A stretch of DNA of 64,000 nucleotides from Coprococcus eutactus. GTDB taxonomy: Bacteria; Bacillota; Clostridia; Lachnospirales; Lachnospiraceae. Each line of letters starts with the position of its first letter. Position 1 is the first letter of the stretch. The notes under the pieces were generated by a model. It saw nothing but the letters and a program-made list of their open reading frames with translations, was not told the origin of the DNA and searched no databases. The stretch spans positions 1,876,001 through 1,940,000 of the forward strand of contig NZ_CP102278.1 of NCBI RefSeq assembly GCF_025149915.1, written 5' to 3'. The translations under genes were made by a program, and so were the position numbers. This document shows, one piece after another, positions 1-64,000 of this stretch.

Positions 1-154
1 CGCAGCCAAGATCAAGAATCCTGCTGCCTGGCTTTAGATGTTCCTCAAAGCGCTTGTAAATGTCCGACATGTCTGCATTTCTGGTTATCTCGGAATACCT
101 GTCAGCATGTGTGTTGTAGTATTCTATTGTTCTGTTTGTATTTTTATCATCCAT
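1..154 (-). CDS. SAM-dependent methyltransferase, N-terminal part (runs off window)
   Basis: Reading leftward from an ATG at 154, about 51 codons are open to the window edge. The last visible residues read SRILDLGC, the glycine-rich motif I that binds S-adenosylmethionine in class I methyltransferases. The preceding segment (IEYYNTHADRYSEIT) is the usual N-terminal helix of small-molecule methyltransferases of the Methyltransf_11/25 type. The substrate cannot be told because the rest of the gene lies outside the window. Confidence 0.75.
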   Translation of the reverse strand, partial: MDDKNTNRTIEYYNTHADRYSEITRNADMSDIYKRFEEHLKPGSRILDLGC

Positions 155-220
155 TAAAATCTGACCTCTTCCGGTTCATGTGTAGTAAGGGTGCGAATCC
201 CCCTCCACTTTCATATGTAT

Positions 221-670
221 CTACAAATTATTTGCCTTTCGCAGCAGCTTCTCAAAAGACTCCGCAAATCTCTGGTCATCCTCGTCTGTCCTCTTCCTCG
301 GCCCTTTGATATGATTCCTGCTCGATGCCCTTCTCGCTTTCTTGTTCAGATGCCTCTCCATAAGCATCTGATCGATATTCTCATTTGTATACCATTTACC
401 CGATTGGTGTATCGCAAATGCACCTTTTCCCAGTGCCATCGCAGCCACGCCATAATCCTGAGTTACAACTATATCGCCTCTATGGCAAATGCTTATCAGC
501 TTGTAATCCACCGCATCCGCTCCAGCACCGACTACTACAACCTCACTGTAATCAGATGTGAGGACATGGTTCGTATCGCATAGAAGCGTTACCGGGATGT
601 TATATTTTGTTGCTATGTCTTCAACTATATCAACCACCGGACACGCGTCAGCATCAACAAATATCTTCAT
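221..670 (-). CDS. yaiI: UPF0178 (YaiI/YqxD) family protein
   Basis: The 149-residue protein starts MKIFVDADACPV and contains the conserved stretches DTNHV, GADAVD and VVTQDYGVA that mark the UPF0178/DUF188 family. The length is normal for the family. These are small PIN/NYN-like proteins whose acidic residues (D6, D8 and the DYG motif) resemble a metal-dependent nuclease site. No member has a firmly assigned function as far as I know. An AAAGGA ribosome binding site precedes the ATG. The C terminus is basic (RKRTDEDDQRF) and could contact nucleic acid, which is inference. It lies just upstream of the truncated methyltransferase on the same strand. Confidence 0.85.
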   Translation of the reverse strand: MKIFVDADACPVVDIVEDIATKYNIPVTLLCDTNHVLTSDYSEVVVVGAGADAVDYKLISICHRGDIVVTQDYGVAAMALGKGAFAIHQSGKWYTNENIDQMLMERHLNKKARRASSRNHIKGPRKRTDEDDQRFAESFEKLLRKANNL

Positions 671-696
671 TGACCTAGTCCTTTCTCGTGCTGTCT

Positions 697-903
697 CTAC
701 AGCAACGACTTTAATTTAGACGCCTCCTCTTCTGTAAGTGTCACACCCTTACCCATCTTCTCATGCTCCGGTGCCCACTCTCTGATATCATACTTCGGTG
801 TGCCACCGTTCCACGATATCTTATTAAGTTCCTTAGTCCATCCCTTTGCACTTTCCGAGATTACTCCTATGTGCTCCACTATTTCGTATTTAAAATCTGC
901 CAT
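697..903 (-). CDS. YdbC family PC4-like single-strand nucleic-acid binding protein
   Basis: This 68-residue protein has the pattern of the YdbC/PC4 family: FKYEIVEHIGVISES, then GWTKELNKISWNG and KYDIREWAPEHEKMGKG. These are small beta-sheet dimers related to the eukaryotic coactivator PC4, and the studied bacterial member binds single-stranded DNA. The start is supported by GGAGATAC upstream of the ATG. It is followed 26 bases later by yaiI on the same strand, so the two may be co-transcribed. A role in transcription or repair is family knowledge; nothing here narrows it further. Confidence 0.8.
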   Translation of the reverse strand: MADFKYEIVEHIGVISESAKGWTKELNKISWNGGTPKYDIREWAPEHEKMGKGVTLTEEEASKLKSLL

Positions 904-925
904 TTTCTATGTATCTCCTTTATCC

Positions 926-970
926 TTTAAAGATAAAGCCCGTCACAACTCTTTGTTTGATGTGATGGGC
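926..970 (-). terminator. Intrinsic terminator between the glycohydrolase pseudogene and ydbC
   Basis: On the minus strand an inverted repeat pairs GCCCATCACA with TGTGACGGGC across a short A/T-rich loop, followed by TTTATCTTT. It lies just downstream of the broken ADP-ribosylglycohydrolase gene and upstream of ydbC, so it probably separates the two transcripts. Confidence 0.6.
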
Positions 971-1043
971 CGTTGTTAATCATTATATCTGTTTTTATGA
1001 GGTTTTTCAATGATGCTATATCCTCAGAGACGTGGGATTGCAA

Positions 1044-1686
1044 TTATTGGAGCAAAGAAAATAATTCTTGATCTATCATGTCCATTGACTTCATCTTTGA
1101 CAACCACTCATCTGGTATACCTTCAAGTCCATACATGATTCCCGCAAGTCCCCCGGCTACCGCTGCGGTCGTATCCATATCGCTACCCAGATTCACAGCC
1201 TTGAGCACACAATCCCTGTAGTTATCCGTCGTAAGCAGGCACCACATAGTCGCCACAAACGTATCAACAACGTACCCCGAAGATCCTACGGATAAACTGT
1301 TAACCATATTCTCTATTCCAATAGCTGCCGATAGCTTTGAACCTTCCGGTACATGTTCCATTATTGCCTCTGCAAGCGGCACACCATTTACAAGAATATG
1401 CTCCTTCTTTTAGCCATCTGCGGAATCTATCTCTGATGTCGTCCACATCAACTCTGCCACACGCTTTGATACTGGCGCAAGTGGCAAGCGCCATACTGGT
1501 ATCATCCGACCAGGTTCCCTCCGGCTGATTGTGCGTACCATAGCCTATCATATCTGTACACTCAAATGCGCCCCTGAATTTAAATTCATACGGAACTCCC
1601 AACGCATCGCCTACGGCAAGACCGTAGATGGCGGATTTTAAAGTATTTGTATTATCACGCCCACTTAAATCCTCCCTGTTTATCAA
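1044..1686 (-). pseudogene. ADP-ribosylglycohydrolase family pseudogene
   Basis: Two overlapping reading frames together encode the two ends of an ADP-ribosylglycohydrolase (DraG-like) protein. The N-terminal frame (from 1686) carries GLAVGDALGVPYEF and TWSDDTSMALATC, the first metal-binding motif. The C-terminal frame (ending at 1044) carries SSGYVVDTFVA, LKAVNLGSDMDTTAAVAGG and IPDEWL, the second metal-binding motif. The frames switch near 1400. The middle of the protein, where the family has its Gly-Asn-Gly-Ser-Leu-Met-Arg stretch, is absent. The combined length is near 205 residues, against roughly 270-320 for the family. I infer an internal deletion plus a frameshift, so the gene is unlikely to make an active enzyme. 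No clear ATG with a ribosome site remains. The family removes ADP-ribose from proteins or small molecules. Confidence 0.8.
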
Positions 1687-1831
1687 TGATTTACTTGTCC
1701 AGCGGTCTTGTAAATTTGCACTTTAGATATGCACTACATCGCCTGTAATTCTCGGTGTCATGTGCACGTTGAACATACTTATTCATATTTTGTTAATATC
1801 TGGTTCATTTGCACCTGGCACCTCGTTTGTA

Positions 1832-4800
1832 AACGCAATCCACGCTCCGGCAAACGGAGCGACAGAAGACCAGCATCAAGCCACGGAAGTACATCCAATT
1901 TCAATCAACGCTCTGACAAACGGAGCAACTGCAATAAAGAACTTGCAGATGACCTTATCGACAAATTTCAATCCACGCTCCGGCGAACGGAGCGACGATC
2001 AAGCTTATGACTTATGAGAGAGACACAGAATTTCAATCCACGCTCCGGCGAACGGAGCGACACCAACCATTCCTGCCATCTGTGCAGCAATCTGATGATT
2101 TCAATCCACGCTCCGGCGAACGGAGCGACATTGTATGACGTGCTTATTAAGATAAGACCAAACATTTCAATCCACGCTCCGGCGAACGGAGCGACCTGCA
2201 CAAACCGAGAGCCACGGAGCAAGAACGCAATTTCAATCCACGCTCCGGCGAACGGAGCGACAGCGTGGACTTACACTAAAGACGGTAAGAATACAGATTT
2301 CAATCCACGCTCCGGCGAACGGGGCGACCAGCATCCCATGTGTTAAGAAATCCAGTTATTGAAATTTCAATCCACGCTCCGGCGAACGGAGCGACGACTT
2401 TTATGCTTTTTCGTGGGTTTATGCTAATATTTCAATCCACGCTCCGGCGAACGGAGCAACGATATTTACCATTACAACAAACAGGATCTTCTAAAATTTC
2501 AATCCACGCTCCGGCGAACGGAGCGACTCGTTATAGTTTCAGTGTCAGAACGTTTAGGAAAATTTCAATCCACGCTCCGGCGAACGGAGCGACGTGCAGA
2601 GTAAAGCTATTTTTGGTGACTGTTATGTATTTCAATCCACGCTCCGGCGAACGGAGCGACCATACACAATCTTGGATGGAGCTGGTGTGACATGGGTATT
2701 TCAATCCACGCTCCGGCGAACGGAGCGACACAACATCCATTAAACAATTCTCAAGTGCATCTTATTTCAATCCACGCTCCGGCGAACGGAGCGACTAGCT
2801 GTGCCATAGTTCTGTGATGCCGCATTAGCATTTCAATCCACGCTCCGGCGAACGGAGCGACATCATGCCGGTGATAATCTCTATAGATATGAATATTTCA
2901 ATCCACGCTCCGGCGAACAGAGCGACTGGAAATACTCATCAGCCGTGTACCCGGCCTCAGCATTTCAATCCACGCTCCGGCGAACGGAGCGACCGTCTTC
3001 CGTCGTCTTAACTGTTGGAATATTTGTATTTCAATCCACGCTCCGGCGAACGGAGCGACTATGCCTTGTATTTTATATTCTCATCCTCATCAAATTTCAA
3101 TCCACGCTCCGGCGAACGGAGCGACTAACTCAAGAAAATCATAGCAGAAAAGGGGAAGAATTTCAATCCACGCTCCGGCGAACGGAGCGACTACATGTGA
3201 TTTCTACTATCAGCGCATTGAAACATTTCAATCCACGCTCCGGCGAACGGAGCGACTGTGGTATACCATTTATTTCCTCCTACAAAAAAATTTCAATCCA
3301 CGCTCCGGCGAACGGAGCGACGTGTCCACTTGGGCGGTTCATTCGCTTTGCCATATTTCAATCCACGCTCCGGCGAACGGAGCGACCTCCAGCTTATCAA
3401 AGAGTATAGAGAATTTAACATTTCAATCCACGCTCCGGCGAACGGAGCGACTTTAATAAATATGACGGTCTCCCGGTCTGGAACATTTCAATCCACGCTC
3501 CGGCGAACGGAGCGACTTATTCAGGCAGGTGAAAGCGGGCTTACAATTAAAATTTCAATCCACGCTCCGGCGAACGGAGCGACCCATAATCATGATCACA
3601 GTAATCAATTAAAGATATTTCAATCCACGCTCCGGCGAACGGAGCGACATTATGCAGGAAGTGCTTGACGGCACTAATGTGCGAAATTTCAATCCACGCT
3701 CCGGCGAACGGAGCGACCACATGAATATGGTCATTATTTCGATACTAAAGCAATTTCAATCCACGCTCCGGCGAACGGAGCGACGACGTACACAGATTAC
3801 TATTATGCGGATGAATTTAAATTTCAATCCACGCTCCGGCGAACGGAGCGACTTCTTCCAGTTACGACCTTTTTCCTGAGTTGGAGATTTCAATCCACGC
3901 TCCGGCGAACGGAGCGACACGTTGATTTTCCGTTATTTCCCATTCCGTACAAATTTCAATCCACGCTCCGGCGAACGGAGCGACTGCCTGTATTGCCATT
4001 CTATAAGCACTTTCAAAAATTTCAATCCACGCTCCGGCGAACGGAGCGACCTTTTTGCTGTGCCCTAGTGTGGACAAGCACACAATTTCAATCCACGCTC
4101 CGGCGAACGGAGCGACACAAGTTTTATTTCATCCCTGAATAATTCCTCCATTTCAATCCACGCTCCGGCGAACGGAGCGACGATTAACGCCATCTGCTGT
4201 GCTGAAATCAATATTGGAATTTCAATCCACGCTCCGGCGAACGGAGCGACGCTAGAGAAGTATCAGCATCTCCTATTATAATTATTTCAATCCACGCTCC
4301 GGCGAACGGAGCGACAAAAATGTGTAAATTACCTTACAATGTATATCAGTATTTCAATCCACGCTCCGGCGAACGGAGCGACTGTATAATTCCGGATGAT
4401 GTAAAAGCTCTGCTTTATTTCAATCCACGCTCCGGCGAACGGAGCGACATTCTTTATACAAAATATCAAGCTGTTCAATAAATTTCAATCCACGCTCCGG
4501 CGAACGGAGCGACCTACCCTTTTCGATATCTCCGCCCATCTTGATAGAATTTCAATCCACGCTCCGGCGAACGGAGCGACCGGGCGTACGCTGTGGCTCA
4601 CACATACACAAATTTCAATCCACGCTCCGGCGAACGGAGCGACCATTTCTCGCCTCCTTCACCCTGCAGATGTGCTATTTCAATCCACGCTCCGGCGAAC
4701 GGAGCGACAATTGTTACAAGCTCGGCCTTATTGTCCTTAAAATTTCAATCCACGCTCCGGCGAACGGAGCGACTTCTTGATCTTAAGCGCATTCTCATGC

Positions 4801-6693
4801 ATCATCAGATTTCAATCCACGCTCCGGCGAACGGAGCGACTTAATTCTCCGTCCTTATTTTCATCTTTATCATGCAATTTCAATCCACGCTCCGGCGAAC
4901 GGAGCGACTTTTTAAAATCTGTCAATATCCTTGATACTGTACATTTCAATCCACGCTCCGGCGAACGGAGCGACTCCAGAAGATGTACTATCACCATTAC
5001 CACCAGACATTTCAATCCACGCTCCGGCGAACGGAGCGACAATTTCCTTTGTCAAACGGACTCTCTTCATCAATATTTCAATCCACGCTCCGGCGAACGG
5101 AGCGACTAGCATAATCCCACTTAAAAGTTCTAACATCTGACATTTCAATCCACGCTCCGGCGAACGGAGCGACGCATTTCTGCCTCACCTATGGTCATTC
5201 CCTCACGATTTCAATCCACGCTCCGGCGAACGGAGCGACAGGCTATCAATGCTGACACTGTAGCTGGTATGCAATTTCAATCCACGCTCCGGCGAACGGA
5301 GCGACAGCCAAACACCGTTATATTGTCCCCTAAATCGGGATTTCAATCCACGCTCCGGCGAACGGAGCGACGTAGGTGAGGGTGATGAAGGTATCACCCG
5401 GACTATTTCAATCCACGCTCCGGCGAACGGAGCGACGGATTCAATCTGTAAGTGGTTCGGTATCACATCATTTCAATCCACGCTCCGGCGAACGGAGCGA
5501 CCAAAGGAACCCACTTTGGCATGGATTGTTTGAAAATTTCAATCCACGCTCCGGCGAACGGAGCGACAGGAATTTGTTAGGGTAAATGCTACAGATAACC
5601 TACAATTTCAATCCACGCTCCGGCGAACGGAGCGACCTTTGTCACAGTCAAAGCCAAGATCTTTAATGTATTTCAATCCACGCTCCGGCGAACGGAGCGA
5701 CGTTGAAAGATATAGTCGATTACTATTTTGATGACATTTCAATCCACGCTCCGGCGAACGGAGCGACGGTCACAATGTTGAATGGACCTTATTATTCATT
5801 CATTTCAATCCACGCTCCGGCGAACGGAGCGACGCGGAATTAAATGACGCGATGGCGCAAGTGGGCATTTCAATCCACGCTCCGGCGAACGGAGCGACTT
5901 ATTGCTCGGCCTGCTGCAAAAAACACACTGATATTTCAATCCACGCTCCGGCGAACGGAGCGACGATAATATCTCATGTTTTTATACCTCCTTAACAATA
6001 TTTCAATCCACGCTCCGGCGAACGGAGCGACCCTCAGTTGCTTTGACAATACAAAAATCAAAAGATTTCAATCCACGCTCCGGCGAACGGAGCGACACAT
6101 GCAGATGGGGCAAGACGCATATATGCAGAGCATTTCAATCCACGCTCCGGCGAACGGAGCGACATATCAGACAAAGCTAACCCGGTTTGAACTGCTAATT
6201 TCAATCCACGCTCCGGCGAACGGAGCGACGCAAAATCGGGTTATTTAGCAGTGCGCAATTATATTTCAATCCACGCTCCGGCGAACGGAGCGACGGTAAA
6301 CACTCTATAAACCGTCCTTATTACATTCCAATTTCAATCCACGCTCCGGCGAACGGAGCGACGCAAGCTCTATATAAAAATGACACCGCTTACAATATTT
6401 CAATCCACGCTCCGGCGAACGGAGCGACTTATTAACACAATAAAGACTTCCAGTGATCTGACATTTCAATCCACGCTCCGGCGAACGGAGCGACACCTGC
6501 ACTTGCACGCTTTTGCACTCTCACCTTATTTCAATCCACGCTCCGGCGAACGGAGCGACTATCATAACAAGTTGTAAGCCTTTTTAATCCATAATTTCAA
6601 TCCACGCTCCGGCGAACGGAGCGACGTAAAATCCGGGGAGATCACAATTGATGAGCTTGGCATTTCAATCCACGCTCCGGCGAACGGAGCGAC
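1832..6693 (-). CRISPR. Type I-C CRISPR array, 74 repeats and 73 spacers
   Basis: I counted 74 copies of a 32-base repeat separated by spacers of about 33-37 bases. On the minus strand the repeat begins GTCGCTCCG and ends GCGTGGATTGAAAT. It holds a 7-bp stem (CGCTCCG/CGGAGCG) followed directly by an 11-base UGGAUUGAAAU, the 5' handle expected after Cas5c processing. This is the repeat type of subtype I-C. Transcription is inferred leftward: the handle lies at the repeat 3' end on the minus strand, cas2 and an A/T-rich leader flank the 6693 side, and the first two repeats on the far side (1832, 1898) are degenerate. Single-base variants occur in the repeats at 2297, 2429 and 2895. The remaining copies look identical. 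Open frames across this region that repeat SIHAPANGAT or SLRSPERGLK are artefacts of the repeat. Confidence 0.98.
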
Positions 6694-6868
6694 AGCAATT
6701 TTGCACAAAAAAATTTAAAAAACTATACAAAACCGCTTAATAATATTATTGCTTTTTACAATTAAATCTGTTTCTTATGCATATATAGATAGATACGCTT
6801 CTCAGCTGTATATTTTTCATGGTGCGAATGACCTTGTAATTCTATGTTCACTATCATTACGCACAACA
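6694..6868 (-). promoter_or_regulatory. CRISPR leader
   Basis: The 175 bases between the newest repeat and the cas2 stop codon contain no gene and are strongly A/T-rich, with A-tracts next to the first repeat. The position and composition are those of a CRISPR leader, which holds the array promoter and the integration site used by Cas1-Cas2. On the minus strand a TATAGT box lies about 30 bases before the repeat, but I see no convincing -35 box. Confidence 0.7.
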
Positions 6869-7159
6869 TCAAAAAATTAATGGCTGATCAACATCTATCC
6901 CCTTATCACATCCTATATGATCAACTTTAGTTTGATATTTACTTCCCAAATAATAAAACCTGAGACTGTCCACTGTATCATCAATTATTTCAGACAACAA
7001 GGCTTTCAATTTAACGCTCTGTGCTTGGTCCACTATACATTCGAAAACTGAATTCTGTACTCGTCGGCCATAATTTTCACATTGTTTTGCAACCTTTCTC
7101 AATCTATTTTTTCCTGCAGATGTTTCCGTATTAACATCATAGGTTATCAATAATAACAT
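6869..7159 (-). CDS. cas2: CRISPR-associated endoribonuclease Cas2
   Basis: The 96-residue protein starts MLLLITYDVNT, the ferredoxin-like first strand of Cas2 with its conserved aspartate. It continues with RRVQNSVFECIV and LRFYYLG, typical of the subtype I-C form. A longer frame extends upstream, but AGGTGATAAG directly before this ATG and the family length decide the start. Cas2 dimers bridge two Cas1 dimers to form the spacer-integration complex; nuclease activity is dispensable for that role. The gene is last in the cas operon, 10 bases after cas1 and next to the leader. Confidence 0.96.
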   Translation of the reverse strand: MLLLITYDVNTETSAGKNRLRKVAKQCENYGRRVQNSVFECIVDQAQSVKLKALLSEIIDDTVDSLRFYYLGSKYQTKVDHIGCDKGIDVDQPLIF

Positions 7160-7169
7160 TCTTATCACC

Positions 7170-8201
7170 TCATTTCCACAAAAAAACAGGGTATCCATCA
7201 ATATCCCCTCGGAGATATCTTGCCAAAAGCATTGTCTGAACATATGGCACTATTCCCCACTCAACCTTTTCCTTCAAATATGGATGTGTAATTACTTCTT
7301 TCTTTTTATTTTGCCACTCCACCAATACCTTTTTTCTTGCATTATCACTTAGTAATACTGCCCCATTTTCTTTTTTAGAAAAATCCTTTCCTGTTATTAT
7401 CCTTTTATTTATAAGTGACAGAACAAACCTATCTGCATAAACCGCTCTAAATTCCTCAATTAAATCTAACGCCAACGAAGCCCTGCCAGGTCTATCCGTA
7501 TGTAAATACCCTATATACGGATCCAACCCTACAACTTCCAAGGCCGATGCAATCTGATTGGTCAATAATGTATAAACAAATGACAGCATAGCATTTATAT
7601 TATCTTGAGGAGGTCGTTTATTTCTTACTTGAAACACAAAATCTCTTTTTTGCTGTAATATAAGCTCATTGAACACCCCAAAATAAATACTTGCCGCCTC
7701 TCCCTCATATCCTCTTAATTCATCATTTGACTTAGCACCTCTTATTAATTCCAAGGAATTTTTTAAATGTAATGATGCGCGTTTCACCCGTTCCGCATCT
7801 ATCTGCATCGCATGATCCCTAATAGCCCTCTCCAAAACCCATCGTGCATTATATACTTTACCCAATATACAACTTTTGGAAATCTCTAGGCTTTTTTCTG
7901 CATCTAATGAGCTATCATATTGTTGTCTCCGCAAAATAACATTTCCCTTTACTTTTCCCGTTATACGAGCTAGAAATTTTCCTTGAGGAGTTACATAACA
8001 TAATGAAATATTCCGATCTGCACATGCGCCCATAAGTGCCGGACTTGTTCCTTTATACCCAAACACAACTATCCCATCCAAATTATGCAAAGGCAATCGG
8101 CCAATCTCTAGGCTATCTTGATATACTACAACAGTTTCTCCTTCTAACCCCAAATAACCATTTTCAGATGTTACATAAAGTGTATTTAATAATTTTTTCA
8201 T
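7170..8201 (-). CDS. cas1: CRISPR-associated endonuclease/integrase Cas1 (type I-C)
   Basis: At 343 residues it has the length of Cas1c. The N-terminal beta domain includes the motif GYKGTSPALM near residue 50. The alpha-helical catalytic domain shows the metal ligands: Glu near 166 (LRGYEGEAA), His near 234 (GYLHTDRPGR) and acidic residues near 245-250 (LALDLIEEFR). Cas1 with Cas2 inserts new spacers at the leader end of the array. The ATG overlaps the end of cas4 by four bases, so translation is probably coupled. All residues expected for activity are present, which fits the long array with intact leader-proximal repeats. Confidence 0.97.
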   Translation of the reverse strand: MKKLLNTLYVTSENGYLGLEGETVVVYQDSLEIGRLPLHNLDGIVVFGYKGTSPALMGACADRNISLCYVTPQGKFLARITGKVKGNVILRRQQYDSSLDAEKSLEISKSCILGKVYNARWVLERAIRDHAMQIDAERVKRASLHLKNSLELIRGAKSNDELRGYEGEAASIYFGVFNELILQQKRDFVFQVRNKRPPQDNINAMLSFVYTLLTNQIASALEVVGLDPYIGYLHTDRPGRASLALDLIEEFRAVYADRFVLSLINKRIITGKDFSKKENGAVLLSDNARKKVLVEWQNKKKEVITHPYLKEKVEWGIVPYVQTMLLARYLRGDIDGYPVFLWK

Positions 8202-8863
8202 TCAACATTATCTCCTAACATCTGTGATATATAATTTTTTACTGATCCAGCTTTATTTAATCTTGGCAAACAAATGTCTTTCAATGAGCAAGAATTACAT
8301 GATTTGCTTTGTTTTACCTTGGGAGTATACCCTCTCTTAAAATAATCATGCATCTCTTCAAACATTTTAGTTGCCATATCTCTTAGCTCCTGAGAAACCT
8401 GCACAACTTCTCTTCTTCTTGTTTCTCCATAATATATTGCGCCCTCTTCTATTTGTGTAGAAAACATCTCCTCTAGGGCCATTGTCTGTACTACTAATTG
8501 AAGTTTATCCTCCTCCGACACCTTGGGCTTTCCTTTTTTATACTCAATTGGATATATGCTATATAATCCACGATGCCCACGTAGAGAAACTCCATCATCA
8601 CACTTATGGAACTCAACAATATCACACTCCCCTACTGCACCCAGTTTCCTGGATGCAATTGGAAGTGCTCTCACTATAAGTACATCTTTTCTCTTCTCCG
8701 TAATATATGGATCATGAGCTTTCTTATGCATAAGCTCACCTACTGCAGTATGATAATTTTCAGACCACTGCTGCTCTATATGTATGAGTGCCCATTGGCG
8801 TCTGCAAAACTTAAAATGCTGTATACCAGATATCATCAAATACTCTTCTTCTGCGTACTCCAT
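8198..8863 (-). CDS. cas4: CRISPR-associated exonuclease Cas4
   Basis: The 221-residue protein carries the Cas4 iron-sulfur cysteines, one in FCRRQW near residue 20 and three in CNSCSLKDIC near the C terminus. It also has RecB-type nuclease motifs, GECDIVEF and PIEYKKGK. Cas4 joins Cas1-Cas2 in type I-C systems to trim prespacers and select those with the correct PAM. It overlaps cas7 by one base and cas1 by four. All expected catalytic and cluster residues are visible, so it should be functional. Confidence 0.95.
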   Translation of the reverse strand: MEYAEEEYLMISGIQHFKFCRRQWALIHIEQQWSENYHTAVGELMHKKAHDPYITEKRKDVLIVRALPIASRKLGAVGECDIVEFHKCDDGVSLRGHRGLYSIYPIEYKKGKPKVSEEDKLQLVVQTMALEEMFSTQIEEGAIYYGETRRREVVQVSQELRDMATKMFEEMHDYFKRGYTPKVKQSKSCNSCSLKDICLPRLNKAGSVKNYISQMLGDNVE

Positions 8864-9774
8864 TAAACCATCCTTTTTACCTCTACTGAGTCTGGAATAT
8901 TATCATTATGTATCTCTACAATATAATCCTGATATCTTCTTGGATATTCAATACCATCCATCTTCTTAACTTCAACAGAATCAAACAACTTATATGCTGG
9001 ACAATCACCAAGTTCTTTACTGTGCTTAAATACTATCAACTCACGCACAGCCATCTTGCCTCTAGCGGCAGAATGATCATTTTCAAACATATTGATAAGT
9101 GCATCCCATAGTAAATCAAGATCCTCTTCTGAAAATCCCGTTACCTTTCTTGCAAGATTTGCTGATATATATCCCTCCAAACGATATAACCCATATGGTA
9201 CAATACTTTTTCTTCCCATCTCTGTACTCTTGTTTTCAGCATCCTTTTCAGTTGTAATTGCAACTCTGGTAATTGTAACTTCCTGACTGATAATTGGATC
9301 TATGCTCCTAGCAAATCCTAACTGTACCGGTCCCCTGACCTGTCCGCAATTCAATGAGGCTTTAACAAACGTAGTCATAACTGCTCCAAATGTCCTAATA
9401 TCATAAAAATTCTCGCACATATAATCTCTCAATTTTCTATCAACATCTGGATCTGACTTTTTTAATTTCTTTATTTCTTCCGTAAGTTTTTTGTCTTCAG
9501 TCTCCTCAACCCCTAAACTTTTACAAGCATTTCTGTCACTCTTATTTAATGGCACATCCTCTTTTATATATATTCCATATCCCTTTTCATCTTCTTTAAC
9601 AGTTTCAACATAATTACGTATTTTCCGTTTTATACAAACATCTGTAACCAAACCCAATCCACTCTCAGGATCAATTCTTGGCATATTGCCAGCATCAGGA
9701 TCTCCATTTGGATTTCCATTCTCAACATCAAATAACACTACAAATTCATATCTGTTTTTTATTACATCACCCAT
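8863..9774 (-). CDS. cas7: Type I-C Cascade backbone protein Cas7 (Csd2)
   Basis: The 303-residue protein starts with the hallmark of Csd2/Cas7c (FVVLFDVENGNPNGDPDAGN) and continues with TDVCIKRKIRNYV. FGAVM and GQVRGPVQLGFARSIDPI follow in the RAMP fold. Several copies line the crRNA spacer in Cascade and flip out every sixth base, which matters for the regulatory RNA at 12300. It starts directly after the cas8c stop codon (no gap) and overlaps the cas4 start by one base. Confidence 0.96.
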   Translation of the reverse strand: MGDVIKNRYEFVVLFDVENGNPNGDPDAGNMPRIDPESGLGLVTDVCIKRKIRNYVETVKEDEKGYGIYIKEDVPLNKSDRNACKSLGVEETEDKKLTEEIKKLKKSDPDVDRKLRDYMCENFYDIRTFGAVMTTFVKASLNCGQVRGPVQLGFARSIDPIISQEVTITRVAITTEKDAENKSTEMGRKSIVPYGLYRLEGYISANLARKVTGFSEEDLDLLWDALINMFENDHSAARGKMAVRELIVFKHSKELGDCPAYKLFDSVEVKKMDGIEYPRRYQDYIVEIHNDNIPDSVEVKRMV

Positions 9775-12197
<2,423 letters not shown>

Positions 12198-12216
12198 TTA
12201 AATATATTGTATTTCT

Positions 12217-12245
12217 ATAATAACGCATTGTGATACGTATAGCAA
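12217..12245 (-). promoter_or_regulatory. Predicted promoter of the cas5c-cas2 operon
   Basis: On the minus strand TTGCTA (12245-12240) and TATTAT (12222-12217) are separated by exactly 17 bases, about 40 bases upstream of cas5c. This is the best sigma-A-type match in the gap. The -35 box lies at protospacer positions 22-27 of the sequence matched by the crRNA-like element at 12324. Confidence 0.7.
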
Positions 12246-12249
12246 TACA

Positions 12250-12269
12250 ATATTTAAAACATTATTGAA
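12250..12269 (-). promoter_or_regulatory. Predicted Cascade target: TTC PAM plus seed match in the cas promoter
   Basis: On the minus strand TTC (12269-12267) is followed by AATAATGTTTTAAATAT (12266-12250). The spacer-like segment on the + strand from 12324 reads AATAAGGTTTTCAATAT. Fifteen of 17 positions agree, and the two differences are at positions 6 and 12. Position 18 is the next difference, and after it the match breaks down. Type I Cascade ignores every sixth base, so the match is effectively perfect for 17 positions beside the correct type I-C PAM. Confidence 0.8.
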
Positions 12270-12293
12270 ATTTATTATATTTTTATATATACT
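12265..12293 (+). promoter_or_regulatory. Predicted promoter of the crRNA-like RNA
   Basis: TTGAAA (12265-12270), a 17-base spacer and TATACT (12288-12293) make a strong sigma-A-type promoter on the + strand, opposite to the cas genes. Its -35 box is the complement of the TTC motif and first seed bases of the Cascade target, so binding there would also block this promoter. Confidence 0.75.
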
Positions 12294-12299
12294 AAACGT

Positions 12300-12392
12300 G
12301 TCTGTTTTACAGTGGATTGAAATAATAAGGTTTTCAATATGATTACCTGATGCGGTGGATATTTATATACCCACCGCATTTCATTTATTTAT
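12300..12392 (+). ncRNA. Candidate crRNA-like cas-regulating RNA (CreR-like)
   Basis: The predicted transcript starts near 12300. It forms a short hairpin (CTGT/ACAG) directly followed by TGGATTGAAAT (12313-12323), the exact 11-base handle of the array repeat. The hairpin sequence differs from the repeat, but its position relative to the handle is kept, so Cas5c could process it. A spacer-like segment follows from 12324 and matches the cas5c promoter at 12250-12266. The transcript ends in a hairpin (TGCGGTGG/CCACCGCA, 12351-12378) with a T-rich tail that overlaps the cas3 stop codon. Regulatory RNAs of this kind (degenerate mini-CRISPRs guiding Cascade to cas promoters, called CreR) are known from other CRISPR types. 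The assignment here is inference from sequence; transcription and processing are not shown. Confidence 0.75.
12350..12390 (+). terminator. Terminator hairpin shared by the crRNA-like RNA and the cas3 3' end
   Basis: A perfect 9-bp stem (ATGCGGTGG/CCACCGCAT) is followed on the + strand by TTCATTTATTTAT. It would end the + strand RNA. On the minus strand it lies immediately after cas3 but lacks a good T-run in that direction. Confidence 0.55.
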
Positions 12393-14530
12393 AAAAATAT
12401 CGCATCCCCCTCATCTACCAAGCAAACTAAACCACATTCTTCTGAGTAGTATTCCATTGATGTCAATTCATAAAAATCTCGCACATCATCTGAAACGAGG
12501 CGTATTATTCCTGCATCATACAATTTCTGAAATTCTGATTTTTCACCACAATAAACCTGAACACAAAACTGTCCTGCTTTTCGCATTCTTTCTTTTGATA
12601 TGCCTTTTAGCTTTATCTCATCCATCAACTCTTTTGCCTCATCTGTATTACCGACAAAAATTGTTGCCATATCCTGCTCAATTATTTTAAACTCTTTTCC
12701 GACCTTTGCATAATTATACTCAGGATGAACAAACTCACCTAAAATTTTCTTCTTATCAAGGCCATCGCCCCTGAAATGATACAGTCTCTTAAAATAATCT
12801 GATATACACTCTGGACTATCTACTATTTCATAATCACATAATACAGACTTAGCAACCTCAATCTGTTGTTTTTGATTTAACGGAATCCTGCAATTCTCAA
12901 TATCAAAAATATTAACTATACTCTCAGCTTGATTTCTTTTTCCCTCTCTATTGCATCTACCTGCAGCTTGTATAATAGAATCTATTCCTGCAATCTGACG
13001 ATACACATGCTTAAAGTCTAAATCCACCCCTGCCTCGACTAAACTTGTTGATACTACGACACATTTTTCTCCATTCTGCAAACACTTTCTTATTTTTTTC
13101 AAAACAATTTTTCTATGCAATGGGTACATATTTGTTGATAGATGAAACACTCCTATTCCACATAGTTCCATATAAATATCTTGAGCCATTCTCTTCGTAT
13201 TTACGATACACAAAGCACAATCTTCATCTTTTAGCATACTTGTCAATTTATCTCTCGATATTGTTCCGATGTTATTGTATTTAACTCTCTTAAAATATCC
13301 AAATTGTTCATGCATCCTTGGACATAGTTCCATAAATTGTGTGTTTTCTGGAAATAATGAACCTAACGCTGGCTGTGTCGCCGTGCATAATACTATACTT
13401 GATCTATATCTAATTACTAGTTCGCTAATCATATAAATACAAGGTTTCAGATAATCAGTCGGCAACATCTGTGCCTCATCAAATATAATGACACTATTTG
13501 CTATATTATGTAATTTCCTGCATTTTGAAGATTTATTTGAGAATAACGACTCAAAAAACTGAACATTCGTTGTAACTACAATGGGTTTATCCCAATTTTC
13601 ACTAGCCAATTGCATTGGCTCAAAATCTTCTCGTCCATCATAATCTACATTACAATGATTTTCCAAAACGTTCTGTTCTCCAAGTATGTCCCTGAACACC
13701 TGCGCATTCTGCTCTATAATACTGGTATATGGAATTACATATATTACACGATCCATATCATTTTCTACTGCATGTTTTAGTGCAAATGCAAGTGATGCAA
13801 TAGTCTTTCCTCCCCCAGTTGGAACTGTTAGTCTAAAATAGCCTTTTTCATTCTGCCCTTCATTTAAACAATGTTTTAATATTTCTGTTCTACGTCCATT
13901 TATCGATTCTGTATTATCATTTTTCAACCATCTACTAATATGTGTTTCAAGTTTGCTCAATAATATCTTTACATTTTCCCCTGAGTTTCTATTAACATCC
14001 CCATTTTTCATAAAATACTCAGTATCAAGGAAATCTGCATCAACCAAACACGAATAAATCATTCTAAGAAAAACGCTTAAAGGAAAATCTGCATCTGAAA
14101 GATTCTGTAATATAATTGGATCTGTTTTCAATTCAGGAATCTCTATTTCATATTTATACGAACTATAATCATATATCTTTTTCTTTTCACATCTATACCT
14201 TAAACTTGAATGAATAACTGTATTTCCATAATCTGGTAACCCAGCATGGTGTCCTGCTATACAATAGCTTAATAACTGATAATACCCCCCCAATTCCATA
14301 CATAGTTTTGCACCTGCTGTGGAATGATCGACTTTATCATCTGTGTTATTAATTATTTTATTTTGAAACTGCTTTGAATATTTACCAATGTCATGCAATA
14401 ATCCACAACAATATCCCCAGTCTGCTTTTCCAAACTTATCAGCAAATTGAGCTGTTAACCTTGCTGTTCCTATCAGATGATCCTTAACACTTTGTTCTGA
14501 AACACCATTTATATGTGCAATATATTTCAC
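12389..14530 (-). CDS. cas3: CRISPR-associated helicase-nuclease Cas3 (type I-C)
   Basis: At 713 residues it fuses an N-terminal HD nuclease to a superfamily 2 helicase. HD residues are visible at 46-47 (GLLHDIGKYSKQF) and further histidines in CIAGHHAGLPD. The helicase has Walker A near 236-243 (VPTGGGKTIAS), the DEAQ box near 351 (IIFDEAQMLPTDY) and motif VI near the arginines of AAGRCNREGKRN. Cas3 is recruited by target-bound Cascade and degrades DNA. The start codon is GTG at 14530 with AGGGGGAT upstream; no in-frame ATG lies nearby. cas3 has its own promoter and is separated from cas5c by 209 bases that hold the crRNA-like element. Confidence 0.96.
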   Translation of the reverse strand: MKYIAHINGVSEQSVKDHLIGTARLTAQFADKFGKADWGYCCGLLHDIGKYSKQFQNKIINNTDDKVDHSTAGAKLCMELGGYYQLLSYCIAGHHAGLPDYGNTVIHSSLRYRCEKKKIYDYSSYKYEIEIPELKTDPIILQNLSDADFPLSVFLRMIYSCLVDADFLDTEYFMKNGDVNRNSGENVKILLSKLETHISRWLKNDNTESINGRRTEILKHCLNEGQNEKGYFRLTVPTGGGKTIASLAFALKHAVENDMDRVIYVIPYTSIIEQNAQVFRDILGEQNVLENHCNVDYDGREDFEPMQLASENWDKPIVVTTNVQFFESLFSNKSSKCRKLHNIANSVIIFDEAQMLPTDYLKPCIYMISELVIRYRSSIVLCTATQPALGSLFPENTQFMELCPRMHEQFGYFKRVKYNNIGTISRDKLTSMLKDEDCALCIVNTKRMAQDIYMELCGIGVFHLSTNMYPLHRKIVLKKIRKCLQNGEKCVVVSTSLVEAGVDLDFKHVYRQIAGIDSIIQAAGRCNREGKRNQAESIVNIFDIENCRIPLNQKQQIEVAKSVLCDYEIVDSPECISDYFKRLYHFRGDGLDKKKILGEFVHPEYNYAKVGKEFKIIEQDMATIFVGNTDEAKELMDEIKLKGISKERMRKAGQFCVQVYCGEKSEFQKLYDAGIIRLVSDDVRDFYELTSMEYYSEECGLVCLVDEGDAIFL

Positions 14531-14566
14531 CTTATCCCCCTACTCGTATAAATTGACTTTTATATT

Positions 14567-14595
14567 ATTATACACCATCCCCCCATCCCTGTCCT
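14567..14595 (-). promoter_or_regulatory. Predicted cas3 promoter
   Basis: On the minus strand TATAAT (14572-14567) lies 17 bases after AGGACA (14595-14590), about 36 bases upstream of the GTG start. The -10 box is perfect and the -35 box is weak. I found no TTC-flanked match to the crRNA-like seed here, so cas3 may escape the feedback proposed for the cas5c operon. Confidence 0.45.
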
Positions 14596-14722
14596 ACCAT
14601 TCACTCCCGATTTTCGACCACTCATTCCAGCACCCCCTCGAAATCTACAACATTTACCATCCCTTAACCGCGATTATTACCACCCACTTACTCTGTCATT
14701 CTCTCCCATCTATCCCATTCTT

Positions 14723-14750
14723 CCCAAGAAGGCTGCCTTCCGGCAGCCCC
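14723..14750 (-). terminator. Terminator downstream of the exonuclease gene
   Basis: On the minus strand a 7-bp stem GGCTGCC/GGCAGCC with loop GGAA is followed by TTCTTGGG. It sits 15 bases after the exonuclease stop codon. The remaining ~180 bases to cas3 are strongly C-rich on the + strand and show no gene. Confidence 0.7.
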
Positions 14751-14762
14751 CTATCGTTCATC

Positions 14763-15434
14763 TCAAGCCCCAACTCCGTTCCACGCTGAGAAGTCTATCA
14801 AACTTCCTATGCTCGAGGTCAGTTCTTCATGATTGAATGCCTCCAGCACACTCTTCATTGTCTTGGCAAATCTTTTCTCGTCCTTTGTGAGTGCCAGAAG
14901 ATATGCGGTGTTTCTGGCATCACAGCAAGCGTCATGCTTCTGACCTGCGAAGTCTATACCTGCATAATCCACCGCCTGGGATAAAGTAATGATCCTTCCA
15001 ATGCCAACCAGATCGCTGAATTCCTTCTGGAAGTCATGCCACTGTCTGAATACCTTGTCTACATCTTCTTTCCACGGTATGTTCTTCAGCTTCATTTCTC
15101 TGCGAAGCTGAAGTTCATCAGAATCGCTCCAGCCATACATGACCACTTCTTCTCCGAAACTAATGCACCACTTTATGAAAGCGTCAAATGCGTCTGCAAA
15201 CACAGGACTATCCTGAAGCTTATCCATGGTTATTCCCGTGAGCTTCTCAACCTTTTTTACCACCTTTTCGTTGAACTGCGGTTTTACATACATCTTAAAT
15301 GCGCCTATTTCCTCGAATTTTTCATTCATGGTAACGGCTCCGATCTCTATCACCTCATTGGTGCTTATCTTTCTCTCATTTTCATATTTGAAGTCCAACC
15401 AGTTCATCTCAAGATCTACAACTATATGTACCAT
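14763..15434 (-). CDS. DEDDh 3'-5' exonuclease family protein
   Basis: About 223 residues. The start is placed at the ATG at 15434 (MVHIVVDLEMNW) because GGAAAGGAGC precedes it; a longer frame would add nine residues without a ribosome site. The exonuclease motifs are visible: DLEM (Exo I), a middle part with FVKWC-like helix and MYGWSDSDELQL (Exo II region), and KHDACCDARNTAYLL (Exo III with the DEDDh histidine and aspartate). The family includes KapD, Eri1-type and DnaQ-like enzymes that trim DNA or RNA from the 3' end. The close spacing of IEIGAV after the first motif resembles the KapD/ERI branch. The substrate is not known. Confidence 0.8.
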   Translation of the reverse strand: MVHIVVDLEMNWLDFKYENERKISTNEVIEIGAVTMNEKFEEIGAFKMYVKPQFNEKVVKKVEKLTGITMDKLQDSPVFADAFDAFIKWCISFGEEVVMYGWSDSDELQLRREMKLKNIPWKEDVDKVFRQWHDFQKEFSDLVGIGRIITLSQAVDYAGIDFAGQKHDACCDARNTAYLLALTKDEKRFAKTMKSVLEAFNHEELTSSIGSLIDFSAWNGVGA

Positions 15435-15535
15435 TTTTGCTCCTTTCCGACACCGTATCATATTTTTTCACAATCCTAACTTTTCTCTTATGCAATTCTA
15501 CCTCATTCAGTGTACTATTTTTTTCACACCGGGGT

Positions 15536-15573
15536 AAAACAAAAAGGGCAGCCACCAATCCGGTAGTCTGTCC
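15536..15573 (-). terminator. Terminator downstream of the helicase gene
   Basis: On the minus strand GGGACAG...CTGCCC forms an interrupted stem with an inner ACC/GGT pairing and is followed by TTTTTGTTTT. It lies about 55 bases after the pcrA stop codon. Confidence 0.65.
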
Positions 15574-15627
15574 CTGTCTGTTTCATATATCATTGTTCGC
15601 TGCTTTCACTGACTAGTGTTTCCTACG

Positions 15628-17934
15628 CTATCGGCCAAACTTTTCAAGAGCCGTCCCAATCTTCAGATTTCTCTCAGTTGCCATCTTGTCAAACTTTATG
15701 ACATAGCAGCCTATATCTGTCCGCATAGCTGTTATAGTGCCCTCTCCAAATACTTTATGCATCACACGGTCACCCACTGAAAGTTCCGTATCCGAAGGGC
15801 ATATCCTGGATTCATTTGCCGCTATGTAGCTCATAGCATCGTCCACCAGTCTTTTAGGGAGATCATGTGCATAGTCTATCACGTCACGGTCTATATTGAA
15901 GATGAATCTGGATGGATACCGGAAAGACTCATCATAGTTCAACCCCTCGGCATCACTGATATACAGAGCCTTCTCCGCTCTAGTGAATGCCACATACGCC
16001 ATTCGTCTTTCTTCCTCTAGGCGTTCCTCTGTATCCACATGCTTACTTGGAAATATCCCCTCATTCATCCCGCACACGAACACATAAGGGAATTCCAATC
16101 CCTTTGCCGTGTGAACTGTCATCATGGACACTGTCTCTTTGTCTTTTTCACGGTCATTGTTCGTGTAGAGCGCGATGCTCTGGAGATATTCCTCCAGGGT
16201 ATTCTCTTCACCTGATGTCTTCTCGTATTCATCTACAGACTGCTTGAATTCCGCCAGATTATCCAGACGCTCCTGCTCACCCGACTGTCTGAGCATCGCC
16301 TCATACCCGGTCTGATCCAGTACCTCCGTCACCAGATCTGACAGACTCTTTTCCTTATAGGTCTTCTTGAACGCCTCTATGGTATCCACAAATGCTGCAG
16401 CCCCAGTTGACTTGATCGTTTTATCCTCCAGAATGTCCAGGAGGCCGTTATACAGTGAACATCTGTGACTCTCCGCGTATGCCTTTACGAGAGCCATTCG
16501 TTTCTTGCCGAAGTTGCGCTTTGGCTCATTGATCACGCGGCGAAATGACAGATCGTCCGAATAGACTATCATTCTGAGATATGCAAGTACATCCTTTATC
16601 TCTTTTCTTTTATAAAACTCCATTCCACTGTACAGTGTATACGGAATCTTTGCCTTGATGAACGACTCCTCTATATTTCTCGATACAAAATGAGATCTGT
16701 ACAGCACCGCCATCTCGTTGTACGATGCACCTTCTGAAACCAGTCTCTGTATCTCCGAGGTCATCCACTGAGCCTCATCCCCGGTCGTCCTGGAATGTAT
16801 ATATATAGGTCTTCTGCCCGACTCCTTATACGCCTCAAGCCTGTGCGGAAGCCTCTTCTTGTTCTTCTCTATGAGCGAGTTGGACACAGCAAGTATCTCT
16901 GGTGTTGATCTGTAATTCATATCAAGGAATATGGTTCTGGTATTCTCATGTGTCTCGTCAAATTCAAGTATGTATTCTATCTGTGCCCCGCGCCATGTAT
17001 ATATGGTCTGATCCGGATCTCCCACTATGAACAGATTCCTGTGATATCCACTGAGAATCTCTGCCAGCGCATACTGACTGTTGCTCACATCCTGAAATTC
17101 ATCCACCATGACATACATCATCCGCTCCTGCCATTTGATCCGCTTCGTTTCATCTGTCTGAAGTATATACAATGCAATCGTTATGAGATCGTCATAGTCA
17201 AGCCCATACACCTTCTTCTGCTCATACAGATATCCTAGGAATACCTTATCCTCCACCTTCTCTGCCTTCTCATAGTCTGCAAGAAGTTTTTCGTTCCCTA
17301 TCTCCGCAAGATACGGTATATGCAGCATCTGACTTTTCAGGGCTGTTATATGATCTCTCGCAGAGTCAAATGTATATGTTCTCGACTGTATATGTGCATT
17401 CTCATACACAGTCTTGAGTATCTCCTCTGTATCTTCGTCATCCATAACAACGAAGTTCTGTGGGAAGTTGATCGCATGTATGTCTTCCCTCAGCAGCTTC
17501 ACACAGAATCCATGAAATGTACAGATATAGCCAGTATCACTGTCACCTATCATCTGTCTTATCCTCTTGCTCATCTCCCTGGCTGCCTTGTTCGTAAATG
17601 TGACACACAATATATTCGAAGTTGATATTCCCAGCTCATTGACAAGGTATGCATACCTATGAGTAAGCGCCTTCGTCTTGCCGGTCCCCGCACCTGCAAT
17701 GATCCTCACGTATCCTTCTGTGGTTGTAACAGCATCAAGCTGCCTCTCATTGAGTGTGCTCAGATAATTCTCTTTATCTTCCATTCTGTTATCTTTCATC
17801 CCGTTATCTTCCATCCTGTTATCTTGAATCCTGTTATCTTGAATCCTGTTATCTTCCATCCCACTATCTCCCATCCTGTTATCTATCATAAAATCTTTAA
17901 TATTATCTTTCTTATAATCTTCTCTAAAATCCAA
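15628..17934 (-). CDS. pcrA: ATP-dependent DNA helicase, UvrD/PcrA type
   Basis: This superfamily 1A helicase unwinds DNA 3' to 5' in repair and in removing bound proteins. Visible motifs are the Q-motif LNERQLDAV, Walker A near residue 80 (AGAGTGKTKALTHR), Walker B VDEFQDVSNSQ, GDPDQTIYTWRGA, VSMMTVHTAKGLEF and VAFTRAEKAL. A C-terminal VMHKVFGEGTI segment matches the Tudor-like RNA polymerase-binding domain of PcrA. The length (about 768) is normal except for the first ~55 residues. These are a run of five-residue units of the form Met-Glu-Asp-Asn-Arg that most PcrA proteins lack. The leftmost start is a TTG with no clear ribosome site. An ATG within the repeat, preceded by GGGAGATAGTGG, is an alternative, so the true N terminus is uncertain. 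Confidence 0.92.
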   Translation of the reverse strand: MDFREDYKKDNIKDFMIDNRMGDSGMEDNRIQDNRIQDNRMEDNGMKDNRMEDKENYLSTLNERQLDAVTTTEGYVRIIAGAGTGKTKALTHRYAYLVNELGISTSNILCVTFTNKAAREMSKRIRQMIGDSDTGYICTFHGFCVKLLREDIHAINFPQNFVVMDDEDTEEILKTVYENAHIQSRTYTFDSARDHITALKSQMLHIPYLAEIGNEKLLADYEKAEKVEDKVFLGYLYEQKKVYGLDYDDLITIALYILQTDETKRIKWQERMMYVMVDEFQDVSNSQYALAEILSGYHRNLFIVGDPDQTIYTWRGAQIEYILEFDETHENTRTIFLDMNYRSTPEILAVSNSLIEKNKKRLPHRLEAYKESGRRPIYIHSRTTGDEAQWMTSEIQRLVSEGASYNEMAVLYRSHFVSRNIEESFIKAKIPYTLYSGMEFYKRKEIKDVLAYLRMIVYSDDLSFRRVINEPKRNFGKKRMALVKAYAESHRCSLYNGLLDILEDKTIKSTGAAAFVDTIEAFKKTYKEKSLSDLVTEVLDQTGYEAMLRQSGEQERLDNLAEFKQSVDEYEKTSGEENTLEEYLQSIALYTNNDREKDKETVSMMTVHTAKGLEFPYVFVCGMNEGIFPSKHVDTEERLEEERRMAYVAFTRAEKALYISDAEGLNYDESFRYPSRFIFNIDRDVIDYAHDLPKRLVDDAMSYIAANESRICPSDTELSVGDRVMHKVFGEGTITAMRTDIGCYVIKFDKMATERNLKIGTALEKFGR
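17774..17889 (-). repeat. 15-bp tandem repeat at the 5' end of pcrA
   Basis: About seven or eight degenerate copies of a 15-base unit (minus strand ATGGAAGATAACAGG) encode pentapeptides such as MEDNR, IQDNR and MKDNR. Each unit carries a possible ATG or ATA start codon. Such repeats change copy number by slippage, and 15-base steps keep the frame. Confidence 0.8.
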
Positions 17935-18039
17935 ATTAAATAGAATCCCAATTAAATCTCCATCAACGCCGCAAACATATGTTCAGTATAACAAATATAT
18001 CCTGTACTGTCATCACCCTTTTAGTTTGTAACAATTACA

Positions 18040-18081
18040 AAAAGCAGGGCACAACCAACCCGAAAGCTGATCATGCCCTGC
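18040..18081 (-). terminator. Terminator of the giant surface-protein gene
   Basis: On the minus strand GCAGGGCA (18081-18074) pairs with TGCCCTGC (18052-18045) across a 21-base loop and is followed by TTTTTGT. It lies about 45 bases after the stop codon. Confidence 0.8.
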
Positions 18082-18124
18082 CATAAATACTGCTATGTCT
18101 ATTTCTTGTAACTTATGCTACTTT

Positions 18125-21100
18125 TTAATACTTTTTATATATCGCATTCTTTGGCGCTGCCACACCCTTTGCCTTAATCTTAGCCATATATGACTTATAG
18201 TATTTCTTTGGTATCTTGAATGTTATCTTTGACTTTGTACCCTTGAATGCATTCTTTGATACAGTCTTGAGTTTTGCCGAACCAACTTTGACAGTGGCAA
18301 GGCTCTTGCAGCCGCTGAATGCTGATGCACCTATAGTCTTAACATTTGCGCCAATTGAGACTGCTGTCATCTTGCTGCATCCGCCGAATGCACTCTCTCC
18401 TATGGTTGTCACCTTTCCGCCAACAGTCAGTGTCTTAAGTGATGTGCAGCCATAGAAAGCGGCCTTGCCTATGGTTTTAAGCTTATTATTTACCGGCATT
18501 GCTGTGAGCGACTTACATTTATAGAATGCATAACCACCTATGGCTGTAACATTCTTGAATGCCGGAATAGTCTTGAGTGCTGTACATCCGCTGAATGCAT
18601 ATGTTCCTACAGAGACAACATTTGCACCTCCAGCAACCTTGACAATACTCTTGTAGTCCTTGAATGCTTTGCTGCCTATAGCTGTAACTTTAAATTTCAC
18701 TCCGTCTATAGTTACAGTATCACTGATCGTAAGTATCTTGAACTTTCCATTGGTCTTGGCAACTGTTGTGCCTATAAGTCCTACAGTTCCCTTGCCCTTC
18801 AGATCAGCATTTGTAATCTTGTACTTGTATACTATGTTAGTTCCTGGCTGCTTTACTGCAAATACAGAATTCCTTACTATCTTGATCTGGAATGTCTCTG
18901 TGATAGTTCCTCTGTATTTTCCGATACCATTTATTGTAACCGTTGCAGTGCCATGTTTTTTATTGTTCGAATATGCTACCGTGTAATCAGTACCCTTTCT
19001 TAGAACCGTTCTGCCCGATGTAACTTTCAGATTCTTTAGGGTAATTGTGCTTCCAGTATATTTCTGAGGATCAAGTCCGGATACCTTTATCTTGTATTTT
19101 GGATTAGTGATATCCCTGCCAAGTGCCGGGATCGGCACAGTCTTCACATATCCGCAGACCTTACACTTATATACCTTGCTTCCGGCTGCTGTATCAGTAG
19201 GACTTGTCTTTATGCTTCCTGAGTCGAATGTATGCCTTGCCTTATTCTGGATATCCTTGCAGCTGCATTCCTTCCAGTGATATGTAGCATTGCTCTTGTA
19301 TGCATCGCCATAATCATGTACATGTTCTTTGATGATTTCAACCTGTACTGGGAATACCACACCTCTGTAAGCTCTGTTCCAACCCTCTACTCCTGACCAG
19401 TCATAGTTAGTTATATCAGCAGGCTTAAAGCACAGCTTGTATGTTCCGCCATCTTCAGCCTTTGTTGTTCTGTCTGTGTACCATGTGTAGATTCCATTCT
19501 CTGCCTCCGGAAGTACTATATCAGCCAGAGTGTCATTTTCTTTTGCTGTGAGCTTGTCTATAGCCTGTGTGAACTTAGCCTCAGCCGGCTTTATCTCAAC
19601 TGTGATCTCTATATGCTCTGCTCTTTCATATACATCCTCATCAGATGGCACAAATGTTGCAAGGAACTTCTTTGTTCCAACGTCGCCGACTGACTCATCA
19701 GCATTTTCCCAGATGAACATTCCGCCTTCTGCTTCTGGAATAACAGCCTTTCCTACAGTTTCTCCATATATAGCTGTCACTCCCTCAGGTACAGTGTATA
19801 CAGGATCCTGCTTTCTCACATATACCGCAAGCTTCACTGATATTCTGACACTGCCGTCCTCTAACTGCTCATACGTTCCTGAGGCAGTATCAAACTTGCT
19901 CCAGTCATAGTTGACTGTATCTTTCGGTACAAAGTATGCATCGTAATTGTCTTCGGATCCAGCCTTGCCAACCAACTGTGTGCTGTCTGCCCAGCTATAT
20001 ACACCAAGTACTGACTTTGGAAGTGCTACATCAGCAAGTGTTTTGCCTGCATATGCGGTTCCGGCCTTTGATGCAGCAAGTGTCGGGATACCCTTCTCTA
20101 TCTTCTCTATGGTAAGCGTGAATTCAGCTGTGGTCTGGTTCTGTCCTCTCACAATGATATTCACTGTCTGAGCCTCAGCAGAAGCCTTGACCGGAGTACC
20201 GTATATCTTGCCGCCTGACATCGCAAGTCCATCAGGAAGGGTCTGCCCCTTAGCAAGTGAGTATGCGACATAGCCGTTTTCAACATTCTCATCATTCTGA
20301 ACCTCGATCTTTGTGAGGTCATAGAGTGGATCAAACTTGCTAGTTGTCACTCCAACCTGTGCTGTAACCTTGTCCTCAGCCTTCGCAAGAGTTATATTGG
20401 TTGCTTCCTGCTTTGCCATATTGATCACAGCATGTGTCGGCTCATATGCCACTGTTCCGCGCCACTTGACATTGTTACTTGACGTTGCCTCATTCTGTGC
20501 TGAACCATATACCACAGAATCTATCTTCATTCCGTCTATCGGTTCGCCGTCAACTGTCACATAGAAATCCATATTTCCAGCTATGTATACATTTGTATCA
20601 CCGTCAATGCCTGACGTCTTCTGATAGTTAGCATTTGTTGCCGCTATGCTTATCTTTGCATCCTCACCCTTGAAGCAGTATGCCGGATACTCTGCATCAA
20701 CTTTATAGTACACACTGCTGTAATTTTTCAGCACATACTTAAGATTCGGAATCGTTGTTGTGAGTACCTTTCCAACATCCGAGAAGTTGTTATAATATGT
20801 CTCTTCCAGAGAACCATAATTTACTATGATTCCACTGTTGACCATATTTCCGAATGTAAATGTAGCAGCTTCACGGTTGATGAACATTGAAGAAGCATTG
20901 ATCCTTGTACTGTATGACCTGTCAGAAACCGTTGTGACGGTTCCATAGTTGTCAACTTTACCGCTGATACTTGATGCGCTGCTGTCACCAACGTACATAT
21001 ACTTCTTTGTATTCCAGATTCCATTGTTGACAAATGTTCCCTCTACATAAACATTGCCCTCTGAGGTCCATGTTCCGTTATTCTCAATATCTCCTTCGAT

Positions 21101-24100
21101 GACAGCATTTGCTGTATGCTTAATTGATGCACCCTCAGCAACTTTGATCTTTGAACCAGAAGTTACATTGAGGATATCAGTCTCAATGTTCTCATCAACA
21201 GTGTATGTACCGCCGAGGACAAGTTTATCATTGAGTTTTAAGAAGAGTGAGCCATTATGTGTCACCTGGAAATTCTCTGAAAGTCCTTTAACACTCGCAG
21301 TGGTATTGCCACTGACATCATTGAAATAAATATCATTTACCTCTCCGCTTGCAGCAAGAACGATCTTACCGCTCACGATACCTTCTGTAGCCGATCTTAC
21401 ATTTATATTGCGTATCTTATTGTTCGTATTGCCGTATACGAATGCTTTTGAACCATCATTTGAATTGGCGCAGCTTATATAACCTGATTTCAGCTCAGCA
21501 TTCAGATCTCCATCCACATTAGAACTATTTACAAATGTATTTGTTCTTCCTGCATACCATTCACCATTCAGAGTGTAATTTACATCTCCTGACACAGGTG
21601 TCCTGTGAACTCCGTAGAAGAAAGCGTACGTGCTTCTATACATCTTTGAACTATAGGCAAATGCCTCTCTTGTACTCAACACGCCTACCTCTGCATTTAC
21701 ATCTCCAGATACACTTCCTCCGCTTATGACATACAATTCTTCCTTACCTGTGCTTGAATAATTGTCGTCTGCATACATCATAGCTGTCTTTGTGAATGCA
21801 AAATTCATCGTCTGAACATCTGAATTATATGCGCCATAGGCCTTCTTATATATCTTTCCGCCTTCTGCAATGAAATTCACCGCAGCAGCATGTACATTAT
21901 ATGCACCATATATTTCTGTTCTTACAGTGCCGCCCAGCACCTTTACAGTAATATCACCCTCAACAGTTACATTTGCAGCTCCGGACTCGTTTGAACCTGC
22001 ACCATACAGGGAACCTACCGTACCGCTTCTGAGAACTATTGATATATCGCCAGTATATGCATTGTCTCCATCTGTATAACCATATATCTTGCACTTCGAC
22101 AGGTCGTAACTTGTCTCACCACCTATCTTAAGTGCTCTGTTGTTGTCTGCTATTCCGTCATGGTCTGCATCCATGTATATGGAAGACTTTGATGCATTTG
22201 ACGGATCAGCTATTATCACAACTGAACTTCCAGCAAGATTTATCTTACTTACGGATGCGTCAGTTACCACTTTGTTGATATCGGACACTTCCGTGCCGGC
22301 AGCCTTTACTGTAAACTTTACGTTTACATCAACGGATGTTCCATTTCTTCCTGTCACAACAAATGTCACATCTGTTTCACCTGTTTCGGATGTCTTGCCT
22401 GTTATCTTGCCATCAGCAAGCACAAGTCCCTCCGGAAGCTTTGATCCGCTCTTTACTCTGTACTGCATATCTGTACCGTATGATGAAGTGGTGTCTCCTG
22501 TCACATCAAGTGCTGTGAGATCATATACAGGTTCCTCGGCTGTATAGCTTGTATCTGCTACGATCACAGGATCAGCATATTTCTTTGTCACTGCGATCTG
22601 ATCTGCCACGTAATCAGCAGTTGCGCTCATAACTGTATTTGCTGTTGCGACCAGCGCCGATCCCGAATCTCCCTTTATTGGATCTCCGCCATTTATCGAT
22701 ACATATACTGTGTATCCCGGTACATCTGTATACTTTGCCGTGACTAAAGAATTGTTTCTTGCATATATCAGTCCCTCGTATTCCACTACCCTGCTCTGAG
22801 TTGGAATGGAAACCGAAGTTCCCTTCATATTCGTAGTACCGCGTTCAACATTGTAGTAGATTCCGGCCCACTCGCCTGCATCTACATCTTCTGCAAATTC
22901 TCCTGCCTTTACCCATGTTCCCTCATTTGAGAACTTGTCTGAAGGGCACTTGAATGTTCCTTTCTGATATACTTTTGCCCAGCTGTCTGATATCTTGACT
23001 TCATCTGTCTCAAACTCCGACTCTGCCCCTATAATAAGTACATTATTGTAACTCGTCATATACAGAGTATTTATCTTGACATCTCCATCAAACTGAGCAG
23101 ACGAATTTCTCGAGAATGAAAGACTGCCGGCGGTAATCGCAGCCGTTGCTGTAAGCTTAGATTTTTCATACATCCTCAGATATCCTGTGAGCTCAAGCGG
23201 AGCCTCCACTGATACTTCAGATTCATTGTCCAAATCAAAATCATTTGCAGCAAGCTTCTCTGTAACTGTATACTTCTTGTATATCATGATATTGTCTTTT
23301 GCTGTTCTGAGAAGCGCTCCTGTGTATGTTGATGTACTTCCACTTACCAAACCACCTGTGATTACTGCACCTGTGCAGTTCTCATAAGAGATCGTACCAT
23401 CTACCTGGGTATTTACAATCGCATATACCTCACCCACATTACCGCCTTTGATAACTACCGCAACCGCATCTCTTCCGCTGAAGCTCAGTTCTGAGTCAAC
23501 CGCACCATATATCTTCTTTACGCTTCCTCCCAGCATAGTTATCTTTACACTGCGCTTAAATTCGCTGTCATCAACTCCAACCACAGTGTATTCTGACAGG
23601 TCTCCGCTGACTAATGGTGTCTTGTTGTCAGCCTGTCCATCCTTGTTAGAATCGATATAGATCTCTGTGATCACAGGACTTTCAGCCCCTGTTTCATCCG
23701 ACGAAGCTTCCGCACTGTTCTCTGCAGCCTGCAATACAACTGATGTTCCATTCAGACTTATCTGTTTATTCTCTTCATCGACTGTTATACGTCCGTCTGT
23801 ATTGTCCTGTATCTTCTGCTCTTTCGAAACAACAACATTTAGCGTGATCTGTGTCCTTGTTCCATTCTTTCCTGTTATATAGATTACTGCTTTCTTTCCA
23901 TCCTCATATGCCGAGGTCGGTGTTCCAATTATAAGACCGCCATCAAGCTCAAGCCCCTCCGGAAGTATATAATCCTTGTCCATCTCATAGGTAACTTTGC
24001 CCTCTTTGCCATCATTCAGGATCACAACATCCGACATATCATACAGAGGTTTTTCTGCTGTGTATTTCTGACCGAGCACAGCTGAAGGATCTGACACTGT

Positions 24101-26944
24101 CTTTGATGCCTTTATCTGCTTACCCTTTGTTGAGACTGTCACTATACATGGTTTTTTCGGCATGGCAAATGTATACTTGCCTGATGTCTCTGTCAGCTCA
24201 TTATCCTGAGTCTCATCACTTTCCCTAAACACTACCTTTTCAAGTGTATATCCTCTCTTGATAACCGGTGTCAGCGTCAAGACTGAATCTACATATGCAT
24301 ACATAGTATCCTTGTCAAGATAACAGGTGTAGCCAGGATTGCTCACTGTCACAGCCTTGTCATCACATACCAGAGTAACCGGATAGTATACATGGGCATT
24401 TTCATACAGCGTTTCGTCTGCCACTATGCCCTCTTTCATATATACAGAACCGTATGCAGAATCATCTGTTCTCTTAAATGTTCCAGAGAATTTTCCCGAG
24501 TTAAGGATATTTGCACCCGCGGTGAAATATATCCCTTCCTGAGCACTTACTGTTACTCCCTTGTTAATGACTGCATATACAGCAGATGTCGATTTTCCGC
24601 TGGCATAATTACCAAAGTAGATGTTATCAGCATTTATATCTTTATCTATAACTACTTTATCGCCGCCATAGTATACATCTCCTCCATATGTGACAATCGA
24701 ATCCCCATAACCGTTGTATGCAGGACATATGTAATATCCATCAGGGAGAATACACGCCTCGTCAAATGCTACCCTTACTTTTCTGTTCTGATTCGCATTT
24801 ACCTGAAAGCTTGCATTCTTCATACCTGTAAAGTCTGTATTCTCTATCTTAATATCAGCAGAAAGCTCTATGGCTGAATCATTGTTTGATCCATTGCCAT
24901 ACTCATTCAGAAGATATACTGTACTGCCGTTATATGTACTTTCAAAGCTGCTGTCTTTCAAAGTGACCGTTGTATTTCTGCCACTCACTTTTCCGCTGTA
25001 GCTGCCACCTGCAAGACCGCACGCTGCATAATGGATATTGGACAGATCTGCAGTCAGATCACCGATAACCGAATAACTGCTCAGGAGATTAAACTCACCC
25101 TTTCCTGCATTGGTATATGAGTCTACCACCGGATTGCCAGCCGCATCGACAATTGCCTTGTCATTTGCATACTGCATATTGACATCCAGATTCTTAGCAC
25201 ATGTACCTGAATATGCCACTGTACACAAGTTGCTGATGACATTCCTGATGTCAACAGATGCATTTTCTGCGAATGTAGCTGTATTCAGCACGTACAGACT
25301 GTTCTTGAATGCACTGTCTGTCAAGGTAAGATCAAAATCCCCAACAACCGTCGATGAACTGCCATTTCCCCTCAGAATATATGCATTTTCTGCACTGCAG
25401 TTGGACATATCCATCTTGAGTTTTCCTGTTATGGCACCTGAAAAATCCAATCCATACAGATAATTACCTGACTTTATATTATCCAGGATCATGTGTGTCG
25501 AACCCATAGTTGAAACGTAGTACACGCCATATGTGTAATATGAACTGCTTTCAATGTTCTTAAGCGTTATCACATTCGCATAGGCATCAGCTCCCTCCGG
25601 TGACGACTGTTCAAGCTTGGCTGAATAAATACCATACATAGAACTTGATACATTGATATTCTCTATATCGATATTTACCATGCCCTTCACGGTTCCACTG
25701 CTGAGTCCGTATACTGAATCAAATTCAGCGCCCTGTCCATCTATATCTATATCTACATCACCCAATATATCTGAATTAGAGCTACCATAGACATAAATGC
25801 CTTGTCCTTTTGCATTCTTTACTTCAAATTTGAGTTTTCCTGCAATATTTGCACTATATGCTCCGTACATATATGAATATCTGTCACTGCACTCTATGCC
25901 GTTTAATCTGATACTTACATCACCGGCTGCACTGGCACTGCTGCTCACACCATACATCGAATTGAGTGTTGTATCACTTATATCCACAGTAACACCACCC
26001 AGCGTATTAGCGCCATTGGTCACCGCATACACATATCCAAGCTTGGCATTCTTTGCCGTCAGGACAACATTGCCCTTCACTGCATAATCTTTGCCTGAGT
26101 ATGTGCCATTTGTCGCAGCATACACATATCCACTGCCCTTGTCAGCCTTGAACAAACTGTTCACTGTGAGGCTGCCATCGATGGTCGATGCATACACACC
26201 GTACAGATAACCGATGTCAACTGTATTGTCTGTATCCACGTCCACGCTTCCTGTGGCATATCCTACCTGGATACCGTACACAGTTCCAGCAAATGCATTG
26301 TCGGTTATATCAATGTCAATATCCCCATCCACCTTGCTCTGCAATGCACCTTGCAGCTGGGAAACATTACAGTCTCCAGATATGTTGATCTTCATTGATC
26401 CTACAGCCTCTGACGAATATAAACATGTCGCCGCAGAAACATTTGATCCCTTGTTCACAGTTATTGAGACTGCAGGATCTGAGCCTGTGCTCTCATATTC
26501 CATGGCGCCTTTGTAGACACCCCATACATTCCCAAGGGATGCCCCGTCAACGGTGATTGAGATCGGAGTCTTAGTCTTTTCTCCATAAACGCCATATACC
26601 TGATATGGAAGTATATCTGTGCTGCCATCGATCTCAAATGCTTCCTCACCTTCATCCAGAACTCCATCCCGATCCTTATCATTGTAGACATTGAGTCTCG
26701 GCTCCGAACTCGTAGAATTCGGTGATTGCCTGATTATGACAGAATTACCATTCAGATTGATTCCTTCTACACGTGTGGTCGAGCCTTCGTAATACCTGTA
26801 CTCTATACCCTTTGACAGATCTGCCGTGACAAGCGTACTGCCATCATCAGTCCCCTCCGCATAGACCGCTACGCCCTGTGCCAGACACAGAGCCGTCGCC
26901 AGCGAAAGTACAGCTATACCTCCTCTTAGCTTTCTTTTTCTCAT
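18125..26944 (-). CDS. Giant secreted surface protein with Ig-like modules and BspA-type leucine-rich repeats
   Basis: About 2939 residues. The ATG at 26944 is preferred over a TTG one codon upstream because GGGAGGG lies at the right distance. Residues 1-30 form a signal peptide (basic RKRK, hydrophobic core, cut after VYA). Long beta-rich stretches with recurring GxVxVxxxN units suggest beta-helix repeats. Three putative Ig modules with PLYD(L/M) and LPEGLxLxxG lie near residues 950, 1450 and 2190. Three Asp-rich loops such as DKDRDGVLDEG, DSNKDGQADN and DADHDGIADN (near 90, 1100, 1590) look like calcium sites. A CxxC-containing segment follows near 2540, and at least six BspA/LRR_5 repeats (AFxGCxSLKTI) span 2740-2905. 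No LPXTG sorting signal is visible at the C terminus. I infer a cell-surface adhesin or matrix protein; the ligand is unknown. Confidence 0.85.
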   Translation of the reverse strand: MRKRKLRGGIAVLSLATALCLAQGVAVYAEGTDDGSTLVTADLSKGIEYRYYEGSTTRVEGINLNGNSVIIRQSPNSTSSEPRLNVYNDKDRDGVLDEGEEAFEIDGSTDILPYQVYGVYGEKTKTPISITVDGASLGNVWGVYKGAMEYESTGSDPAVSITVNKGSNVSAATCLYSSEAVGSMKINISGDCNVSQLQGALQSKVDGDIDIDITDNAFAGTVYGIQVGYATGSVDVDTDNTVDIGYLYGVYASTIDGSLTVNSLFKADKGSGYVYAATNGTYSGKDYAVKGNVVLTAKNAKLGYVYAVTNGANTLGGVTVDISDTTLNSMYGVSSSASAAGDVSIRLNGIECSDRYSYMYGAYSANIAGKLKFEVKNAKGQGIYVYGSSNSDILGDVDIDIDGQGAEFDSVYGLSSGTVKGMVNIDIENINVSSSMYGIYSAKLEQSSPEGADAYANVITLKNIESSSYYTYGVYYVSTMGSTHMILDNIKSGNYLYGLDFSGAITGKLKMDMSNCSAENAYILRGNGSSSTVVGDFDLTLTDSAFKNSLYVLNTATFAENASVDIRNVISNLCTVAYSGTCAKNLDVNMQYANDKAIVDAAGNPVVDSYTNAGKGEFNLLSSYSVIGDLTADLSNIHYAACGLAGGSYSGKVSGRNTTVTLKDSSFESTYNGSTVYLLNEYGNGSNNDSAIELSADIKIENTDFTGMKNASFQVNANQNRKVRVAFDEACILPDGYYICPAYNGYGDSIVTYGGDVYYGGDKVVIDKDINADNIYFGNYASGKSTSAVYAVINKGVTVSAQEGIYFTAGANILNSGKFSGTFKRTDDSAYGSVYMKEGIVADETLYENAHVYYPVTLVCDDKAVTVSNPGYTCYLDKDTMYAYVDSVLTLTPVIKRGYTLEKVVFRESDETQDNELTETSGKYTFAMPKKPCIVTVSTKGKQIKASKTVSDPSAVLGQKYTAEKPLYDMSDVVILNDGKEGKVTYEMDKDYILPEGLELDGGLIIGTPTSAYEDGKKAVIYITGKNGTRTQITLNVVVSKEQKIQDNTDGRITVDEENKQISLNGTSVVLQAAENSAEASSDETGAESPVITEIYIDSNKDGQADNKTPLVSGDLSEYTVVGVDDSEFKRSVKITMLGGSVKKIYGAVDSELSFSGRDAVAVVIKGGNVGEVYAIVNTQVDGTISYENCTGAVITGGLVSGSTSTYTGALLRTAKDNIMIYKKYTVTEKLAANDFDLDNESEVSVEAPLELTGYLRMYEKSKLTATAAITAGSLSFSRNSSAQFDGDVKINTLYMTSYNNVLIIGAESEFETDEVKISDSWAKVYQKGTFKCPSDKFSNEGTWVKAGEFAEDVDAGEWAGIYYNVERGTTNMKGTSVSIPTQSRVVEYEGLIYARNNSLVTAKYTDVPGYTVYVSINGGDPIKGDSGSALVATANTVMSATADYVADQIAVTKKYADPVIVADTSYTAEEPVYDLTALDVTGDTTSSYGTDMQYRVKSGSKLPEGLVLADGKITGKTSETGETDVTFVVTGRNGTSVDVNVKFTVKAAGTEVSDINKVVTDASVSKINLAGSSVVIIADPSNASKSSIYMDADHDGIADNNRALKIGGETSYDLSKCKIYGYTDGDNAYTGDISIVLRSGTVGSLYGAGSNESGAANVTVEGDITVKVLGGTVRTEIYGAYNVHAAAVNFIAEGGKIYKKAYGAYNSDVQTMNFAFTKTAMMYADDNYSSTGKEELYVISGGSVSGDVNAEVGVLSTREAFAYSSKMYRSTYAFFYGVHRTPVSGDVNYTLNGEWYAGRTNTFVNSSNVDGDLNAELKSGYISCANSNDGSKAFVYGNTNNKIRNINVRSATEGIVSGKIVLAASGEVNDIYFNDVSGNTTASVKGLSENFQVTHNGSLFLKLNDKLVLGGTYTVDENIETDILNVTSGSKIKVAEGASIKHTANAVIEGDIENNGTWTSEGNVYVEGTFVNNGIWNTKKYMYVGDSSASSISGKVDNYGTVTTVSDRSYSTRINASSMFINREAATFTFGNMVNSGIIVNYGSLEETYYNNFSDVGKVLTTTIPNLKYVLKNYSSVYYKVDAEYPAYCFKGEDAKISIAATNANYQKTSGIDGDTNVYIAGNMDFYVTVDGEPIDGMKIDSVVYGSAQNEATSSNNVKWRGTVAYEPTHAVINMAKQEATNITLAKAEDKVTAQVGVTTSKFDPLYDLTKIEVQNDENVENGYVAYSLAKGQTLPDGLAMSGGKIYGTPVKASAEAQTVNIIVRGQNQTTAEFTLTIEKIEKGIPTLAASKAGTAYAGKTLADVALPKSVLGVYSWADSTQLVGKAGSEDNYDAYFVPKDTVNYDWSKFDTASGTYEQLEDGSVRISVKLAVYVRKQDPVYTVPEGVTAIYGETVGKAVIPEAEGGMFIWENADESVGDVGTKKFLATFVPSDEDVYERAEHIEITVEIKPAEAKFTQAIDKLTAKENDTLADIVLPEAENGIYTWYTDRTTKAEDGGTYKLCFKPADITNYDWSGVEGWNRAYRGVVFPVQVEIIKEHVHDYGDAYKSNATYHWKECSCKDIQNKARHTFDSGSIKTSPTDTAAGSKVYKCKVCGYVKTVPIPALGRDITNPKYKIKVSGLDPQKYTGSTITLKNLKVTSGRTVLRKGTDYTVAYSNNKKHGTATVTINGIGKYRGTITETFQIKIVRNSVFAVKQPGTNIVYKYKITNADLKGKGTVGLIGTTVAKTNGKFKILTISDTVTIDGVKFKVTAIGSKAFKDYKSIVKVAGGANVVSVGTYAFSGCTALKTIPAFKNVTAIGGYAFYKCKSLTAMPVNNKLKTIGKAAFYGCTSLKTLTVGGKVTTIGESAFGGCSKMTAVSIGANVKTIGASAFSGCKSLATVKVGSAKLKTVSKNAFKGTKSKITFKIPKKYYKSYMAKIKAKGVAAPKNAIYKKY

Positions 26945-27019
26945 CAATTACCCTCCCTGATAAAACTTTTGTGACCCTTCGTGATACATCTGTATGCTAT
27001 ATTTTGTGCACTATAACAC

Positions 27020-27111
27020 AAAAAGTCCTGTGAATATGTTAGTTTTTGCCACTTTAACCATTCTATCACAGCAAAGTTGCAAATACTATCACCAAATTCA
27101 CAAGACTTTTT
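27020..27111. repeat. Inverted repeat upstream of the giant surface-protein gene
   Basis: AAAAAGTCCTGTGAAT (27020-27035) and ATTCACAAGACTTTTT (27096-27111) are inverted copies with one mismatch, 60 bases apart. They lie in the 178-base gap that should hold the promoter of the giant protein gene. A TATAGT box (minus strand) sits just beyond the left arm. It could be a protein-binding site or the terminator of the upstream gene. Confidence 0.5.
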
Positions 27112-27122
27112 TATGCATATTT

Positions 27123-28256
27123 CTATTTTATATTCAATTTTATATCTAATTTCATACATTCCAGATATGTTTCCGTATCCATCACGTCAGAATTGGTATA
27201 TGAATGAGCTGATATGGTATATATCTGCCCTTCTCCAATATCGCAGTACGCTTTGAAGTTATATTCAACGATCACACTTCCATCATCACACCAGTTCTGT
27301 GCAAAATAGCTGTAATAATAAAATACCCTTCCATCCATCTCCCTGCTTCCACAGTTCTGAGGCATGGCATGGTCATTCTTCGCATAGGAATCGACATACT
27401 CTTTCAACGATTCATCATCCGTAAGCAACGCTGAATAATCTTCTATAGCTATGTATAAATGTGTTTTTCCAGAATCCGACTCATAATATGCTGAATCCAA
27501 ATCTGAATCATCTTTTCTCAAATAACCATACGGAAGTCCATACTGAACAGTACGGCATGCACTGGTTAGGGTGTCACTGTCTGCATAATTTTCCTTGTTC
27601 TTCAGCGCAGTTGCAGAATAAATGATCTTGCCCGTATCGTCATCCGGCTCATCAGTCGACTCACCAGCATCCATCAGCTCCTGTATCCACGCAGATGACT
27701 TATCATACATCGCTTTTCGTTCCGCCTCTGTCATATCATCCATATCTTTATTGTAATTTATACAGATAAACAATCTGTCACCTTTATAATCAGGTGTAAG
27801 TAATATCTGCATATACTCACTGTAGTCTGTTGTCTCATCATCAGACTGCTGCCTGAGCGCATATTTTATATAATCTCTGTCCGCGGAATTATACTTTTCA
27901 GGATCTGAGTCAACCTCAAACCCGGCTGATCTGCCGGCATCCATCCTCTCATCTTTCGTGTCCCAGAAATCATCCAGAGTCTTTTCCTGATGCAACACCT
28001 GTATCCGATGGCCTGTATCAGTATCCAGAAATACACCGTTTTCTGTAACCATAACCAACTCATACTGACCACAGGAAAACTTTATCCCATCGTATACTAC
28101 ATACTCTTCACTCTCATCTGTTTCTCCATACCTTGTAACATCTCCCGCACCATGTCCCCAGGTTATCACACCCATGAACCACAGTGCTGTGATGACGACC
28201 AGCACGATTCCTGCGATCACACATGAACTCCGTATATATTTTCTCCTGCTATCCAC
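27123..28256 (-). CDS. Membrane-anchored protein of unknown function
   Basis: 377 residues starting at a GTG that overlaps the stop of the upstream regulator gene by one base (TAGTG), with AGGAGAAGG before it. The N terminus is a short basic cytoplasmic tail and one membrane helix (residues 11-32, rich in Ile, Val and Leu). The rest is an acidic extracellular region with no family I recognise. Four cysteines (near residues 62, 244, 311 and 329) could form disulfides. No catalytic motif is visible. The translational coupling suggests that this protein and the XRE regulator work together, for example as a sensor and its transcription factor. That is inference from layout only. Confidence 0.6.
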   Translation of the reverse strand: MDSRRKYIRSSCVIAGIVLVVITALWFMGVITWGHGAGDVTRYGETDESEEYVVYDGIKFSCGQYELVMVTENGVFLDTDTGHRIQVLHQEKTLDDFWDTKDERMDAGRSAGFEVDSDPEKYNSADRDYIKYALRQQSDDETTDYSEYMQILLTPDYKGDRLFICINYNKDMDDMTEAERKAMYDKSSAWIQELMDAGESTDEPDDDTGKIIYSATALKNKENYADSDTLTSACRTVQYGLPYGYLRKDDSDLDSAYYESDSGKTHLYIAIEDYSALLTDDESLKEYVDSYAKNDHAMPQNCGSREMDGRVFYYYSYFAQNWCDDGSVIVEYNFKAYCDIGEGQIYTISAHSYTNSDVMDTETYLECMKLDIKLNIK

Positions 28257-29062
28257 TATACCTTCTCCTGTATATCACTAATTGCTCTCTCTATATCCCT
28301 CTGATGTTCCTTTGTCAGCTCTATTCTCAGAGAAATAAACATTGCCAGAAATATAAGTGCCAGAACGCACGGTATCACAAATGTACTTATGTCATGATCC
28401 ACATTTGCCAGTTCGCCATCGTCATCTATATATCCGGGCAGTGTGTCCCCAGCTCTGATTCCCTTTGCATCTATCCACATCAGCCTGTGTTTGTCGTCAA
28501 GATCGTCATTCAGATATGACACATCAGCCAATGTGTACTGTGCATGAACCTTGTCCACATGCATCAAGACTTCATCACTGTGCTTCCATGCATTCTGAAG
28601 TATAATGACAAAGCTTACCACAATACAGAACACTGCCAGAGCCGCAGCTGCATACATAACCACACGCAGCCCACCATGACTGCCAATTCTTACTGTATGC
28701 TTCTTGCTGTCACTGCTTTCCTTATCACTGCCTTCCTTGTCACTGATCTCAGATTCTATATTGTCAGTTACAGTCTGGTTGTCACCCACATCTGACACAT
28801 TTACCGGATCATTGGGAATCTCCACTCTCTGCTCTGCTTCCATCACAGGTTCCTCATCCTGTTCCACACCATTTACAAGTTCATCCAGGCTCAGCCCGAA
28901 CATTCCGCATATATCCACCAGTTTGTCAAGGTCAGGATAAGCTTTGTCAAGTTCCCACTTGGACACTGCCTGTCTGCTGACGCCTATCTTATTGGCAAAT
29001 TCCTCCTGGCTCATGTTCATTTTCTTTCTATATTCCAGTATTCTGCTTCCTATCTGTACCAT
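28256..29062 (-). CDS. XRE-family transcription regulator with two membrane helices
   Basis: About 268 residues. The start is placed at the ATG at 29062 (MVQIGSRILEYRKKMNMSQ) because GGGAG precedes it and the HTH begins there; the longer frame has no ribosome site. Residues 5-60 form a Cro/C1 helix-turn-helix (MSQEEFANKIGVSRQAVSKW, then YPDLDKLVDICGMFGLSLDELVNG). A charged linker follows, then a membrane helix near residues 146-168 and a second one near 237-257. Membrane-bound XRE regulators of this layout are common in Clostridia. It is coupled to the membrane protein downstream and lies next to the giant surface-protein gene, a plausible target. Confidence 0.8.
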   Translation of the reverse strand: MVQIGSRILEYRKKMNMSQEEFANKIGVSRQAVSKWELDKAYPDLDKLVDICGMFGLSLDELVNGVEQDEEPVMEAEQRVEIPNDPVNVSDVGDNQTVTDNIESEISDKEGSDKESSDSKKHTVRIGSHGGLRVVMYAAAALAVFCIVVSFVIILQNAWKHSDEVLMHVDKVHAQYTLADVSYLNDDLDDKHRLMWIDAKGIRAGDTLPGYIDDDGELANVDHDISTFVIPCVLALIFLAMFISLRIELTKEHQRDIERAISDIQEKV

Positions 29063-29161
29063 CTGGCATATCTCCCACAATATCACTCTACAATATATAT
29101 GTATTTGCACACCTACTCTCACGGCGCACACATGAAATAAGTATATCACCTTGTGCCAATT

Positions 29162-29224
29162 AAAAACAGCCCTATGCAGGCGATATACAAAGAATATATC
29201 TGTCCCGCACAGGGCTGTTATTTT
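29162..29224 (-). terminator. Terminator downstream of the zinc metallopeptidase gene
   Basis: AACAGCCCT...AGGGCTGTT forms a long stem with an inner TGC/GCA pairing, followed on the minus strand by TTTTAATT. It lies directly after the metallopeptidase stop. The hairpin is nearly symmetric. Confidence 0.8.
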
Positions 29225-29232
29225 GATATTAT

Positions 29233-29940
29233 TTAGTTATCATCTCTGCTATTTCGAAGTATTACAAGTCGTAACAACTGAAGTGATACTGACACCATAG
29301 CTGCCACATATGTCATGGCTGCCGCCTTGAGTACGCTCTTTGCCCCCTTCAGCTCATCTGGGGCAAGATAACCACTATCTCTTATTATCTGGATCGCTCT
29401 CCTTGATGCGTTGAACTCAACCGGAAGTGTCACTAACTGCAGTATCACCACCAGCGAGAATAACAGGATTCCAATTGTCATACAGAAATTCAGTCTCGGT
29501 ATGATAAGTCCGATCAGAACCAGAGGCCAGGCAAATGATGAACCAATATTCGCCGCTGGTATAATCGCGGATCTGACGGTCAGTGGTACATAATGTCTTG
29601 CATGCTGTATCGCATGGCCACACTCATGTGCCGCAACTCCTATGGCCGCTATCGATCTAGAACCGTACACCTTATCAGAAAGGTTGAGGGTGTGTTCCCG
29701 CGGATTGTAGTTGTCCGTGAGATCTCCCGGTATATGATGTATCGACACATCAGTTATCCCTGCATTTCTGAGTATCATATAAGCTACCTGATCCGCTGTA
29801 TATCCAGACCTCGATATCACGTGCTCATACTTCTTGTATGTCGTCTTGACCTGTGCAGATGCTATAAAACACACCGCCACGCCTATGAGTACCAATATAT
29901 ATGTCGGATCGAAATAAAAACCAAAATATGGCATATCCAT
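29233..29940 (-). CDS. Neutral zinc metallopeptidase, YugP family
   Basis: About 235 residues. The active-site motif GVAAHECGHAIQHA (HExxH) is preceded by an N-terminal membrane helix (YILVLIGVAVCFIASAQV). Two or three further helices follow (FAWPLVLIGLIIPRL, MTIGILLFSLVVILQLV), then LPVEFNASRRAI and AAAMTYVAAMVSVSLQLLRL. This is the pattern of the YugP/Zn_peptidase_2 family, integral membrane proteases of unknown substrate. The start is the ATG at 29940; a GTG one codon earlier is also possible. AAAGGAAAAGG lies upstream. Confidence 0.88.
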   Translation of the reverse strand: MDMPYFGFYFDPTYILVLIGVAVCFIASAQVKTTYKKYEHVISRSGYTADQVAYMILRNAGITDVSIHHIPGDLTDNYNPREHTLNLSDKVYGSRSIAAIGVAAHECGHAIQHARHYVPLTVRSAIIPAANIGSSFAWPLVLIGLIIPRLNFCMTIGILLFSLVVILQLVTLPVEFNASRRAIQIIRDSGYLAPDELKGAKSVLKAAAMTYVAAMVSVSLQLLRLVILRNSRDDN

Positions 29941-30051
29941 CACCTTTTCCTTTCATGTATTTATTATCTTTTTCGTTTACACTATCCTATATTATATGCC
30001 ACTTCCCGTCAACATATATGGACAATACTTCATGCAAATTTCATTTTTATG

Positions 30052-31062
30052 TTATTTCCCCAGAAGTTCATTTACTCTCTTCTGCACCTTATCATATTCA
30101 TAGCCCGATTTCTTCAACCTGTTTTTTCGATCCTCGCCATTTCCCCAATCTCCGGCTATCACCTCTCTGGCTATCTCGTCAATTGATTTCTTCTGCGAAG
30201 CTTTCACTATAGCGTTCACCTTCTCCTGAACTTTATCGTAATCATATCCCGCCGTTTTTAATCTCTTTTTTCGATTCTCGCCGTTCCCCCATCTGCCCGC
30301 TATGACTTCCTTCGCGATCACATCTATGCTTTTCTTTTTTCTATTCTTATTATTCTTGTTATTCTTATCATTACTTTTCCCGCTATTGCTGTCAGAGCCT
30401 TTCCCTTTCGTTTTTCCATTATCACTGTCAGTCTTTATCGCAGCACATTTTCTCCATGTTGCTTTGTCTATATAAGACTTGTTCAGATCAAGATTTCCTT
30501 CATACCCCGGAAGCCGACCCACAGAAGTGTACTGCCTGATAGAACAATCATACTGCCCCTCATTCCACGGATGCTCCTGATATCCAGTCTGCTCATAATC
30601 AGGATACTGAGCGACCCACAGCCTGTAGCCAAGATTTTTCACATTATCCATGGCACTCTTCTGAATATATATCAGCGGTTTTACCCTGGTTTTTCTGTAC
30701 ACATAATCGCACCACTCCTTGCACCACGCCCTATCGCTCCTGCCAAACTGTGGATTGTTCTGTCCCTCCCAATCTAGCACGAGTATGGCTTTGCCCACAT
30801 ATTTCTTACTGTATGCAAGGAAATACTCAGCCTCACTGTGGGGATCGCCACCATTTGCATAGTGGAATGCCCCCAGAAGTTTTGCCGCTTTCATCGCCTG
30901 GTCACAGTGCTTTGCAAAAAATCTGTTCTTGTAGTCCGTGCCCTCCGTCGCTTTCACTATCACAAAGTCACAAGGCACCTTGGTTATATCTATAGTATCC
31001 TGCCATGCTGATATATCTATACCATCCATGTATCCTTTTAACGGAGTCTTATTAGAAGCCAT
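30052..31062 (-). CDS. Phage-type endolysin: GH25 lysozyme with two Cpl-7 cell-wall binding repeats
   Basis: 336 residues without a signal peptide, as in phage endolysins. The GH25 muramidase domain spans about residues 8-200. It shows GIDISAWQ at the start, FVIVKATEGTDYKN, GAFHYANGGD and ILVLDWEG, which carry the catalytic acidic residues. A linker rich in Asn, Lys and Ser leads to two repeats near residues 247-286 and 295-334 (IAKEVIAGRWGNGENRKKRL and a near copy). These match the CW_7/Cpl-7 peptidoglycan-binding motif. GGAGACAATTTT precedes the ATG. It lies 130 bases after a holin gene on the same strand, so the pair forms a lysis cassette. Confidence 0.93.
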   Translation of the reverse strand: MASNKTPLKGYMDGIDISAWQDTIDITKVPCDFVIVKATEGTDYKNRFFAKHCDQAMKAAKLLGAFHYANGGDPHSEAEYFLAYSKKYVGKAILVLDWEGQNNPQFGRSDRAWCKEWCDYVYRKTRVKPLIYIQKSAMDNVKNLGYRLWVAQYPDYEQTGYQEHPWNEGQYDCSIRQYTSVGRLPGYEGNLDLNKSYIDKATWRKCAAIKTDSDNGKTKGKGSDSNSGKSNDKNNKNNKNRKKKSIDVIAKEVIAGRWGNGENRKKRLKTAGYDYDKVQEKVNAIVKASQKKSIDEIAREVIAGDWGNGEDRKNRLKKSGYEYDKVQKRVNELLGK

Positions 31063-31192
31063 AAAATTGTCTCCTGAATTCTTTTGTCTGTATATAATAT
31101 TCCAGACATTGAATCAAGAGACAAACTCATGATCATTATTCCTAATCTATACATCTTTGTACCGCATTACATTTGTTGTAGCCATGTCACCT

Positions 31193-31516
31193 TTATTCAT
31201 GCCACTTTTCCTTATCTCCGCCCTTGTAAAACCGCTTAAATATCGATATCAGGTAGTCCCATCCCCGGGTACATATAATCGCAATGACAAATGCCCCGAA
31301 AAACGCAGCCACAGGATAATACCACGCAAATGCTATGTGATAGAATGATAGTCCAACAAAAAGCCCCACCTCACACACAATGACACTGGTGATCAGAACC
31401 TGAAAAGAGGTAGGGATCTTCTTCAGCACTCCTACCTCTTTCGTAAATTCCGTTATTACCGATATCAAAGTGCAAAGAACCGCAACAACTACAAGATATA
31501 CTGCGAATCTGTCCAT
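31193..31516 (-). CDS. Phage holin-like membrane protein
   Basis: This 107-residue protein has three hydrophobic helices: residues 6-25 (VYLVVVAVLCTLISVITEF), 40-60 (VLITSVIVCEVGLFVGLSFY) and 66-88. A charged C-terminal tail (KRFYKGGDKEKWHE) follows. Size, topology and position directly before an endolysin fit a phage holin, which permeabilises the membrane at the end of a lytic cycle. AAGGAGGTG precedes the ATG. No structural phage genes are nearby, so this is a remnant or a domesticated lysis unit. Confidence 0.8.
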   Translation of the reverse strand: MDRFAVYLVVVAVLCTLISVITEFTKEVGVLKKIPTSFQVLITSVIVCEVGLFVGLSFYHIAFAWYYPVAAFFGAFVIAIICTRGWDYLISIFKRFYKGGDKEKWHE

Positions 31517-31605
31517 GCGTATTCACCTCCTTGTCCATGATATAGTTTAATGTATTCCGGAAGGTGGTATGTGGTTATAAAATATTATTGTGTTCTTAAA
31601 TCACA

Positions 31606-31706
31606 TTGACTATAATTTTGATATAACTTATACTGTAATTACAATTTTATACATACAATTTGTAATTCTTTTTAAATTAAACCTCGCATTAATGCGGGGT
31701 GTTTTA
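31606..31706 (+). ncRNA. Candidate small RNA with promoter and terminator
   Basis: On the + strand TTGACT (31606-31611), a 17-base spacer and TATACT (31629-31634) form a strong sigma-A-type promoter. About 50 bases later a stem CCTCGCAT/ATGCGGGG (31682-31699) is followed by TGTTTTA. The transcript would be about 65 bases and has no start codon with a ribosome site. A second inverted repeat (AATTACAA/TTGTAATT, 31637-31667) overlaps the predicted start. The hairpin could instead end leftward transcripts coming from the right. Confidence 0.45.
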
Positions 31707-31844
31707 CGTTATATGGGAATCTCCAAAATGTATATATACATATAGTAAAATTACTTCTGTAATAAAATAGAATAACGTATTTAACTAGGCAGCCGAGGGG
31801 TGTTACACCATATCCGTTCGAGTCTTGGAAGGGAGTGGTGCCTT

Positions 31845-31922
31845 ATGAGTACATATGAGGAATTTATGGTTTTACTTACCATTGCAATACTTATTGTAAC
31901 TATTCTGAATAATCGAAAGTAA
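31845..31922 (+). CDS. Holin-like toxic peptide of a type I toxin-antitoxin pair
   Basis: A 25-residue peptide (MSTYEEFMVLLTIAILIVTI followed by LNNRK) is preceded by GGGAGTGGTGCC. The MSTYE start, one membrane helix and basic end are the signature of putative holin-like toxins (Hol-Tox), single-helix membrane peptides that work in type I toxin-antitoxin loci. A terminator follows, and an antisense RNA covers the 3' end. It is too short for routine gene calling. Confidence 0.85.
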   Translation: MSTYEEFMVLLTIAILIVTILNNRK

Positions 31923-31924
31923 GA

Positions 31925-32019
31925 AAAAAACACCTCAGCCGGCTAAGCATTGAGGTGTTTTATCTTAAATAGCTTTTCACCGGACGGATAGGAAGTATCT
32001 ATCGCTCGGCTGTCTTGTT
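31925..32019 (-). ncRNA. Predicted antisense RNA antitoxin
   Basis: On the minus strand TTGACA (32053-32048) and TATAAT (32031-32026) are separated by 16 bases and match consensus exactly. The predicted start near 32019 gives a ~95-base RNA ending at the shared terminator, complementary to the 3' end of the toxin mRNA. No open frame with a ribosome site is present. This is the standard arrangement of type I antitoxins such as RatA. Confidence 0.75.
31928..31962. terminator. Bidirectional terminator between toxin mRNA and antisense RNA
   Basis: AACACCTCA and TTGAGGTGTT pair around a loop containing AGCCGGCT, with A-rich and T-rich flanks on both sides. The toxin mRNA ends here on the + strand and the antisense RNA on the minus strand, so the two transcripts overlap across this hairpin. 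Confidence 0.8.
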
Positions 32020-32072
32020 AAGTATATTATACAATATTTTAGACGTTTGTCAAAAATAAATGACCTCCTTGT

Positions 32073-32279
32073 TTATTTCAAATGGATTACATATTCTTTA
32101 ATTTCGCTTGGTTGGACATGGAGATACTCGCAGATACGGTTTAATGTATCTGTTTTGAATATTTCACTTTTGCTGATTTTAGACACAACATTTGCACTTA
32201 TCCCAGTATCTTTGCACAGTTGTGTCTTTGTTATTTTGCGTTCATTTAAAAGTGTGTCAAGTTTATAATATACTATCAT
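32073..32279 (-). CDS. Small XRE-family (Cro/C1-type) DNA-binding protein
   Basis: The 68-residue protein is essentially one helix-turn-helix: LDTLLNERKITKTQLCKDTG, then ISANVVSKISKSEIFKTDTL and the closing helix RICEYLHVQPSEI. This resembles the compact XRE proteins (HTH_26 type) that act as phage or plasmid regulators. It lies beside the type I toxin locus within the phage-like island and may be a remnant repressor. The toxin antisense promoter lies just downstream of this gene. What it controls cannot be told. Confidence 0.85.
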   Translation of the reverse strand: MIVYYKLDTLLNERKITKTQLCKDTGISANVVSKISKSEIFKTDTLNRICEYLHVQPSEIKEYVIHLK

Positions 32280-32638
32280 GTATTCCGACTTCCTTTTATA
32301 TGTTCAAAGATAGCATATTATTTGACTTTCTTCATGAAATTAAATACTAATGCACTCTTAAAATATATTTACGTACTTGTGACCGTCTACACTTTATGTA
32401 GGTGCATTAAAAGGGTAATTTGACGTTTACAGCGAATACGTCTTATGCTCTACAGGAAAATGAATCATTCAATATAGAGCTATCATACACTCTTGAAAGT
32501 GATATTGTATTCACTTCTGATGTATATGGATATATTGATGCAGATTATGTTATTACAGTCAATGAAGTCTACATTAAAAAACTTTGTAGACTTCTCGTAG
32601 ACATTTGCATAGTATGAACGTGTAGACTAGAAAAATCA
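32280..32638. other. Gene-poor stretch with repeated GTCTACA/TGTAGAC motifs
   Basis: No convincing gene is present. A 65-codon frame on the + strand (32420-32617) starts with TTG and lacks a clear ribosome site, so I do not call it. GTCTACA occurs at 32385 and 32567, TGTAGAC at 32585 and 32621, and CGTAGAC at 32596. Such clusters can be binding sites for a phage regulator or recombinase, but no partner protein is identified. Confidence 0.4.
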
Positions 32639-32680
32639 ACAAAAAATAGAGAGCCTTTAGATCTCTCTAAAAGCCCTCTA
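32639..32680 (-). terminator. Terminator of the GGGtGRT gene
   Basis: On the minus strand AGAGGGCTTTTAGA pairs with TCTAAAGGCTCTCT (two G-U pairs) around a GAGA loop and is followed by TTTTTTG. It lies about 25 bases after the stop codon. Confidence 0.85.
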
Positions 32681-32705
32681 AACCGTTTAAATACTAGGTT
32701 TTTAT

Positions 32706-33716
32706 TTAGAACTTACCAGCGTTAGCTGCTTCCTCAACAGAAACCGCAACTGCAACTGTAGCACCAACCATAGGGTTGTTACCCATTCCGATAAGTCCCA
32801 TCATCTCTACGTGTGCTGGAACTGATGATGAACCAGCGAACTGTGCATCACTGTGCATACGTCCAAGAGTATCTGTCATACCGTATGAAGCAGGACCTGC
32901 TGCCATGTTATCTGGGTGAAGTGTACGTCCTGTACCACCGCCTGATGCTACTGAGAAGTACTTCTTACCCTGCTCGATACACTCCTTCTTGTATGTACCT
33001 GCAACTGGATGCTGGAAACGTGTAGGGTTTGTTGAGTTACCTGTGATAGATACACCAACATTCTCCTTGTGCATGATAGCAACACCTTCCTGAACATCGT
33101 CAGCGCCGTAGCACTTAACTGTTGCACGGATACCATCTGAATATGCCTTCTCGTATACTACATTGAGCTCAGCCTTCTTGTAGTCATACTTTGTCTCAAC
33201 ATATGTAAATCCATTGATTCTTGAGATGATCTGAGCTGCATCCTTACCAAGACCGTTAAGGATAACTCTAAGAGGTTTTTTACGAACCTTGTTAGCCTTC
33301 TCAGCGATACCGATAGCACCCTCAGCTGCTGCAAATGACTCATGACCTGCTAAGAAACAGAAGCACTCTGTCTCCTCCTCAAGTAACATCTTACCAAGGT
33401 TACCATGTCCAAGACCAACCTTACGATGATCTGCAACAGAACCTGGTATACAGAATGCCTGAAGACCCTCGCCGATAGCTGCTGCTGCGTCTGCTGCCTT
33501 TCTGCATCCCTTCTTGATAGCGATTGCTGCACCTACTGTGTATGCCCAGCAAGCATTCTCAAAACAAATTGGCTGAATACCCTTTACCTGATTGTAAACG
33601 TCAAGTCCAGCGTCCTTTGTGATCTTCTCAGCTTCTTCGATTGAGCTGATTCCATAGCTGTTAAGTACAGCGTTTATCTGGTCTATTCTTCTTTCATATG
33701 ATTCAAATAATGCCAT
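32706..33716 (-). CDS. GGGtGRT protein, function unknown
   Basis: 336 residues with the diagnostic SGGGTGRTLHPDN near residue 264. Other conserved stretches are ICFENACWAYTVGAAIA, FCIPGSVADHRKVGLGHGNL and CFCFLAGHESFAAAEG. The family is widespread in anaerobic gut bacteria and is nearly always next to a NifU-like scaffold protein, as here (29-base gap). No reaction is known for it. The conserved cysteines and histidines and the partner suggest a role linked to iron-sulfur or other metal chemistry, which is inference. The clean codon usage, strong terminator and compact two-gene layout suggest good expression. GAAAGGAGAACG precedes the ATG. Confidence 0.9.
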   Translation of the reverse strand: MALFESYERRIDQINAVLNSYGISSIEEAEKITKDAGLDVYNQVKGIQPICFENACWAYTVGAAIAIKKGCRKAADAAAAIGEGLQAFCIPGSVADHRKVGLGHGNLGKMLLEEETECFCFLAGHESFAAAEGAIGIAEKANKVRKKPLRVILNGLGKDAAQIISRINGFTYVETKYDYKKAELNVVYEKAYSDGIRATVKCYGADDVQEGVAIMHKENVGVSITGNSTNPTRFQHPVAGTYKKECIEQGKKYFSVASGGGTGRTLHPDNMAAGPASYGMTDTLGRMHSDAQFAGSSSVPAHVEMMGLIGMGNNPMVGATVAVAVSVEEAANAGKF

Positions 33717-33745
33717 TGTCTCGTTCTCCTTTCCTCTTTTTCCGA

Positions 33746-34447
33746 CTACTCTTTACGTGGATCGATGATCTTAACAGCGCCCTGCTCTGGCTTAACACGT
33801 CCATATGAACCTGAAGCCTTCTCCCAAGCTGTGTTAGGGTCATCACCCTTCTTGATAAAGTCAGTCATCTTTCCAAGAGAAACGAACTGGTATCCGATAA
33901 CTTCGTCATCTGCATCAAGTGCGATTCCTGTTACATAACCCTCTGCCATCTCAAGGTAACGAACACCCTTAGCCTTTGTTGCGTACATTGTACCAACCTG
34001 TGAACGAAGACCCTTTCCAAGATCCTCAAGTCCGGCACCAACTGCAAGTCCATCATCAGAAAATGCACTCTGTGTACGTCCGTATACGATCTGAAGGAAT
34101 AACTCTCTCATTGCTGTATTGATAGCATCGCACACAAGGTCAGTGTTGAGAGCCTCAAGGATTGTCTTACCCTGAAGGATCTCAGCTGCCATAGCTGCTG
34201 AATGTGTCATACCTGAACATCCAATAGTCTCAACAAGAGCCTCCTCGATAACACCCTCTTTTACGTTAAGTGAAAGCTTGCAGGCACCCTGCTGTGGTGC
34301 ACACCAGCCTACACCATGTGTAAAACCAGAGATATCTTTGATTTCCTTTGAGTAAACCCACTTTCCTTCTTCTGGAATAGGAGCTGGCTCATGCTTTGCA
34401 CCCTTTGCTACAGGGCACATGTTTTCAACTTCCTTAGTGTAAATCAT
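33746..34447 (-). CDS. Iron-sulfur cluster assembly scaffold-like protein (NifU-N related), partner of GGGtGRT
   Basis: 233 residues. Cysteines that match the NifU/IscU ligands appear in GWCAPQQGACKL, VETIGCSGMTHSAAMAAEIL and LNTDLVCDAINTAM. The protein is longer than a plain IscU domain and ends with a conserved tail (YGRVKPEQGAVKIIDPRKE). NifU-type scaffolds assemble 2Fe-2S or 4Fe-4S clusters for transfer. No cysteine desulfurase gene lies nearby. AAAGGAGTTTCAC precedes the ATG. With the GGGtGRT gene it forms a conserved pair of unknown purpose. Confidence 0.85.
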   Translation of the reverse strand: MIYTKEVENMCPVAKGAKHEPAPIPEEGKWVYSKEIKDISGFTHGVGWCAPQQGACKLSLNVKEGVIEEALVETIGCSGMTHSAAMAAEILQGKTILEALNTDLVCDAINTAMRELFLQIVYGRTQSAFSDDGLAVGAGLEDLGKGLRSQVGTMYATKAKGVRYLEMAEGYVTGIALDADDEVIGYQFVSLGKMTDFIKKGDDPNTAWEKASGSYGRVKPEQGAVKIIDPRKE

Positions 34448-34791
34448 TGTGAAACTCCTTTCAAAATATGAATTCTTAAAAGCGGTTTCGAATTCTCTAA
34501 TTCAAACCATCAGTGGTATTTTCTCACAAAACACCCTTGAAGTCCATAGCTTATTGAAAAAATTTGTCGCATTTACATGTACTTTATCAAGTACACACAT
34601 TCTTATTGATAATTTTTTTGATAACTTTTCAAATACTTTTCAAATCTTCTATATGACCTTGAACATCACATCCCCAATATTATAAAATAACCCTGTAATA
34701 AAATACGTGATGCGCTGTGATATGGACTTGTATTATAAATGACAATTTGTCTGTAGCCATTACGCTCACAGCAATATCAGGGAGGTCAACC
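34448..34791. other. Divergent intergenic region with palindromes
   Basis: This A/T-rich 344-base gap must hold the promoters of the leftward scaffold gene and the rightward PHP gene. A palindrome GTACTT/AAGTAC with a 4-base centre lies at 34579-34594, and TTGATAA-like motifs follow to about 34625. They could be regulator sites. I see no gene and no unambiguous -35/-10 pair. Confidence 0.4.
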
Positions 34792-35712
34792 ATGAGATTT
34801 ATAGATATGCATCTTCACACTACAGCATCAGATGGCTCCTGCTCACCGTCAGAGGTCTGCCAGCTTGCAATAGATAAGGGGCTTGCAGCAATAGCTATCA
34901 CCGATCACGATACCATTGACGGAGTTTCCGAAGCCATCTCATATGCTAAGCACCACAACGCCTCACTGCCATCTGAGGTAGTCCCCAACACCAAGGAAAA
35001 TGGATCTGCATTTTCATCCAGTGGCGATCGTCATATAACAGTTGTTCCAGGAATAGAGATGTCCGCAATTTACCACGGCGTAGAGATCCATATACTGGGT
35101 TTTTACATGGACTACACCGATCCGGAGCTCATATCCCGCCTGGCAGCTATCAAGCAGGCACGCTATGACAGAAATGAGGCAATGTGTGCCCGTTTCCGCG
35201 CAGATGGCATAGACATGACAATGGAGAGACTTCAGCATGGCAACCTTGACACTGTCGTAACCAGAGCACATTTTGCAAGGATTCTGATAGCAGACGGCAT
35301 ATGCCGTGACATGAATCAAGCGTTTAAAAAATATCTCGGCAAAAAATCTAAGTACTACATACCTACCCCGGATATTCCAGCCGATGAGGCCATAGAACTT
35401 ATAAACACATACGGAAAAGCTGCATTTGTCGCGCATCCGCTCCTGTACGGATTCGGATACAAGCAGATAGAAGAAATGCTCGAAGAACTTAAAACCTGCG
35501 GTCTTGCAGGTCTTGAAGTCTATCACTCCTCCAACAACTCCTATGAATCCGGCAAACTCAGGGAAATCGCCAGAGCCCACGGACTCCTAATATCCGGTGG
35601 TTCCGACTTTCACGGCGCAGCAAAGCCTGACATATCTGTCGGCAGCGGCAGGGGCGGACTCAGGATCACAGAAGCGGTATTCCACGACATTAAGAACTAC
35701 TGTCAAAAGTAG
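34792..35712 (+). CDS. PHP-domain phosphoesterase (TrpH/RNase AM-like)
   Basis: 306 residues. The start is the ATG at 34792 (MRFIDMHLHTTASDGS) with GGGAGGTC upstream; a longer frame lacks a ribosome site. PHP metal-binding motifs appear in order: DMHLHTTASDG, AITDHDTIDG, PGIEMSA with VEIHILGFY, AFVAHPLLYG and ISGGSDFHG. Family members hydrolyse phosphoesters; the E. coli relative YciV/RNase AM removes short 5' ends from RNA. The 50-residue insert between the second and third motifs is typical of this group. It is a single-gene unit closed by a strong terminator. Confidence 0.9.
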   Translation: MRFIDMHLHTTASDGSCSPSEVCQLAIDKGLAAIAITDHDTIDGVSEAISYAKHHNASLPSEVVPNTKENGSAFSSSGDRHITVVPGIEMSAIYHGVEIHILGFYMDYTDPELISRLAAIKQARYDRNEAMCARFRADGIDMTMERLQHGNLDTVVTRAHFARILIADGICRDMNQAFKKYLGKKSKYYIPTPDIPADEAIELINTYGKAAFVAHPLLYGFGYKQIEEMLEELKTCGLAGLEVYHSSNNSYESGKLREIARAHGLLISGGSDFHGAAKPDISVGSGRGGLRITEAVFHDIKNYCQK

Positions 35713-35728
35713 CTCTGCACTAAAACAT

Positions 35729-35780
35729 AAAAAGGTAAGAGGACCTGATCAAACATTGACCAGATCCTCTTACCTTTTTA
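35729..35780. terminator. Bidirectional terminator between the PHP gene and yajC
   Basis: AAAAAGGTAAGAGGA pairs with TCCTCTTACCTTTTT, with an inner CTG/CAG pairing, and has A-tract and T-tract flanks. It serves both converging genes. Confidence 0.9.
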
Positions 35781-35851
35781 TGTTTTATGCTATCCATGAT
35801 TGAATCATTGATCGAATCATCGATAATATCATCAGATATTAAAAACAAAAA

Positions 35852-36223
35852 TTATTTCTTGCTCTTGTCATCCTCTGACTCAACTGCACTGCCCTGCTTC
35901 TCAAGTTCAGCAACTGCACTCTTGTGCATTGGAATACGGCAGTTCTTATTGTTTCCAAACTCAACTATGATAGTTGTATCATCAACAACGTCAAGTACTG
36001 TTCCATAAAATCCGCTTGTTGTCATGATATTATCACCCGGTTCAATACGTTTCTGCATATCCTGTGTCTTTGCCTGCTGCTTCTTCTGTGGTCTTATCAT
36101 AAAAAAATAAATGATAGCACCAAATACAACAACATAAACAATTATGATCATAATATTAGCACCGCCACTGGCACCTGATGCACCTGAAGATGCATTTGAC
36201 AAAATAGTTGAAAGTGAGTTCAT
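35852..36223 (-). CDS. yajC: Preprotein translocase accessory subunit YajC
   Basis: 123 residues with one membrane helix (residues 24-43) followed by FFMIRPQKKQQAKTQDMQ, EPGDNIMTTSGFYGTV and DTTIIVEF, the YajC signature. It binds the SecDF complex and helps protein export. The N terminus is rich in Ser, Gly and Ala, and the C terminus is acidic-basic. The gene follows tgt on the same strand with an 80-base gap; tgt-yajC is a widely conserved order. AGGAGACTAGAG precedes the ATG. Confidence 0.95.
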   Translation of the reverse strand: MNSLSTILSNASSGASGASGGANIMIIIVYVVVFGAIIYFFMIRPQKKQQAKTQDMQKRIEPGDNIMTTSGFYGTVLDVVDDTTIIVEFGNNKNCRIPMHKSAVAELEKQGSAVESEDDKSKK

Positions 36224-36303
36224 TCTCTAGTCTCCTTCTTAATTATTTACAGTCAGATATATGCTTAACACATAATCACTATATATCCTAACATATATTC
36301 TAC

Positions 36304-37437
36304 CTACTGTTCTCCACCAGCAAGGCTTTCAAGCATCGATTTCTTATATGACTGATATCTTCCTTCTTCAATAGCCTCTCTGATTTCTTTCATCATATTA
36401 TTATAAAAATACAAATTATGCAAGACACAAAATCTCATCCCCAACATTTCATTTGCTTTTAAGAGATGTCTTATATACGCTCTGCTGTAATGCTGGCATG
36501 CCGGACAGCCACATCCTTCCTCTATCGGTCTGTCATCTGTCTCAAATCTTGCATTCTTGAGATTAAGTTTTCCATGCTTAGTGTATACGTGGGCATGTCG
36601 GCCATTTCTTGATGGATATACACAATCAAAGAAATCCACTCCTCTGTCCACTGCCTCAAGAATATTTGCAGGAGTTCCAACGCCCATGAGGTATGTCGGT
36701 CTGTCCTCCGGAAGATGTGGCACAGTGACATCGAGTATATGATACATCTGCTCCGCAGACTCTCCAACGGCAAGCCCGCCAATCGCATATCCCGGAAGGT
36801 CAAGCTCGCTTATCCTCTTTGCATGATCAATTCTGATATCATCATATATCGCCCCCTGATTGATTCCAAATAAGAGCTGATTCTTGTTTATGGTATCTGG
36901 AAGGCTGTTAAGTCTCTCCATCTCATTCTTGCATCTTACAAGCCATCTGGCAGTTCTCGCAACCGAATTCTCCACATACTGTCTGTCCGCTAGTGCAGGG
37001 GCACACTCATCAAATGCCATCGCTATAGTAGATGCCAGATTGGACTGTATCTGCATACTCTCCTCCGGTCCCATAAATATCTTTCGTCCATCGACATGTG
37101 AGTTAAATGTAACTCCTTCTTCCTTTATCTTCCTGAGTCCAGCCAGTGAGAAGACCTGAAATCCGCCTGAATCGGTAAGTATCGGCCTGTCCCAGTACAT
37201 AAACTTGTGCAGACCTCCCATCTGCTTTACTATCTTGTCTCCAGGTCTCACATGAAGATGATATGTATTTGAAAGCTCTATCTGGCAGCCAATATCCTTT
37301 AGGTCGGTGGTTGCCACCGCACCCTTTATGGCCGCAGCTGTACCCACGTTCATAAACAGAGGTGTCTGCACTGTTCCGTGTACGGTCTGAAATTCAGCTC
37401 TCTTTGCTCTTCCGTCTTTACAAAGTATCTTGTACAT
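36304..37437 (-). CDS. tgt: tRNA-guanine transglycosylase (queuine/preQ1 tRNA-ribosyltransferase)
   Basis: 377 residues. The catalytic region shows ILTDSGGFQVFSL with Asp 89. LFGINQGAIYDDIR, AIGGLAVGESAEQM, DCVYPSRNGRHAHV with the nucleophilic aspartate, and a zinc site GCGCPACQHYSRAYI follow. The enzyme exchanges guanine 34 of GUN-anticodon tRNAs for preQ1. Its length is normal. The leader carries two or three mutually exclusive stems (37469-37520). GAAAGG lies 11 bases before the ATG. Confidence 0.97.
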   Translation of the reverse strand: MYKILCKDGRAKRAEFQTVHGTVQTPLFMNVGTAAAIKGAVATTDLKDIGCQIELSNTYHLHVRPGDKIVKQMGGLHKFMYWDRPILTDSGGFQVFSLAGLRKIKEEGVTFNSHVDGRKIFMGPEESMQIQSNLASTIAMAFDECAPALADRQYVENSVARTARWLVRCKNEMERLNSLPDTINKNQLLFGINQGAIYDDIRIDHAKRISELDLPGYAIGGLAVGESAEQMYHILDVTVPHLPEDRPTYLMGVGTPANILEAVDRGVDFFDCVYPSRNGRHAHVYTKHGKLNLKNARFETDDRPIEEGCGCPACQHYSRAYIRHLLKANEMLGMRFCVLHNLYFYNNMMKEIREAIEEGRYQSYKKSMLESLAGGEQ

Positions 37438-37468
37438 TTTATGTAAACCTTTCTTTTAATGTCGCATT

Positions 37469-37565
37469 CCACCCACATTCGGGTGGTATTTAATGCCCAC
37501 CAGTATCTTTTTATGTGGGCGCAGTTATCCTGTCATATAATGCACCATTTTAACTAAATTTGCAA
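37469..37565 (-). promoter_or_regulatory. tgt promoter and structured leader with alternative stems
   Basis: On the minus strand TTGCAA (37565-37560) and CATTAT (37542-37537) are 17 bases apart, giving a ~95-base leader. In order it contains GCCCAC, GGTGGGC, CCACCC and GGGTGG. Segments 1-2 (37520-37495), 2-3 and 3-4 (37486-37469) can each pair, so two structures compete. It does not match the preQ1-I aptamer I know. Confidence 0.45.
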
Positions 37566-37591
37566 GCGCATACTTCGCCGCGCTGCCACAT

Positions 37592-37631
37592 AACTAAAAC
37601 GGCACCTGTAATTTCACTTACAGATGCCGTT
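37592..37631 (-). terminator. Terminator of the htrA gene
   Basis: On the minus strand AACGGCATCTGTAA pairs with TTACAGGTGCCGTT around GTGAAA and continues into TTTTAG. It lies about 60 bases after the htrA stop codon. Confidence 0.85.
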
Positions 37632-37692
37632 ATCTCAATCTATAGGCTTTCAGTTCTGTTAGCACCGTGCTAAATCACCACTGAATTTTATC

Positions 37693-39360
37693 TTACTGTT
37701 TCTCCTGCAGTGTCGCTGTGGTTGTCTGCTTTTCATAGTTACCATTGTTATTTCTGTAGTATACGATGGTTACCTTATCGCCCGGCTTACAAGCAACTAT
37801 CCTGTCATGGAATGTATCCATATCTGCTATGTCCTCACCGTCAAGGCTGCAAATGATATCACCTGACTGAAGTCCGCACTCCTCTGCTGCTGATCCCTGC
37901 TCTACTGATGAGATGTAAACGCCCTCTGGCATATTTAGCAGCTGTGAATACTGGCTTGTTATTGTCTGTGCTGAAATTCCAAGGTAAGCCTGGCCTGATG
38001 CTGTTCCGTCACTTGCCACCTTCTTGCCTGCTATAAGGTCATTGATGATGTCCTGTATGTCTGAGATAGGAAGTGCATATCCCATGCCTTCAACGCTTGT
38101 ATCTGAATACTTTGCTGTATTTATACCGATAAGTTCTCCCTGCATATTTACAAGAGCACCGCCACTGTTACCAGGGTTGATGGCCGCATCTGTCTGAAGA
38201 ACCTTTACTGTCTCATCCGATGCGCTGATCTCTCTGTTGAGTGCGCTTATATATCCAACTGTCACTGACTGTCCATATCCAAGTGCATTTCCTATAGCCA
38301 CGCAAGGATCACCTACTGAGAGGTCATCCGATGAACCTACCTGAATCTCCTTTATCTCATTCAAAGTGTCATCAGATATATCTGCAAGCTTAACTGTTAC
38401 AACTGCTATATCATTGTTCTCTACGTATCCCTTTACCGTTGCATCTGCACTCTTGTCATTGACAAATGTTACAGACAATGACTTGGCATTCTGTACTACG
38501 TGATAGTTTGTTGCAAGATACAGATACTGGTCATCCTTTCCTATAATGATTCCTGAACCAGCTCCTGTTGACTCCTGCTGATATGAGTTGAACCAATAGT
38601 CATATGTTGTCACATATGTACCTGTGATAGATACTATAGACGGCATGACCTTCTGGGCAACTGTTGCCACATCATAAACTGTGTTTGTGGCATCCGATGA
38701 CGCCTGCTTGAGCTGCGGTGCATTGTTCTCGGTAGTTGCATCTGCGCTCGCTTCAGTAGTCGCGCTGTTCTTGTTCAGCATCTTATCTGAGCCATATCTG
38801 ACACCCTGGAATACAACTCCGGCAACCAGTCCGAAAACAACTGCTGCCGCTACGACTCCGGCTACCTTCTTGCCAACCCCGCTCTTCTTTCCGCTGTTCT
38901 TCTTTGGCTTAGGCTGTTTCTCATGCTTGTGTGAAGTCTCAGTCTTGTGAGGCACCGACTGACTTCCCTGTCCATATCCACCCACATTATTTTCTGGATT
39001 CTGATATCCGGCATTCATTCTCTGGCTGTCATACCAAGCCTCCATGCCATTTACATTTCTCTGAAATCCCGAATACGCTGTATTCTGTGTACCACCCTGT
39101 ACATTTGCTGTTTCACGCATATTCTGTGTCTGGGCACCCATTCTCTGCTGTGAAGTCTCTCCTGCAGGTCTGTCAAATCTTGCATCACCCTTATTGTTCA
39201 TATAACTGTAATGATACAGGCTATCCTGCTGCGTTCCCTGACCAGTTTGCTCTGGATGCATGTTCTGACTGCTCTGAGTATTCTGTTCCGGCTGTGTGCC
39301 ACCGGCTGAAGCATTTGAAATATTTTCGCCGTTTATCTGATTTCTGTTGTCCTGTTCCAT
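37693..39360 (-). CDS. htrA: HtrA/DegP-like membrane serine protease with PDZ domain
   Basis: About 555 residues. The ATG at 39360 (MEQDNRN) is preferred because AAAGG lies too close to the ATG three codons upstream. A long Gln/Asn-rich cytoplasmic tail (~160 residues) precedes one membrane helix near residues 168-190. The extracellular S1C protease domain shows the triad His 290 (ATNYHVV), Asp 320 (ENNDIAVV) and Ser 402 (NPGNSGGAL), counted from the longer start. A PDZ domain follows (YLGISAQT, GVYISSVEQGSAAEECGLQSGDII). HtrA proteases degrade or refold damaged exported proteins. The low-complexity N tail is unusually long. Confidence 0.93.
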   Translation of the reverse strand: MEQDNRNQINGENISNASAGGTQPEQNTQSSQNMHPEQTGQGTQQDSLYHYSYMNNKGDARFDRPAGETSQQRMGAQTQNMRETANVQGGTQNTAYSGFQRNVNGMEAWYDSQRMNAGYQNPENNVGGYGQGSQSVPHKTETSHKHEKQPKPKKNSGKKSGVGKKVAGVVAAAVVFGLVAGVVFQGVRYGSDKMLNKNSATTEASADATTENNAPQLKQASSDATNTVYDVATVAQKVMPSIVSITGTYVTTYDYWFNSYQQESTGAGSGIIIGKDDQYLYLATNYHVVQNAKSLSVTFVNDKSADATVKGYVENNDIAVVTVKLADISDDTLNEIKEIQVGSSDDLSVGDPCVAIGNALGYGQSVTVGYISALNREISASDETVKVLQTDAAINPGNSGGALVNMQGELIGINTAKYSDTSVEGMGYALPISDIQDIINDLIAGKKVASDGTASGQAYLGISAQTITSQYSQLLNMPEGVYISSVEQGSAAEECGLQSGDIICSLDGEDIADMDTFHDRIVACKPGDKVTIVYYRNNNGNYEKQTTTATLQEKQ

Positions 39361-39558
39361 ATCTATCATCCTTTCACATATTTGATTCTTGACTAATGCT
39401 TTCTATAATTTTTATCTTCGTGGGATTTATTTCCCTATCTCTTTCTTACAGTTGATACTATACGCATTAAATGTGTCATATTTGTGTCTTTAATGTTTTA
39501 ATTCTGTGCACAAATGATATATACTAATCAAGTAATAAAAATTACAGGAGGACAACAT

Positions 39559-39831
39559 ATGTTTAGAGTATGGGGAAAGCTCATAAAGGACAACCGTCTC
39601 TTAAAGGATACTGTCATATGCATAAATGATTACGAAATGACGCGCACCCACAAGGTATACAAAGCCCTTGAGGATATGTGTTATGAGTTTGATCTGGCTA
39701 AGCCTATCTGGCTGAAAAAGAACAAGGATGAGTTCATACAGAATGCCAGAACAAGATTCACAGCCGACAATTTCGTTGAGGATATAGATTTCGATTATCT
39801 TGATTTTCACGTCATTGAGGAGGAATACTAA
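39559..39831 (+). CDS. Small conserved protein of unknown function
   Basis: 90 residues starting at MFRVWGKLIKDNRL; the ATG at 39559 follows ACAGGAGGACAAC, which decides the start. The protein is soluble and charged. Its features (NRLLKDTVI, HKVYKALEDMCYEFDLAKPIWL, TADNFVEDIDFDYLDFHVIEE) look conserved, but I cannot name a family. It is the first gene of the ABC transporter operon, and its stop codon lies one base before the ATPase start, so co-translation is likely. Confidence 0.75.
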   Translation: MFRVWGKLIKDNRLLKDTVICINDYEMTRTHKVYKALEDMCYEFDLAKPIWLKKNKDEFIQNARTRFTADNFVEDIDFDYLDFHVIEEEY

Positions 39832-39832
39832 A

Positions 39833-40495
39833 ATGTTTTATGTTTCCTCGATAAATAAAAGCTACGGAAAAAACAAGGTCCTTACCGATATATCTCTGAC
39901 TGTGGAACCAGGACAGTGCATTGCTCTTCTTGGAATCAATGGTTCTGGCAAATCAACCTTGCTCGGAATTCTCGCCGGCAGCATAAAACCGGACTCCGGG
40001 AGCTTTGGATTTGACACTCCTGCCTCCACAGCCCTTCTACCACAGGACAATCCACTTCTTCCCGAGCTTAGTGCCCTTGACAATATCAGATTGTGGAATC
40101 CGGGAAGCAAGCGATCCGTACTGAATGAACACAACATGAGCATATGCCGCAGTCTCGGTGTTGATACATTTCTTGACAAGCGAGTGTCCAAGTTATCCGG
40201 CGGAATGAAGAAGCGTCTGAGTCTAGCCATCACTATGATGTCAGATCCTGATCTTCTGCTTCTCGATGAACCACTGGCATCCCTTGACCTTCTCTGCAAA
40301 AACGGTATTCTGAGATATCTGCAGTCATACACTGCATGCGGAGGAAGTGTTATCATCGCAACACACGAGACATCGGCTCTGGATATCTGTGACCAGATAT
40401 ACACTTTAAAAGGAGGTCACATCCGCCTTGCCCTGGACAAGAAAACAGATCCTGACGGATTTGCCTCTGATACTTATTTGAAACTTTTGTACTGA
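39833..40495 (+). CDS. ABC transporter ATP-binding protein
   Basis: 220 residues, starting at the ATG at 39833 with GAGGAGG in the end of the previous gene. Walker A is LGINGSGKSTLL near residue 36, the Q-loop is LLPQDNPLLP, the signature is LSGGMKKRLSLA, and Walker B is LLLLDEPLASLDL. The H-loop is ATHETS. It energises the transporter formed by the next two genes. Export of a small molecule or peptide is a guess from the ABC-2 type partners. Confidence 0.92.
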   Translation: MFYVSSINKSYGKNKVLTDISLTVEPGQCIALLGINGSGKSTLLGILAGSIKPDSGSFGFDTPASTALLPQDNPLLPELSALDNIRLWNPGSKRSVLNEHNMSICRSLGVDTFLDKRVSKLSGGMKKRLSLAITMMSDPDLLLLDEPLASLDLLCKNGILRYLQSYTACGGSVIIATHETSALDICDQIYTLKGGHIRLALDKKTDPDGFASDTYLKLLY

Positions 40496-40524
40496 TCCAT
40501 CGTCAGCTTTATCAAAGGAGTACT

Positions 40525-41640
40525 ATGTTTTTCAGACTCATAAAAACTGATTTCAAGAGAATAACCGGTTACGGAATATACATGATAATTGCTGCATTTG
40601 TCATCATGTCTGTGCTTCTTGGTCTTGCCATAAAGGCTGATGATATACTCTATTCCGATGATGATCAGGCTCCACTTAACATCGGCATTGTTATGAGCGC
40701 CGACTCAAAAATGGCGCGCATGGCTTACTCAACCATAGAGGACATGGACAGTTACCGCACATCATGCGTGTTCACTGAAATATCCGACAAAGGCACAGCT
40801 TTATCGATGCTTGAAGATAAAAAGTTGTTTGCAGTGATATATGTTCCCGACAATATAATAAGCGACATCATGGATGGCACAAACACGCCCGTGGAGGTAT
40901 ACTACTCCGACATGCACTCTATCAACACATTTGTGTTGAACGATCTTTTCCGTTCCACATCATCAATGCTCGGAATATCACAGGCTGCAATATATTCTGT
41001 CCAGGCAATAGGCAGAGATATGGAGCTTCCAGCAAAGATGCAGGAGCAGCTCAGCAATGATATCAACGCTATGTTCCTAAGCCAGGTATTAAACAGGGCT
41101 TCTACATTTGCTGTAAATGAGATAAATGCAGTACGGGCAGTCAGCACAACCACCTTCTACACATGTGCCGCTGTTGTTCTCATGATGATGCTGAGTGGTT
41201 CCGTATTTATCCCGTTCATAATTGATATACCGAATTCATACAAAACCCGACTGCGTTCATACGGTATAGGAGCTGCCAGCAGGACTTTCAGCAGCTTTTT
41301 ATCCGTATTTACCTGGGAGTATCTGCTTTATATGACTGTATACACCGCCTTGTCTGCCGTATCTATTTTCACAGATCAGCTTCAGATCCACATGACTGCT
41401 ACCGGATCGTTGTTCGGACTTGCCGTATCAGTCCTTGTCACACTGTTAATAATCATCGCATGTTTTGTACCTGCCGGAACAAACGGATGCGTTCTTTTTC
41501 TCACCGTGACAGCCATGATACTTGCATACCTCAGCGGATTTTTTGTGCCGGAGGCCATGCTTCCAAACTTTGCTAAAGAGTTTTGCCAGCTATCTCCATT
41601 TAACAGACTTGTCCATTTTATGTGTCAATACTTTTCATAA
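40525..41640 (+). CDS. ABC-2 type transporter permease
   Basis: 371 residues. One N-terminal membrane helix (GIYMIIAAFVIMSVLLGLAI) is followed by a ~160-residue extracellular region and then about five helices from residue 210 onward. This is the ABC-2/YhgE-type topology of exporters. The extracellular part has no recognised enzyme motif. AAAGGAGTACT precedes the ATG. It is 9 bases from the second permease gene, so the two probably form a heterodimer. Confidence 0.85.
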   Translation: MFFRLIKTDFKRITGYGIYMIIAAFVIMSVLLGLAIKADDILYSDDDQAPLNIGIVMSADSKMARMAYSTIEDMDSYRTSCVFTEISDKGTALSMLEDKKLFAVIYVPDNIISDIMDGTNTPVEVYYSDMHSINTFVLNDLFRSTSSMLGISQAAIYSVQAIGRDMELPAKMQEQLSNDINAMFLSQVLNRASTFAVNEINAVRAVSTTTFYTCAAVVLMMMLSGSVFIPFIIDIPNSYKTRLRSYGIGAASRTFSSFLSVFTWEYLLYMTVYTALSAVSIFTDQLQIHMTATGSLFGLAVSVLVTLLIIIACFVPAGTNGCVLFLTVTAMILAYLSGFFVPEAMLPNFAKEFCQLSPFNRLVHFMCQYFS

Positions 41641-41649
41641 GGAGGGTAT

Positions 41650-42645
41650 ATGAAAAACCTTGTGCAGATCAACATACTGATAAAGAGAATGCTTTGCAGA
41701 CCAGCCATGATAGCTGTTTTGATGCTGATACCTATGGCTCTTATACTTGTCCACGCATTGCCTGAAAAAAAGCAGTCCACCGAGATCGTCTCAGGTATAT
41801 TTATCGAGACGCCGGACGAATATACTGACTCTTTCACCGGCTATCTGTACAACACCGCAACCGGATTTACATTTCAGCCATATGAGTCTCTGCCTGATAT
41901 GAAAGATGATGTGGCATCCGGTAAGCTTGACGCAGGATACAGTTTTCCCGTAGATTTCAGCCAGGCTATGATCCATATGGACACAAATGTCAAAGTAGAT
42001 GTCTACACCTCTGCTGGAAGTTCATTTGAAAACGTTACATGTGAATCAGTCTACGCGGCACTTCTCTACGCATATGCCGCTGATATGTCCATAAACATGC
42101 TGGGAAATCGATATATATTCGATACAACCAGCATTGATATAGAAGACCGTGCAGACAAATTTATCAGGGAGCGCTTCAACGGATATATAGAAAACGATGA
42201 CATTTTCTCCATAAGCGGAGGTCTTTCAGGCAAATATACATCCCCTGACAAGATCGTTCCAAACAACTTTCCTGCCGAACTGCTGATCTACATGACTATA
42301 TTTATCTGCGCACTGCTGGGTACCCAGAACTATCTTAAAGATTTAGACAACGGTGTATATTCGAGCCTGCCCGGATATAGAAAACTATCCTTTTGCACAA
42401 AAAATATAGCAGCTGGAATAATTCCCGCTGCTATCATGAGTTTTATATCTTTGATCATATATATGAGTTATGCCAGCATTTTGTACATAACGGTGCACAT
42501 AGCTGTAGTATCTGTCATTAGTCTCGCATCTTCCATGCTGACCGGTATGATACTCAGGCGATATAAGGTATTCACAATTGCCATGCCGTTTGTCATCATC
42601 TGTACTCTTCTCCCGTTACTTCTAGCACAGCTCTCGCAGATGTAG
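41650..42645 (+). CDS. ABC-2 type transporter permease, second subunit
   Basis: 331 residues with the same layout as its neighbour: one N-terminal helix (MIAVLMLIPMALILVHAL), a large extracellular region and C-terminal helices from about residue 210. AAGGAGGG precedes the ATG. Its 3' end overlaps the end of yigZ on the opposite strand by 50 bases, an unusual convergent coding overlap. No terminator fits between them. Confidence 0.82.
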   Translation: MKNLVQINILIKRMLCRPAMIAVLMLIPMALILVHALPEKKQSTEIVSGIFIETPDEYTDSFTGYLYNTATGFTFQPYESLPDMKDDVASGKLDAGYSFPVDFSQAMIHMDTNVKVDVYTSAGSSFENVTCESVYAALLYAYAADMSINMLGNRYIFDTTSIDIEDRADKFIRERFNGYIENDDIFSISGGLSGKYTSPDKIVPNNFPAELLIYMTIFICALLGTQNYLKDLDNGVYSSLPGYRKLSFCTKNIAAGIIPAAIMSFISLIIYMSYASILYITVHIAVVSVISLASSMLTGMILRRYKVFTIAMPFVIICTLLPLLLAQLSQM

Positions 42646-43216
42646 ACTCAGTTATCTGCTTTTCTAAACGGCCATACTCGTCAGCCGGAATCGCGATCTT
42701 GAAACACACATCCATAGTGTAATCTGTTCCGTCTATAACTGCCTGGCTGTTGCTCAGAAGATATTGTACTTTCCCAGAATCATTATAATTCGTAGTGATA
42801 CTCACCAGCTTCATGAGCTGCATCGTATGAATACCGGCATCTGCCAGTGCTAGCTTCGCCGCTTCTGTGTACGCCCTCACCAAGCCACCTGTTCCGAGCA
42901 GCGTGCCTCCGAAATATCTTGTCACGACTATGCATATATTCACCACCTGATTTCCGGTTATCACCTCAAGTATAGGCTTTCCCGCCGTCCCCTGTGGTTC
43001 ACCGTCGTCCGAAAACCTGAGAAGCGTATTCTCGCTTCCTATGGCAAATGCAAAGCAGTTGTGTCTCGCATCATAGTGCTGCTTCTTTATCCTTTCAACA
43101 AAAGCATATGCCTCTTCTTCTGTGGAGACAGGTACTGCATATCCGATAAATCTCGACTTCTTCTCGACTATCTCGTCCTGTCCCTCGCTGATTATAGTGT
43201 TGTATGTTTCTGTCAT
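42596..43216 (-). CDS. yigZ: YigZ/IMPACT family protein
   Basis: 206 residues. The N-terminal UPF0029 domain shows KKSRFIGYAVPV, DARHNCFAFAIG, RFSDDGEPQGTAG and VVTRYFGGTLLGTGGLVRAY. The C-terminal DUF1949 part follows (VSITTNYNDSGKVQYLL). The family is related to the yeast translation regulator Yih1/IMPACT; its bacterial role is not settled. The ATG overlaps nrdR by four bases. Confidence 0.93.
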   Translation of the reverse strand: MTETYNTIISEGQDEIVEKKSRFIGYAVPVSTEEEAYAFVERIKKQHYDARHNCFAFAIGSENTLLRFSDDGEPQGTAGKPILEVITGNQVVNICIVVTRYFGGTLLGTGGLVRAYTEAAKLALADAGIHTMQLMKLVSITTNYNDSGKVQYLLSNSQAVIDGTDYTMDVCFKIAIPADEYGRLEKQITESTSARAVLEVTGEEYR

Positions 43217-43680
43217 CGCTTCTCCGAATTGTTTGTGAGCAGTTTGCCGAGCTCATCCATAAATGTATTCACATCCTTGAATTCTCTGTACACCGATGCA
43301 AATCTTACATATGCTACCTGATCGAGGTCCTTTATCTTGTCCATGACTATCTCACCTATGGTCGTGCTCTCTATCTCCCTGACTTCCATATTAAAGATGG
43401 TGTTCTCTATATCATCTATACACTTTGTGACAGCCTCCGCCGACACCGGTCTCTTGTGACATGACTTTATGACTCCTGACTCTATCTTTGAACGGTCATA
43501 TGTCTCTCTGTTCTTATCCTTCTTGATGACTATGAGTGGTATGGTCTCAACCTTCTCATATGTGGTAAATCTCTTGCCACACGCATCACACTGTCTTCTT
43601 CTTCTGATGGCACTTCCATCCTCCGCTGGTCTGGAATCAATGACCTTGGTATCATCTGCTGAGCAAAATGGGCATCTCAT
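43213..43680 (-). CDS. nrdR: Ribonucleotide reductase transcriptional repressor NrdR
   Basis: 155 residues. The N-terminal zinc ribbon reads MRCPFCSADDTKVIDSRP and RRRRQCDACGKRFTTYE; the ATP-cone follows (PLIVIKKDKNRETYDRSKI and onward). NrdR senses ATP/dATP and represses ribonucleotide reductase genes at NrdR boxes. No nrd gene is in the window. It starts the two-gene unit with yigZ. Confidence 0.97.
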   Translation of the reverse strand: MRCPFCSADDTKVIDSRPAEDGSAIRRRRQCDACGKRFTTYEKVETIPLIVIKKDKNRETYDRSKIESGVIKSCHKRPVSAEAVTKCIDDIENTIFNMEVREIESTTIGEIVMDKIKDLDQVAYVRFASVYREFKDVNTFMDELGKLLTNNSEKR

Positions 43681-43707
43681 ATATTATATTCTCCTTACGA
43701 TATTATA

Positions 43708-43877
43708 GTGCAGACGCATTAGAGGCGCTTCGCGCGGCGTCTGCTTCATCGTAAGAAATCTCCCACCTTGCGGCGGGTCCTTCTTACGATTAATGTGCAG
43801 ACGCATTAGAGGCGCTTCGCGCGGCGTCTGCTTCATCGTAAGAAATCTCCCACCTTGCGGCGGGTCCTTCTTACGAT
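43708..43877. repeat. 87-bp tandem duplicated palindromic element
   Basis: The 83 bases at 43708-43790 are repeated exactly at 43795-43877. Each unit contains two stems: GCAGACGC/GCGTCTGC around a GCGCTTCGCGC-like centre, and TCGTAAGAA/TTCTTACGA around a GC-rich loop. The second copy runs into the last codons of rnfB, so the rnfB stop lies within the element. The element is much more G+C-rich than its flanks. An open frame across it (repeating KKDPPQGGRF) is not a gene. Confidence 0.9.
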
Positions 43878-44656
43878 ATGATTTTAACTGGGCACTTGTC
43901 TTTGCATACGCCACAATTTGTACATTTCTCTGGATCGATGTGGGCAAGATTTCTATCCATGGTGATGGCTCCAGCCTCACAGTTTCTTGCACACAAGGTA
44001 CATCCGATACAACCTGCGCTGCAGGCCGCCTTGACCTGAAGTCCCTTGTCGTGGGAGTTACATCTGACAAGTCTCTCCGCATCGTATGGAACAAGCTCTA
44101 TCAGATGTCTTGGACACTCTGTAACGCATTTACCGCACGCCTTACACTTCTCCTTATTAATTACAGCAATTCCGTCTATAATGTCAATAGCCCCGAACTC
44201 ACATACCGCTTTACAAGATCCATATCCTGTACATCCGTATGTACACGCCTTCGGTCCACTGTTCGGATTATTCTGAGCCAGCTTGCAGTCTCTAGGTCCC
44301 ACATATTCGTACACATCTTTTGCCTTCTCACAGTCCCCTGCGCACTTGACAAATGCCACATACTTTGTATTTTCAGCGTTTTCCACGCCCATGACCTCAC
44401 TGATCTTTGCCGCTACAGCTTCTCCTCCGACGGGACATGCCGATGGGGGCATCTCACCTTTTGCAATGGCTGCTGCCAGTCCGTCACATCCAGGATATCC
44501 ACATCCTCCGCAGTTATTTCCCGGGAGGAGCTCCCTTACTGCTATTTCTTTCTCATCTACTTCTACCTTAAATTTTTCTCCTGCGACACCCAGAAGGATA
44601 CCTATCACAATACCTACGCCTGCGACAACTGCCACAGCTATCAATATTCCTGTCAT
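43871..44656 (-). CDS. rnfB: Rnf complex subunit B, ferredoxin-like electron entry
   Basis: 261 residues. One N-terminal membrane helix is followed by the 4Fe-4S motif NNCGGCGYPGCDG and a cysteine-rich middle (CAGDCEKAKD, CTYGCTGYGSC). Two ferredoxin pairs follow (CKACGKCVTECP, then CIGCTLCARNCEAG and CTNCGVCKDKCP). RnfB accepts electrons from reduced ferredoxin. It is the last gene of the operon, 12 bases after rnfA, and its end is set by an inserted palindromic repeat. Confidence 0.96.
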   Translation of the reverse strand: MTGILIAVAVVAGVGIVIGILLGVAGEKFKVEVDEKEIAVRELLPGNNCGGCGYPGCDGLAAAIAKGEMPPSACPVGGEAVAAKISEVMGVENAENTKYVAFVKCAGDCEKAKDVYEYVGPRDCKLAQNNPNSGPKACTYGCTGYGSCKAVCEFGAIDIIDGIAVINKEKCKACGKCVTECPRHLIELVPYDAERLVRCNSHDKGLQVKAACSAGCIGCTLCARNCEAGAITMDRNLAHIDPEKCTNCGVCKDKCPVKIIS

Positions 44657-44668
44657 ACCGCACCCTCC

Positions 44669-45241
44669 TTATATCAATCCTGAGAAACCAAAGAACGCGA
44701 TCGCCATGAGGCCTGATGTGATGAGAACTATAGGTGTTCCCTTAAACGACTCAGGTATAGGGCTATGCTCAAGTCTCTCTCTTATTCCTGCAAGTATCAC
44801 TATTGCGACGGTGAAGCCAACCGCAGATCCGCATCCGTTGATGGTGCTCTCCAGTATGCCGTAACCACTCTGTACATTTGAAAGAGCGATACCAAGAACC
44901 GCACAGTTTGTTGTGATAAGTGGAAGGTACACTCCGAGTGATTCATACAGCGACTTTACCTTCTTCTTGAGGAACATCTCAACAAACTGCACAAGTGCTG
45001 CGATCACAAGGATAAACACTATGGTGTTGAGATACTCAAGACCGAATCTTCTCAGTATTCCGTAATACACAACGCTGGTGACAAATGATGCTATAGTCAT
45101 TACAAATATAACCGCCGCTCCCATTCCTGTCGCAGTGTTGACACTCTTTGACACTCCAAGGAAAGGACACAATCCAAGGAACTGGCTGAGAATAACATTA
45201 TTTACAAGTGCTGCTCCGATAGCTAACAATAAAATATTCAT
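44669..45241 (-). CDS. rnfA: Rnf complex membrane subunit A
   Basis: 190 residues with six membrane helices. Conserved stretches are NNVILSQFLGLCPFLGVSK and the second half LITTNCAVLGIALSN, each holding the cysteine that binds the 2Fe-2S cluster between RnfA and RnfE. It helps couple electron flow to ion pumping. It overlaps rnfE by one base. Confidence 0.97.
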   Translation of the reverse strand: MNILLLAIGAALVNNVILSQFLGLCPFLGVSKSVNTATGMGAAVIFVMTIASFVTSVVYYGILRRFGLEYLNTIVFILVIAALVQFVEMFLKKKVKSLYESLGVYLPLITTNCAVLGIALSNVQSGYGILESTINGCGSAVGFTVAIVILAGIRERLEHSPIPESFKGTPIVLITSGLMAIAFFGFSGLI

Positions 45242-46500
45242 TATCTCCTACCTCCCTTTCCTTTTTTCTTCTTTATATGAGCCATTGTCTCCTTAAGCTT
45301 TATATCTGAATCATTGTTCTGTGAATCATCAGACATCTTATCGTCCTCGACATCCTGATTTGATTCATCTGGCTTATCGGACTCCGGTTGAGACTGATGC
45401 AAATCTCCCGGCTGTGCCTGTGGCTCCTCTGGCTGTCTTTCCGGCTGAGCCTCCTGCTCCTGGACCGACTGGGAAGCCTTTTCTACATCCTGCACTTTCT
45501 CCGGCTTATCTTCCTTTTTATCTGCCTCGGCATGTTCCTTAAGCATCTTTCCTGTAGCGTTAGGGACAAGCTTTATATCCGCCAGAACTGACTCTCTAGT
45601 CGGCGCATATGGGCTGAGTCTCGGCTCTTCCCTATGAGCATCCTCCGTCTTATTATCTGCTACAGATGTCTTTTCATCCTGCTTAACCTGCTTTGTATCC
45701 CCTGAGGCTGCTGCCTTTGAAGGTGCCTCGGCTACATTTAAAGAAACCTCTGATGTCAGCTTTCCGCAACATGCCGCATTGATACATCCAGCACATGAAT
45801 TAGGTCTGCATGCTTCCGGTATCTCCTGTCCATTTGCCAGAGCCTCGGCTGCCTTCTTTGCATTTCTTCTATTGATAAATGCAATGATAAACGCAAGCAC
45901 GAAGAACGCTCCCGGTGCAAGTACAAATATCGTTATCGGTGTGTAAAGGCTGAGCACATTGCCGATCCCCTTTACTATTCCTGATGAGCTCTGAAGCCTA
46001 TTGCCGTCACCAAGTATCTGGAATCCGAACACACAGCCCTTTCCGACAAGCTCTCTGAACATTCCTATGAGCGTAAGTCCAACTGTAAATCCAAGTCCCA
46101 TTCCAAGTCCATCAAATATAGATGGAAGAACCTTGTTCTTGGAAGCATATGCCTCGGCACGTCCAAGGATGATACAGTTTACAACTATAAGTGGTATATA
46201 CAGTCCAAGGCTACTGTTGAGTGATGGCAGGTACGCCTGCAGCAGGAACTGTATGATAGTAACAAATGAAGCTATGATAACTATAAATGAAGGTATTCTG
46301 ACCTTATCCGGTATAACCTTTCTGAGTGCAGAGATCATGAAGTTGCTGAGCACTAGAATACATGTGGTCGTAAGTCCCATGCCCGCACCGTTGATGGCAG
46401 ATGATGTGACCGCAAGTGTTGGACACATTCCAAGCATCTGTACAAAGGTCGGGTTCTCTTTCACAATACCGTTATATAAACGCTCTGTACATTTTCCCAT
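45241..46500 (-). CDS. rnfE: Rnf complex membrane subunit E with a long C-terminal extension
   Basis: 419 residues, about twice the usual ~200. The first ~215 residues are a normal RnfE with six helices, including FVQMLGMCPTLAVTSS and LIVVNCIILGRAEAYA with the cluster cysteines. A ~200-residue tail follows. It begins with a five-cysteine segment (CRPNSCAGCINAACCG), continues with Gln/Glu/Asp/Lys-rich low complexity and ends with basic KKKKGKGGRR. The tail must be cytoplasmic; its role is unknown. The gene overlaps both neighbours by one base. Confidence 0.93.
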   Translation of the reverse strand: MGKCTERLYNGIVKENPTFVQMLGMCPTLAVTSSAINGAGMGLTTTCILVLSNFMISALRKVIPDKVRIPSFIVIIASFVTIIQFLLQAYLPSLNSSLGLYIPLIVVNCIILGRAEAYASKNKVLPSIFDGLGMGLGFTVGLTLIGMFRELVGKGCVFGFQILGDGNRLQSSSGIVKGIGNVLSLYTPITIFVLAPGAFFVLAFIIAFINRRNAKKAAEALANGQEIPEACRPNSCAGCINAACCGKLTSEVSLNVAEAPSKAAASGDTKQVKQDEKTSVADNKTEDAHREEPRLSPYAPTRESVLADIKLVPNATGKMLKEHAEADKKEDKPEKVQDVEKASQSVQEQEAQPERQPEEPQAQPGDLHQSQPESDKPDESNQDVEDDKMSDDSQNNDSDIKLKETMAHIKKKKGKGGRR

Positions 46501-48152
46501 TACTTGTCACCTCCATTCGATGCATCCGTTTCATCCAATGCATTTGACGGATCCGCAGCTCCGCCATTAATTGACTTCACATACTCAAGGCCTGCATCCA
46601 CAGCATTTGTGACAGCGTTAGTCGTGATCGTTGCACCGGACAGGGCATCTATCTCCTCATCCACAGTGGCACCGGACTTGGTGTACTTGAATTTGTCAAC
46701 TTTCTTTCCTGCAAACTGTGACTTGAAGCTGTCCGTGTCAGCCTCCATTCCAAGACCTGCTGTCTCTGAAAGTGAAAGGAACGATATTCCATTTGTGGTT
46801 CCATCGGTCCTGACACCCATTGCAAGTTGGAGATCACCGCTGTATGCCTCATGAGATGTCACTGTCACTACATATCCAAGTACTGATCCGTCACTGTTCT
46901 TCGCCTCCACAACTTCGTCAATATCTGCATTGTATCCGGCATCCTTTAGAACCTTTGCAGCCGCATCGGCATCAAAGTCTGAATAGCTGTCAAATGAATC
47001 CGCATCACCAAATACTGCCTTGTATGCCTCCTCCTTCGCCTTCTGCTCTGTCACAGCTATAGGATCCTTAGTGACCTTATATACATATGCCAGTGCAAAT
47101 CCGGCTATAACCGTGATAATCATGATCGCTATAGTCGCTATGATTATAGACCTTGTATCCATCTTTGACTTTGTTCCAGATGTGTCTCCCTGGGCTGCAA
47201 GCTCTGCGCCCTCACCGAAACTCTTTGGCTGCGTCCATCTCTCGATTAGCGGAACAAGAAGGTTTGAAAATATGATTGCGTACGATACACCCTCGGCAGA
47301 ACCGCCATATATTCTAAAACAGAATGTGAGTATACCGAGTATAACACCAAACACTACCTTACCTGCCGGTGTTATCGGTGATGTGACATAGTCAGTTGCC
47401 ATGAAGAATGCACCTAACATCAAACCGCCACCACACAAATGTGCCGCAAGGAATGTCAGATCAAATCCTCTTCCCGATGCAAGCGCATATATCATAATGA
47501 GAACTGCAAATGTTCCTATATATGTAAGTGGTATAACTGGCTTTATGACTCTTCTTATCAGAAGATATGCCGCACCTACAAGAATACATACAACTGATGT
47601 CTCACCTATTGTTCCGGGTATGTTTCCAAGGAACATGTGAAGTACGTTTACATTTGCAAGATCTCCTGTGTTCTTGAGAACCGCAAGAGGTGTGGCTGTT
47701 GTAACTCCGTCATACGAGAAAGATGTCATTCTTCCTGCAAATGATATGAGCAGGAAGCATCTAGCACCCAGTGCCGGGTTCATGAAGTTGAATCCCAGTC
47801 CGCCAAAGAGCTGCTTTACTATAATGATTGCAAATGCACTTCCAAGTATAGCCATCCAGATTGGTACATCCGGTGAGAGGTTCAGTGCCAGCAAAAGTCC
47901 TGTCACAACAGCGCTGAGATCGTATATTGTCACCTTTCTGTTCATCATCTTCTGATACAGCCACTCGAACAGCACGCATGAAACCACGCATGTGAGTATG
48001 AGTATCATGGCATTGATCTCAAAGTTGATGATTCCAAATATGGTTGCAGGGAGCAATGCAATGATCACATCCCGCATAATGCTCTGTGTACTTCGCTTAT
48101 CTCTTACGTGTGGAGATGACGAAATCTTAAATGTATTATCCATTGTTGGCAC
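46500..48152 (-). CDS. rnfDG: Fused Rnf subunits D and G
   Basis: 550 residues joining two normally separate subunits. Residues 1-315 are RnfD: membrane helices, FMNPALGARCFLL and the flavin-attachment region DGVTTATPLA (Thr near 151-154). After a short linker, residues 330-545 are RnfG: one helix (IIIATIAIMIITVIAGFALAY) and an extracytoplasmic FMN-binding domain ending with SGATIT, where Thr 508 should carry FMN. The reading frame is continuous. RnfD and RnfG pass electrons across the membrane. The operon has no separate rnfG, so the fusion must do both jobs. ApbE upstream would attach both flavins. Confidence 0.95.
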   Translation of the reverse strand: MPTMDNTFKISSSPHVRDKRSTQSIMRDVIIALLPATIFGIINFEINAMILILTCVVSCVLFEWLYQKMMNRKVTIYDLSAVVTGLLLALNLSPDVPIWMAILGSAFAIIIVKQLFGGLGFNFMNPALGARCFLLISFAGRMTSFSYDGVTTATPLAVLKNTGDLANVNVLHMFLGNIPGTIGETSVVCILVGAAYLLIRRVIKPVIPLTYIGTFAVLIMIYALASGRGFDLTFLAAHLCGGGLMLGAFFMATDYVTSPITPAGKVVFGVILGILTFCFRIYGGSAEGVSYAIIFSNLLVPLIERWTQPKSFGEGAELAAQGDTSGTKSKMDTRSIIIATIAIMIITVIAGFALAYVYKVTKDPIAVTEQKAKEEAYKAVFGDADSFDSYSDFDADAAAKVLKDAGYNADIDEVVEAKNSDGSVLGYVVTVTSHEAYSGDLQLAMGVRTDGTTNGISFLSLSETAGLGMEADTDSFKSQFAGKKVDKFKYTKSGATVDEEIDALSGATITTNAVTNAVDAGLEYVKSINGGAADPSNALDETDASNGGDK

Positions 48153-48155
48153 CTC

Positions 48156-49481
48156 CTACTTTTTTTTATTTGCTATTATAGATTTTCTTGTTCCGGCAAT
48201 GGTCTGTGTCAGATGTCTCTTGGCTGGACATACATATGAACAACATCCGCATTCACAGCACTCCATTCCGTTGTGAGCGAGGAAACCATCGGTATCTCCG
48301 TGCTCAGCAAGTGAAGCAAGCAGTGAAGGCACAACTCGTCCCGGACACACATCAACGCAGCGTCCGCACCTTATACAATTGCTAGGTTCAAGCTCTGCCA
48401 CCTCATCATGCGTCATGCAGAGCAGTGCTGACACACCCTTGGTTGCCGGCACATCTAGAGAGAAAAGGGCTTTTCCCATCATAGGTCCGCCCGAAATGAC
48501 CTTCTCTGGAACCACACCGTCCTTGAAGCCACCCGCAGCCTCTATGAGTTCCTGACAGTTCGTTCCGGTCCTGACCATAAGGTTACACGGATTCTCTATG
48601 GCATCACCTGTTATTGTCACTATTCTTGAATAGAGAGGTCTTCCCTCTACGACTGCCTCATATATGGACACTATCGTGTCTACGTTGTGCACTATACATC
48701 CGGCATCTGCAGGAAGCATCTTAGAGTTGACATATCTTCCCGTGTTGGCATATATGAGCTGACGCTCGGCACCCTGGGGATACTTGGTCTTCATCACATG
48801 AACTTCTATCTTGTCATTGTCCTTGACCTTGTCCGACAGGATTGCGATAGCCTCCGGCTTGTTATCCTCTATTGCTATGATTCCCTTTGCATGGTCAAAC
48901 AGATTTATACATATCTCCAGTCCAAGAATGAGCTTATCTGGCTCCTCCAGCATTCTTCTGTAGTCTGATGTGAGGTATGGCTCACACTCTGCACCATTGA
49001 CTATTATGTAATCAATCGCATCCTCGTTCTTAGGGGACAACTTGACATTTGCAGGGAATCCGGCACCGCCCATTCCTACTATACCAGCCTCCTTTATGAT
49101 CTCCTTTACATCCTCTCTGTACAGACTGGAGAGATCCTTGACGTTCGCAGCGAAGTCTATCTCCTCAAACTGACCATCATTTTCCACTACTATAGATTCT
49201 ACCTTTGATCCTCCAGGTACATATCTCGGTTCAATAGCCTTGACTGTGCCCGATATGGATGAATGTATATTTGCAGACACGAATCCGCTGGCCTCAGCGA
49301 TCTTCTGGCCAACCAGGACCCTGTCCCCCTTCTTTACTATAGGGGTTGCTGGTGCTCCAATGTGCTGACTCAGCGGATACACGCAATCGCCCTTCGGAAG
49401 GTATTCTCTGACAGGCTTTTCCATTGACAATTCTTTGCCTTCATATGGATGAATTCCGCCCAGGAATGTTAACAAACCCAT
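48156..49481 (-). CDS. rnfC: Rnf complex subunit C, NADH-oxidoreductase unit
   Basis: 441 residues. The N-terminal part has HIGAPATPIVKKGDRVLVGQ, and a Rossmann-like NADH/FMN domain follows (GMGGAGFPANVKL, IVNGAECEPYL). The C-terminal half has two 4Fe-4S motifs, CIRCGRCVDVCPG and CCECGCCSYVCPAKR. RnfC reduces NAD+ with electrons delivered through the complex. It begins the rnf structural genes, 97 bases after the Gx transporter gene; no terminator lies in that gap. Confidence 0.97.
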   Translation of the reverse strand: MGLLTFLGGIHPYEGKELSMEKPVREYLPKGDCVYPLSQHIGAPATPIVKKGDRVLVGQKIAEASGFVSANIHSSISGTVKAIEPRYVPGGSKVESIVVENDGQFEEIDFAANVKDLSSLYREDVKEIIKEAGIVGMGGAGFPANVKLSPKNEDAIDYIIVNGAECEPYLTSDYRRMLEEPDKLILGLEICINLFDHAKGIIAIEDNKPEAIAILSDKVKDNDKIEVHVMKTKYPQGAERQLIYANTGRYVNSKMLPADAGCIVHNVDTIVSIYEAVVEGRPLYSRIVTITGDAIENPCNLMVRTGTNCQELIEAAGGFKDGVVPEKVISGGPMMGKALFSLDVPATKGVSALLCMTHDEVAELEPSNCIRCGRCVDVCPGRVVPSLLASLAEHGDTDGFLAHNGMECCECGCCSYVCPAKRHLTQTIAGTRKSIIANKKK

Positions 49482-49577
49482 GTTCTACCTCTTTTCCTTG
49501 TTTATTTTTTAAAAAATCTTTATCTATAATAACGCTTTAAGGTCTCAAAAACAACCTAAACAGACATATATTATCAT

Positions 49578-50081
49578 TTAAATATCTGGAAGGTTTTTCA
49601 CCAAAACGGCTCCCGCAAGCCCTATACACACCCCCGCTATAGTTCCCGATATACAAAGAACCGGTATGTATATCAGGATGTTTCCACTCTTCATGAGCGA
49701 TGCTGCCATGATCACTTGTCCTGCATTGTGGCTCACTGCTCCGAGTATGCTCGTTCCGGTAATGCCGAAGATCCTAAATCTCATACATACTGTCATAACG
49801 ATAAGGCTAAGCACCGCACCCGCAAGACTGTATATCATCACCGACATATTGCCAAATAGCAGCGCTGACAGCAGCACCCTCACCAAGGATACCATCCACG
49901 CAGATCTGGTATCCATCTTTACCATGACAACTATCGTCACAAGATTTGCAAGGCCGAGCTTCACCCCTGGAACTGCTATATTCAGCGGGATCAGCGACTC
50001 AATGTATGAAAATACCATCGCGATTGCAATGAACATACCCATATATGCTATTTTATTTGCACTCCATCTGCTTTTACTCAC
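49578..50081 (-). CDS. Gx transporter family membrane protein
   Basis: 167 residues with five or six membrane helices. Conserved segments are IAYMGMFIAIAMVFSYIES, PGVKLGLANLVTIVVM and GAVSHNAGQVIMA. This is the 'Gx transporter' family, formerly annotated heptaprenyl diphosphate synthase component I, regularly found beside apbE and rnf genes. A role in supplying or moving a flavin or related precursor has been proposed on context. It overlaps the NusG-II gene by four bases. Confidence 0.88.
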   Translation of the reverse strand: MSKSRWSANKIAYMGMFIAIAMVFSYIESLIPLNIAVPGVKLGLANLVTIVVMVKMDTRSAWMVSLVRVLLSALLFGNMSVMIYSLAGAVLSLIVMTVCMRFRIFGITGTSILGAVSHNAGQVIMAASLMKSGNILIYIPVLCISGTIAGVCIGLAGAVLVKNLPDI

Positions 50082-50467
50082 TTTATATCCACTTCCTGTT
50101 CCTGCCCGCCGTGAACCTCTATCACCAGCTTATGCGGCAGACATGTGATCGTCTCACCGTTCCTGTTCTTTGTTCCCATCCGTACACATACTTTATCCGG
50201 GCAATCCGCCGACTTCATGCTGACCGCACCATTCCTGACCTCAACCGTGTTACTGCCCTTATCTGTCTGAAATGTATACTCATCATCTACACTCAGATCT
50301 ATCGTCTGCACCAGCTTGTCGTCTATGTATACATCCGCAGTGTTTCCAGACTTAAGTCCGTATTTCACTATGAGCACACCTGTTACGCCTAAAATGAGCA
50401 GCACCGCTGCAAGCACGATGTCGCGTTTTTTTGTTGTATATTTATCCTTCATTTCCATATCTGTCAT
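50078..50467 (-). CDS. NusG domain II-containing protein
   Basis: 129 residues. After a cytoplasmic start, one membrane helix (IVLAAVLLILGVTGVLIV) leads to an extracytoplasmic NusG-II fold. The segments are GNTADVYIDDKLVQTIDL, NTVEVRNGAVSMKSADCPDK and ITCLPHKLVIEVHG. The family always accompanies ApbE/Rnf-type operons in Firmicutes; two cysteines in the DCPDKVC and TCLP motifs are conserved. The molecular role is unknown. Confidence 0.88.
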   Translation of the reverse strand: MTDMEMKDKYTTKKRDIVLAAVLLILGVTGVLIVKYGLKSGNTADVYIDDKLVQTIDLSVDDEYTFQTDKGSNTVEVRNGAVSMKSADCPDKVCVRMGTKNRNGETITCLPHKLVIEVHGGQEQEVDIK

Positions 50468-50512
50468 TTTCCATTATCATCCATATAATCTATATTCGTC
50501 TTGAAACATATA

Positions 50513-51622
50513 TCATTCCTGAATCAGACTGTAACCTGCTCCCGATAAAGTAAATCTATCCCTGAGTCCATCGCTGACGTATACATTCATCTGGTCATCG
50601 ATCAGTATGGCTTCCGCACCGTATCTGTTTACCGCCTCCATCGCAGCTTCTCTGTCCAGAAGCATACAAAGTGTAGATAGCGCATCACTCAAAAGTCCGT
50701 TATCACAGACGACTGTAGCTGCTATCGTGTGTTTCCATGCCGGATACCCAGTTTTTGGATCCAATATGTGATGATATCTCTTTCCGTCTTTCTCAAAATA
50801 CTTCTCATAGTCTCCCGAAGTGGACACAAATAGCGTCTCCCCGTCTTTTGCACTTATAACCCCCATGATGCTTTCCTCGCCGGCACGCGGATCCTTAACA
50901 CCGATCTTCCAGTCCGATCCATCCGACTTGCTTCCATACACCATGATACTTCCTCCAAGCGCAACGCACGCACCCGTGACAGAGGTTTCTTCTAGGTAAT
51001 CCGCCGCAACATCACATCCATATCCCTTTCCGACAGCTCCAAAGTCCAGAGACATTCCTTCTTTGGCTATATTGACATATGGCTTACCATCAGAGCTGTT
51101 TTTCGCTGATATGCATGTCACCTGTGTGACATCCACATCTGACAGCGCAGCATCTATATCAGTCTGGGATGGCACGTTCGTGCTTCCTGATTCTATGCCC
51201 CAAACCTCGGCAAGCGGTCTGATTGTTATATCAAGCAGATCTCCATTGTCCTCGGATATTTCAAGAGTCCTTTCGAGTACATCTGCAAGTTCATCGCTTA
51301 TCTGGTAATCCTCACCAGCTTTATAAGAATGATTTATATTCCACACCTCTGAGCCGTCAGATCTCCAGGAGATCACTTTTTCGTCAAGATTATTTTCCAG
51401 ATCCATTATATCATCTATAATGTCGCTGCCATTCCTGCCATACACAGTTATGGAGGCAGTTGTCCCCATCACTGTTGTGTTCAAAGTCTTCTCTGCCTTA
51501 TCCGCATTCTGTCTGCCCGTTATTATCACTATAGCGACAATTGCCGCAGCACATAATGCTGCGGCAGCTATCTTAAAAGCGTTCTTAAATTTATTGTTCT
51601 TTATAACATTCTGCTTTGCCAT
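50513..51622 (-). CDS. apbE: FAD:protein FMN transferase ApbE
   Basis: 369 residues with an N-terminal signal anchor (residues 14-33). Motifs of ApbE are visible: TVMGTTASITVYG, LDFGAVGKGYGCDVAADYL, GACVALGGSIMVYGSK and HHILDPKTGYPAWK, with the flavin and magnesium ligands. It transfers FMN from FAD to threonine on extracytoplasmic proteins. Its place at the head of the rnf operon matches its targets RnfD and RnfG. The gene is 45 bases before the NusG-II gene. Confidence 0.96.
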   Translation of the reverse strand: MAKQNVIKNNKFKNAFKIAAAALCAAAIVAIVIITGRQNADKAEKTLNTTVMGTTASITVYGRNGSDIIDDIMDLENNLDEKVISWRSDGSEVWNINHSYKAGEDYQISDELADVLERTLEISEDNGDLLDITIRPLAEVWGIESGSTNVPSQTDIDAALSDVDVTQVTCISAKNSSDGKPYVNIAKEGMSLDFGAVGKGYGCDVAADYLEETSVTGACVALGGSIMVYGSKSDGSDWKIGVKDPRAGEESIMGVISAKDGETLFVSTSGDYEKYFEKDGKRYHHILDPKTGYPAWKHTIAATVVCDNGLLSDALSTLCMLLDREAAMEAVNRYGAEAILIDDQMNVYVSDGLRDRFTLSGAGYSLIQE

Positions 51623-51656
51623 TTATCCGTTCTCTTCTCAATATGATACTGATTTA

Positions 51657-53453
51657 TTATTTCAAGTACTCATCATGAACCTGTTCCCTTAGTGAATATC
51701 TGAATGATTTCTCATATTCAACATTCTCGTTGATGCTGTGGTTTACCTCCTCAAAGAAACTCTGGTTGATGATGTCCATGGAGTAGAATATCGGGTAATT
51801 GCTGTTCTTCTCCCACATCATAACTCCACCGTCCACAGATTCCTTTCCATACTCAGCCTCATACCGTGCCTTGCAATCTCCGCTGCACAGATATACGTGA
51901 CAAAGTCCATTCAGCGTCTTTTTCAGCATATCAGTTCTGAGTATGTATCCATCACAATCGATCGCCCAGTCCGGGATCACATCTGGTTTAACAATTACAA
52001 TTATCGGCATATTTCTGTCAGGATTCTCAACTATCGTGTTGAGCTTATCATAACTTATCTCCTCCGGACTGCTGCCCTCCTCCATGAGTATTCCGGCATC
52101 AACAAATCCAACCTCATTAAATATCTCTTTCATGAACTTTGGTCTGCTGTACCGTCTCTCCTTTACATTTATAGTCTCACAGATATTCTCCACCTTAAGT
52201 CTATAGATATCTCCATCTGGAATAATATCCGCAGTGACATGCCAGATAACTCCTGCCTCTGAATTGCTTATGTGCTGGAAATCCATCTGATATCCATCAT
52301 CTGAATATGCAACATAAACCTTGTATCCTATAGTCGAATAATCAACGCTTGTAAGTTCCTCCGGCATCTGCGGGAATACCATACTGATATGTTCCCGGAT
52401 CCAGCTGTACACTATCTCACATGCCTTTACATATCCTTTCTTTGGGATTCCGACTATATGGCTGTACACAACATTGGGCACCATTGGTTTGATCTCTGTC
52501 TTCACATCAGGTCTAATTGCCGGAACAAACTGTTCCTTGTCCAAAAGTCTGGAAATATACTCATTGCGGACTATCTCCTTGTTGATGAGATATATGACTC
52601 TGTCCGGCGTCAGCTCCTTGTGATACTTCTTATTCAGGAGTATATCCACAAGCTCCCTCTTGGTAACCTGATGGAACTGCGCCACTATATCCGGATTCTT
52701 GTCAAGGTATTCTCTAAGCTCCGGCTTTAAAGGATCCTGGGTTATCCTCAGACGGTATTTGCTTCTGATAGCGTTCTCCCAGTTCTTCTCCTTGTACTGG
52801 GAGTCATGTATGCTGTTGAATATCTGCATGATTGACCAGTCGCACAGCTCCAGATTTGCTATGATGCTGTTCATGACTCTGGACAGATCCTCGTGTCCCG
52901 TCCACAGGTCCGTCTCCTTGGAATCGGATCCAAGCTTATATTTATATCTCATCTCATGCTCTATCTCATGCCAACCCTCAAAGAGTACTGTCCTGAGCTG
53001 CACCTCAAATGTCTGGTCAAATGGCTTTGTCCACACGCTTGCCGGTATGTTTCTCAGATATTTGCTCGGTATCCTGAACACACCGTTGCACTTCTGTGCC
53101 TCGAACTTATTCTCCTCATTCTTTGTCTTTGACCAGTTGTCAAGAAGAAACGTCTCCTCAAGTATCTTTTCACATATATCCATATCCTCAAGGTAAAAGA
53201 GGTTTATTCTTATACCTATGATATCCTGTATCTTTCGTCCCCCCTCCTCAAGAGAATACTTGCCTGTCTCCAGCTTGTGAAGAAGTGACGATTCTGACTT
53301 TATCCTTGAAGTACTGTTAAAATATATTCCTGCATTGTTGAGCTTTGTAACAAGAGTGTTGAGAAGACTCATCTTGACATTGTTAATCTCCTCTATCTCC
53401 TGCTCCTGCAAAAGTTTTTCCTCGCTATTATAGTCATAAATGCTATAATTCAT
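51657..53453 (-). CDS. RelA/SpoT-like protein with altered synthetase motifs and an unknown C-terminal half
   Basis: 598 residues. Residues ~45-175 resemble the RelA/SpoT nucleotidyltransferase fold: RIKSESSLLHKL (Arg 50), IQDIIGIRINL (Asp 77) and FEVQLRTVLFEGWHEIEHEM (Glu 150). The expected GYQSIH-like substrate motif is replaced by CNGVFRIP (122-129), so the tyrosine and histidine that hold the acceptor nucleotide are missing. No HD hydrolase domain is present. Residues ~300-598 match no family I know. The protein might be a divergent alarmone synthetase, an enzyme with a new substrate, or a non-catalytic sensor. It sits alone between apbE and a divergent ABC-F gene. Confidence 0.7.
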   Translation of the reverse strand: MNYSIYDYNSEEKLLQEQEIEEINNVKMSLLNTLVTKLNNAGIYFNSTSRIKSESSLLHKLETGKYSLEEGGRKIQDIIGIRINLFYLEDMDICEKILEETFLLDNWSKTKNEENKFEAQKCNGVFRIPSKYLRNIPASVWTKPFDQTFEVQLRTVLFEGWHEIEHEMRYKYKLGSDSKETDLWTGHEDLSRVMNSIIANLELCDWSIMQIFNSIHDSQYKEKNWENAIRSKYRLRITQDPLKPELREYLDKNPDIVAQFHQVTKRELVDILLNKKYHKELTPDRVIYLINKEIVRNEYISRLLDKEQFVPAIRPDVKTEIKPMVPNVVYSHIVGIPKKGYVKACEIVYSWIREHISMVFPQMPEELTSVDYSTIGYKVYVAYSDDGYQMDFQHISNSEAGVIWHVTADIIPDGDIYRLKVENICETINVKERRYSRPKFMKEIFNEVGFVDAGILMEEGSSPEEISYDKLNTIVENPDRNMPIIVIVKPDVIPDWAIDCDGYILRTDMLKKTLNGLCHVYLCSGDCKARYEAEYGKESVDGGVMMWEKNSNYPIFYSMDIINQSFFEEVNHSINENVEYEKSFRYSLREQVHDEYLK

Positions 53454-53624
53454 TACATCATTCCTTTTATTATTTATATGTTAGATTTTCTCATACTTTT
53501 ATAGTATACCACATGCATTGTCTAATTTGCATAAAAAAATATGAACATTTTATAAAAAGCAGTGCAATTCCACCTCTGATACAAGAAAACACCACTGTGT
53601 TCTTGCGAAAATAAAGTCTTATAT

Positions 53625-53654
53625 ATATAATTAGCTTTGTATGTCTAATTATAT
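53625..53654 (+). promoter_or_regulatory. Perfect inverted repeat upstream of the ABC-F gene
   Basis: ATATAATTAG (53625-53634) and CTAATTATAT (53645-53654) form a perfect 10-bp inverted repeat with a 10-base centre, ending 21 bases before the ABC-F start. TATAAT is contained in the left arm. It may be an operator overlapping the promoter or an mRNA hairpin near the ribosome site. Confidence 0.5.
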
Positions 53655-53675
53655 AGTACGAATGCGAGGTTTTTT

Positions 53676-55610
53676 ATGATATTAGATTGTCAAAACATCT
53701 GCAAGTCATTTGGCACGGATGTTATTCTGAATAATATTTCCTTTCATCTGGAAGAAAAAGAAAAAATGGCTATAGTCGGCATAAACGGAGCCGGCAAAAC
53801 CACTCTTTTGAAGATAATCATGGGCGAGGAGGAGGCTGACTCCGGTCAGGTCATAATCTCAAAGGACAGAACCATCGGTTATCTCTCCCAGTATCAGGAG
53901 AGCAATTACAACACTACTGTCCGTGGAGTCATGCTTGATGCTTTAAAGCCGATACTGGAGCTTCAGGACAAAATGCGAAAGCTTGAAGCCGAGATGGAGA
54001 ACCAGTCCGGAGAAACACTTGAAAAATCTTTGGAGCTATACAACCGCTATACCCATGAATTTGAATACAAAAACGGCTACAGCTGTGAAAGTGAAGCAAA
54101 CGGAGTCTTGAAAGGTCTCGGTTTTTCAAAGGAAGACTACGACAGGCACACAGATTCCCTGTCAGGCGGTCAACGTACACGTCTGGCCCTCGGCAGACTT
54201 CTCATGGTAAAGCCTGATATCATAATACTTGATGAGCCTACAAACCACCTTGATATGGATTCCATCTCATGGCTGGAGGGATTCCTTTCCTCCTATCAGG
54301 GAAGTGTTATCATAGTCTCCCACGACCGTTATTTTCTTGACAAAATAGTAACCAAGATCGTAGAACTAGACAACGGACACGGTCAGGTGTACAACGGCAA
54401 CTACACATATTTTGCCGGCAAACGCGCCGAAATCAGAGAGAGCATGATGAAAGCTTACCTGAACCAACAGCAGGAAATAAAGCACCAGGAGGAGGTCATC
54501 ACAAAGCTCAAACAGTTCAACCGTGAAAAATCCATAAAAAGAGCTGAAAGCCGTGAAAAGATGCTCTCCAAGATAGAAAGGCTCGACAAACCTACCGAGG
54601 TTACATCCGAGATGAAACTCACCCTTGAGCCGAATATACTGAGCGGTGAGGATGTCCTGACCATAGAGGGACTCACGAAATCTTTTGGCGACAACAACCT
54701 CTTCACCGGAATCGATATGGATATAAAGCGTGGCGAGCATGTTGCGCTCATCGGCGGCAATGGAACTGGGAAAACAACCATCCTGAAGATGATTAACAAA
54801 CTACTTTCAAAGGACGCAGGAACCATCATTCTCGGCTCCCGCGTAAAGATCGGCTATTACGATCAGGAACACCATGTACTAACCATGTCCAACACCATAT
54901 TTGATGAGATCAGCGATGCCTATCCTGACCTGTCAAACACAAGGATAAGGAATGTCCTGGCAGCTTTCCTATTTACCGGCGAGGATGTATTCAAGAAGAT
55001 CCAGGATCTTTCAGGTGGCGAACGAGGCCGAGTATCTCTGGCAAAGCTGATGCTTTCCTCCGCCAACTTCCTGATCCTAGATGAGCCTACAAACCATCTG
55101 GATATCACATCGAAGGAGATCCTGGAAAATGCCATAAGGAATTACACTGGAACGGTTCTCTATGTATCCCACGACAGATACTTTATCAATCAGACTGCCA
55201 CAAGGATCATAGAACTTAAGAATAAGGAGCTCACAAACTACATAGGCAATTACGACTACTACGAGGCACATAGAACTTACAGCGAAAACAGTCAGGGAAA
55301 TCCATTCACCCCTGTAAGCGGTAACCAGGAGGTCAAAGCTGTTCCTGCCGTATCCCAGGCCAAGCTCTCCTGGCAGGAAAGCAAGGCAGAGGCTGCAAGA
55401 AAGCGCAAGAAGGCAAATGATCTGAAAAAGCTCGAGGCATCCATCGAGGAGCTTGAAAACAAAATCTCCGAGATAGACGAGCAGTTTCTTCTCCCAGAAA
55501 ATGCCACCAATGTAGGTCTCTTAAATGACCTGACAAAGGAGAGGAATGCCGCTGAGAGCGAACTCGAAAAACTCTACGAAGACTGGGAAATTCTTTCTGA
55601 GGAAAACTAA
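53676..55610 (+). CDS. ABC-F family ATPase (Uup/YdiF-like)
   Basis: 644 residues with two ATPase cassettes and no membrane part. Cassette 1: Walker A GINGAGKTT near residue 35, signature LSGGQRTRLALG and Walker B IIILDEPTNHLD. Cassette 2: GGNGTGKTT near 363, LSGGERGRVSLAK and FLILDEPTNHLD. Between them is the charged P-site tRNA interaction motif, and a coiled-coil C-terminal domain (ELENKISEIDEQF) follows. ABC-F proteins act on the ribosome. This form resembles the housekeeping Uup/YdiF group more than the resistance proteins, but that is a judgement from the long C-terminal coiled coil. GCGAGG precedes the ATG. Confidence 0.92.
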   Translation: MILDCQNICKSFGTDVILNNISFHLEEKEKMAIVGINGAGKTTLLKIIMGEEEADSGQVIISKDRTIGYLSQYQESNYNTTVRGVMLDALKPILELQDKMRKLEAEMENQSGETLEKSLELYNRYTHEFEYKNGYSCESEANGVLKGLGFSKEDYDRHTDSLSGGQRTRLALGRLLMVKPDIIILDEPTNHLDMDSISWLEGFLSSYQGSVIIVSHDRYFLDKIVTKIVELDNGHGQVYNGNYTYFAGKRAEIRESMMKAYLNQQQEIKHQEEVITKLKQFNREKSIKRAESREKMLSKIERLDKPTEVTSEMKLTLEPNILSGEDVLTIEGLTKSFGDNNLFTGIDMDIKRGEHVALIGGNGTGKTTILKMINKLLSKDAGTIILGSRVKIGYYDQEHHVLTMSNTIFDEISDAYPDLSNTRIRNVLAAFLFTGEDVFKKIQDLSGGERGRVSLAKLMLSSANFLILDEPTNHLDITSKEILENAIRNYTGTVLYVSHDRYFINQTATRIIELKNKELTNYIGNYDYYEAHRTYSENSQGNPFTPVSGNQEVKAVPAVSQAKLSWQESKAEAARKRKKANDLKKLEASIEELENKISEIDEQFLLPENATNVGLLNDLTKERNAAESELEKLYEDWEILSEEN

Positions 55611-55630
55611 TTGATATTATAAACTTAGAC

Positions 55631-55710
55631 AAAAATACCTGACGATGATTCATGCGAATTCAATATGCTGATATTGAAACCTACTTTCATGACCATCGTC
55701 AGGTATTTTT
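55631..55710. terminator. Bidirectional terminator between the ABC-F and NlpC/P60 genes
   Basis: AAAAATACCTGACGATG (55631-55647) and CATCGTCAGGTATTTTT (55694-55710) are a perfect 17-bp inverted repeat ending in T-tracts on both strands. The two converging genes share it. Confidence 0.9.
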
Positions 55711-55712
55711 TA

Positions 55713-58169
55713 TTAATGTCTTACATGTATTATCTTCTTCGCATACTGTCCTGAAAGATCATATGCTGAATTGCTTATGTACACCTGATTACCGCTACCC
55801 ATACCGCCCTGGAGTATCCAGTACTCAGGCTTGTTTCCACTGTCTGTTCCCCAATCGTGGACATATGCCTCACAAGCCGCAGCAGAGATTCCAAATCCCC
55901 TCAGATACTGCTTGAGCGCCTTCGCAGTTGCAAACTTACCAAAGTAAATTCCCACATGTGTCGGCTCCCCATTTGTATAATATACTATCACATCTCCAGG
56001 TATCAGGGCGTCATATGAAAATGCTTCCCTGTCCGCAGTCAGGTCGTATTCATTTGATGTAAGCCAGCTTCCGTTCTGGGATAGTATCGCATTCGCCGTT
56101 ACCTTTCTTATTGCCCAGTCAGAGCACATGTTGCTTGAATTTATCACAAATCCACCCTTTGAGTAGCTTGTATACTTAACTGTCATATCGACAGACGGAT
56201 CACTGCCGCCCGCATACCTGAGTGCATTTGCCACAAATACATTACAGTATATGCCTGTCTTGCCAAGATATGCCCTGGTGACTTTCTTCATCCAGGCATT
56301 ATAATCCCAGCTTACGTTCTCAACCATAAAGCACTGTCCATACTTGTTAAATGTGTATTCAACGTCATCCACAATCTTCTTGGTGGATTTGATGCACTTA
56401 CCACTGCCACTCACATAGTAATATGCTGATTTGTTGTTTATGGCTGTCTTCTTAAGACCTGCGCCGCTGAGTGCAAGTTTTGCACCGCTCTTATATATTG
56501 AACAACCCTGTGCAGAATCATAATACACATATGCTGTTACATACACCTTATCGCTCACATACACGGCACTGGTCTGGCTTATAGTCTTCCATCCCTTTGT
56601 CCTGACAAGCTTGCCGTCATTGCCAAGGTAATAATATCCACCCGGAATATACACAACAGCATTTCTCTTCTTTATCCAGTTATTATTTACACATATCCTG
56701 TAGGTATCCGCATAACCGGATATAGCGTGTCCTTTTCTGTAATAGATTATATCGGACAGCCCCGTTGCATCCGTATGTATGACAAGATTGTTGTATGTTG
56801 GGAGCCACACATTCTTTGCAAGAACCAGCTTTCCCTCATCTGAGACTTCATAAGCTCTGTATCTCACTCCGTCCGCCTTCACCATATACATTACAGTTCC
56901 GGCTTTTATATAGTATCTGTATGTGTCTGACTTCACATACCACTTTGTACCATTGTATTTTGCACCATTGACAAAGTAATAATATGTACCGTTGACATTC
57001 AATATGCCTGTACCTGTACTCTTCCATGAACCGCCCTTATAATTGAACAGTTTTCCTGAGTATGCCTTATTCGGGAAATCATCTGAATAGAATACCCTCA
57101 CTGCATAGAACTTATCAGAGAAATAGAACTCATAGTCACCCGTCTTTACCCAGACAGACTTTACAGCTTTTCCATCCTCGCCAAGATAATAATAATCATT
57201 ATTCACATTGCGGAGCTTATTCTTGACCGGAATACCCGCCTCATAAAAATACAGGTTATCATTTTTCTTCACAACACCTGAAAGCGCATTCCCCTTGCTG
57301 TCGTAGGCAACATAAATATTGTTGATAAGTACCTTTCTGCTCTTTACCGCGGTTTTCTTTGTTCCAGTGTAACTGTAGCACTTCTCCCCATGATACGCAG
57401 TCTGCACATGTCCCTCGAACAGATGTACATACTTTACTGTAGCGCTGCCAATGCTTCCCGATATATCTGTATCCACCAGCTCTCCTGTAGGTGAAGCACT
57501 GCCATACTTGTACCATCCATCTGCAGTAACCGTCTTACCACCCACAAAGTAATCACAATATCCGTTTCTCTCAAATATACCCGTGGCAGCTTTGTCATCC
57601 GTATAATATGTGCCATTGTAGTACCCGCTGAGTTTTACAGAATAATCCTTGTTGAAAGTGAAATGCGTAAGTTCTATGTTCTTTCCGTATTTCAAACTCA
57701 TTTTTACTTTTCTGATAGACGAATTATAATTTTTCGACTCAAGCATATCAAATGTAGTATCCGTATAGCTTCCGTTATATTCCACATTATCCTCACTGTC
57801 ATCAGCAGCCACCAAGTACAGCTTTGTTCCGTATTTTATGAGAGCATATGTGATCTTTGTGTCCGAATCCTCCGCTGATCCGAGATAATAGCTTTTGCCT
57901 TCGGCAAAGCTTATCCTGAACATTCCATCTGTCGAATTAGAGAACACATAAGCTGAGCTGTCCATGACAAGAGCTGTCTCCTCAACCACACTTGACGGTG
58001 TAGCTATGCCGCTGCCATCATCGATTTTCCTGATGTTCTCTGCCGCGCTGACGCTGATCCCGGATATCCCGACAAATGCTGTCATCATGAGTAACGTCCG
58101 AAGAACAGTTTTCCTGATTATGTAAGTCCTGTTTTTATTTTTCAAATTCATATATCCTTTATGTAGCAT
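55713..58169 (-). CDS. Secreted cell-wall-binding repeat protein with NlpC/P60-like C-terminal domain
   Basis: 818 residues. TAGGAGGAACA sets the start at 58169. A signal peptide follows a basic stretch (LLMMTAFVGISGISVSA, cut after SAA). The middle has many aromatic YYYLGxDGK and YYYFVNGxK units, which resemble choline/cell-wall binding repeats. The last ~200 residues form a CHAP/NlpC-like fold: Cys near 640 (GIYCNVFVANAL) and His near 735 (EPTHVGIYFG), with LIPGDVIVYY between. I infer a peptidoglycan or surface amidase, or a peptidase, held to the wall by the repeats. Its substrate is unknown. Confidence 0.78.
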   Translation of the reverse strand: MLHKGYMNLKNKNRTYIIRKTVLRTLLMMTAFVGISGISVSAAENIRKIDDGSGIATPSSVVEETALVMDSSAYVFSNSTDGMFRISFAEGKSYYLGSAEDSDTKITYALIKYGTKLYLVAADDSEDNVEYNGSYTDTTFDMLESKNYNSSIRKVKMSLKYGKNIELTHFTFNKDYSVKLSGYYNGTYYTDDKAATGIFERNGYCDYFVGGKTVTADGWYKYGSASPTGELVDTDISGSIGSATVKYVHLFEGHVQTAYHGEKCYSYTGTKKTAVKSRKVLINNIYVAYDSKGNALSGVVKKNDNLYFYEAGIPVKNKLRNVNNDYYYLGEDGKAVKSVWVKTGDYEFYFSDKFYAVRVFYSDDFPNKAYSGKLFNYKGGSWKSTGTGILNVNGTYYYFVNGAKYNGTKWYVKSDTYRYYIKAGTVMYMVKADGVRYRAYEVSDEGKLVLAKNVWLPTYNNLVIHTDATGLSDIIYYRKGHAISGYADTYRICVNNNWIKKRNAVVYIPGGYYYLGNDGKLVRTKGWKTISQTSAVYVSDKVYVTAYVYYDSAQGCSIYKSGAKLALSGAGLKKTAINNKSAYYYVSGSGKCIKSTKKIVDDVEYTFNKYGQCFMVENVSWDYNAWMKKVTRAYLGKTGIYCNVFVANALRYAGGSDPSVDMTVKYTSYSKGGFVINSSNMCSDWAIRKVTANAILSQNGSWLTSNEYDLTADREAFSYDALIPGDVIVYYTNGEPTHVGIYFGKFATAKALKQYLRGFGISAAACEAYVHDWGTDSGNKPEYWILQGGMGSGNQVYISNSAYDLSGQYAKKIIHVRH

Positions 58170-58208
58170 TGTTCCTCCTATATTTCACCAACTAACTTAA
58201 ACTCTACC

Positions 58209-60467
58209 TTATAGTACACGATTTTGGCTGCATGTGAAATATATAATCTGATATTTTTCTTCAAGAAGAGACATAAGCCTCACCGCACCCACCATATTTC
58301 TATCATCCAGATTGACAAATGGATCATCCATTATAAGAACCGGTCTCTCTCCCTGATACATAACATCCACCAATGCAGCCCTGATACATACATCAGTCAG
58401 ATCCTTAAGTCCTGCACTCAGCGTTTCCTTATCTCTGTACATTCCCTGATCTCTGTAACTTATATCCATTTCTGAATTCATCTGCATGTCATTTTCTTTA
58501 TCCGAAACGCACAAATAGTATTTGTCAAATGCTCTCTTTACCGGTTCTGTATACCTTGCGGTAAACTTTTCCTTCGCCTGACCGAGCAGATCGTATGTTT
58601 TCGACACCAATTCATATCTCTTTATATCGCAGTCGAATTCTGGCTGTTTTTGTTCAAGCTGTACCGCAATATCCTTTATATCTTCAAGCTCTCCGATGAG
58701 ATCTGCAAGCTCCACATCACACTCCGCAATCCGACTGTCTATATTTAAATTAACCTCAGAATCTGTCACATCATTATCTGTATGGATTCTGTCCGCAGCG
58801 CCTGAAACCGCCATGCATCTGTCATTGTAATTGTTCAGTCTTCCCTGTATCTCTATTAGCTGGCTGAGCACATCCTCTGCCGGTTCAAATCCAAGACATT
58901 CTATATAAAGGCATATCTCTTCACGGACAGATCCGCACTCATACTGTGCCCTGCTAAGTGCTTTCTGTCTTCTGTTCAGATCAACCAATTCCCTTATCTG
59001 GTCTATATCCCCGCCGAAATTATCAAGATCTAGATGCAGGCCATATTCTGTTGTGACAGACTGAAGTTTTTTTATATTCTCTTCTATCTCACGCTTGTCA
59101 AGCTCGATCAGTTCGGATATTTCTTTATACAGCGAAGTGTGATCCTCCACATCCAACGCGCTATCCTCTGCATTCTCTCCTAATCTGGAGTACATATCGT
59201 TTTGCAAGTGTTCTCCTGCCCTATTGCCGTTTCTTATAATGATTCCTAAAATACCTGCTATCACTGCAGCTAAAAATCCCAGTGCCATGATCTGAACGGT
59301 TATAACGCCAGTCAATCTGAGAAACAAAGTTCCAACAAATGCTACTATCGCCAACACCGCACATACCCCAGATATTTTTCTTCCATATGTTTTTTTCTCC
59401 TCGGCTATATATCCTGGAACTGCTTTATCTGAGGTACTGTCGACATTTGCAAGCTGTCTGTTAAGTCTGTCTATCTCCTGCCTGTTCTGTCTGATCTCAT
59501 TCCAGATATCCGAACATTTGTCAAGCTCCATGTCCGACGGCATATGAATTCCGCTTCTGTCATCCTGTTTGTGTGGGAAATATCTCGACATGAGTTCTTC
59601 ACAACGCTCTCTGTCACGCAGTGGCATCTTCACAGTATCCAGACGTGCTTTCATCTTTTCTAACTCCCTGGCTCTGTCGATCTTTTCCTGAAGCTCTTTT
59701 TCATCGGGGAGCGCCCCAGGAAAATACCCGGCAGCCCTCTCTCTCTCAGCCACATTGTATTGATACTCAGCGGCATCACTCCGCATCTTGCCAATACTTT
59801 CTCTTCTCTCCCTGAGCTTTTGTATTCTAGACTCAACTATCCCTGTTCGTCTCACCCTTTCTTTGAGCTCAGAAAGTTCCTTTTTTCTTTTATACAGTTC
59901 CCCTGTCTTTTTATTTGGAGACATGCTGTTTATGACTGCTTTTAGTCTGGCACTCGCCTCGTCGTAATTATTTATATCTGCCGTACTTCCCGATATGTTT
60001 CCGATCTTTGCATTTATGCCATCGGTTGACGATGTTTCGCACTCATTCTGGCCTATGTAGACTGTTCTCTGAAATGATACTGAATCAAGCTGAAATAATT
60101 CTTCTCCTATATTATCCGAAAATCCGGGAACTGGCAGATTCGTCTCCACATCATAGATAACTGATTCATCATCACTCTTCTTTGTTCCAAATACTCTCTG
60201 AATCCTGTATGTTCTTCCATCTGTCTCAAATACCAGTTCACCGCCATACACATCACCAGCCCATGGTCTGTAATATTTCCTCTCGTTTTCAAACTCATTT
60301 CTCTTTGTCTCGCCCTCAAAGCCATAGAACATCACCCGGAGAAATGCAGCAAATGTACTTTTTCCCCAGCCATTTTCTTTGACAAAACAATTGAGCCCAT
60401 CCTCGAATTTGATCTCTAACTTTCTTAATTTGCCAAATCCCTCTATGTAACATGAAATCAATCTCAT
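58209..60467 (-). CDS. yhaN: YhaN-like AAA/SMC-type ATPase
   Basis: 752 residues. Walker A is ENGWGKSTFA near residue 31, followed by the YGFEG motif of YhaN proteins. Long coiled coils flank a pair of membrane helices (residues ~350-400). At the C terminus are the signature TLSAGLKDLTDVCIRAAL and Walker B PVLIMDDPFVNLDD. The family is related to SbcC/Rad50 and pairs with a YhaO nuclease. The membrane segment in the coiled coil is typical of YhaN. The gene overlaps yhaO by four bases. Confidence 0.87.
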   Translation of the reverse strand: MRLISCYIEGFGKLRKLEIKFEDGLNCFVKENGWGKSTFAAFLRVMFYGFEGETKRNEFENERKYYRPWAGDVYGGELVFETDGRTYRIQRVFGTKKSDDESVIYDVETNLPVPGFSDNIGEELFQLDSVSFQRTVYIGQNECETSSTDGINAKIGNISGSTADINNYDEASARLKAVINSMSPNKKTGELYKRKKELSELKERVRRTGIVESRIQKLRERRESIGKMRSDAAEYQYNVAERERAAGYFPGALPDEKELQEKIDRARELEKMKARLDTVKMPLRDRERCEELMSRYFPHKQDDRSGIHMPSDMELDKCSDIWNEIRQNRQEIDRLNRQLANVDSTSDKAVPGYIAEEKKTYGRKISGVCAVLAIVAFVGTLFLRLTGVITVQIMALGFLAAVIAGILGIIIRNGNRAGEHLQNDMYSRLGENAEDSALDVEDHTSLYKEISELIELDKREIEENIKKLQSVTTEYGLHLDLDNFGGDIDQIRELVDLNRRQKALSRAQYECGSVREEICLYIECLGFEPAEDVLSQLIEIQGRLNNYNDRCMAVSGAADRIHTDNDVTDSEVNLNIDSRIAECDVELADLIGELEDIKDIAVQLEQKQPEFDCDIKRYELVSKTYDLLGQAKEKFTARYTEPVKRAFDKYYLCVSDKENDMQMNSEMDISYRDQGMYRDKETLSAGLKDLTDVCIRAALVDVMYQGERPVLIMDDPFVNLDDRNMVGAVRLMSLLEEKYQIIYFTCSQNRVL

Positions 60468-61624
60468 CTGGTCCAGACCTCCTCACCGGCAAGCGCTCTT
60501 ATACCTGTCTGTATAATATACGCCTTATCATCCTCTGACATATCCTGTTCCAGTACCATCCTGACAAACTCACCTTTAAGCGTAGCATCGTGTACATATT
60601 TCAGCGGATCCACTCTGAGATCTGTCTTATCAGCGATCTTTACATAATAAAACGAGTCGTTAAACTGTCTGGCAAGATACTCCATGTCGATCTCACTTTC
60701 CACATCAAGGCCGCCGGTCACTGTTATCTTCACAAGCGCCCTCGCCAGATCATTCTCCCTGCCGTTCACGTCACCGTATAACTTTTCGGCGATCATATCG
60801 GCCACGTCCTGGCTATCTACGGCACCTGTTATATCGACCTGTACGTCATATAACCGCCTGTATGCAAATGGTATAAACTCTGTATTCATATCCCCCGTTG
60901 CTTCATCTATATCGATCAGCATAAAACCATGCTCACCGCACTCATCAAATCCTCGTCCCTCAAGACATCCGGGATATACATACATCCCCCTGTGATCAAG
61001 TTTTTCTCTCTTCGGTCTATGAACATGTCCAAGTGCTAAATAGTCTATTCCTCTGTCTTTGAGCTTGTCCAGACAAATCTCCTCCGCCACATGGGCATCC
61101 CCATATTCCTGTTCCTGTCCATGAAGAGTCACAATATTTACATCACGCTCTCTAAGAGATAATTCATCGTATATTCTATTTTTGTTGTCGGACGTCATTT
61201 CGATCCCTGCAAGCACAATATTGCAGCGTTCATCATTTCCGCTATGCGCCGCGCTCTCATCTGCCATGCCATTCAACTGGTAATACGTCCAACGTTCGTC
61301 AAACATATGCAGATTCTTAGGAATATTTCTTCCCGCAAATATACTTATTCCCGGATCGTGATTTCCCCTCAAATAATACACTTCCAGTTCTCCGTGCCGC
61401 GCTATTTCGCCAAGCACTGTATTTACCGTAGATGCCGATATCATCTCAGAATCAAACAGATCCCCGGCGATTATAACTGCCTGCACGTCATTGTCCGATG
61501 CATAGACCAACATTCTTCTAAATGTATCAAGTATCTCTTTTCTCCTTGTCCTTGCTTTTTCTTTATCCAAATGTGTTGTAAGTGCAGAATCCAAATGAAT
61601 ATCTGCGCAATGTATTATTCTCAT
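60464..61624 (-). CDS. yhaO: YhaO/SbcD-like metallophosphoesterase (DNA exonuclease)
   Basis: 386 residues. The five phosphoesterase motifs are visible: IHCADIHLDS, AGDLFDSE, LRGNHDPG, VTLHGQEQEYGD and ALGHVHRPK. They bind two manganese ions in SbcD/Mre11. The C-terminal part matches the YhaO cap. It forms a nuclease-ATPase pair with yhaN, likely for handling DNA ends; the family role is not well studied. The ATG overlaps nothing upstream, and the gene starts the unit. Confidence 0.9.
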   Translation of the reverse strand: MRIIHCADIHLDSALTTHLDKEKARTRRKEILDTFRRMLVYASDNDVQAVIIAGDLFDSEMISASTVNTVLGEIARHGELEVYYLRGNHDPGISIFAGRNIPKNLHMFDERWTYYQLNGMADESAAHSGNDERCNIVLAGIEMTSDNKNRIYDELSLRERDVNIVTLHGQEQEYGDAHVAEEICLDKLKDRGIDYLALGHVHRPKREKLDHRGMYVYPGCLEGRGFDECGEHGFMLIDIDEATGDMNTEFIPFAYRRLYDVQVDITGAVDSQDVADMIAEKLYGDVNGRENDLARALVKITVTGGLDVESEIDMEYLARQFNDSFYYVKIADKTDLRVDPLKYVHDATLKGEFVRMVLEQDMSEDDKAYIIQTGIRALAGEEVWTR

Positions 61625-61763
61625 AATTCATTAACCTCTTTTTTCAACTGGCACATACGCCATATCACTTTACTTCTTCATAAAAACTTATTAAACTATT
61701 ATAAAATGCAGTTTTCCAGAAGTATATAATTTTTTTGCAAAATATTTATTCCCTTATCATGTC

Positions 61764-61868
61764 AAAAGCCCGCGGCACCTGCCGCGGGTTCACTTTTCTT
61801 GTACCTCCTATTTGATAAATATATGTTTTCACTAAAATTTTCAGGTGAAAACAATGTCTTCAGTTGAT
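61764..61868 (-). ncRNA. Candidate small RNA with buried 15-codon frame
   Basis: On the minus strand TCGAAA (61903-61898), 17 bases and TATACT (61880-61875) predict a start near 61868. The RNA would fold a TGTTTTCAC/GTGAAAACA stem (61824-61853), expose AGGAGGT (61809-61803) and end with a strong stem CCCGCGG/CCGCGGG followed by CTTTTGAC. A GTG nine bases after AGGAGGT opens a 15-codon frame (61793-61746) that runs through the terminator stem. The promoter is framed by an 11-base inverted repeat with two mismatches. Confidence 0.45.
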
Positions 61869-61934
61869 ACATGAAGTATACTATCAGTTGAATTTTGTTT
61901 CGAAGTTTTTACGAGCATTTTTCTTCAAAATATT

Positions 61935-61976
61935 AAAAAACGCCAGAAGCCTTGTAAATTCAAGGTTTCTGACGTT
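61935..61976 (-). terminator. Terminator of the rRNA-tRNA-Trp transcript
   Basis: On the minus strand AACGTCAGAA...CCTTG and CAAGG...TTCTGGCGTT pair almost fully and lead into TTTTTTAAT. It lies 10 bases after the tRNA-Trp 3' end. Confidence 0.85.
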
Positions 61977-61985
61977 TCTTATCAG

Positions 61986-62056
61986 CAGGGGATGAGAGAA
62001 TCGAACTCCCACCAAAGGTTTTGGAGACCCCTATCATACCATTTGACCAATCCCCT
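61986..62056 (-). tRNA. trnW: tRNA-Trp (anticodon CCA)
   Basis: The minus strand folds as a tRNA: acceptor AGGGGAT/ATCCCCT, D-arm GTCA/TGAT, anticodon stem GGGGT/ACCTT with loop CTCCAAA (anticodon CCA) and T-arm GGGAG-TTCGATT-CTCTC. The discriminator base is G, as in bacterial tRNA-Trp. The 3' CCA is not encoded. It lies about 190 bases downstream of the 23S gene. Confidence 0.95.
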
Positions 62057-62247
62057 ATATACAGAAAAAATTTAACACCTGTTGCAGCGTTAAATTTTCC
62101 TGGTACTCTTTACTTTTGTACCTTCAGAATTTCACACAGAAAGTTGTTAAGACTTCTATCTTTTGTCTATCTTTTTGTCCATTTCCAAGTAAACTTTTTT
62201 CTTCCGCTTTTTTGCGTATCTCCAAAGCTTATCTCTTAGAAACCTCT

Positions 62248-64000
<1,753 letters not shown>

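Follow-up and report, generated by a model that had tools for sequence, protein, structure and literature searches.

CreR is a crRNA-like RNA that directs a Cas effector to the effector's own promoter (Liu et al. 2023, Cell Host Microbe, as described in excerpts of the reviews PMC12737573 and PMC13131331). According to the same excerpts, CreR is titrated by array crRNAs and by anti-CRISPRs, and it is named there for the subtypes I-B, I-E and V-A. CreA of the CreTA systems of I-B haloarchaea carries one or more degenerate repeats, uses a TTC PAM and matches its target promoter in part; one-repeat and two-repeat forms are described (PMC9458426, excerpt). A protein toxin described as acting on FtsZ is kept down by the Cas effector in CrePA (Shu et al., Nat Chem Biol; excerpt of PMC12737573). 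The scaRNA of Francisella Cas9 combines a degenerate repeat with 15-bp guide complementarity, which leads to repression (excerpt of PMC9458426). Racr RNA anti-CRISPRs are of viral origin and are built on a solitary repeat (PMC10651486, excerpt).

In this report, a device of this kind is described for a type I-C locus of Coprococcus eutactus. The window, i.e. the whole stretch of DNA that was analysed, comprises 64,000 nt. Judged by its sequence, the region of about 12299–12385 on the plus strand very probably encodes a CreR, that is, a guide RNA that would be loaded into Cascade and would repress the cas5c–cas2 promoter. A literature search found no CreR in type I-C; Liu et al. 2023 and Shu et al. 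2024 may list I-C cases.

The type I-C locus and a candidate guide RNA gene

The genome of the window consists of one contig of 3.11 Mb. A complete type I-C locus is located on the minus strand of the window in the order cas3, a 209-nt gap, cas5c-cas8c-cas7-cas4-cas1-cas2 and a 74-repeat array (Table 1). The subtype is indicated by this gene set, with cas3, cas5c, cas8c, cas7, cas4, cas1 and cas2 all present, together with the GTGGATTGAAA-ending repeat. In type I-C, Cas5c takes the place of Cas6. The cas3 gene lies upstream of the guide RNA gene and is therefore not behind the targeted promoter. Immediately upstream of cas3, a gene for an RNase_T-type (DnaQ-like) exonuclease is found (14763–15461, minus strand). 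The window also contains a 2,940-aa open reading frame (18125–26947, minus strand), a 15-nt tandem repeat of 7.4 copies (17774–17884) and a tandem duplication of 87 nt (43694–43879).

The first 24 nt of the array spacers have no match with up to 3 mismatches in the rest of the window. Comparison of the array with phages gave no match, so that a PAM is not derivable from the array spacers. Five of the 73 spacers were compared with viral contigs, again without a match, and hence yield no PAM either.

Table 1. Coordinates of the features discussed (window positions unless a relative is named)
Feature	Position	Strand	Remarks
CRISPR array	1832..6693	-	74 repeats (<=7 mismatches), 73 spacers; repeat GTCGCTCCGTTCGCCGGAGCGTGGATTGAAAT
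cas2	6869..7243	-	TIGR01573
cas1 (type I-C)	7170..8201	-	TIGR03640
cas4	8198..8863	-	TIGR00372
cas7/csd2	8863..9774	-	TIGR02589
cas8c/csd1	9775..11520	-	TIGR01863
cas5c	11517..12179	-	TIGR01876; gene 1 of the putatively controlled operon
cas5-cas2 operon promoter (predicted)	12217..12245	-	TTGCTA (12245-12240), 17 nt, TATTAT (12222-12217)
Target (protospacer-like)	12233..12266	-	read from 12266 downward; 15/15 outside positions 6 and 12
PAM TTC	12267..12269	-	within the guide RNA's own -35
Guide RNA promoter (predicted)	12265..12293	+	TTGAAA (12265-12270), 17 nt, TATACT (12288-12293)
Mini-hairpin CTGT-TTT-ACAG	12302..12312	+	ends exactly at the handle; replaces the repeat stem
5' handle, 11 nt, TGGATTGAAAT	12313..12323	+	same as the handle of the array repeats
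Guide	12324..12349	+	positions 1-17 (12324-12340) are the target-matching part
Terminator-like hairpin ATGCGGTGG...CCACCGCAT	12350..12379	+	GC-rich; T-rich tail to about 12390
cas3	12389..14530	-	TIGR01587, TIGR01596
X1-X2 pair, examples in relatives	L053 7069-7975; L064 6991-7981; L040 7108-7999

The candidate guide RNA gene is located in the gap between cas3 and cas5c (12180–12388). Exact copies of the handle sequence GTGGATTGAAAT in the 3.11-Mb genome number 72 on the minus strand, all of them within the array, and 1 on the plus strand; the latter, at 12312–12323, is the sole one outside the array. As in CreR, a crRNA-like gene with a repeat-derived handle is thus found outside the array and inside the cas locus. 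Its promoter (10/12; score 14.1) is the best of 6 promoter-like pairs in 12150–12420, where 2.1 such sites are expected by chance in a strict consensus scan. Transcription would start near 12299–12301. The 4-bp stem of the mini-hairpin preceding the handle does not form in the minimum-energy fold predicted for the RNA by itself. The guide is followed by the terminator-like hairpin, and there is no second repeat after it. The stricter consensus scan does not list this terminator; under a looser rule it reaches 15.3, which exceeds all 304 shuffles. The promoters of the operon and of the guide RNA point apart, and the target reaches across the −35 elements of both.

The original prediction was that the orphan guide matches the cas operon promoter beside a TTC, with interruptions at positions 6, 12 and 18 and a fading match thereafter. 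Alignment of the guide (from 12324) with the minus strand from 12266 confirmed this. Positions 1–5, 7–11 and 13–17 are identical (15/15 over positions 1–17 without 6 and 12), positions 6, 12 and 18 differ, and TTC directly precedes the match at 12269–12267. Position 19 differs as well, and positions 18–34 are at background in the window and in its relatives. The −35 element TTGCTA of the cas operon indeed corresponds to guide positions 22–27, with TATTAT 17 nt further. Since guide positions 18–34 do not match above background, it would be the body of the complex, not an R-loop, that covers this element.

The match was also said to exceed chance, and none of 20,000 dinucleotide shuffles of 12180–12311 scores 15/15; any 15 of the 17 positions match in 9/20,000. 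A chance match was rejected on the former count. Among the 2,557 TTC sites of the window, the second best reaches 11/15. A genome-wide search for the target with its TTC (positions 1–17, any base at 6 and 12) that allowed up to 2 mismatches gave this single site. As is characteristic of CreR, the guide thus matches its own cas promoter in part, with a PAM adjacent to the match.

Distribution in relatives and a gene pair behind the promoter

Related loci were obtained from a family search with cas5c (84/397 genomes matched; the best 30 loci were used), from genome contigs (best 80 of 248; mostly Lachnospiraceae and other Clostridia) and from one viral-contig cas5 locus, which ends before the gap. 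In all, 111 loci including the window were scanned; L010, a copy of the window, was omitted, and some genomes are present in both genome sources. In a handle-first scan of 564 handle candidates, 42 pairs scored at least 12/15; one of these 42 is an array repeat. In the control with random guides, 12/4,269 reached the threshold. When an offset of 1 nt was allowed, the device was found in 44/108 loci, window included (44/2,017 handle candidates versus 15/6,463 random guides). The non-redundant set consists of 38 devices, i.e. the window and 37 relatives in related I-C loci. In all 38, the device is encoded on the strand opposite to cas5.

The main scan found no device in 64/108 loci, of which a few were recovered by other scans or by eye; some contigs among the device-negative loci are incomplete. 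Inspection of 19 gaps by eye showed 10 without a device (L042, L048, L050, L057, L069, L071, L082, L114, the incomplete L060, and L075, of which the first 700 of 1,009 nt were covered). In L018 the device was judged by eye to be present with weak pairing. Many loci, mostly with cas3 abutting cas5, seem to be without the device, which thus appears to be dispensable. In L066, CRISPR repeats are located between cas3 and cas5, at about −400 to −60 relative to cas5.

Within the genus, cas5c was found in 1/5 genomes, namely that of the window. An order-wide Cas5d search (30 loci) revealed a device within 1.5 kb in two loci, the window and L175. Among 40 order- and phylum-wide cas5 hits, with up to 4.8 kb upstream covered, 5 carry a device and 35 do not. 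Three of the device-bearing loci (L223, L225 and L228) belong to the same family as the window, L225 being the genome of L175, and two (L236 and L240) belong to other classes of the phylum. The guide of L228 repeats that of L070. With the loosely defined handles of this wide search, 5/907 candidates pass and 5/2,399 in the random-guide control; this rate is little above the control, so that the claim relies on the exact or near-exact handles of the five loci. In L223 and L240 the device stands before a cas3-sized open reading frame (812 and 838 aa, respectively, assigned by size alone). The device of L240 (1764–1781) is the sole one seen running with the operon.

In 24 dereplicated I-C relatives with cas3 in view, a pair of overlapping genes, X1 and X2, is located upstream of cas5. 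Table 1 gives examples of the pair. In three pairs that were scanned, X1 corresponds to DUF3990 (E about 1e-51) and to the PADLOC candidate PDC-M10A, and X2 corresponds to PDC-M10B; all further pairs were recognised by tblastn. DUF3990 is listed in the ART clan of Pfam (PMC7955679, excerpt). The structural model of X1 (pLDDT 78.7) is nearest to an Xre-RES toxin, with a weak best E of 1.1e-3, followed by other ART domains. The model of X2 is helical, and a fold search with it gave no useful match. Sequence searches of solved structures with X1 and X2 yielded nothing useful. The pair is often found apart from cas5: within about 1.5 kb on each side of X2 in 30 loci (L120–L149), cas5 is in view in 7 and not in 23. 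A literature search found no DUF3990 in a cas operon.

The guide RNA is present in 22/24 of the pair-bearing relatives; the scan found it in 20, and in the other 2 it was assigned by eye or by a strict scan. The target of the RNA lies 36–203 nt before X1 in 18/20 relatives with a scanned RNA; in the remaining two, L045 and L056, it is more than 2 kb away from the pair. X1 is degraded in L051. In L019/L082, where no guide RNA was found, the beginning of the X1 open frame lacks a start codon. In L050, by contrast, the pair is intact and no RNA was detected either. Among the loci without the pair, 21/62 carry the guide RNA, window included (4 judged from other scans). Of the 41 loci with neither pair nor RNA, 30 have a cas3–cas5 gap of less than 120 nt.

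The frequency of the RNA beside the pair, the short distance from target to X1, the ART-clan assignment of DUF3990 and the resemblance of the X1 model to RES toxins all favor an antitoxin-type CreA. Such an RNA would restrain a toxin gene, and loss of Cascade would harm the cell, according to the logic of CreTA and CrePA. However, no gene is present between target and cas5 in the window, its genome has no match to X2, and the RNA is also carried by loci without the pair. As an explanation of the device, an antitoxin is thus improbable.

The DUF3990 pair is a possible CRISPR-repressed toxin module in about 20 relatives and is absent from the window. For these relatives we tentatively suggest, with somewhat less than even confidence, that one CreR-silenced promoter drives the DUF3990–PDC-M10B pair and then cas5–cas2. 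The effector would in this way be restrained together with a pair that is a candidate for a toxin or for abortive infection, and an anti-CRISPR that removes Cascade would raise both. If this is true, the logic of CreR and that of CrePA are joined in one operon of subtype I-C, and the window represents a variant from which the pair was lost or in which it was never present.

Guide–target pairing and predicted RNA structure

Pairing was counted in the 30 of the 38 devices without an indel. Selection of the devices had used positions 1–5, 7–10 and 13–17, and positions 11, 6, 12 and 18 were unselected. Each of the positions 1–5 matches in 30/30. Positions 7, 8, 9, 10 and 11 match in 29, 27, 28, 30 and 29 of 30, and positions 13, 14, 15, 16 and 17 in 24, 28, 29, 28 and 26 of 30, respectively. 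The skipped positions 6, 12 and 18 match in 7/30, 4/30 and 7/30, so that the high count at the unselected position 11 stands against low counts at 6 and 12. From position 19 to 34, 3 to 12 of 30 match, which equals the background. Pairing that leaves every sixth base free fits the geometry of Cascade given in the original prediction, in which each sixth crRNA base is flipped out. A term search of two I-C structure papers found no statement on an every-sixth-base geometry. Eight of the 38 devices (L044, L051, L067, L017, L070, L072, L083 and L022) lie outside the simple pairing rule and have a 1-nt difference in length between guide and target near positions 11–13, as if an indel were tolerated at the skipped base.

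The skip phase was also found by a scan that made no use of the handle. Handle-preceded pairs occur in 28 loci if positions 6 and 12 are ignored and in 4–8 loci for the other five phases (arrays masked, L084 with its tandem repeats excluded, array-like repeats of L109 kept among the non-handle pairs). A PAM-free search gave 50 matches from 223 handle candidates. TTC precedes the target in 19/19 cases at score 14, in 23/24 at 13 and in 0/7 at 12. For targets scoring 13 or 14 this corresponds to 38/39 (2.5% expected), a count that leaves out four loci originally picked by a TTC search.

The guides have diverged between loci (53% mean pairwise identity over 17 nt). On average, a guide scores 13.4 of 14 against its own promoter versus 8.2 against the targets of other loci, and 57/1,406 cross-locus comparisons of guide and target score 12 or more. 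A difference between related guides at a paired position is mirrored by both targets in 401/453 comparisons, and a difference at positions 6, 12 or 18 in 2/232; these comparisons stem from 124 locus pairs that are not independent, and the paired positions were mostly part of the selection. Co-variation in relatives had been set beforehand as the check on which the original prediction should stand or fall. The outcome was in favor of it, as the guides diverge and their own targets still match. Co-evolution of guide and target is expected of a working device and is not a published criterion for CreR.

The handle directly follows a stem of >=4 bp in 30/38 devices versus 18.5% of shuffles. The letters of this stem vary (CAGG/CCTG, CAGA/TCTG, CTGG/CCAG, CTGT/ACAG), unlike the array stems of the same loci. 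A terminator-like hairpin is found in 33/38 devices versus 46/304 shuffles and 35/152 random places. With a score of at least 12, these numbers are 29/38, 0/304 and 5/152, respectively. The hairpin begins at guide position 21–36 (median 27), and no second handle was found behind the guide in any of the 38 devices. In 26/31 plus-strand targets, compared to 13.6% of random placements, the best predicted −35 of the operon follows 23–44 nt downstream of the PAM. The footprint overlaps the predicted operon promoter in 25/38 devices and the guide RNA's own promoter in 9/38.

A single degenerate repeat with only 17 paired nucleotides could also be the dead remnant of a CRISPR repeat–spacer unit with a leftover self-match. 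The joint change of guide and target, the maintained PAM, the period-6 phase, the terminator-like hairpin and the constant placement in 38 devices argue against it. The dead repeat was rejected on guide–target co-variation and is highly unlikely. The same low probability is assigned to a decoy that would sequester Cas proteins, as do the Racr RNA anti-CRISPRs of phages. A lone repeat with a correct handle would suit a decoy, which requires neither the position inside the cas locus nor a guide that matches the cas promoter. Operators often take the form of direct repeats in front of an operon, but a protein operator formed by the paired bases at the DNA level, rejected on the skip-phase scan, is hardly conceivable, as one copy follows the handle and the other follows TTC.

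Proposed mechanism and relation to known systems

The proposed CreR would have three parts: a single I-C repeat in degenerate form, which contributes the hairpin and the 11-nt handle, a guide that is effective over its first 17 nt, and a terminator-like hairpin that replaces the second repeat. Presumably, the RNA is trimmed by Cas5c and loaded into type I-C Cascade. The complex would locate the TTC and pair with the three blocks of the target, skipping each sixth base. Pairing would end at about position 17, too short for an attack by Cas3, and Cascade would stay on the DNA. This step is supported by a type I-B system, in which a spacer shortened to 24 nt led to repression of the target without interference or priming (PMC10989794, excerpt). 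The bound Cascade may then block the promoter of cas5-cas8c-cas7-cas4-cas1-cas2 and act as repressor of its own operon. RNA polymerase reading through from cas3 would nevertheless run into the bound complex. In the window, the target site covers the RNA's own −35, and the guide RNA should therefore limit its own supply. If the CreR model of the reviews applies here, additional array crRNAs or an anti-CRISPR would divert Cascade, and cas expression would rise.

If this mechanism is true, RNA-guided Cas autorepression extends to type I-C and is common among the nearest relatives of the window. The natural set of guides and targets would show which bases evolution keeps: three 5-nt blocks with free sixth bases and a stop at 17. 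Repression without cutting could be designed directly from this pattern, and what separates binding from Cas3 licensing would become accessible to experiment. Whether cells punish anti-CRISPRs via the cas promoter could be examined concretely with the ART-clan pair placed under this RNA.

The CreR of Liu et al. reportedly has a mini-CRISPR layout with a second repeat, which may not be required. The two-repeat layout is not found in the 38 devices, and the device of the window overlaps its own promoter. All other CreR features examined are present, and the device is therefore filed as a CreR in subtype I-C, in a single-repeat, terminator-ended variant. The missing second repeat is treated as a variation of the layout, since creA, which is related, occurs with one or two repeats (PMC9458426).

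The solitary repeat is shared with Racr, which, unlike the device of the window, has no need for a promoter-matching guide. The scaRNA, as described in PMC9458426, differs by its type II system, by Cas9 and by its targets. The logic of CrePA, in the excerpt considered, is near that of the relatives with the DUF3990 pair, a putative toxin, whereas the window is without such a gene. With CreA, as excerpted, the device shares the degenerate repeat, the TTC PAM and a promoter that is matched in part. What CreA represses is a toxin RNA, whereas the first gene behind the target in the window is cas5c and not a toxin gene as in CreTA and CrePA. CreR is generally uncoupled from a toxin gene (PMC12737573, excerpt), which holds for the window and not for about 20 relatives. 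Like the CreR of the review excerpts, which is named there for I-B, I-E and V-A, the device of the window, in subtype I-C, would use a crRNA-like RNA, complementary to the cas promoter to a limited extent, to turn the effector into an autorepressor.
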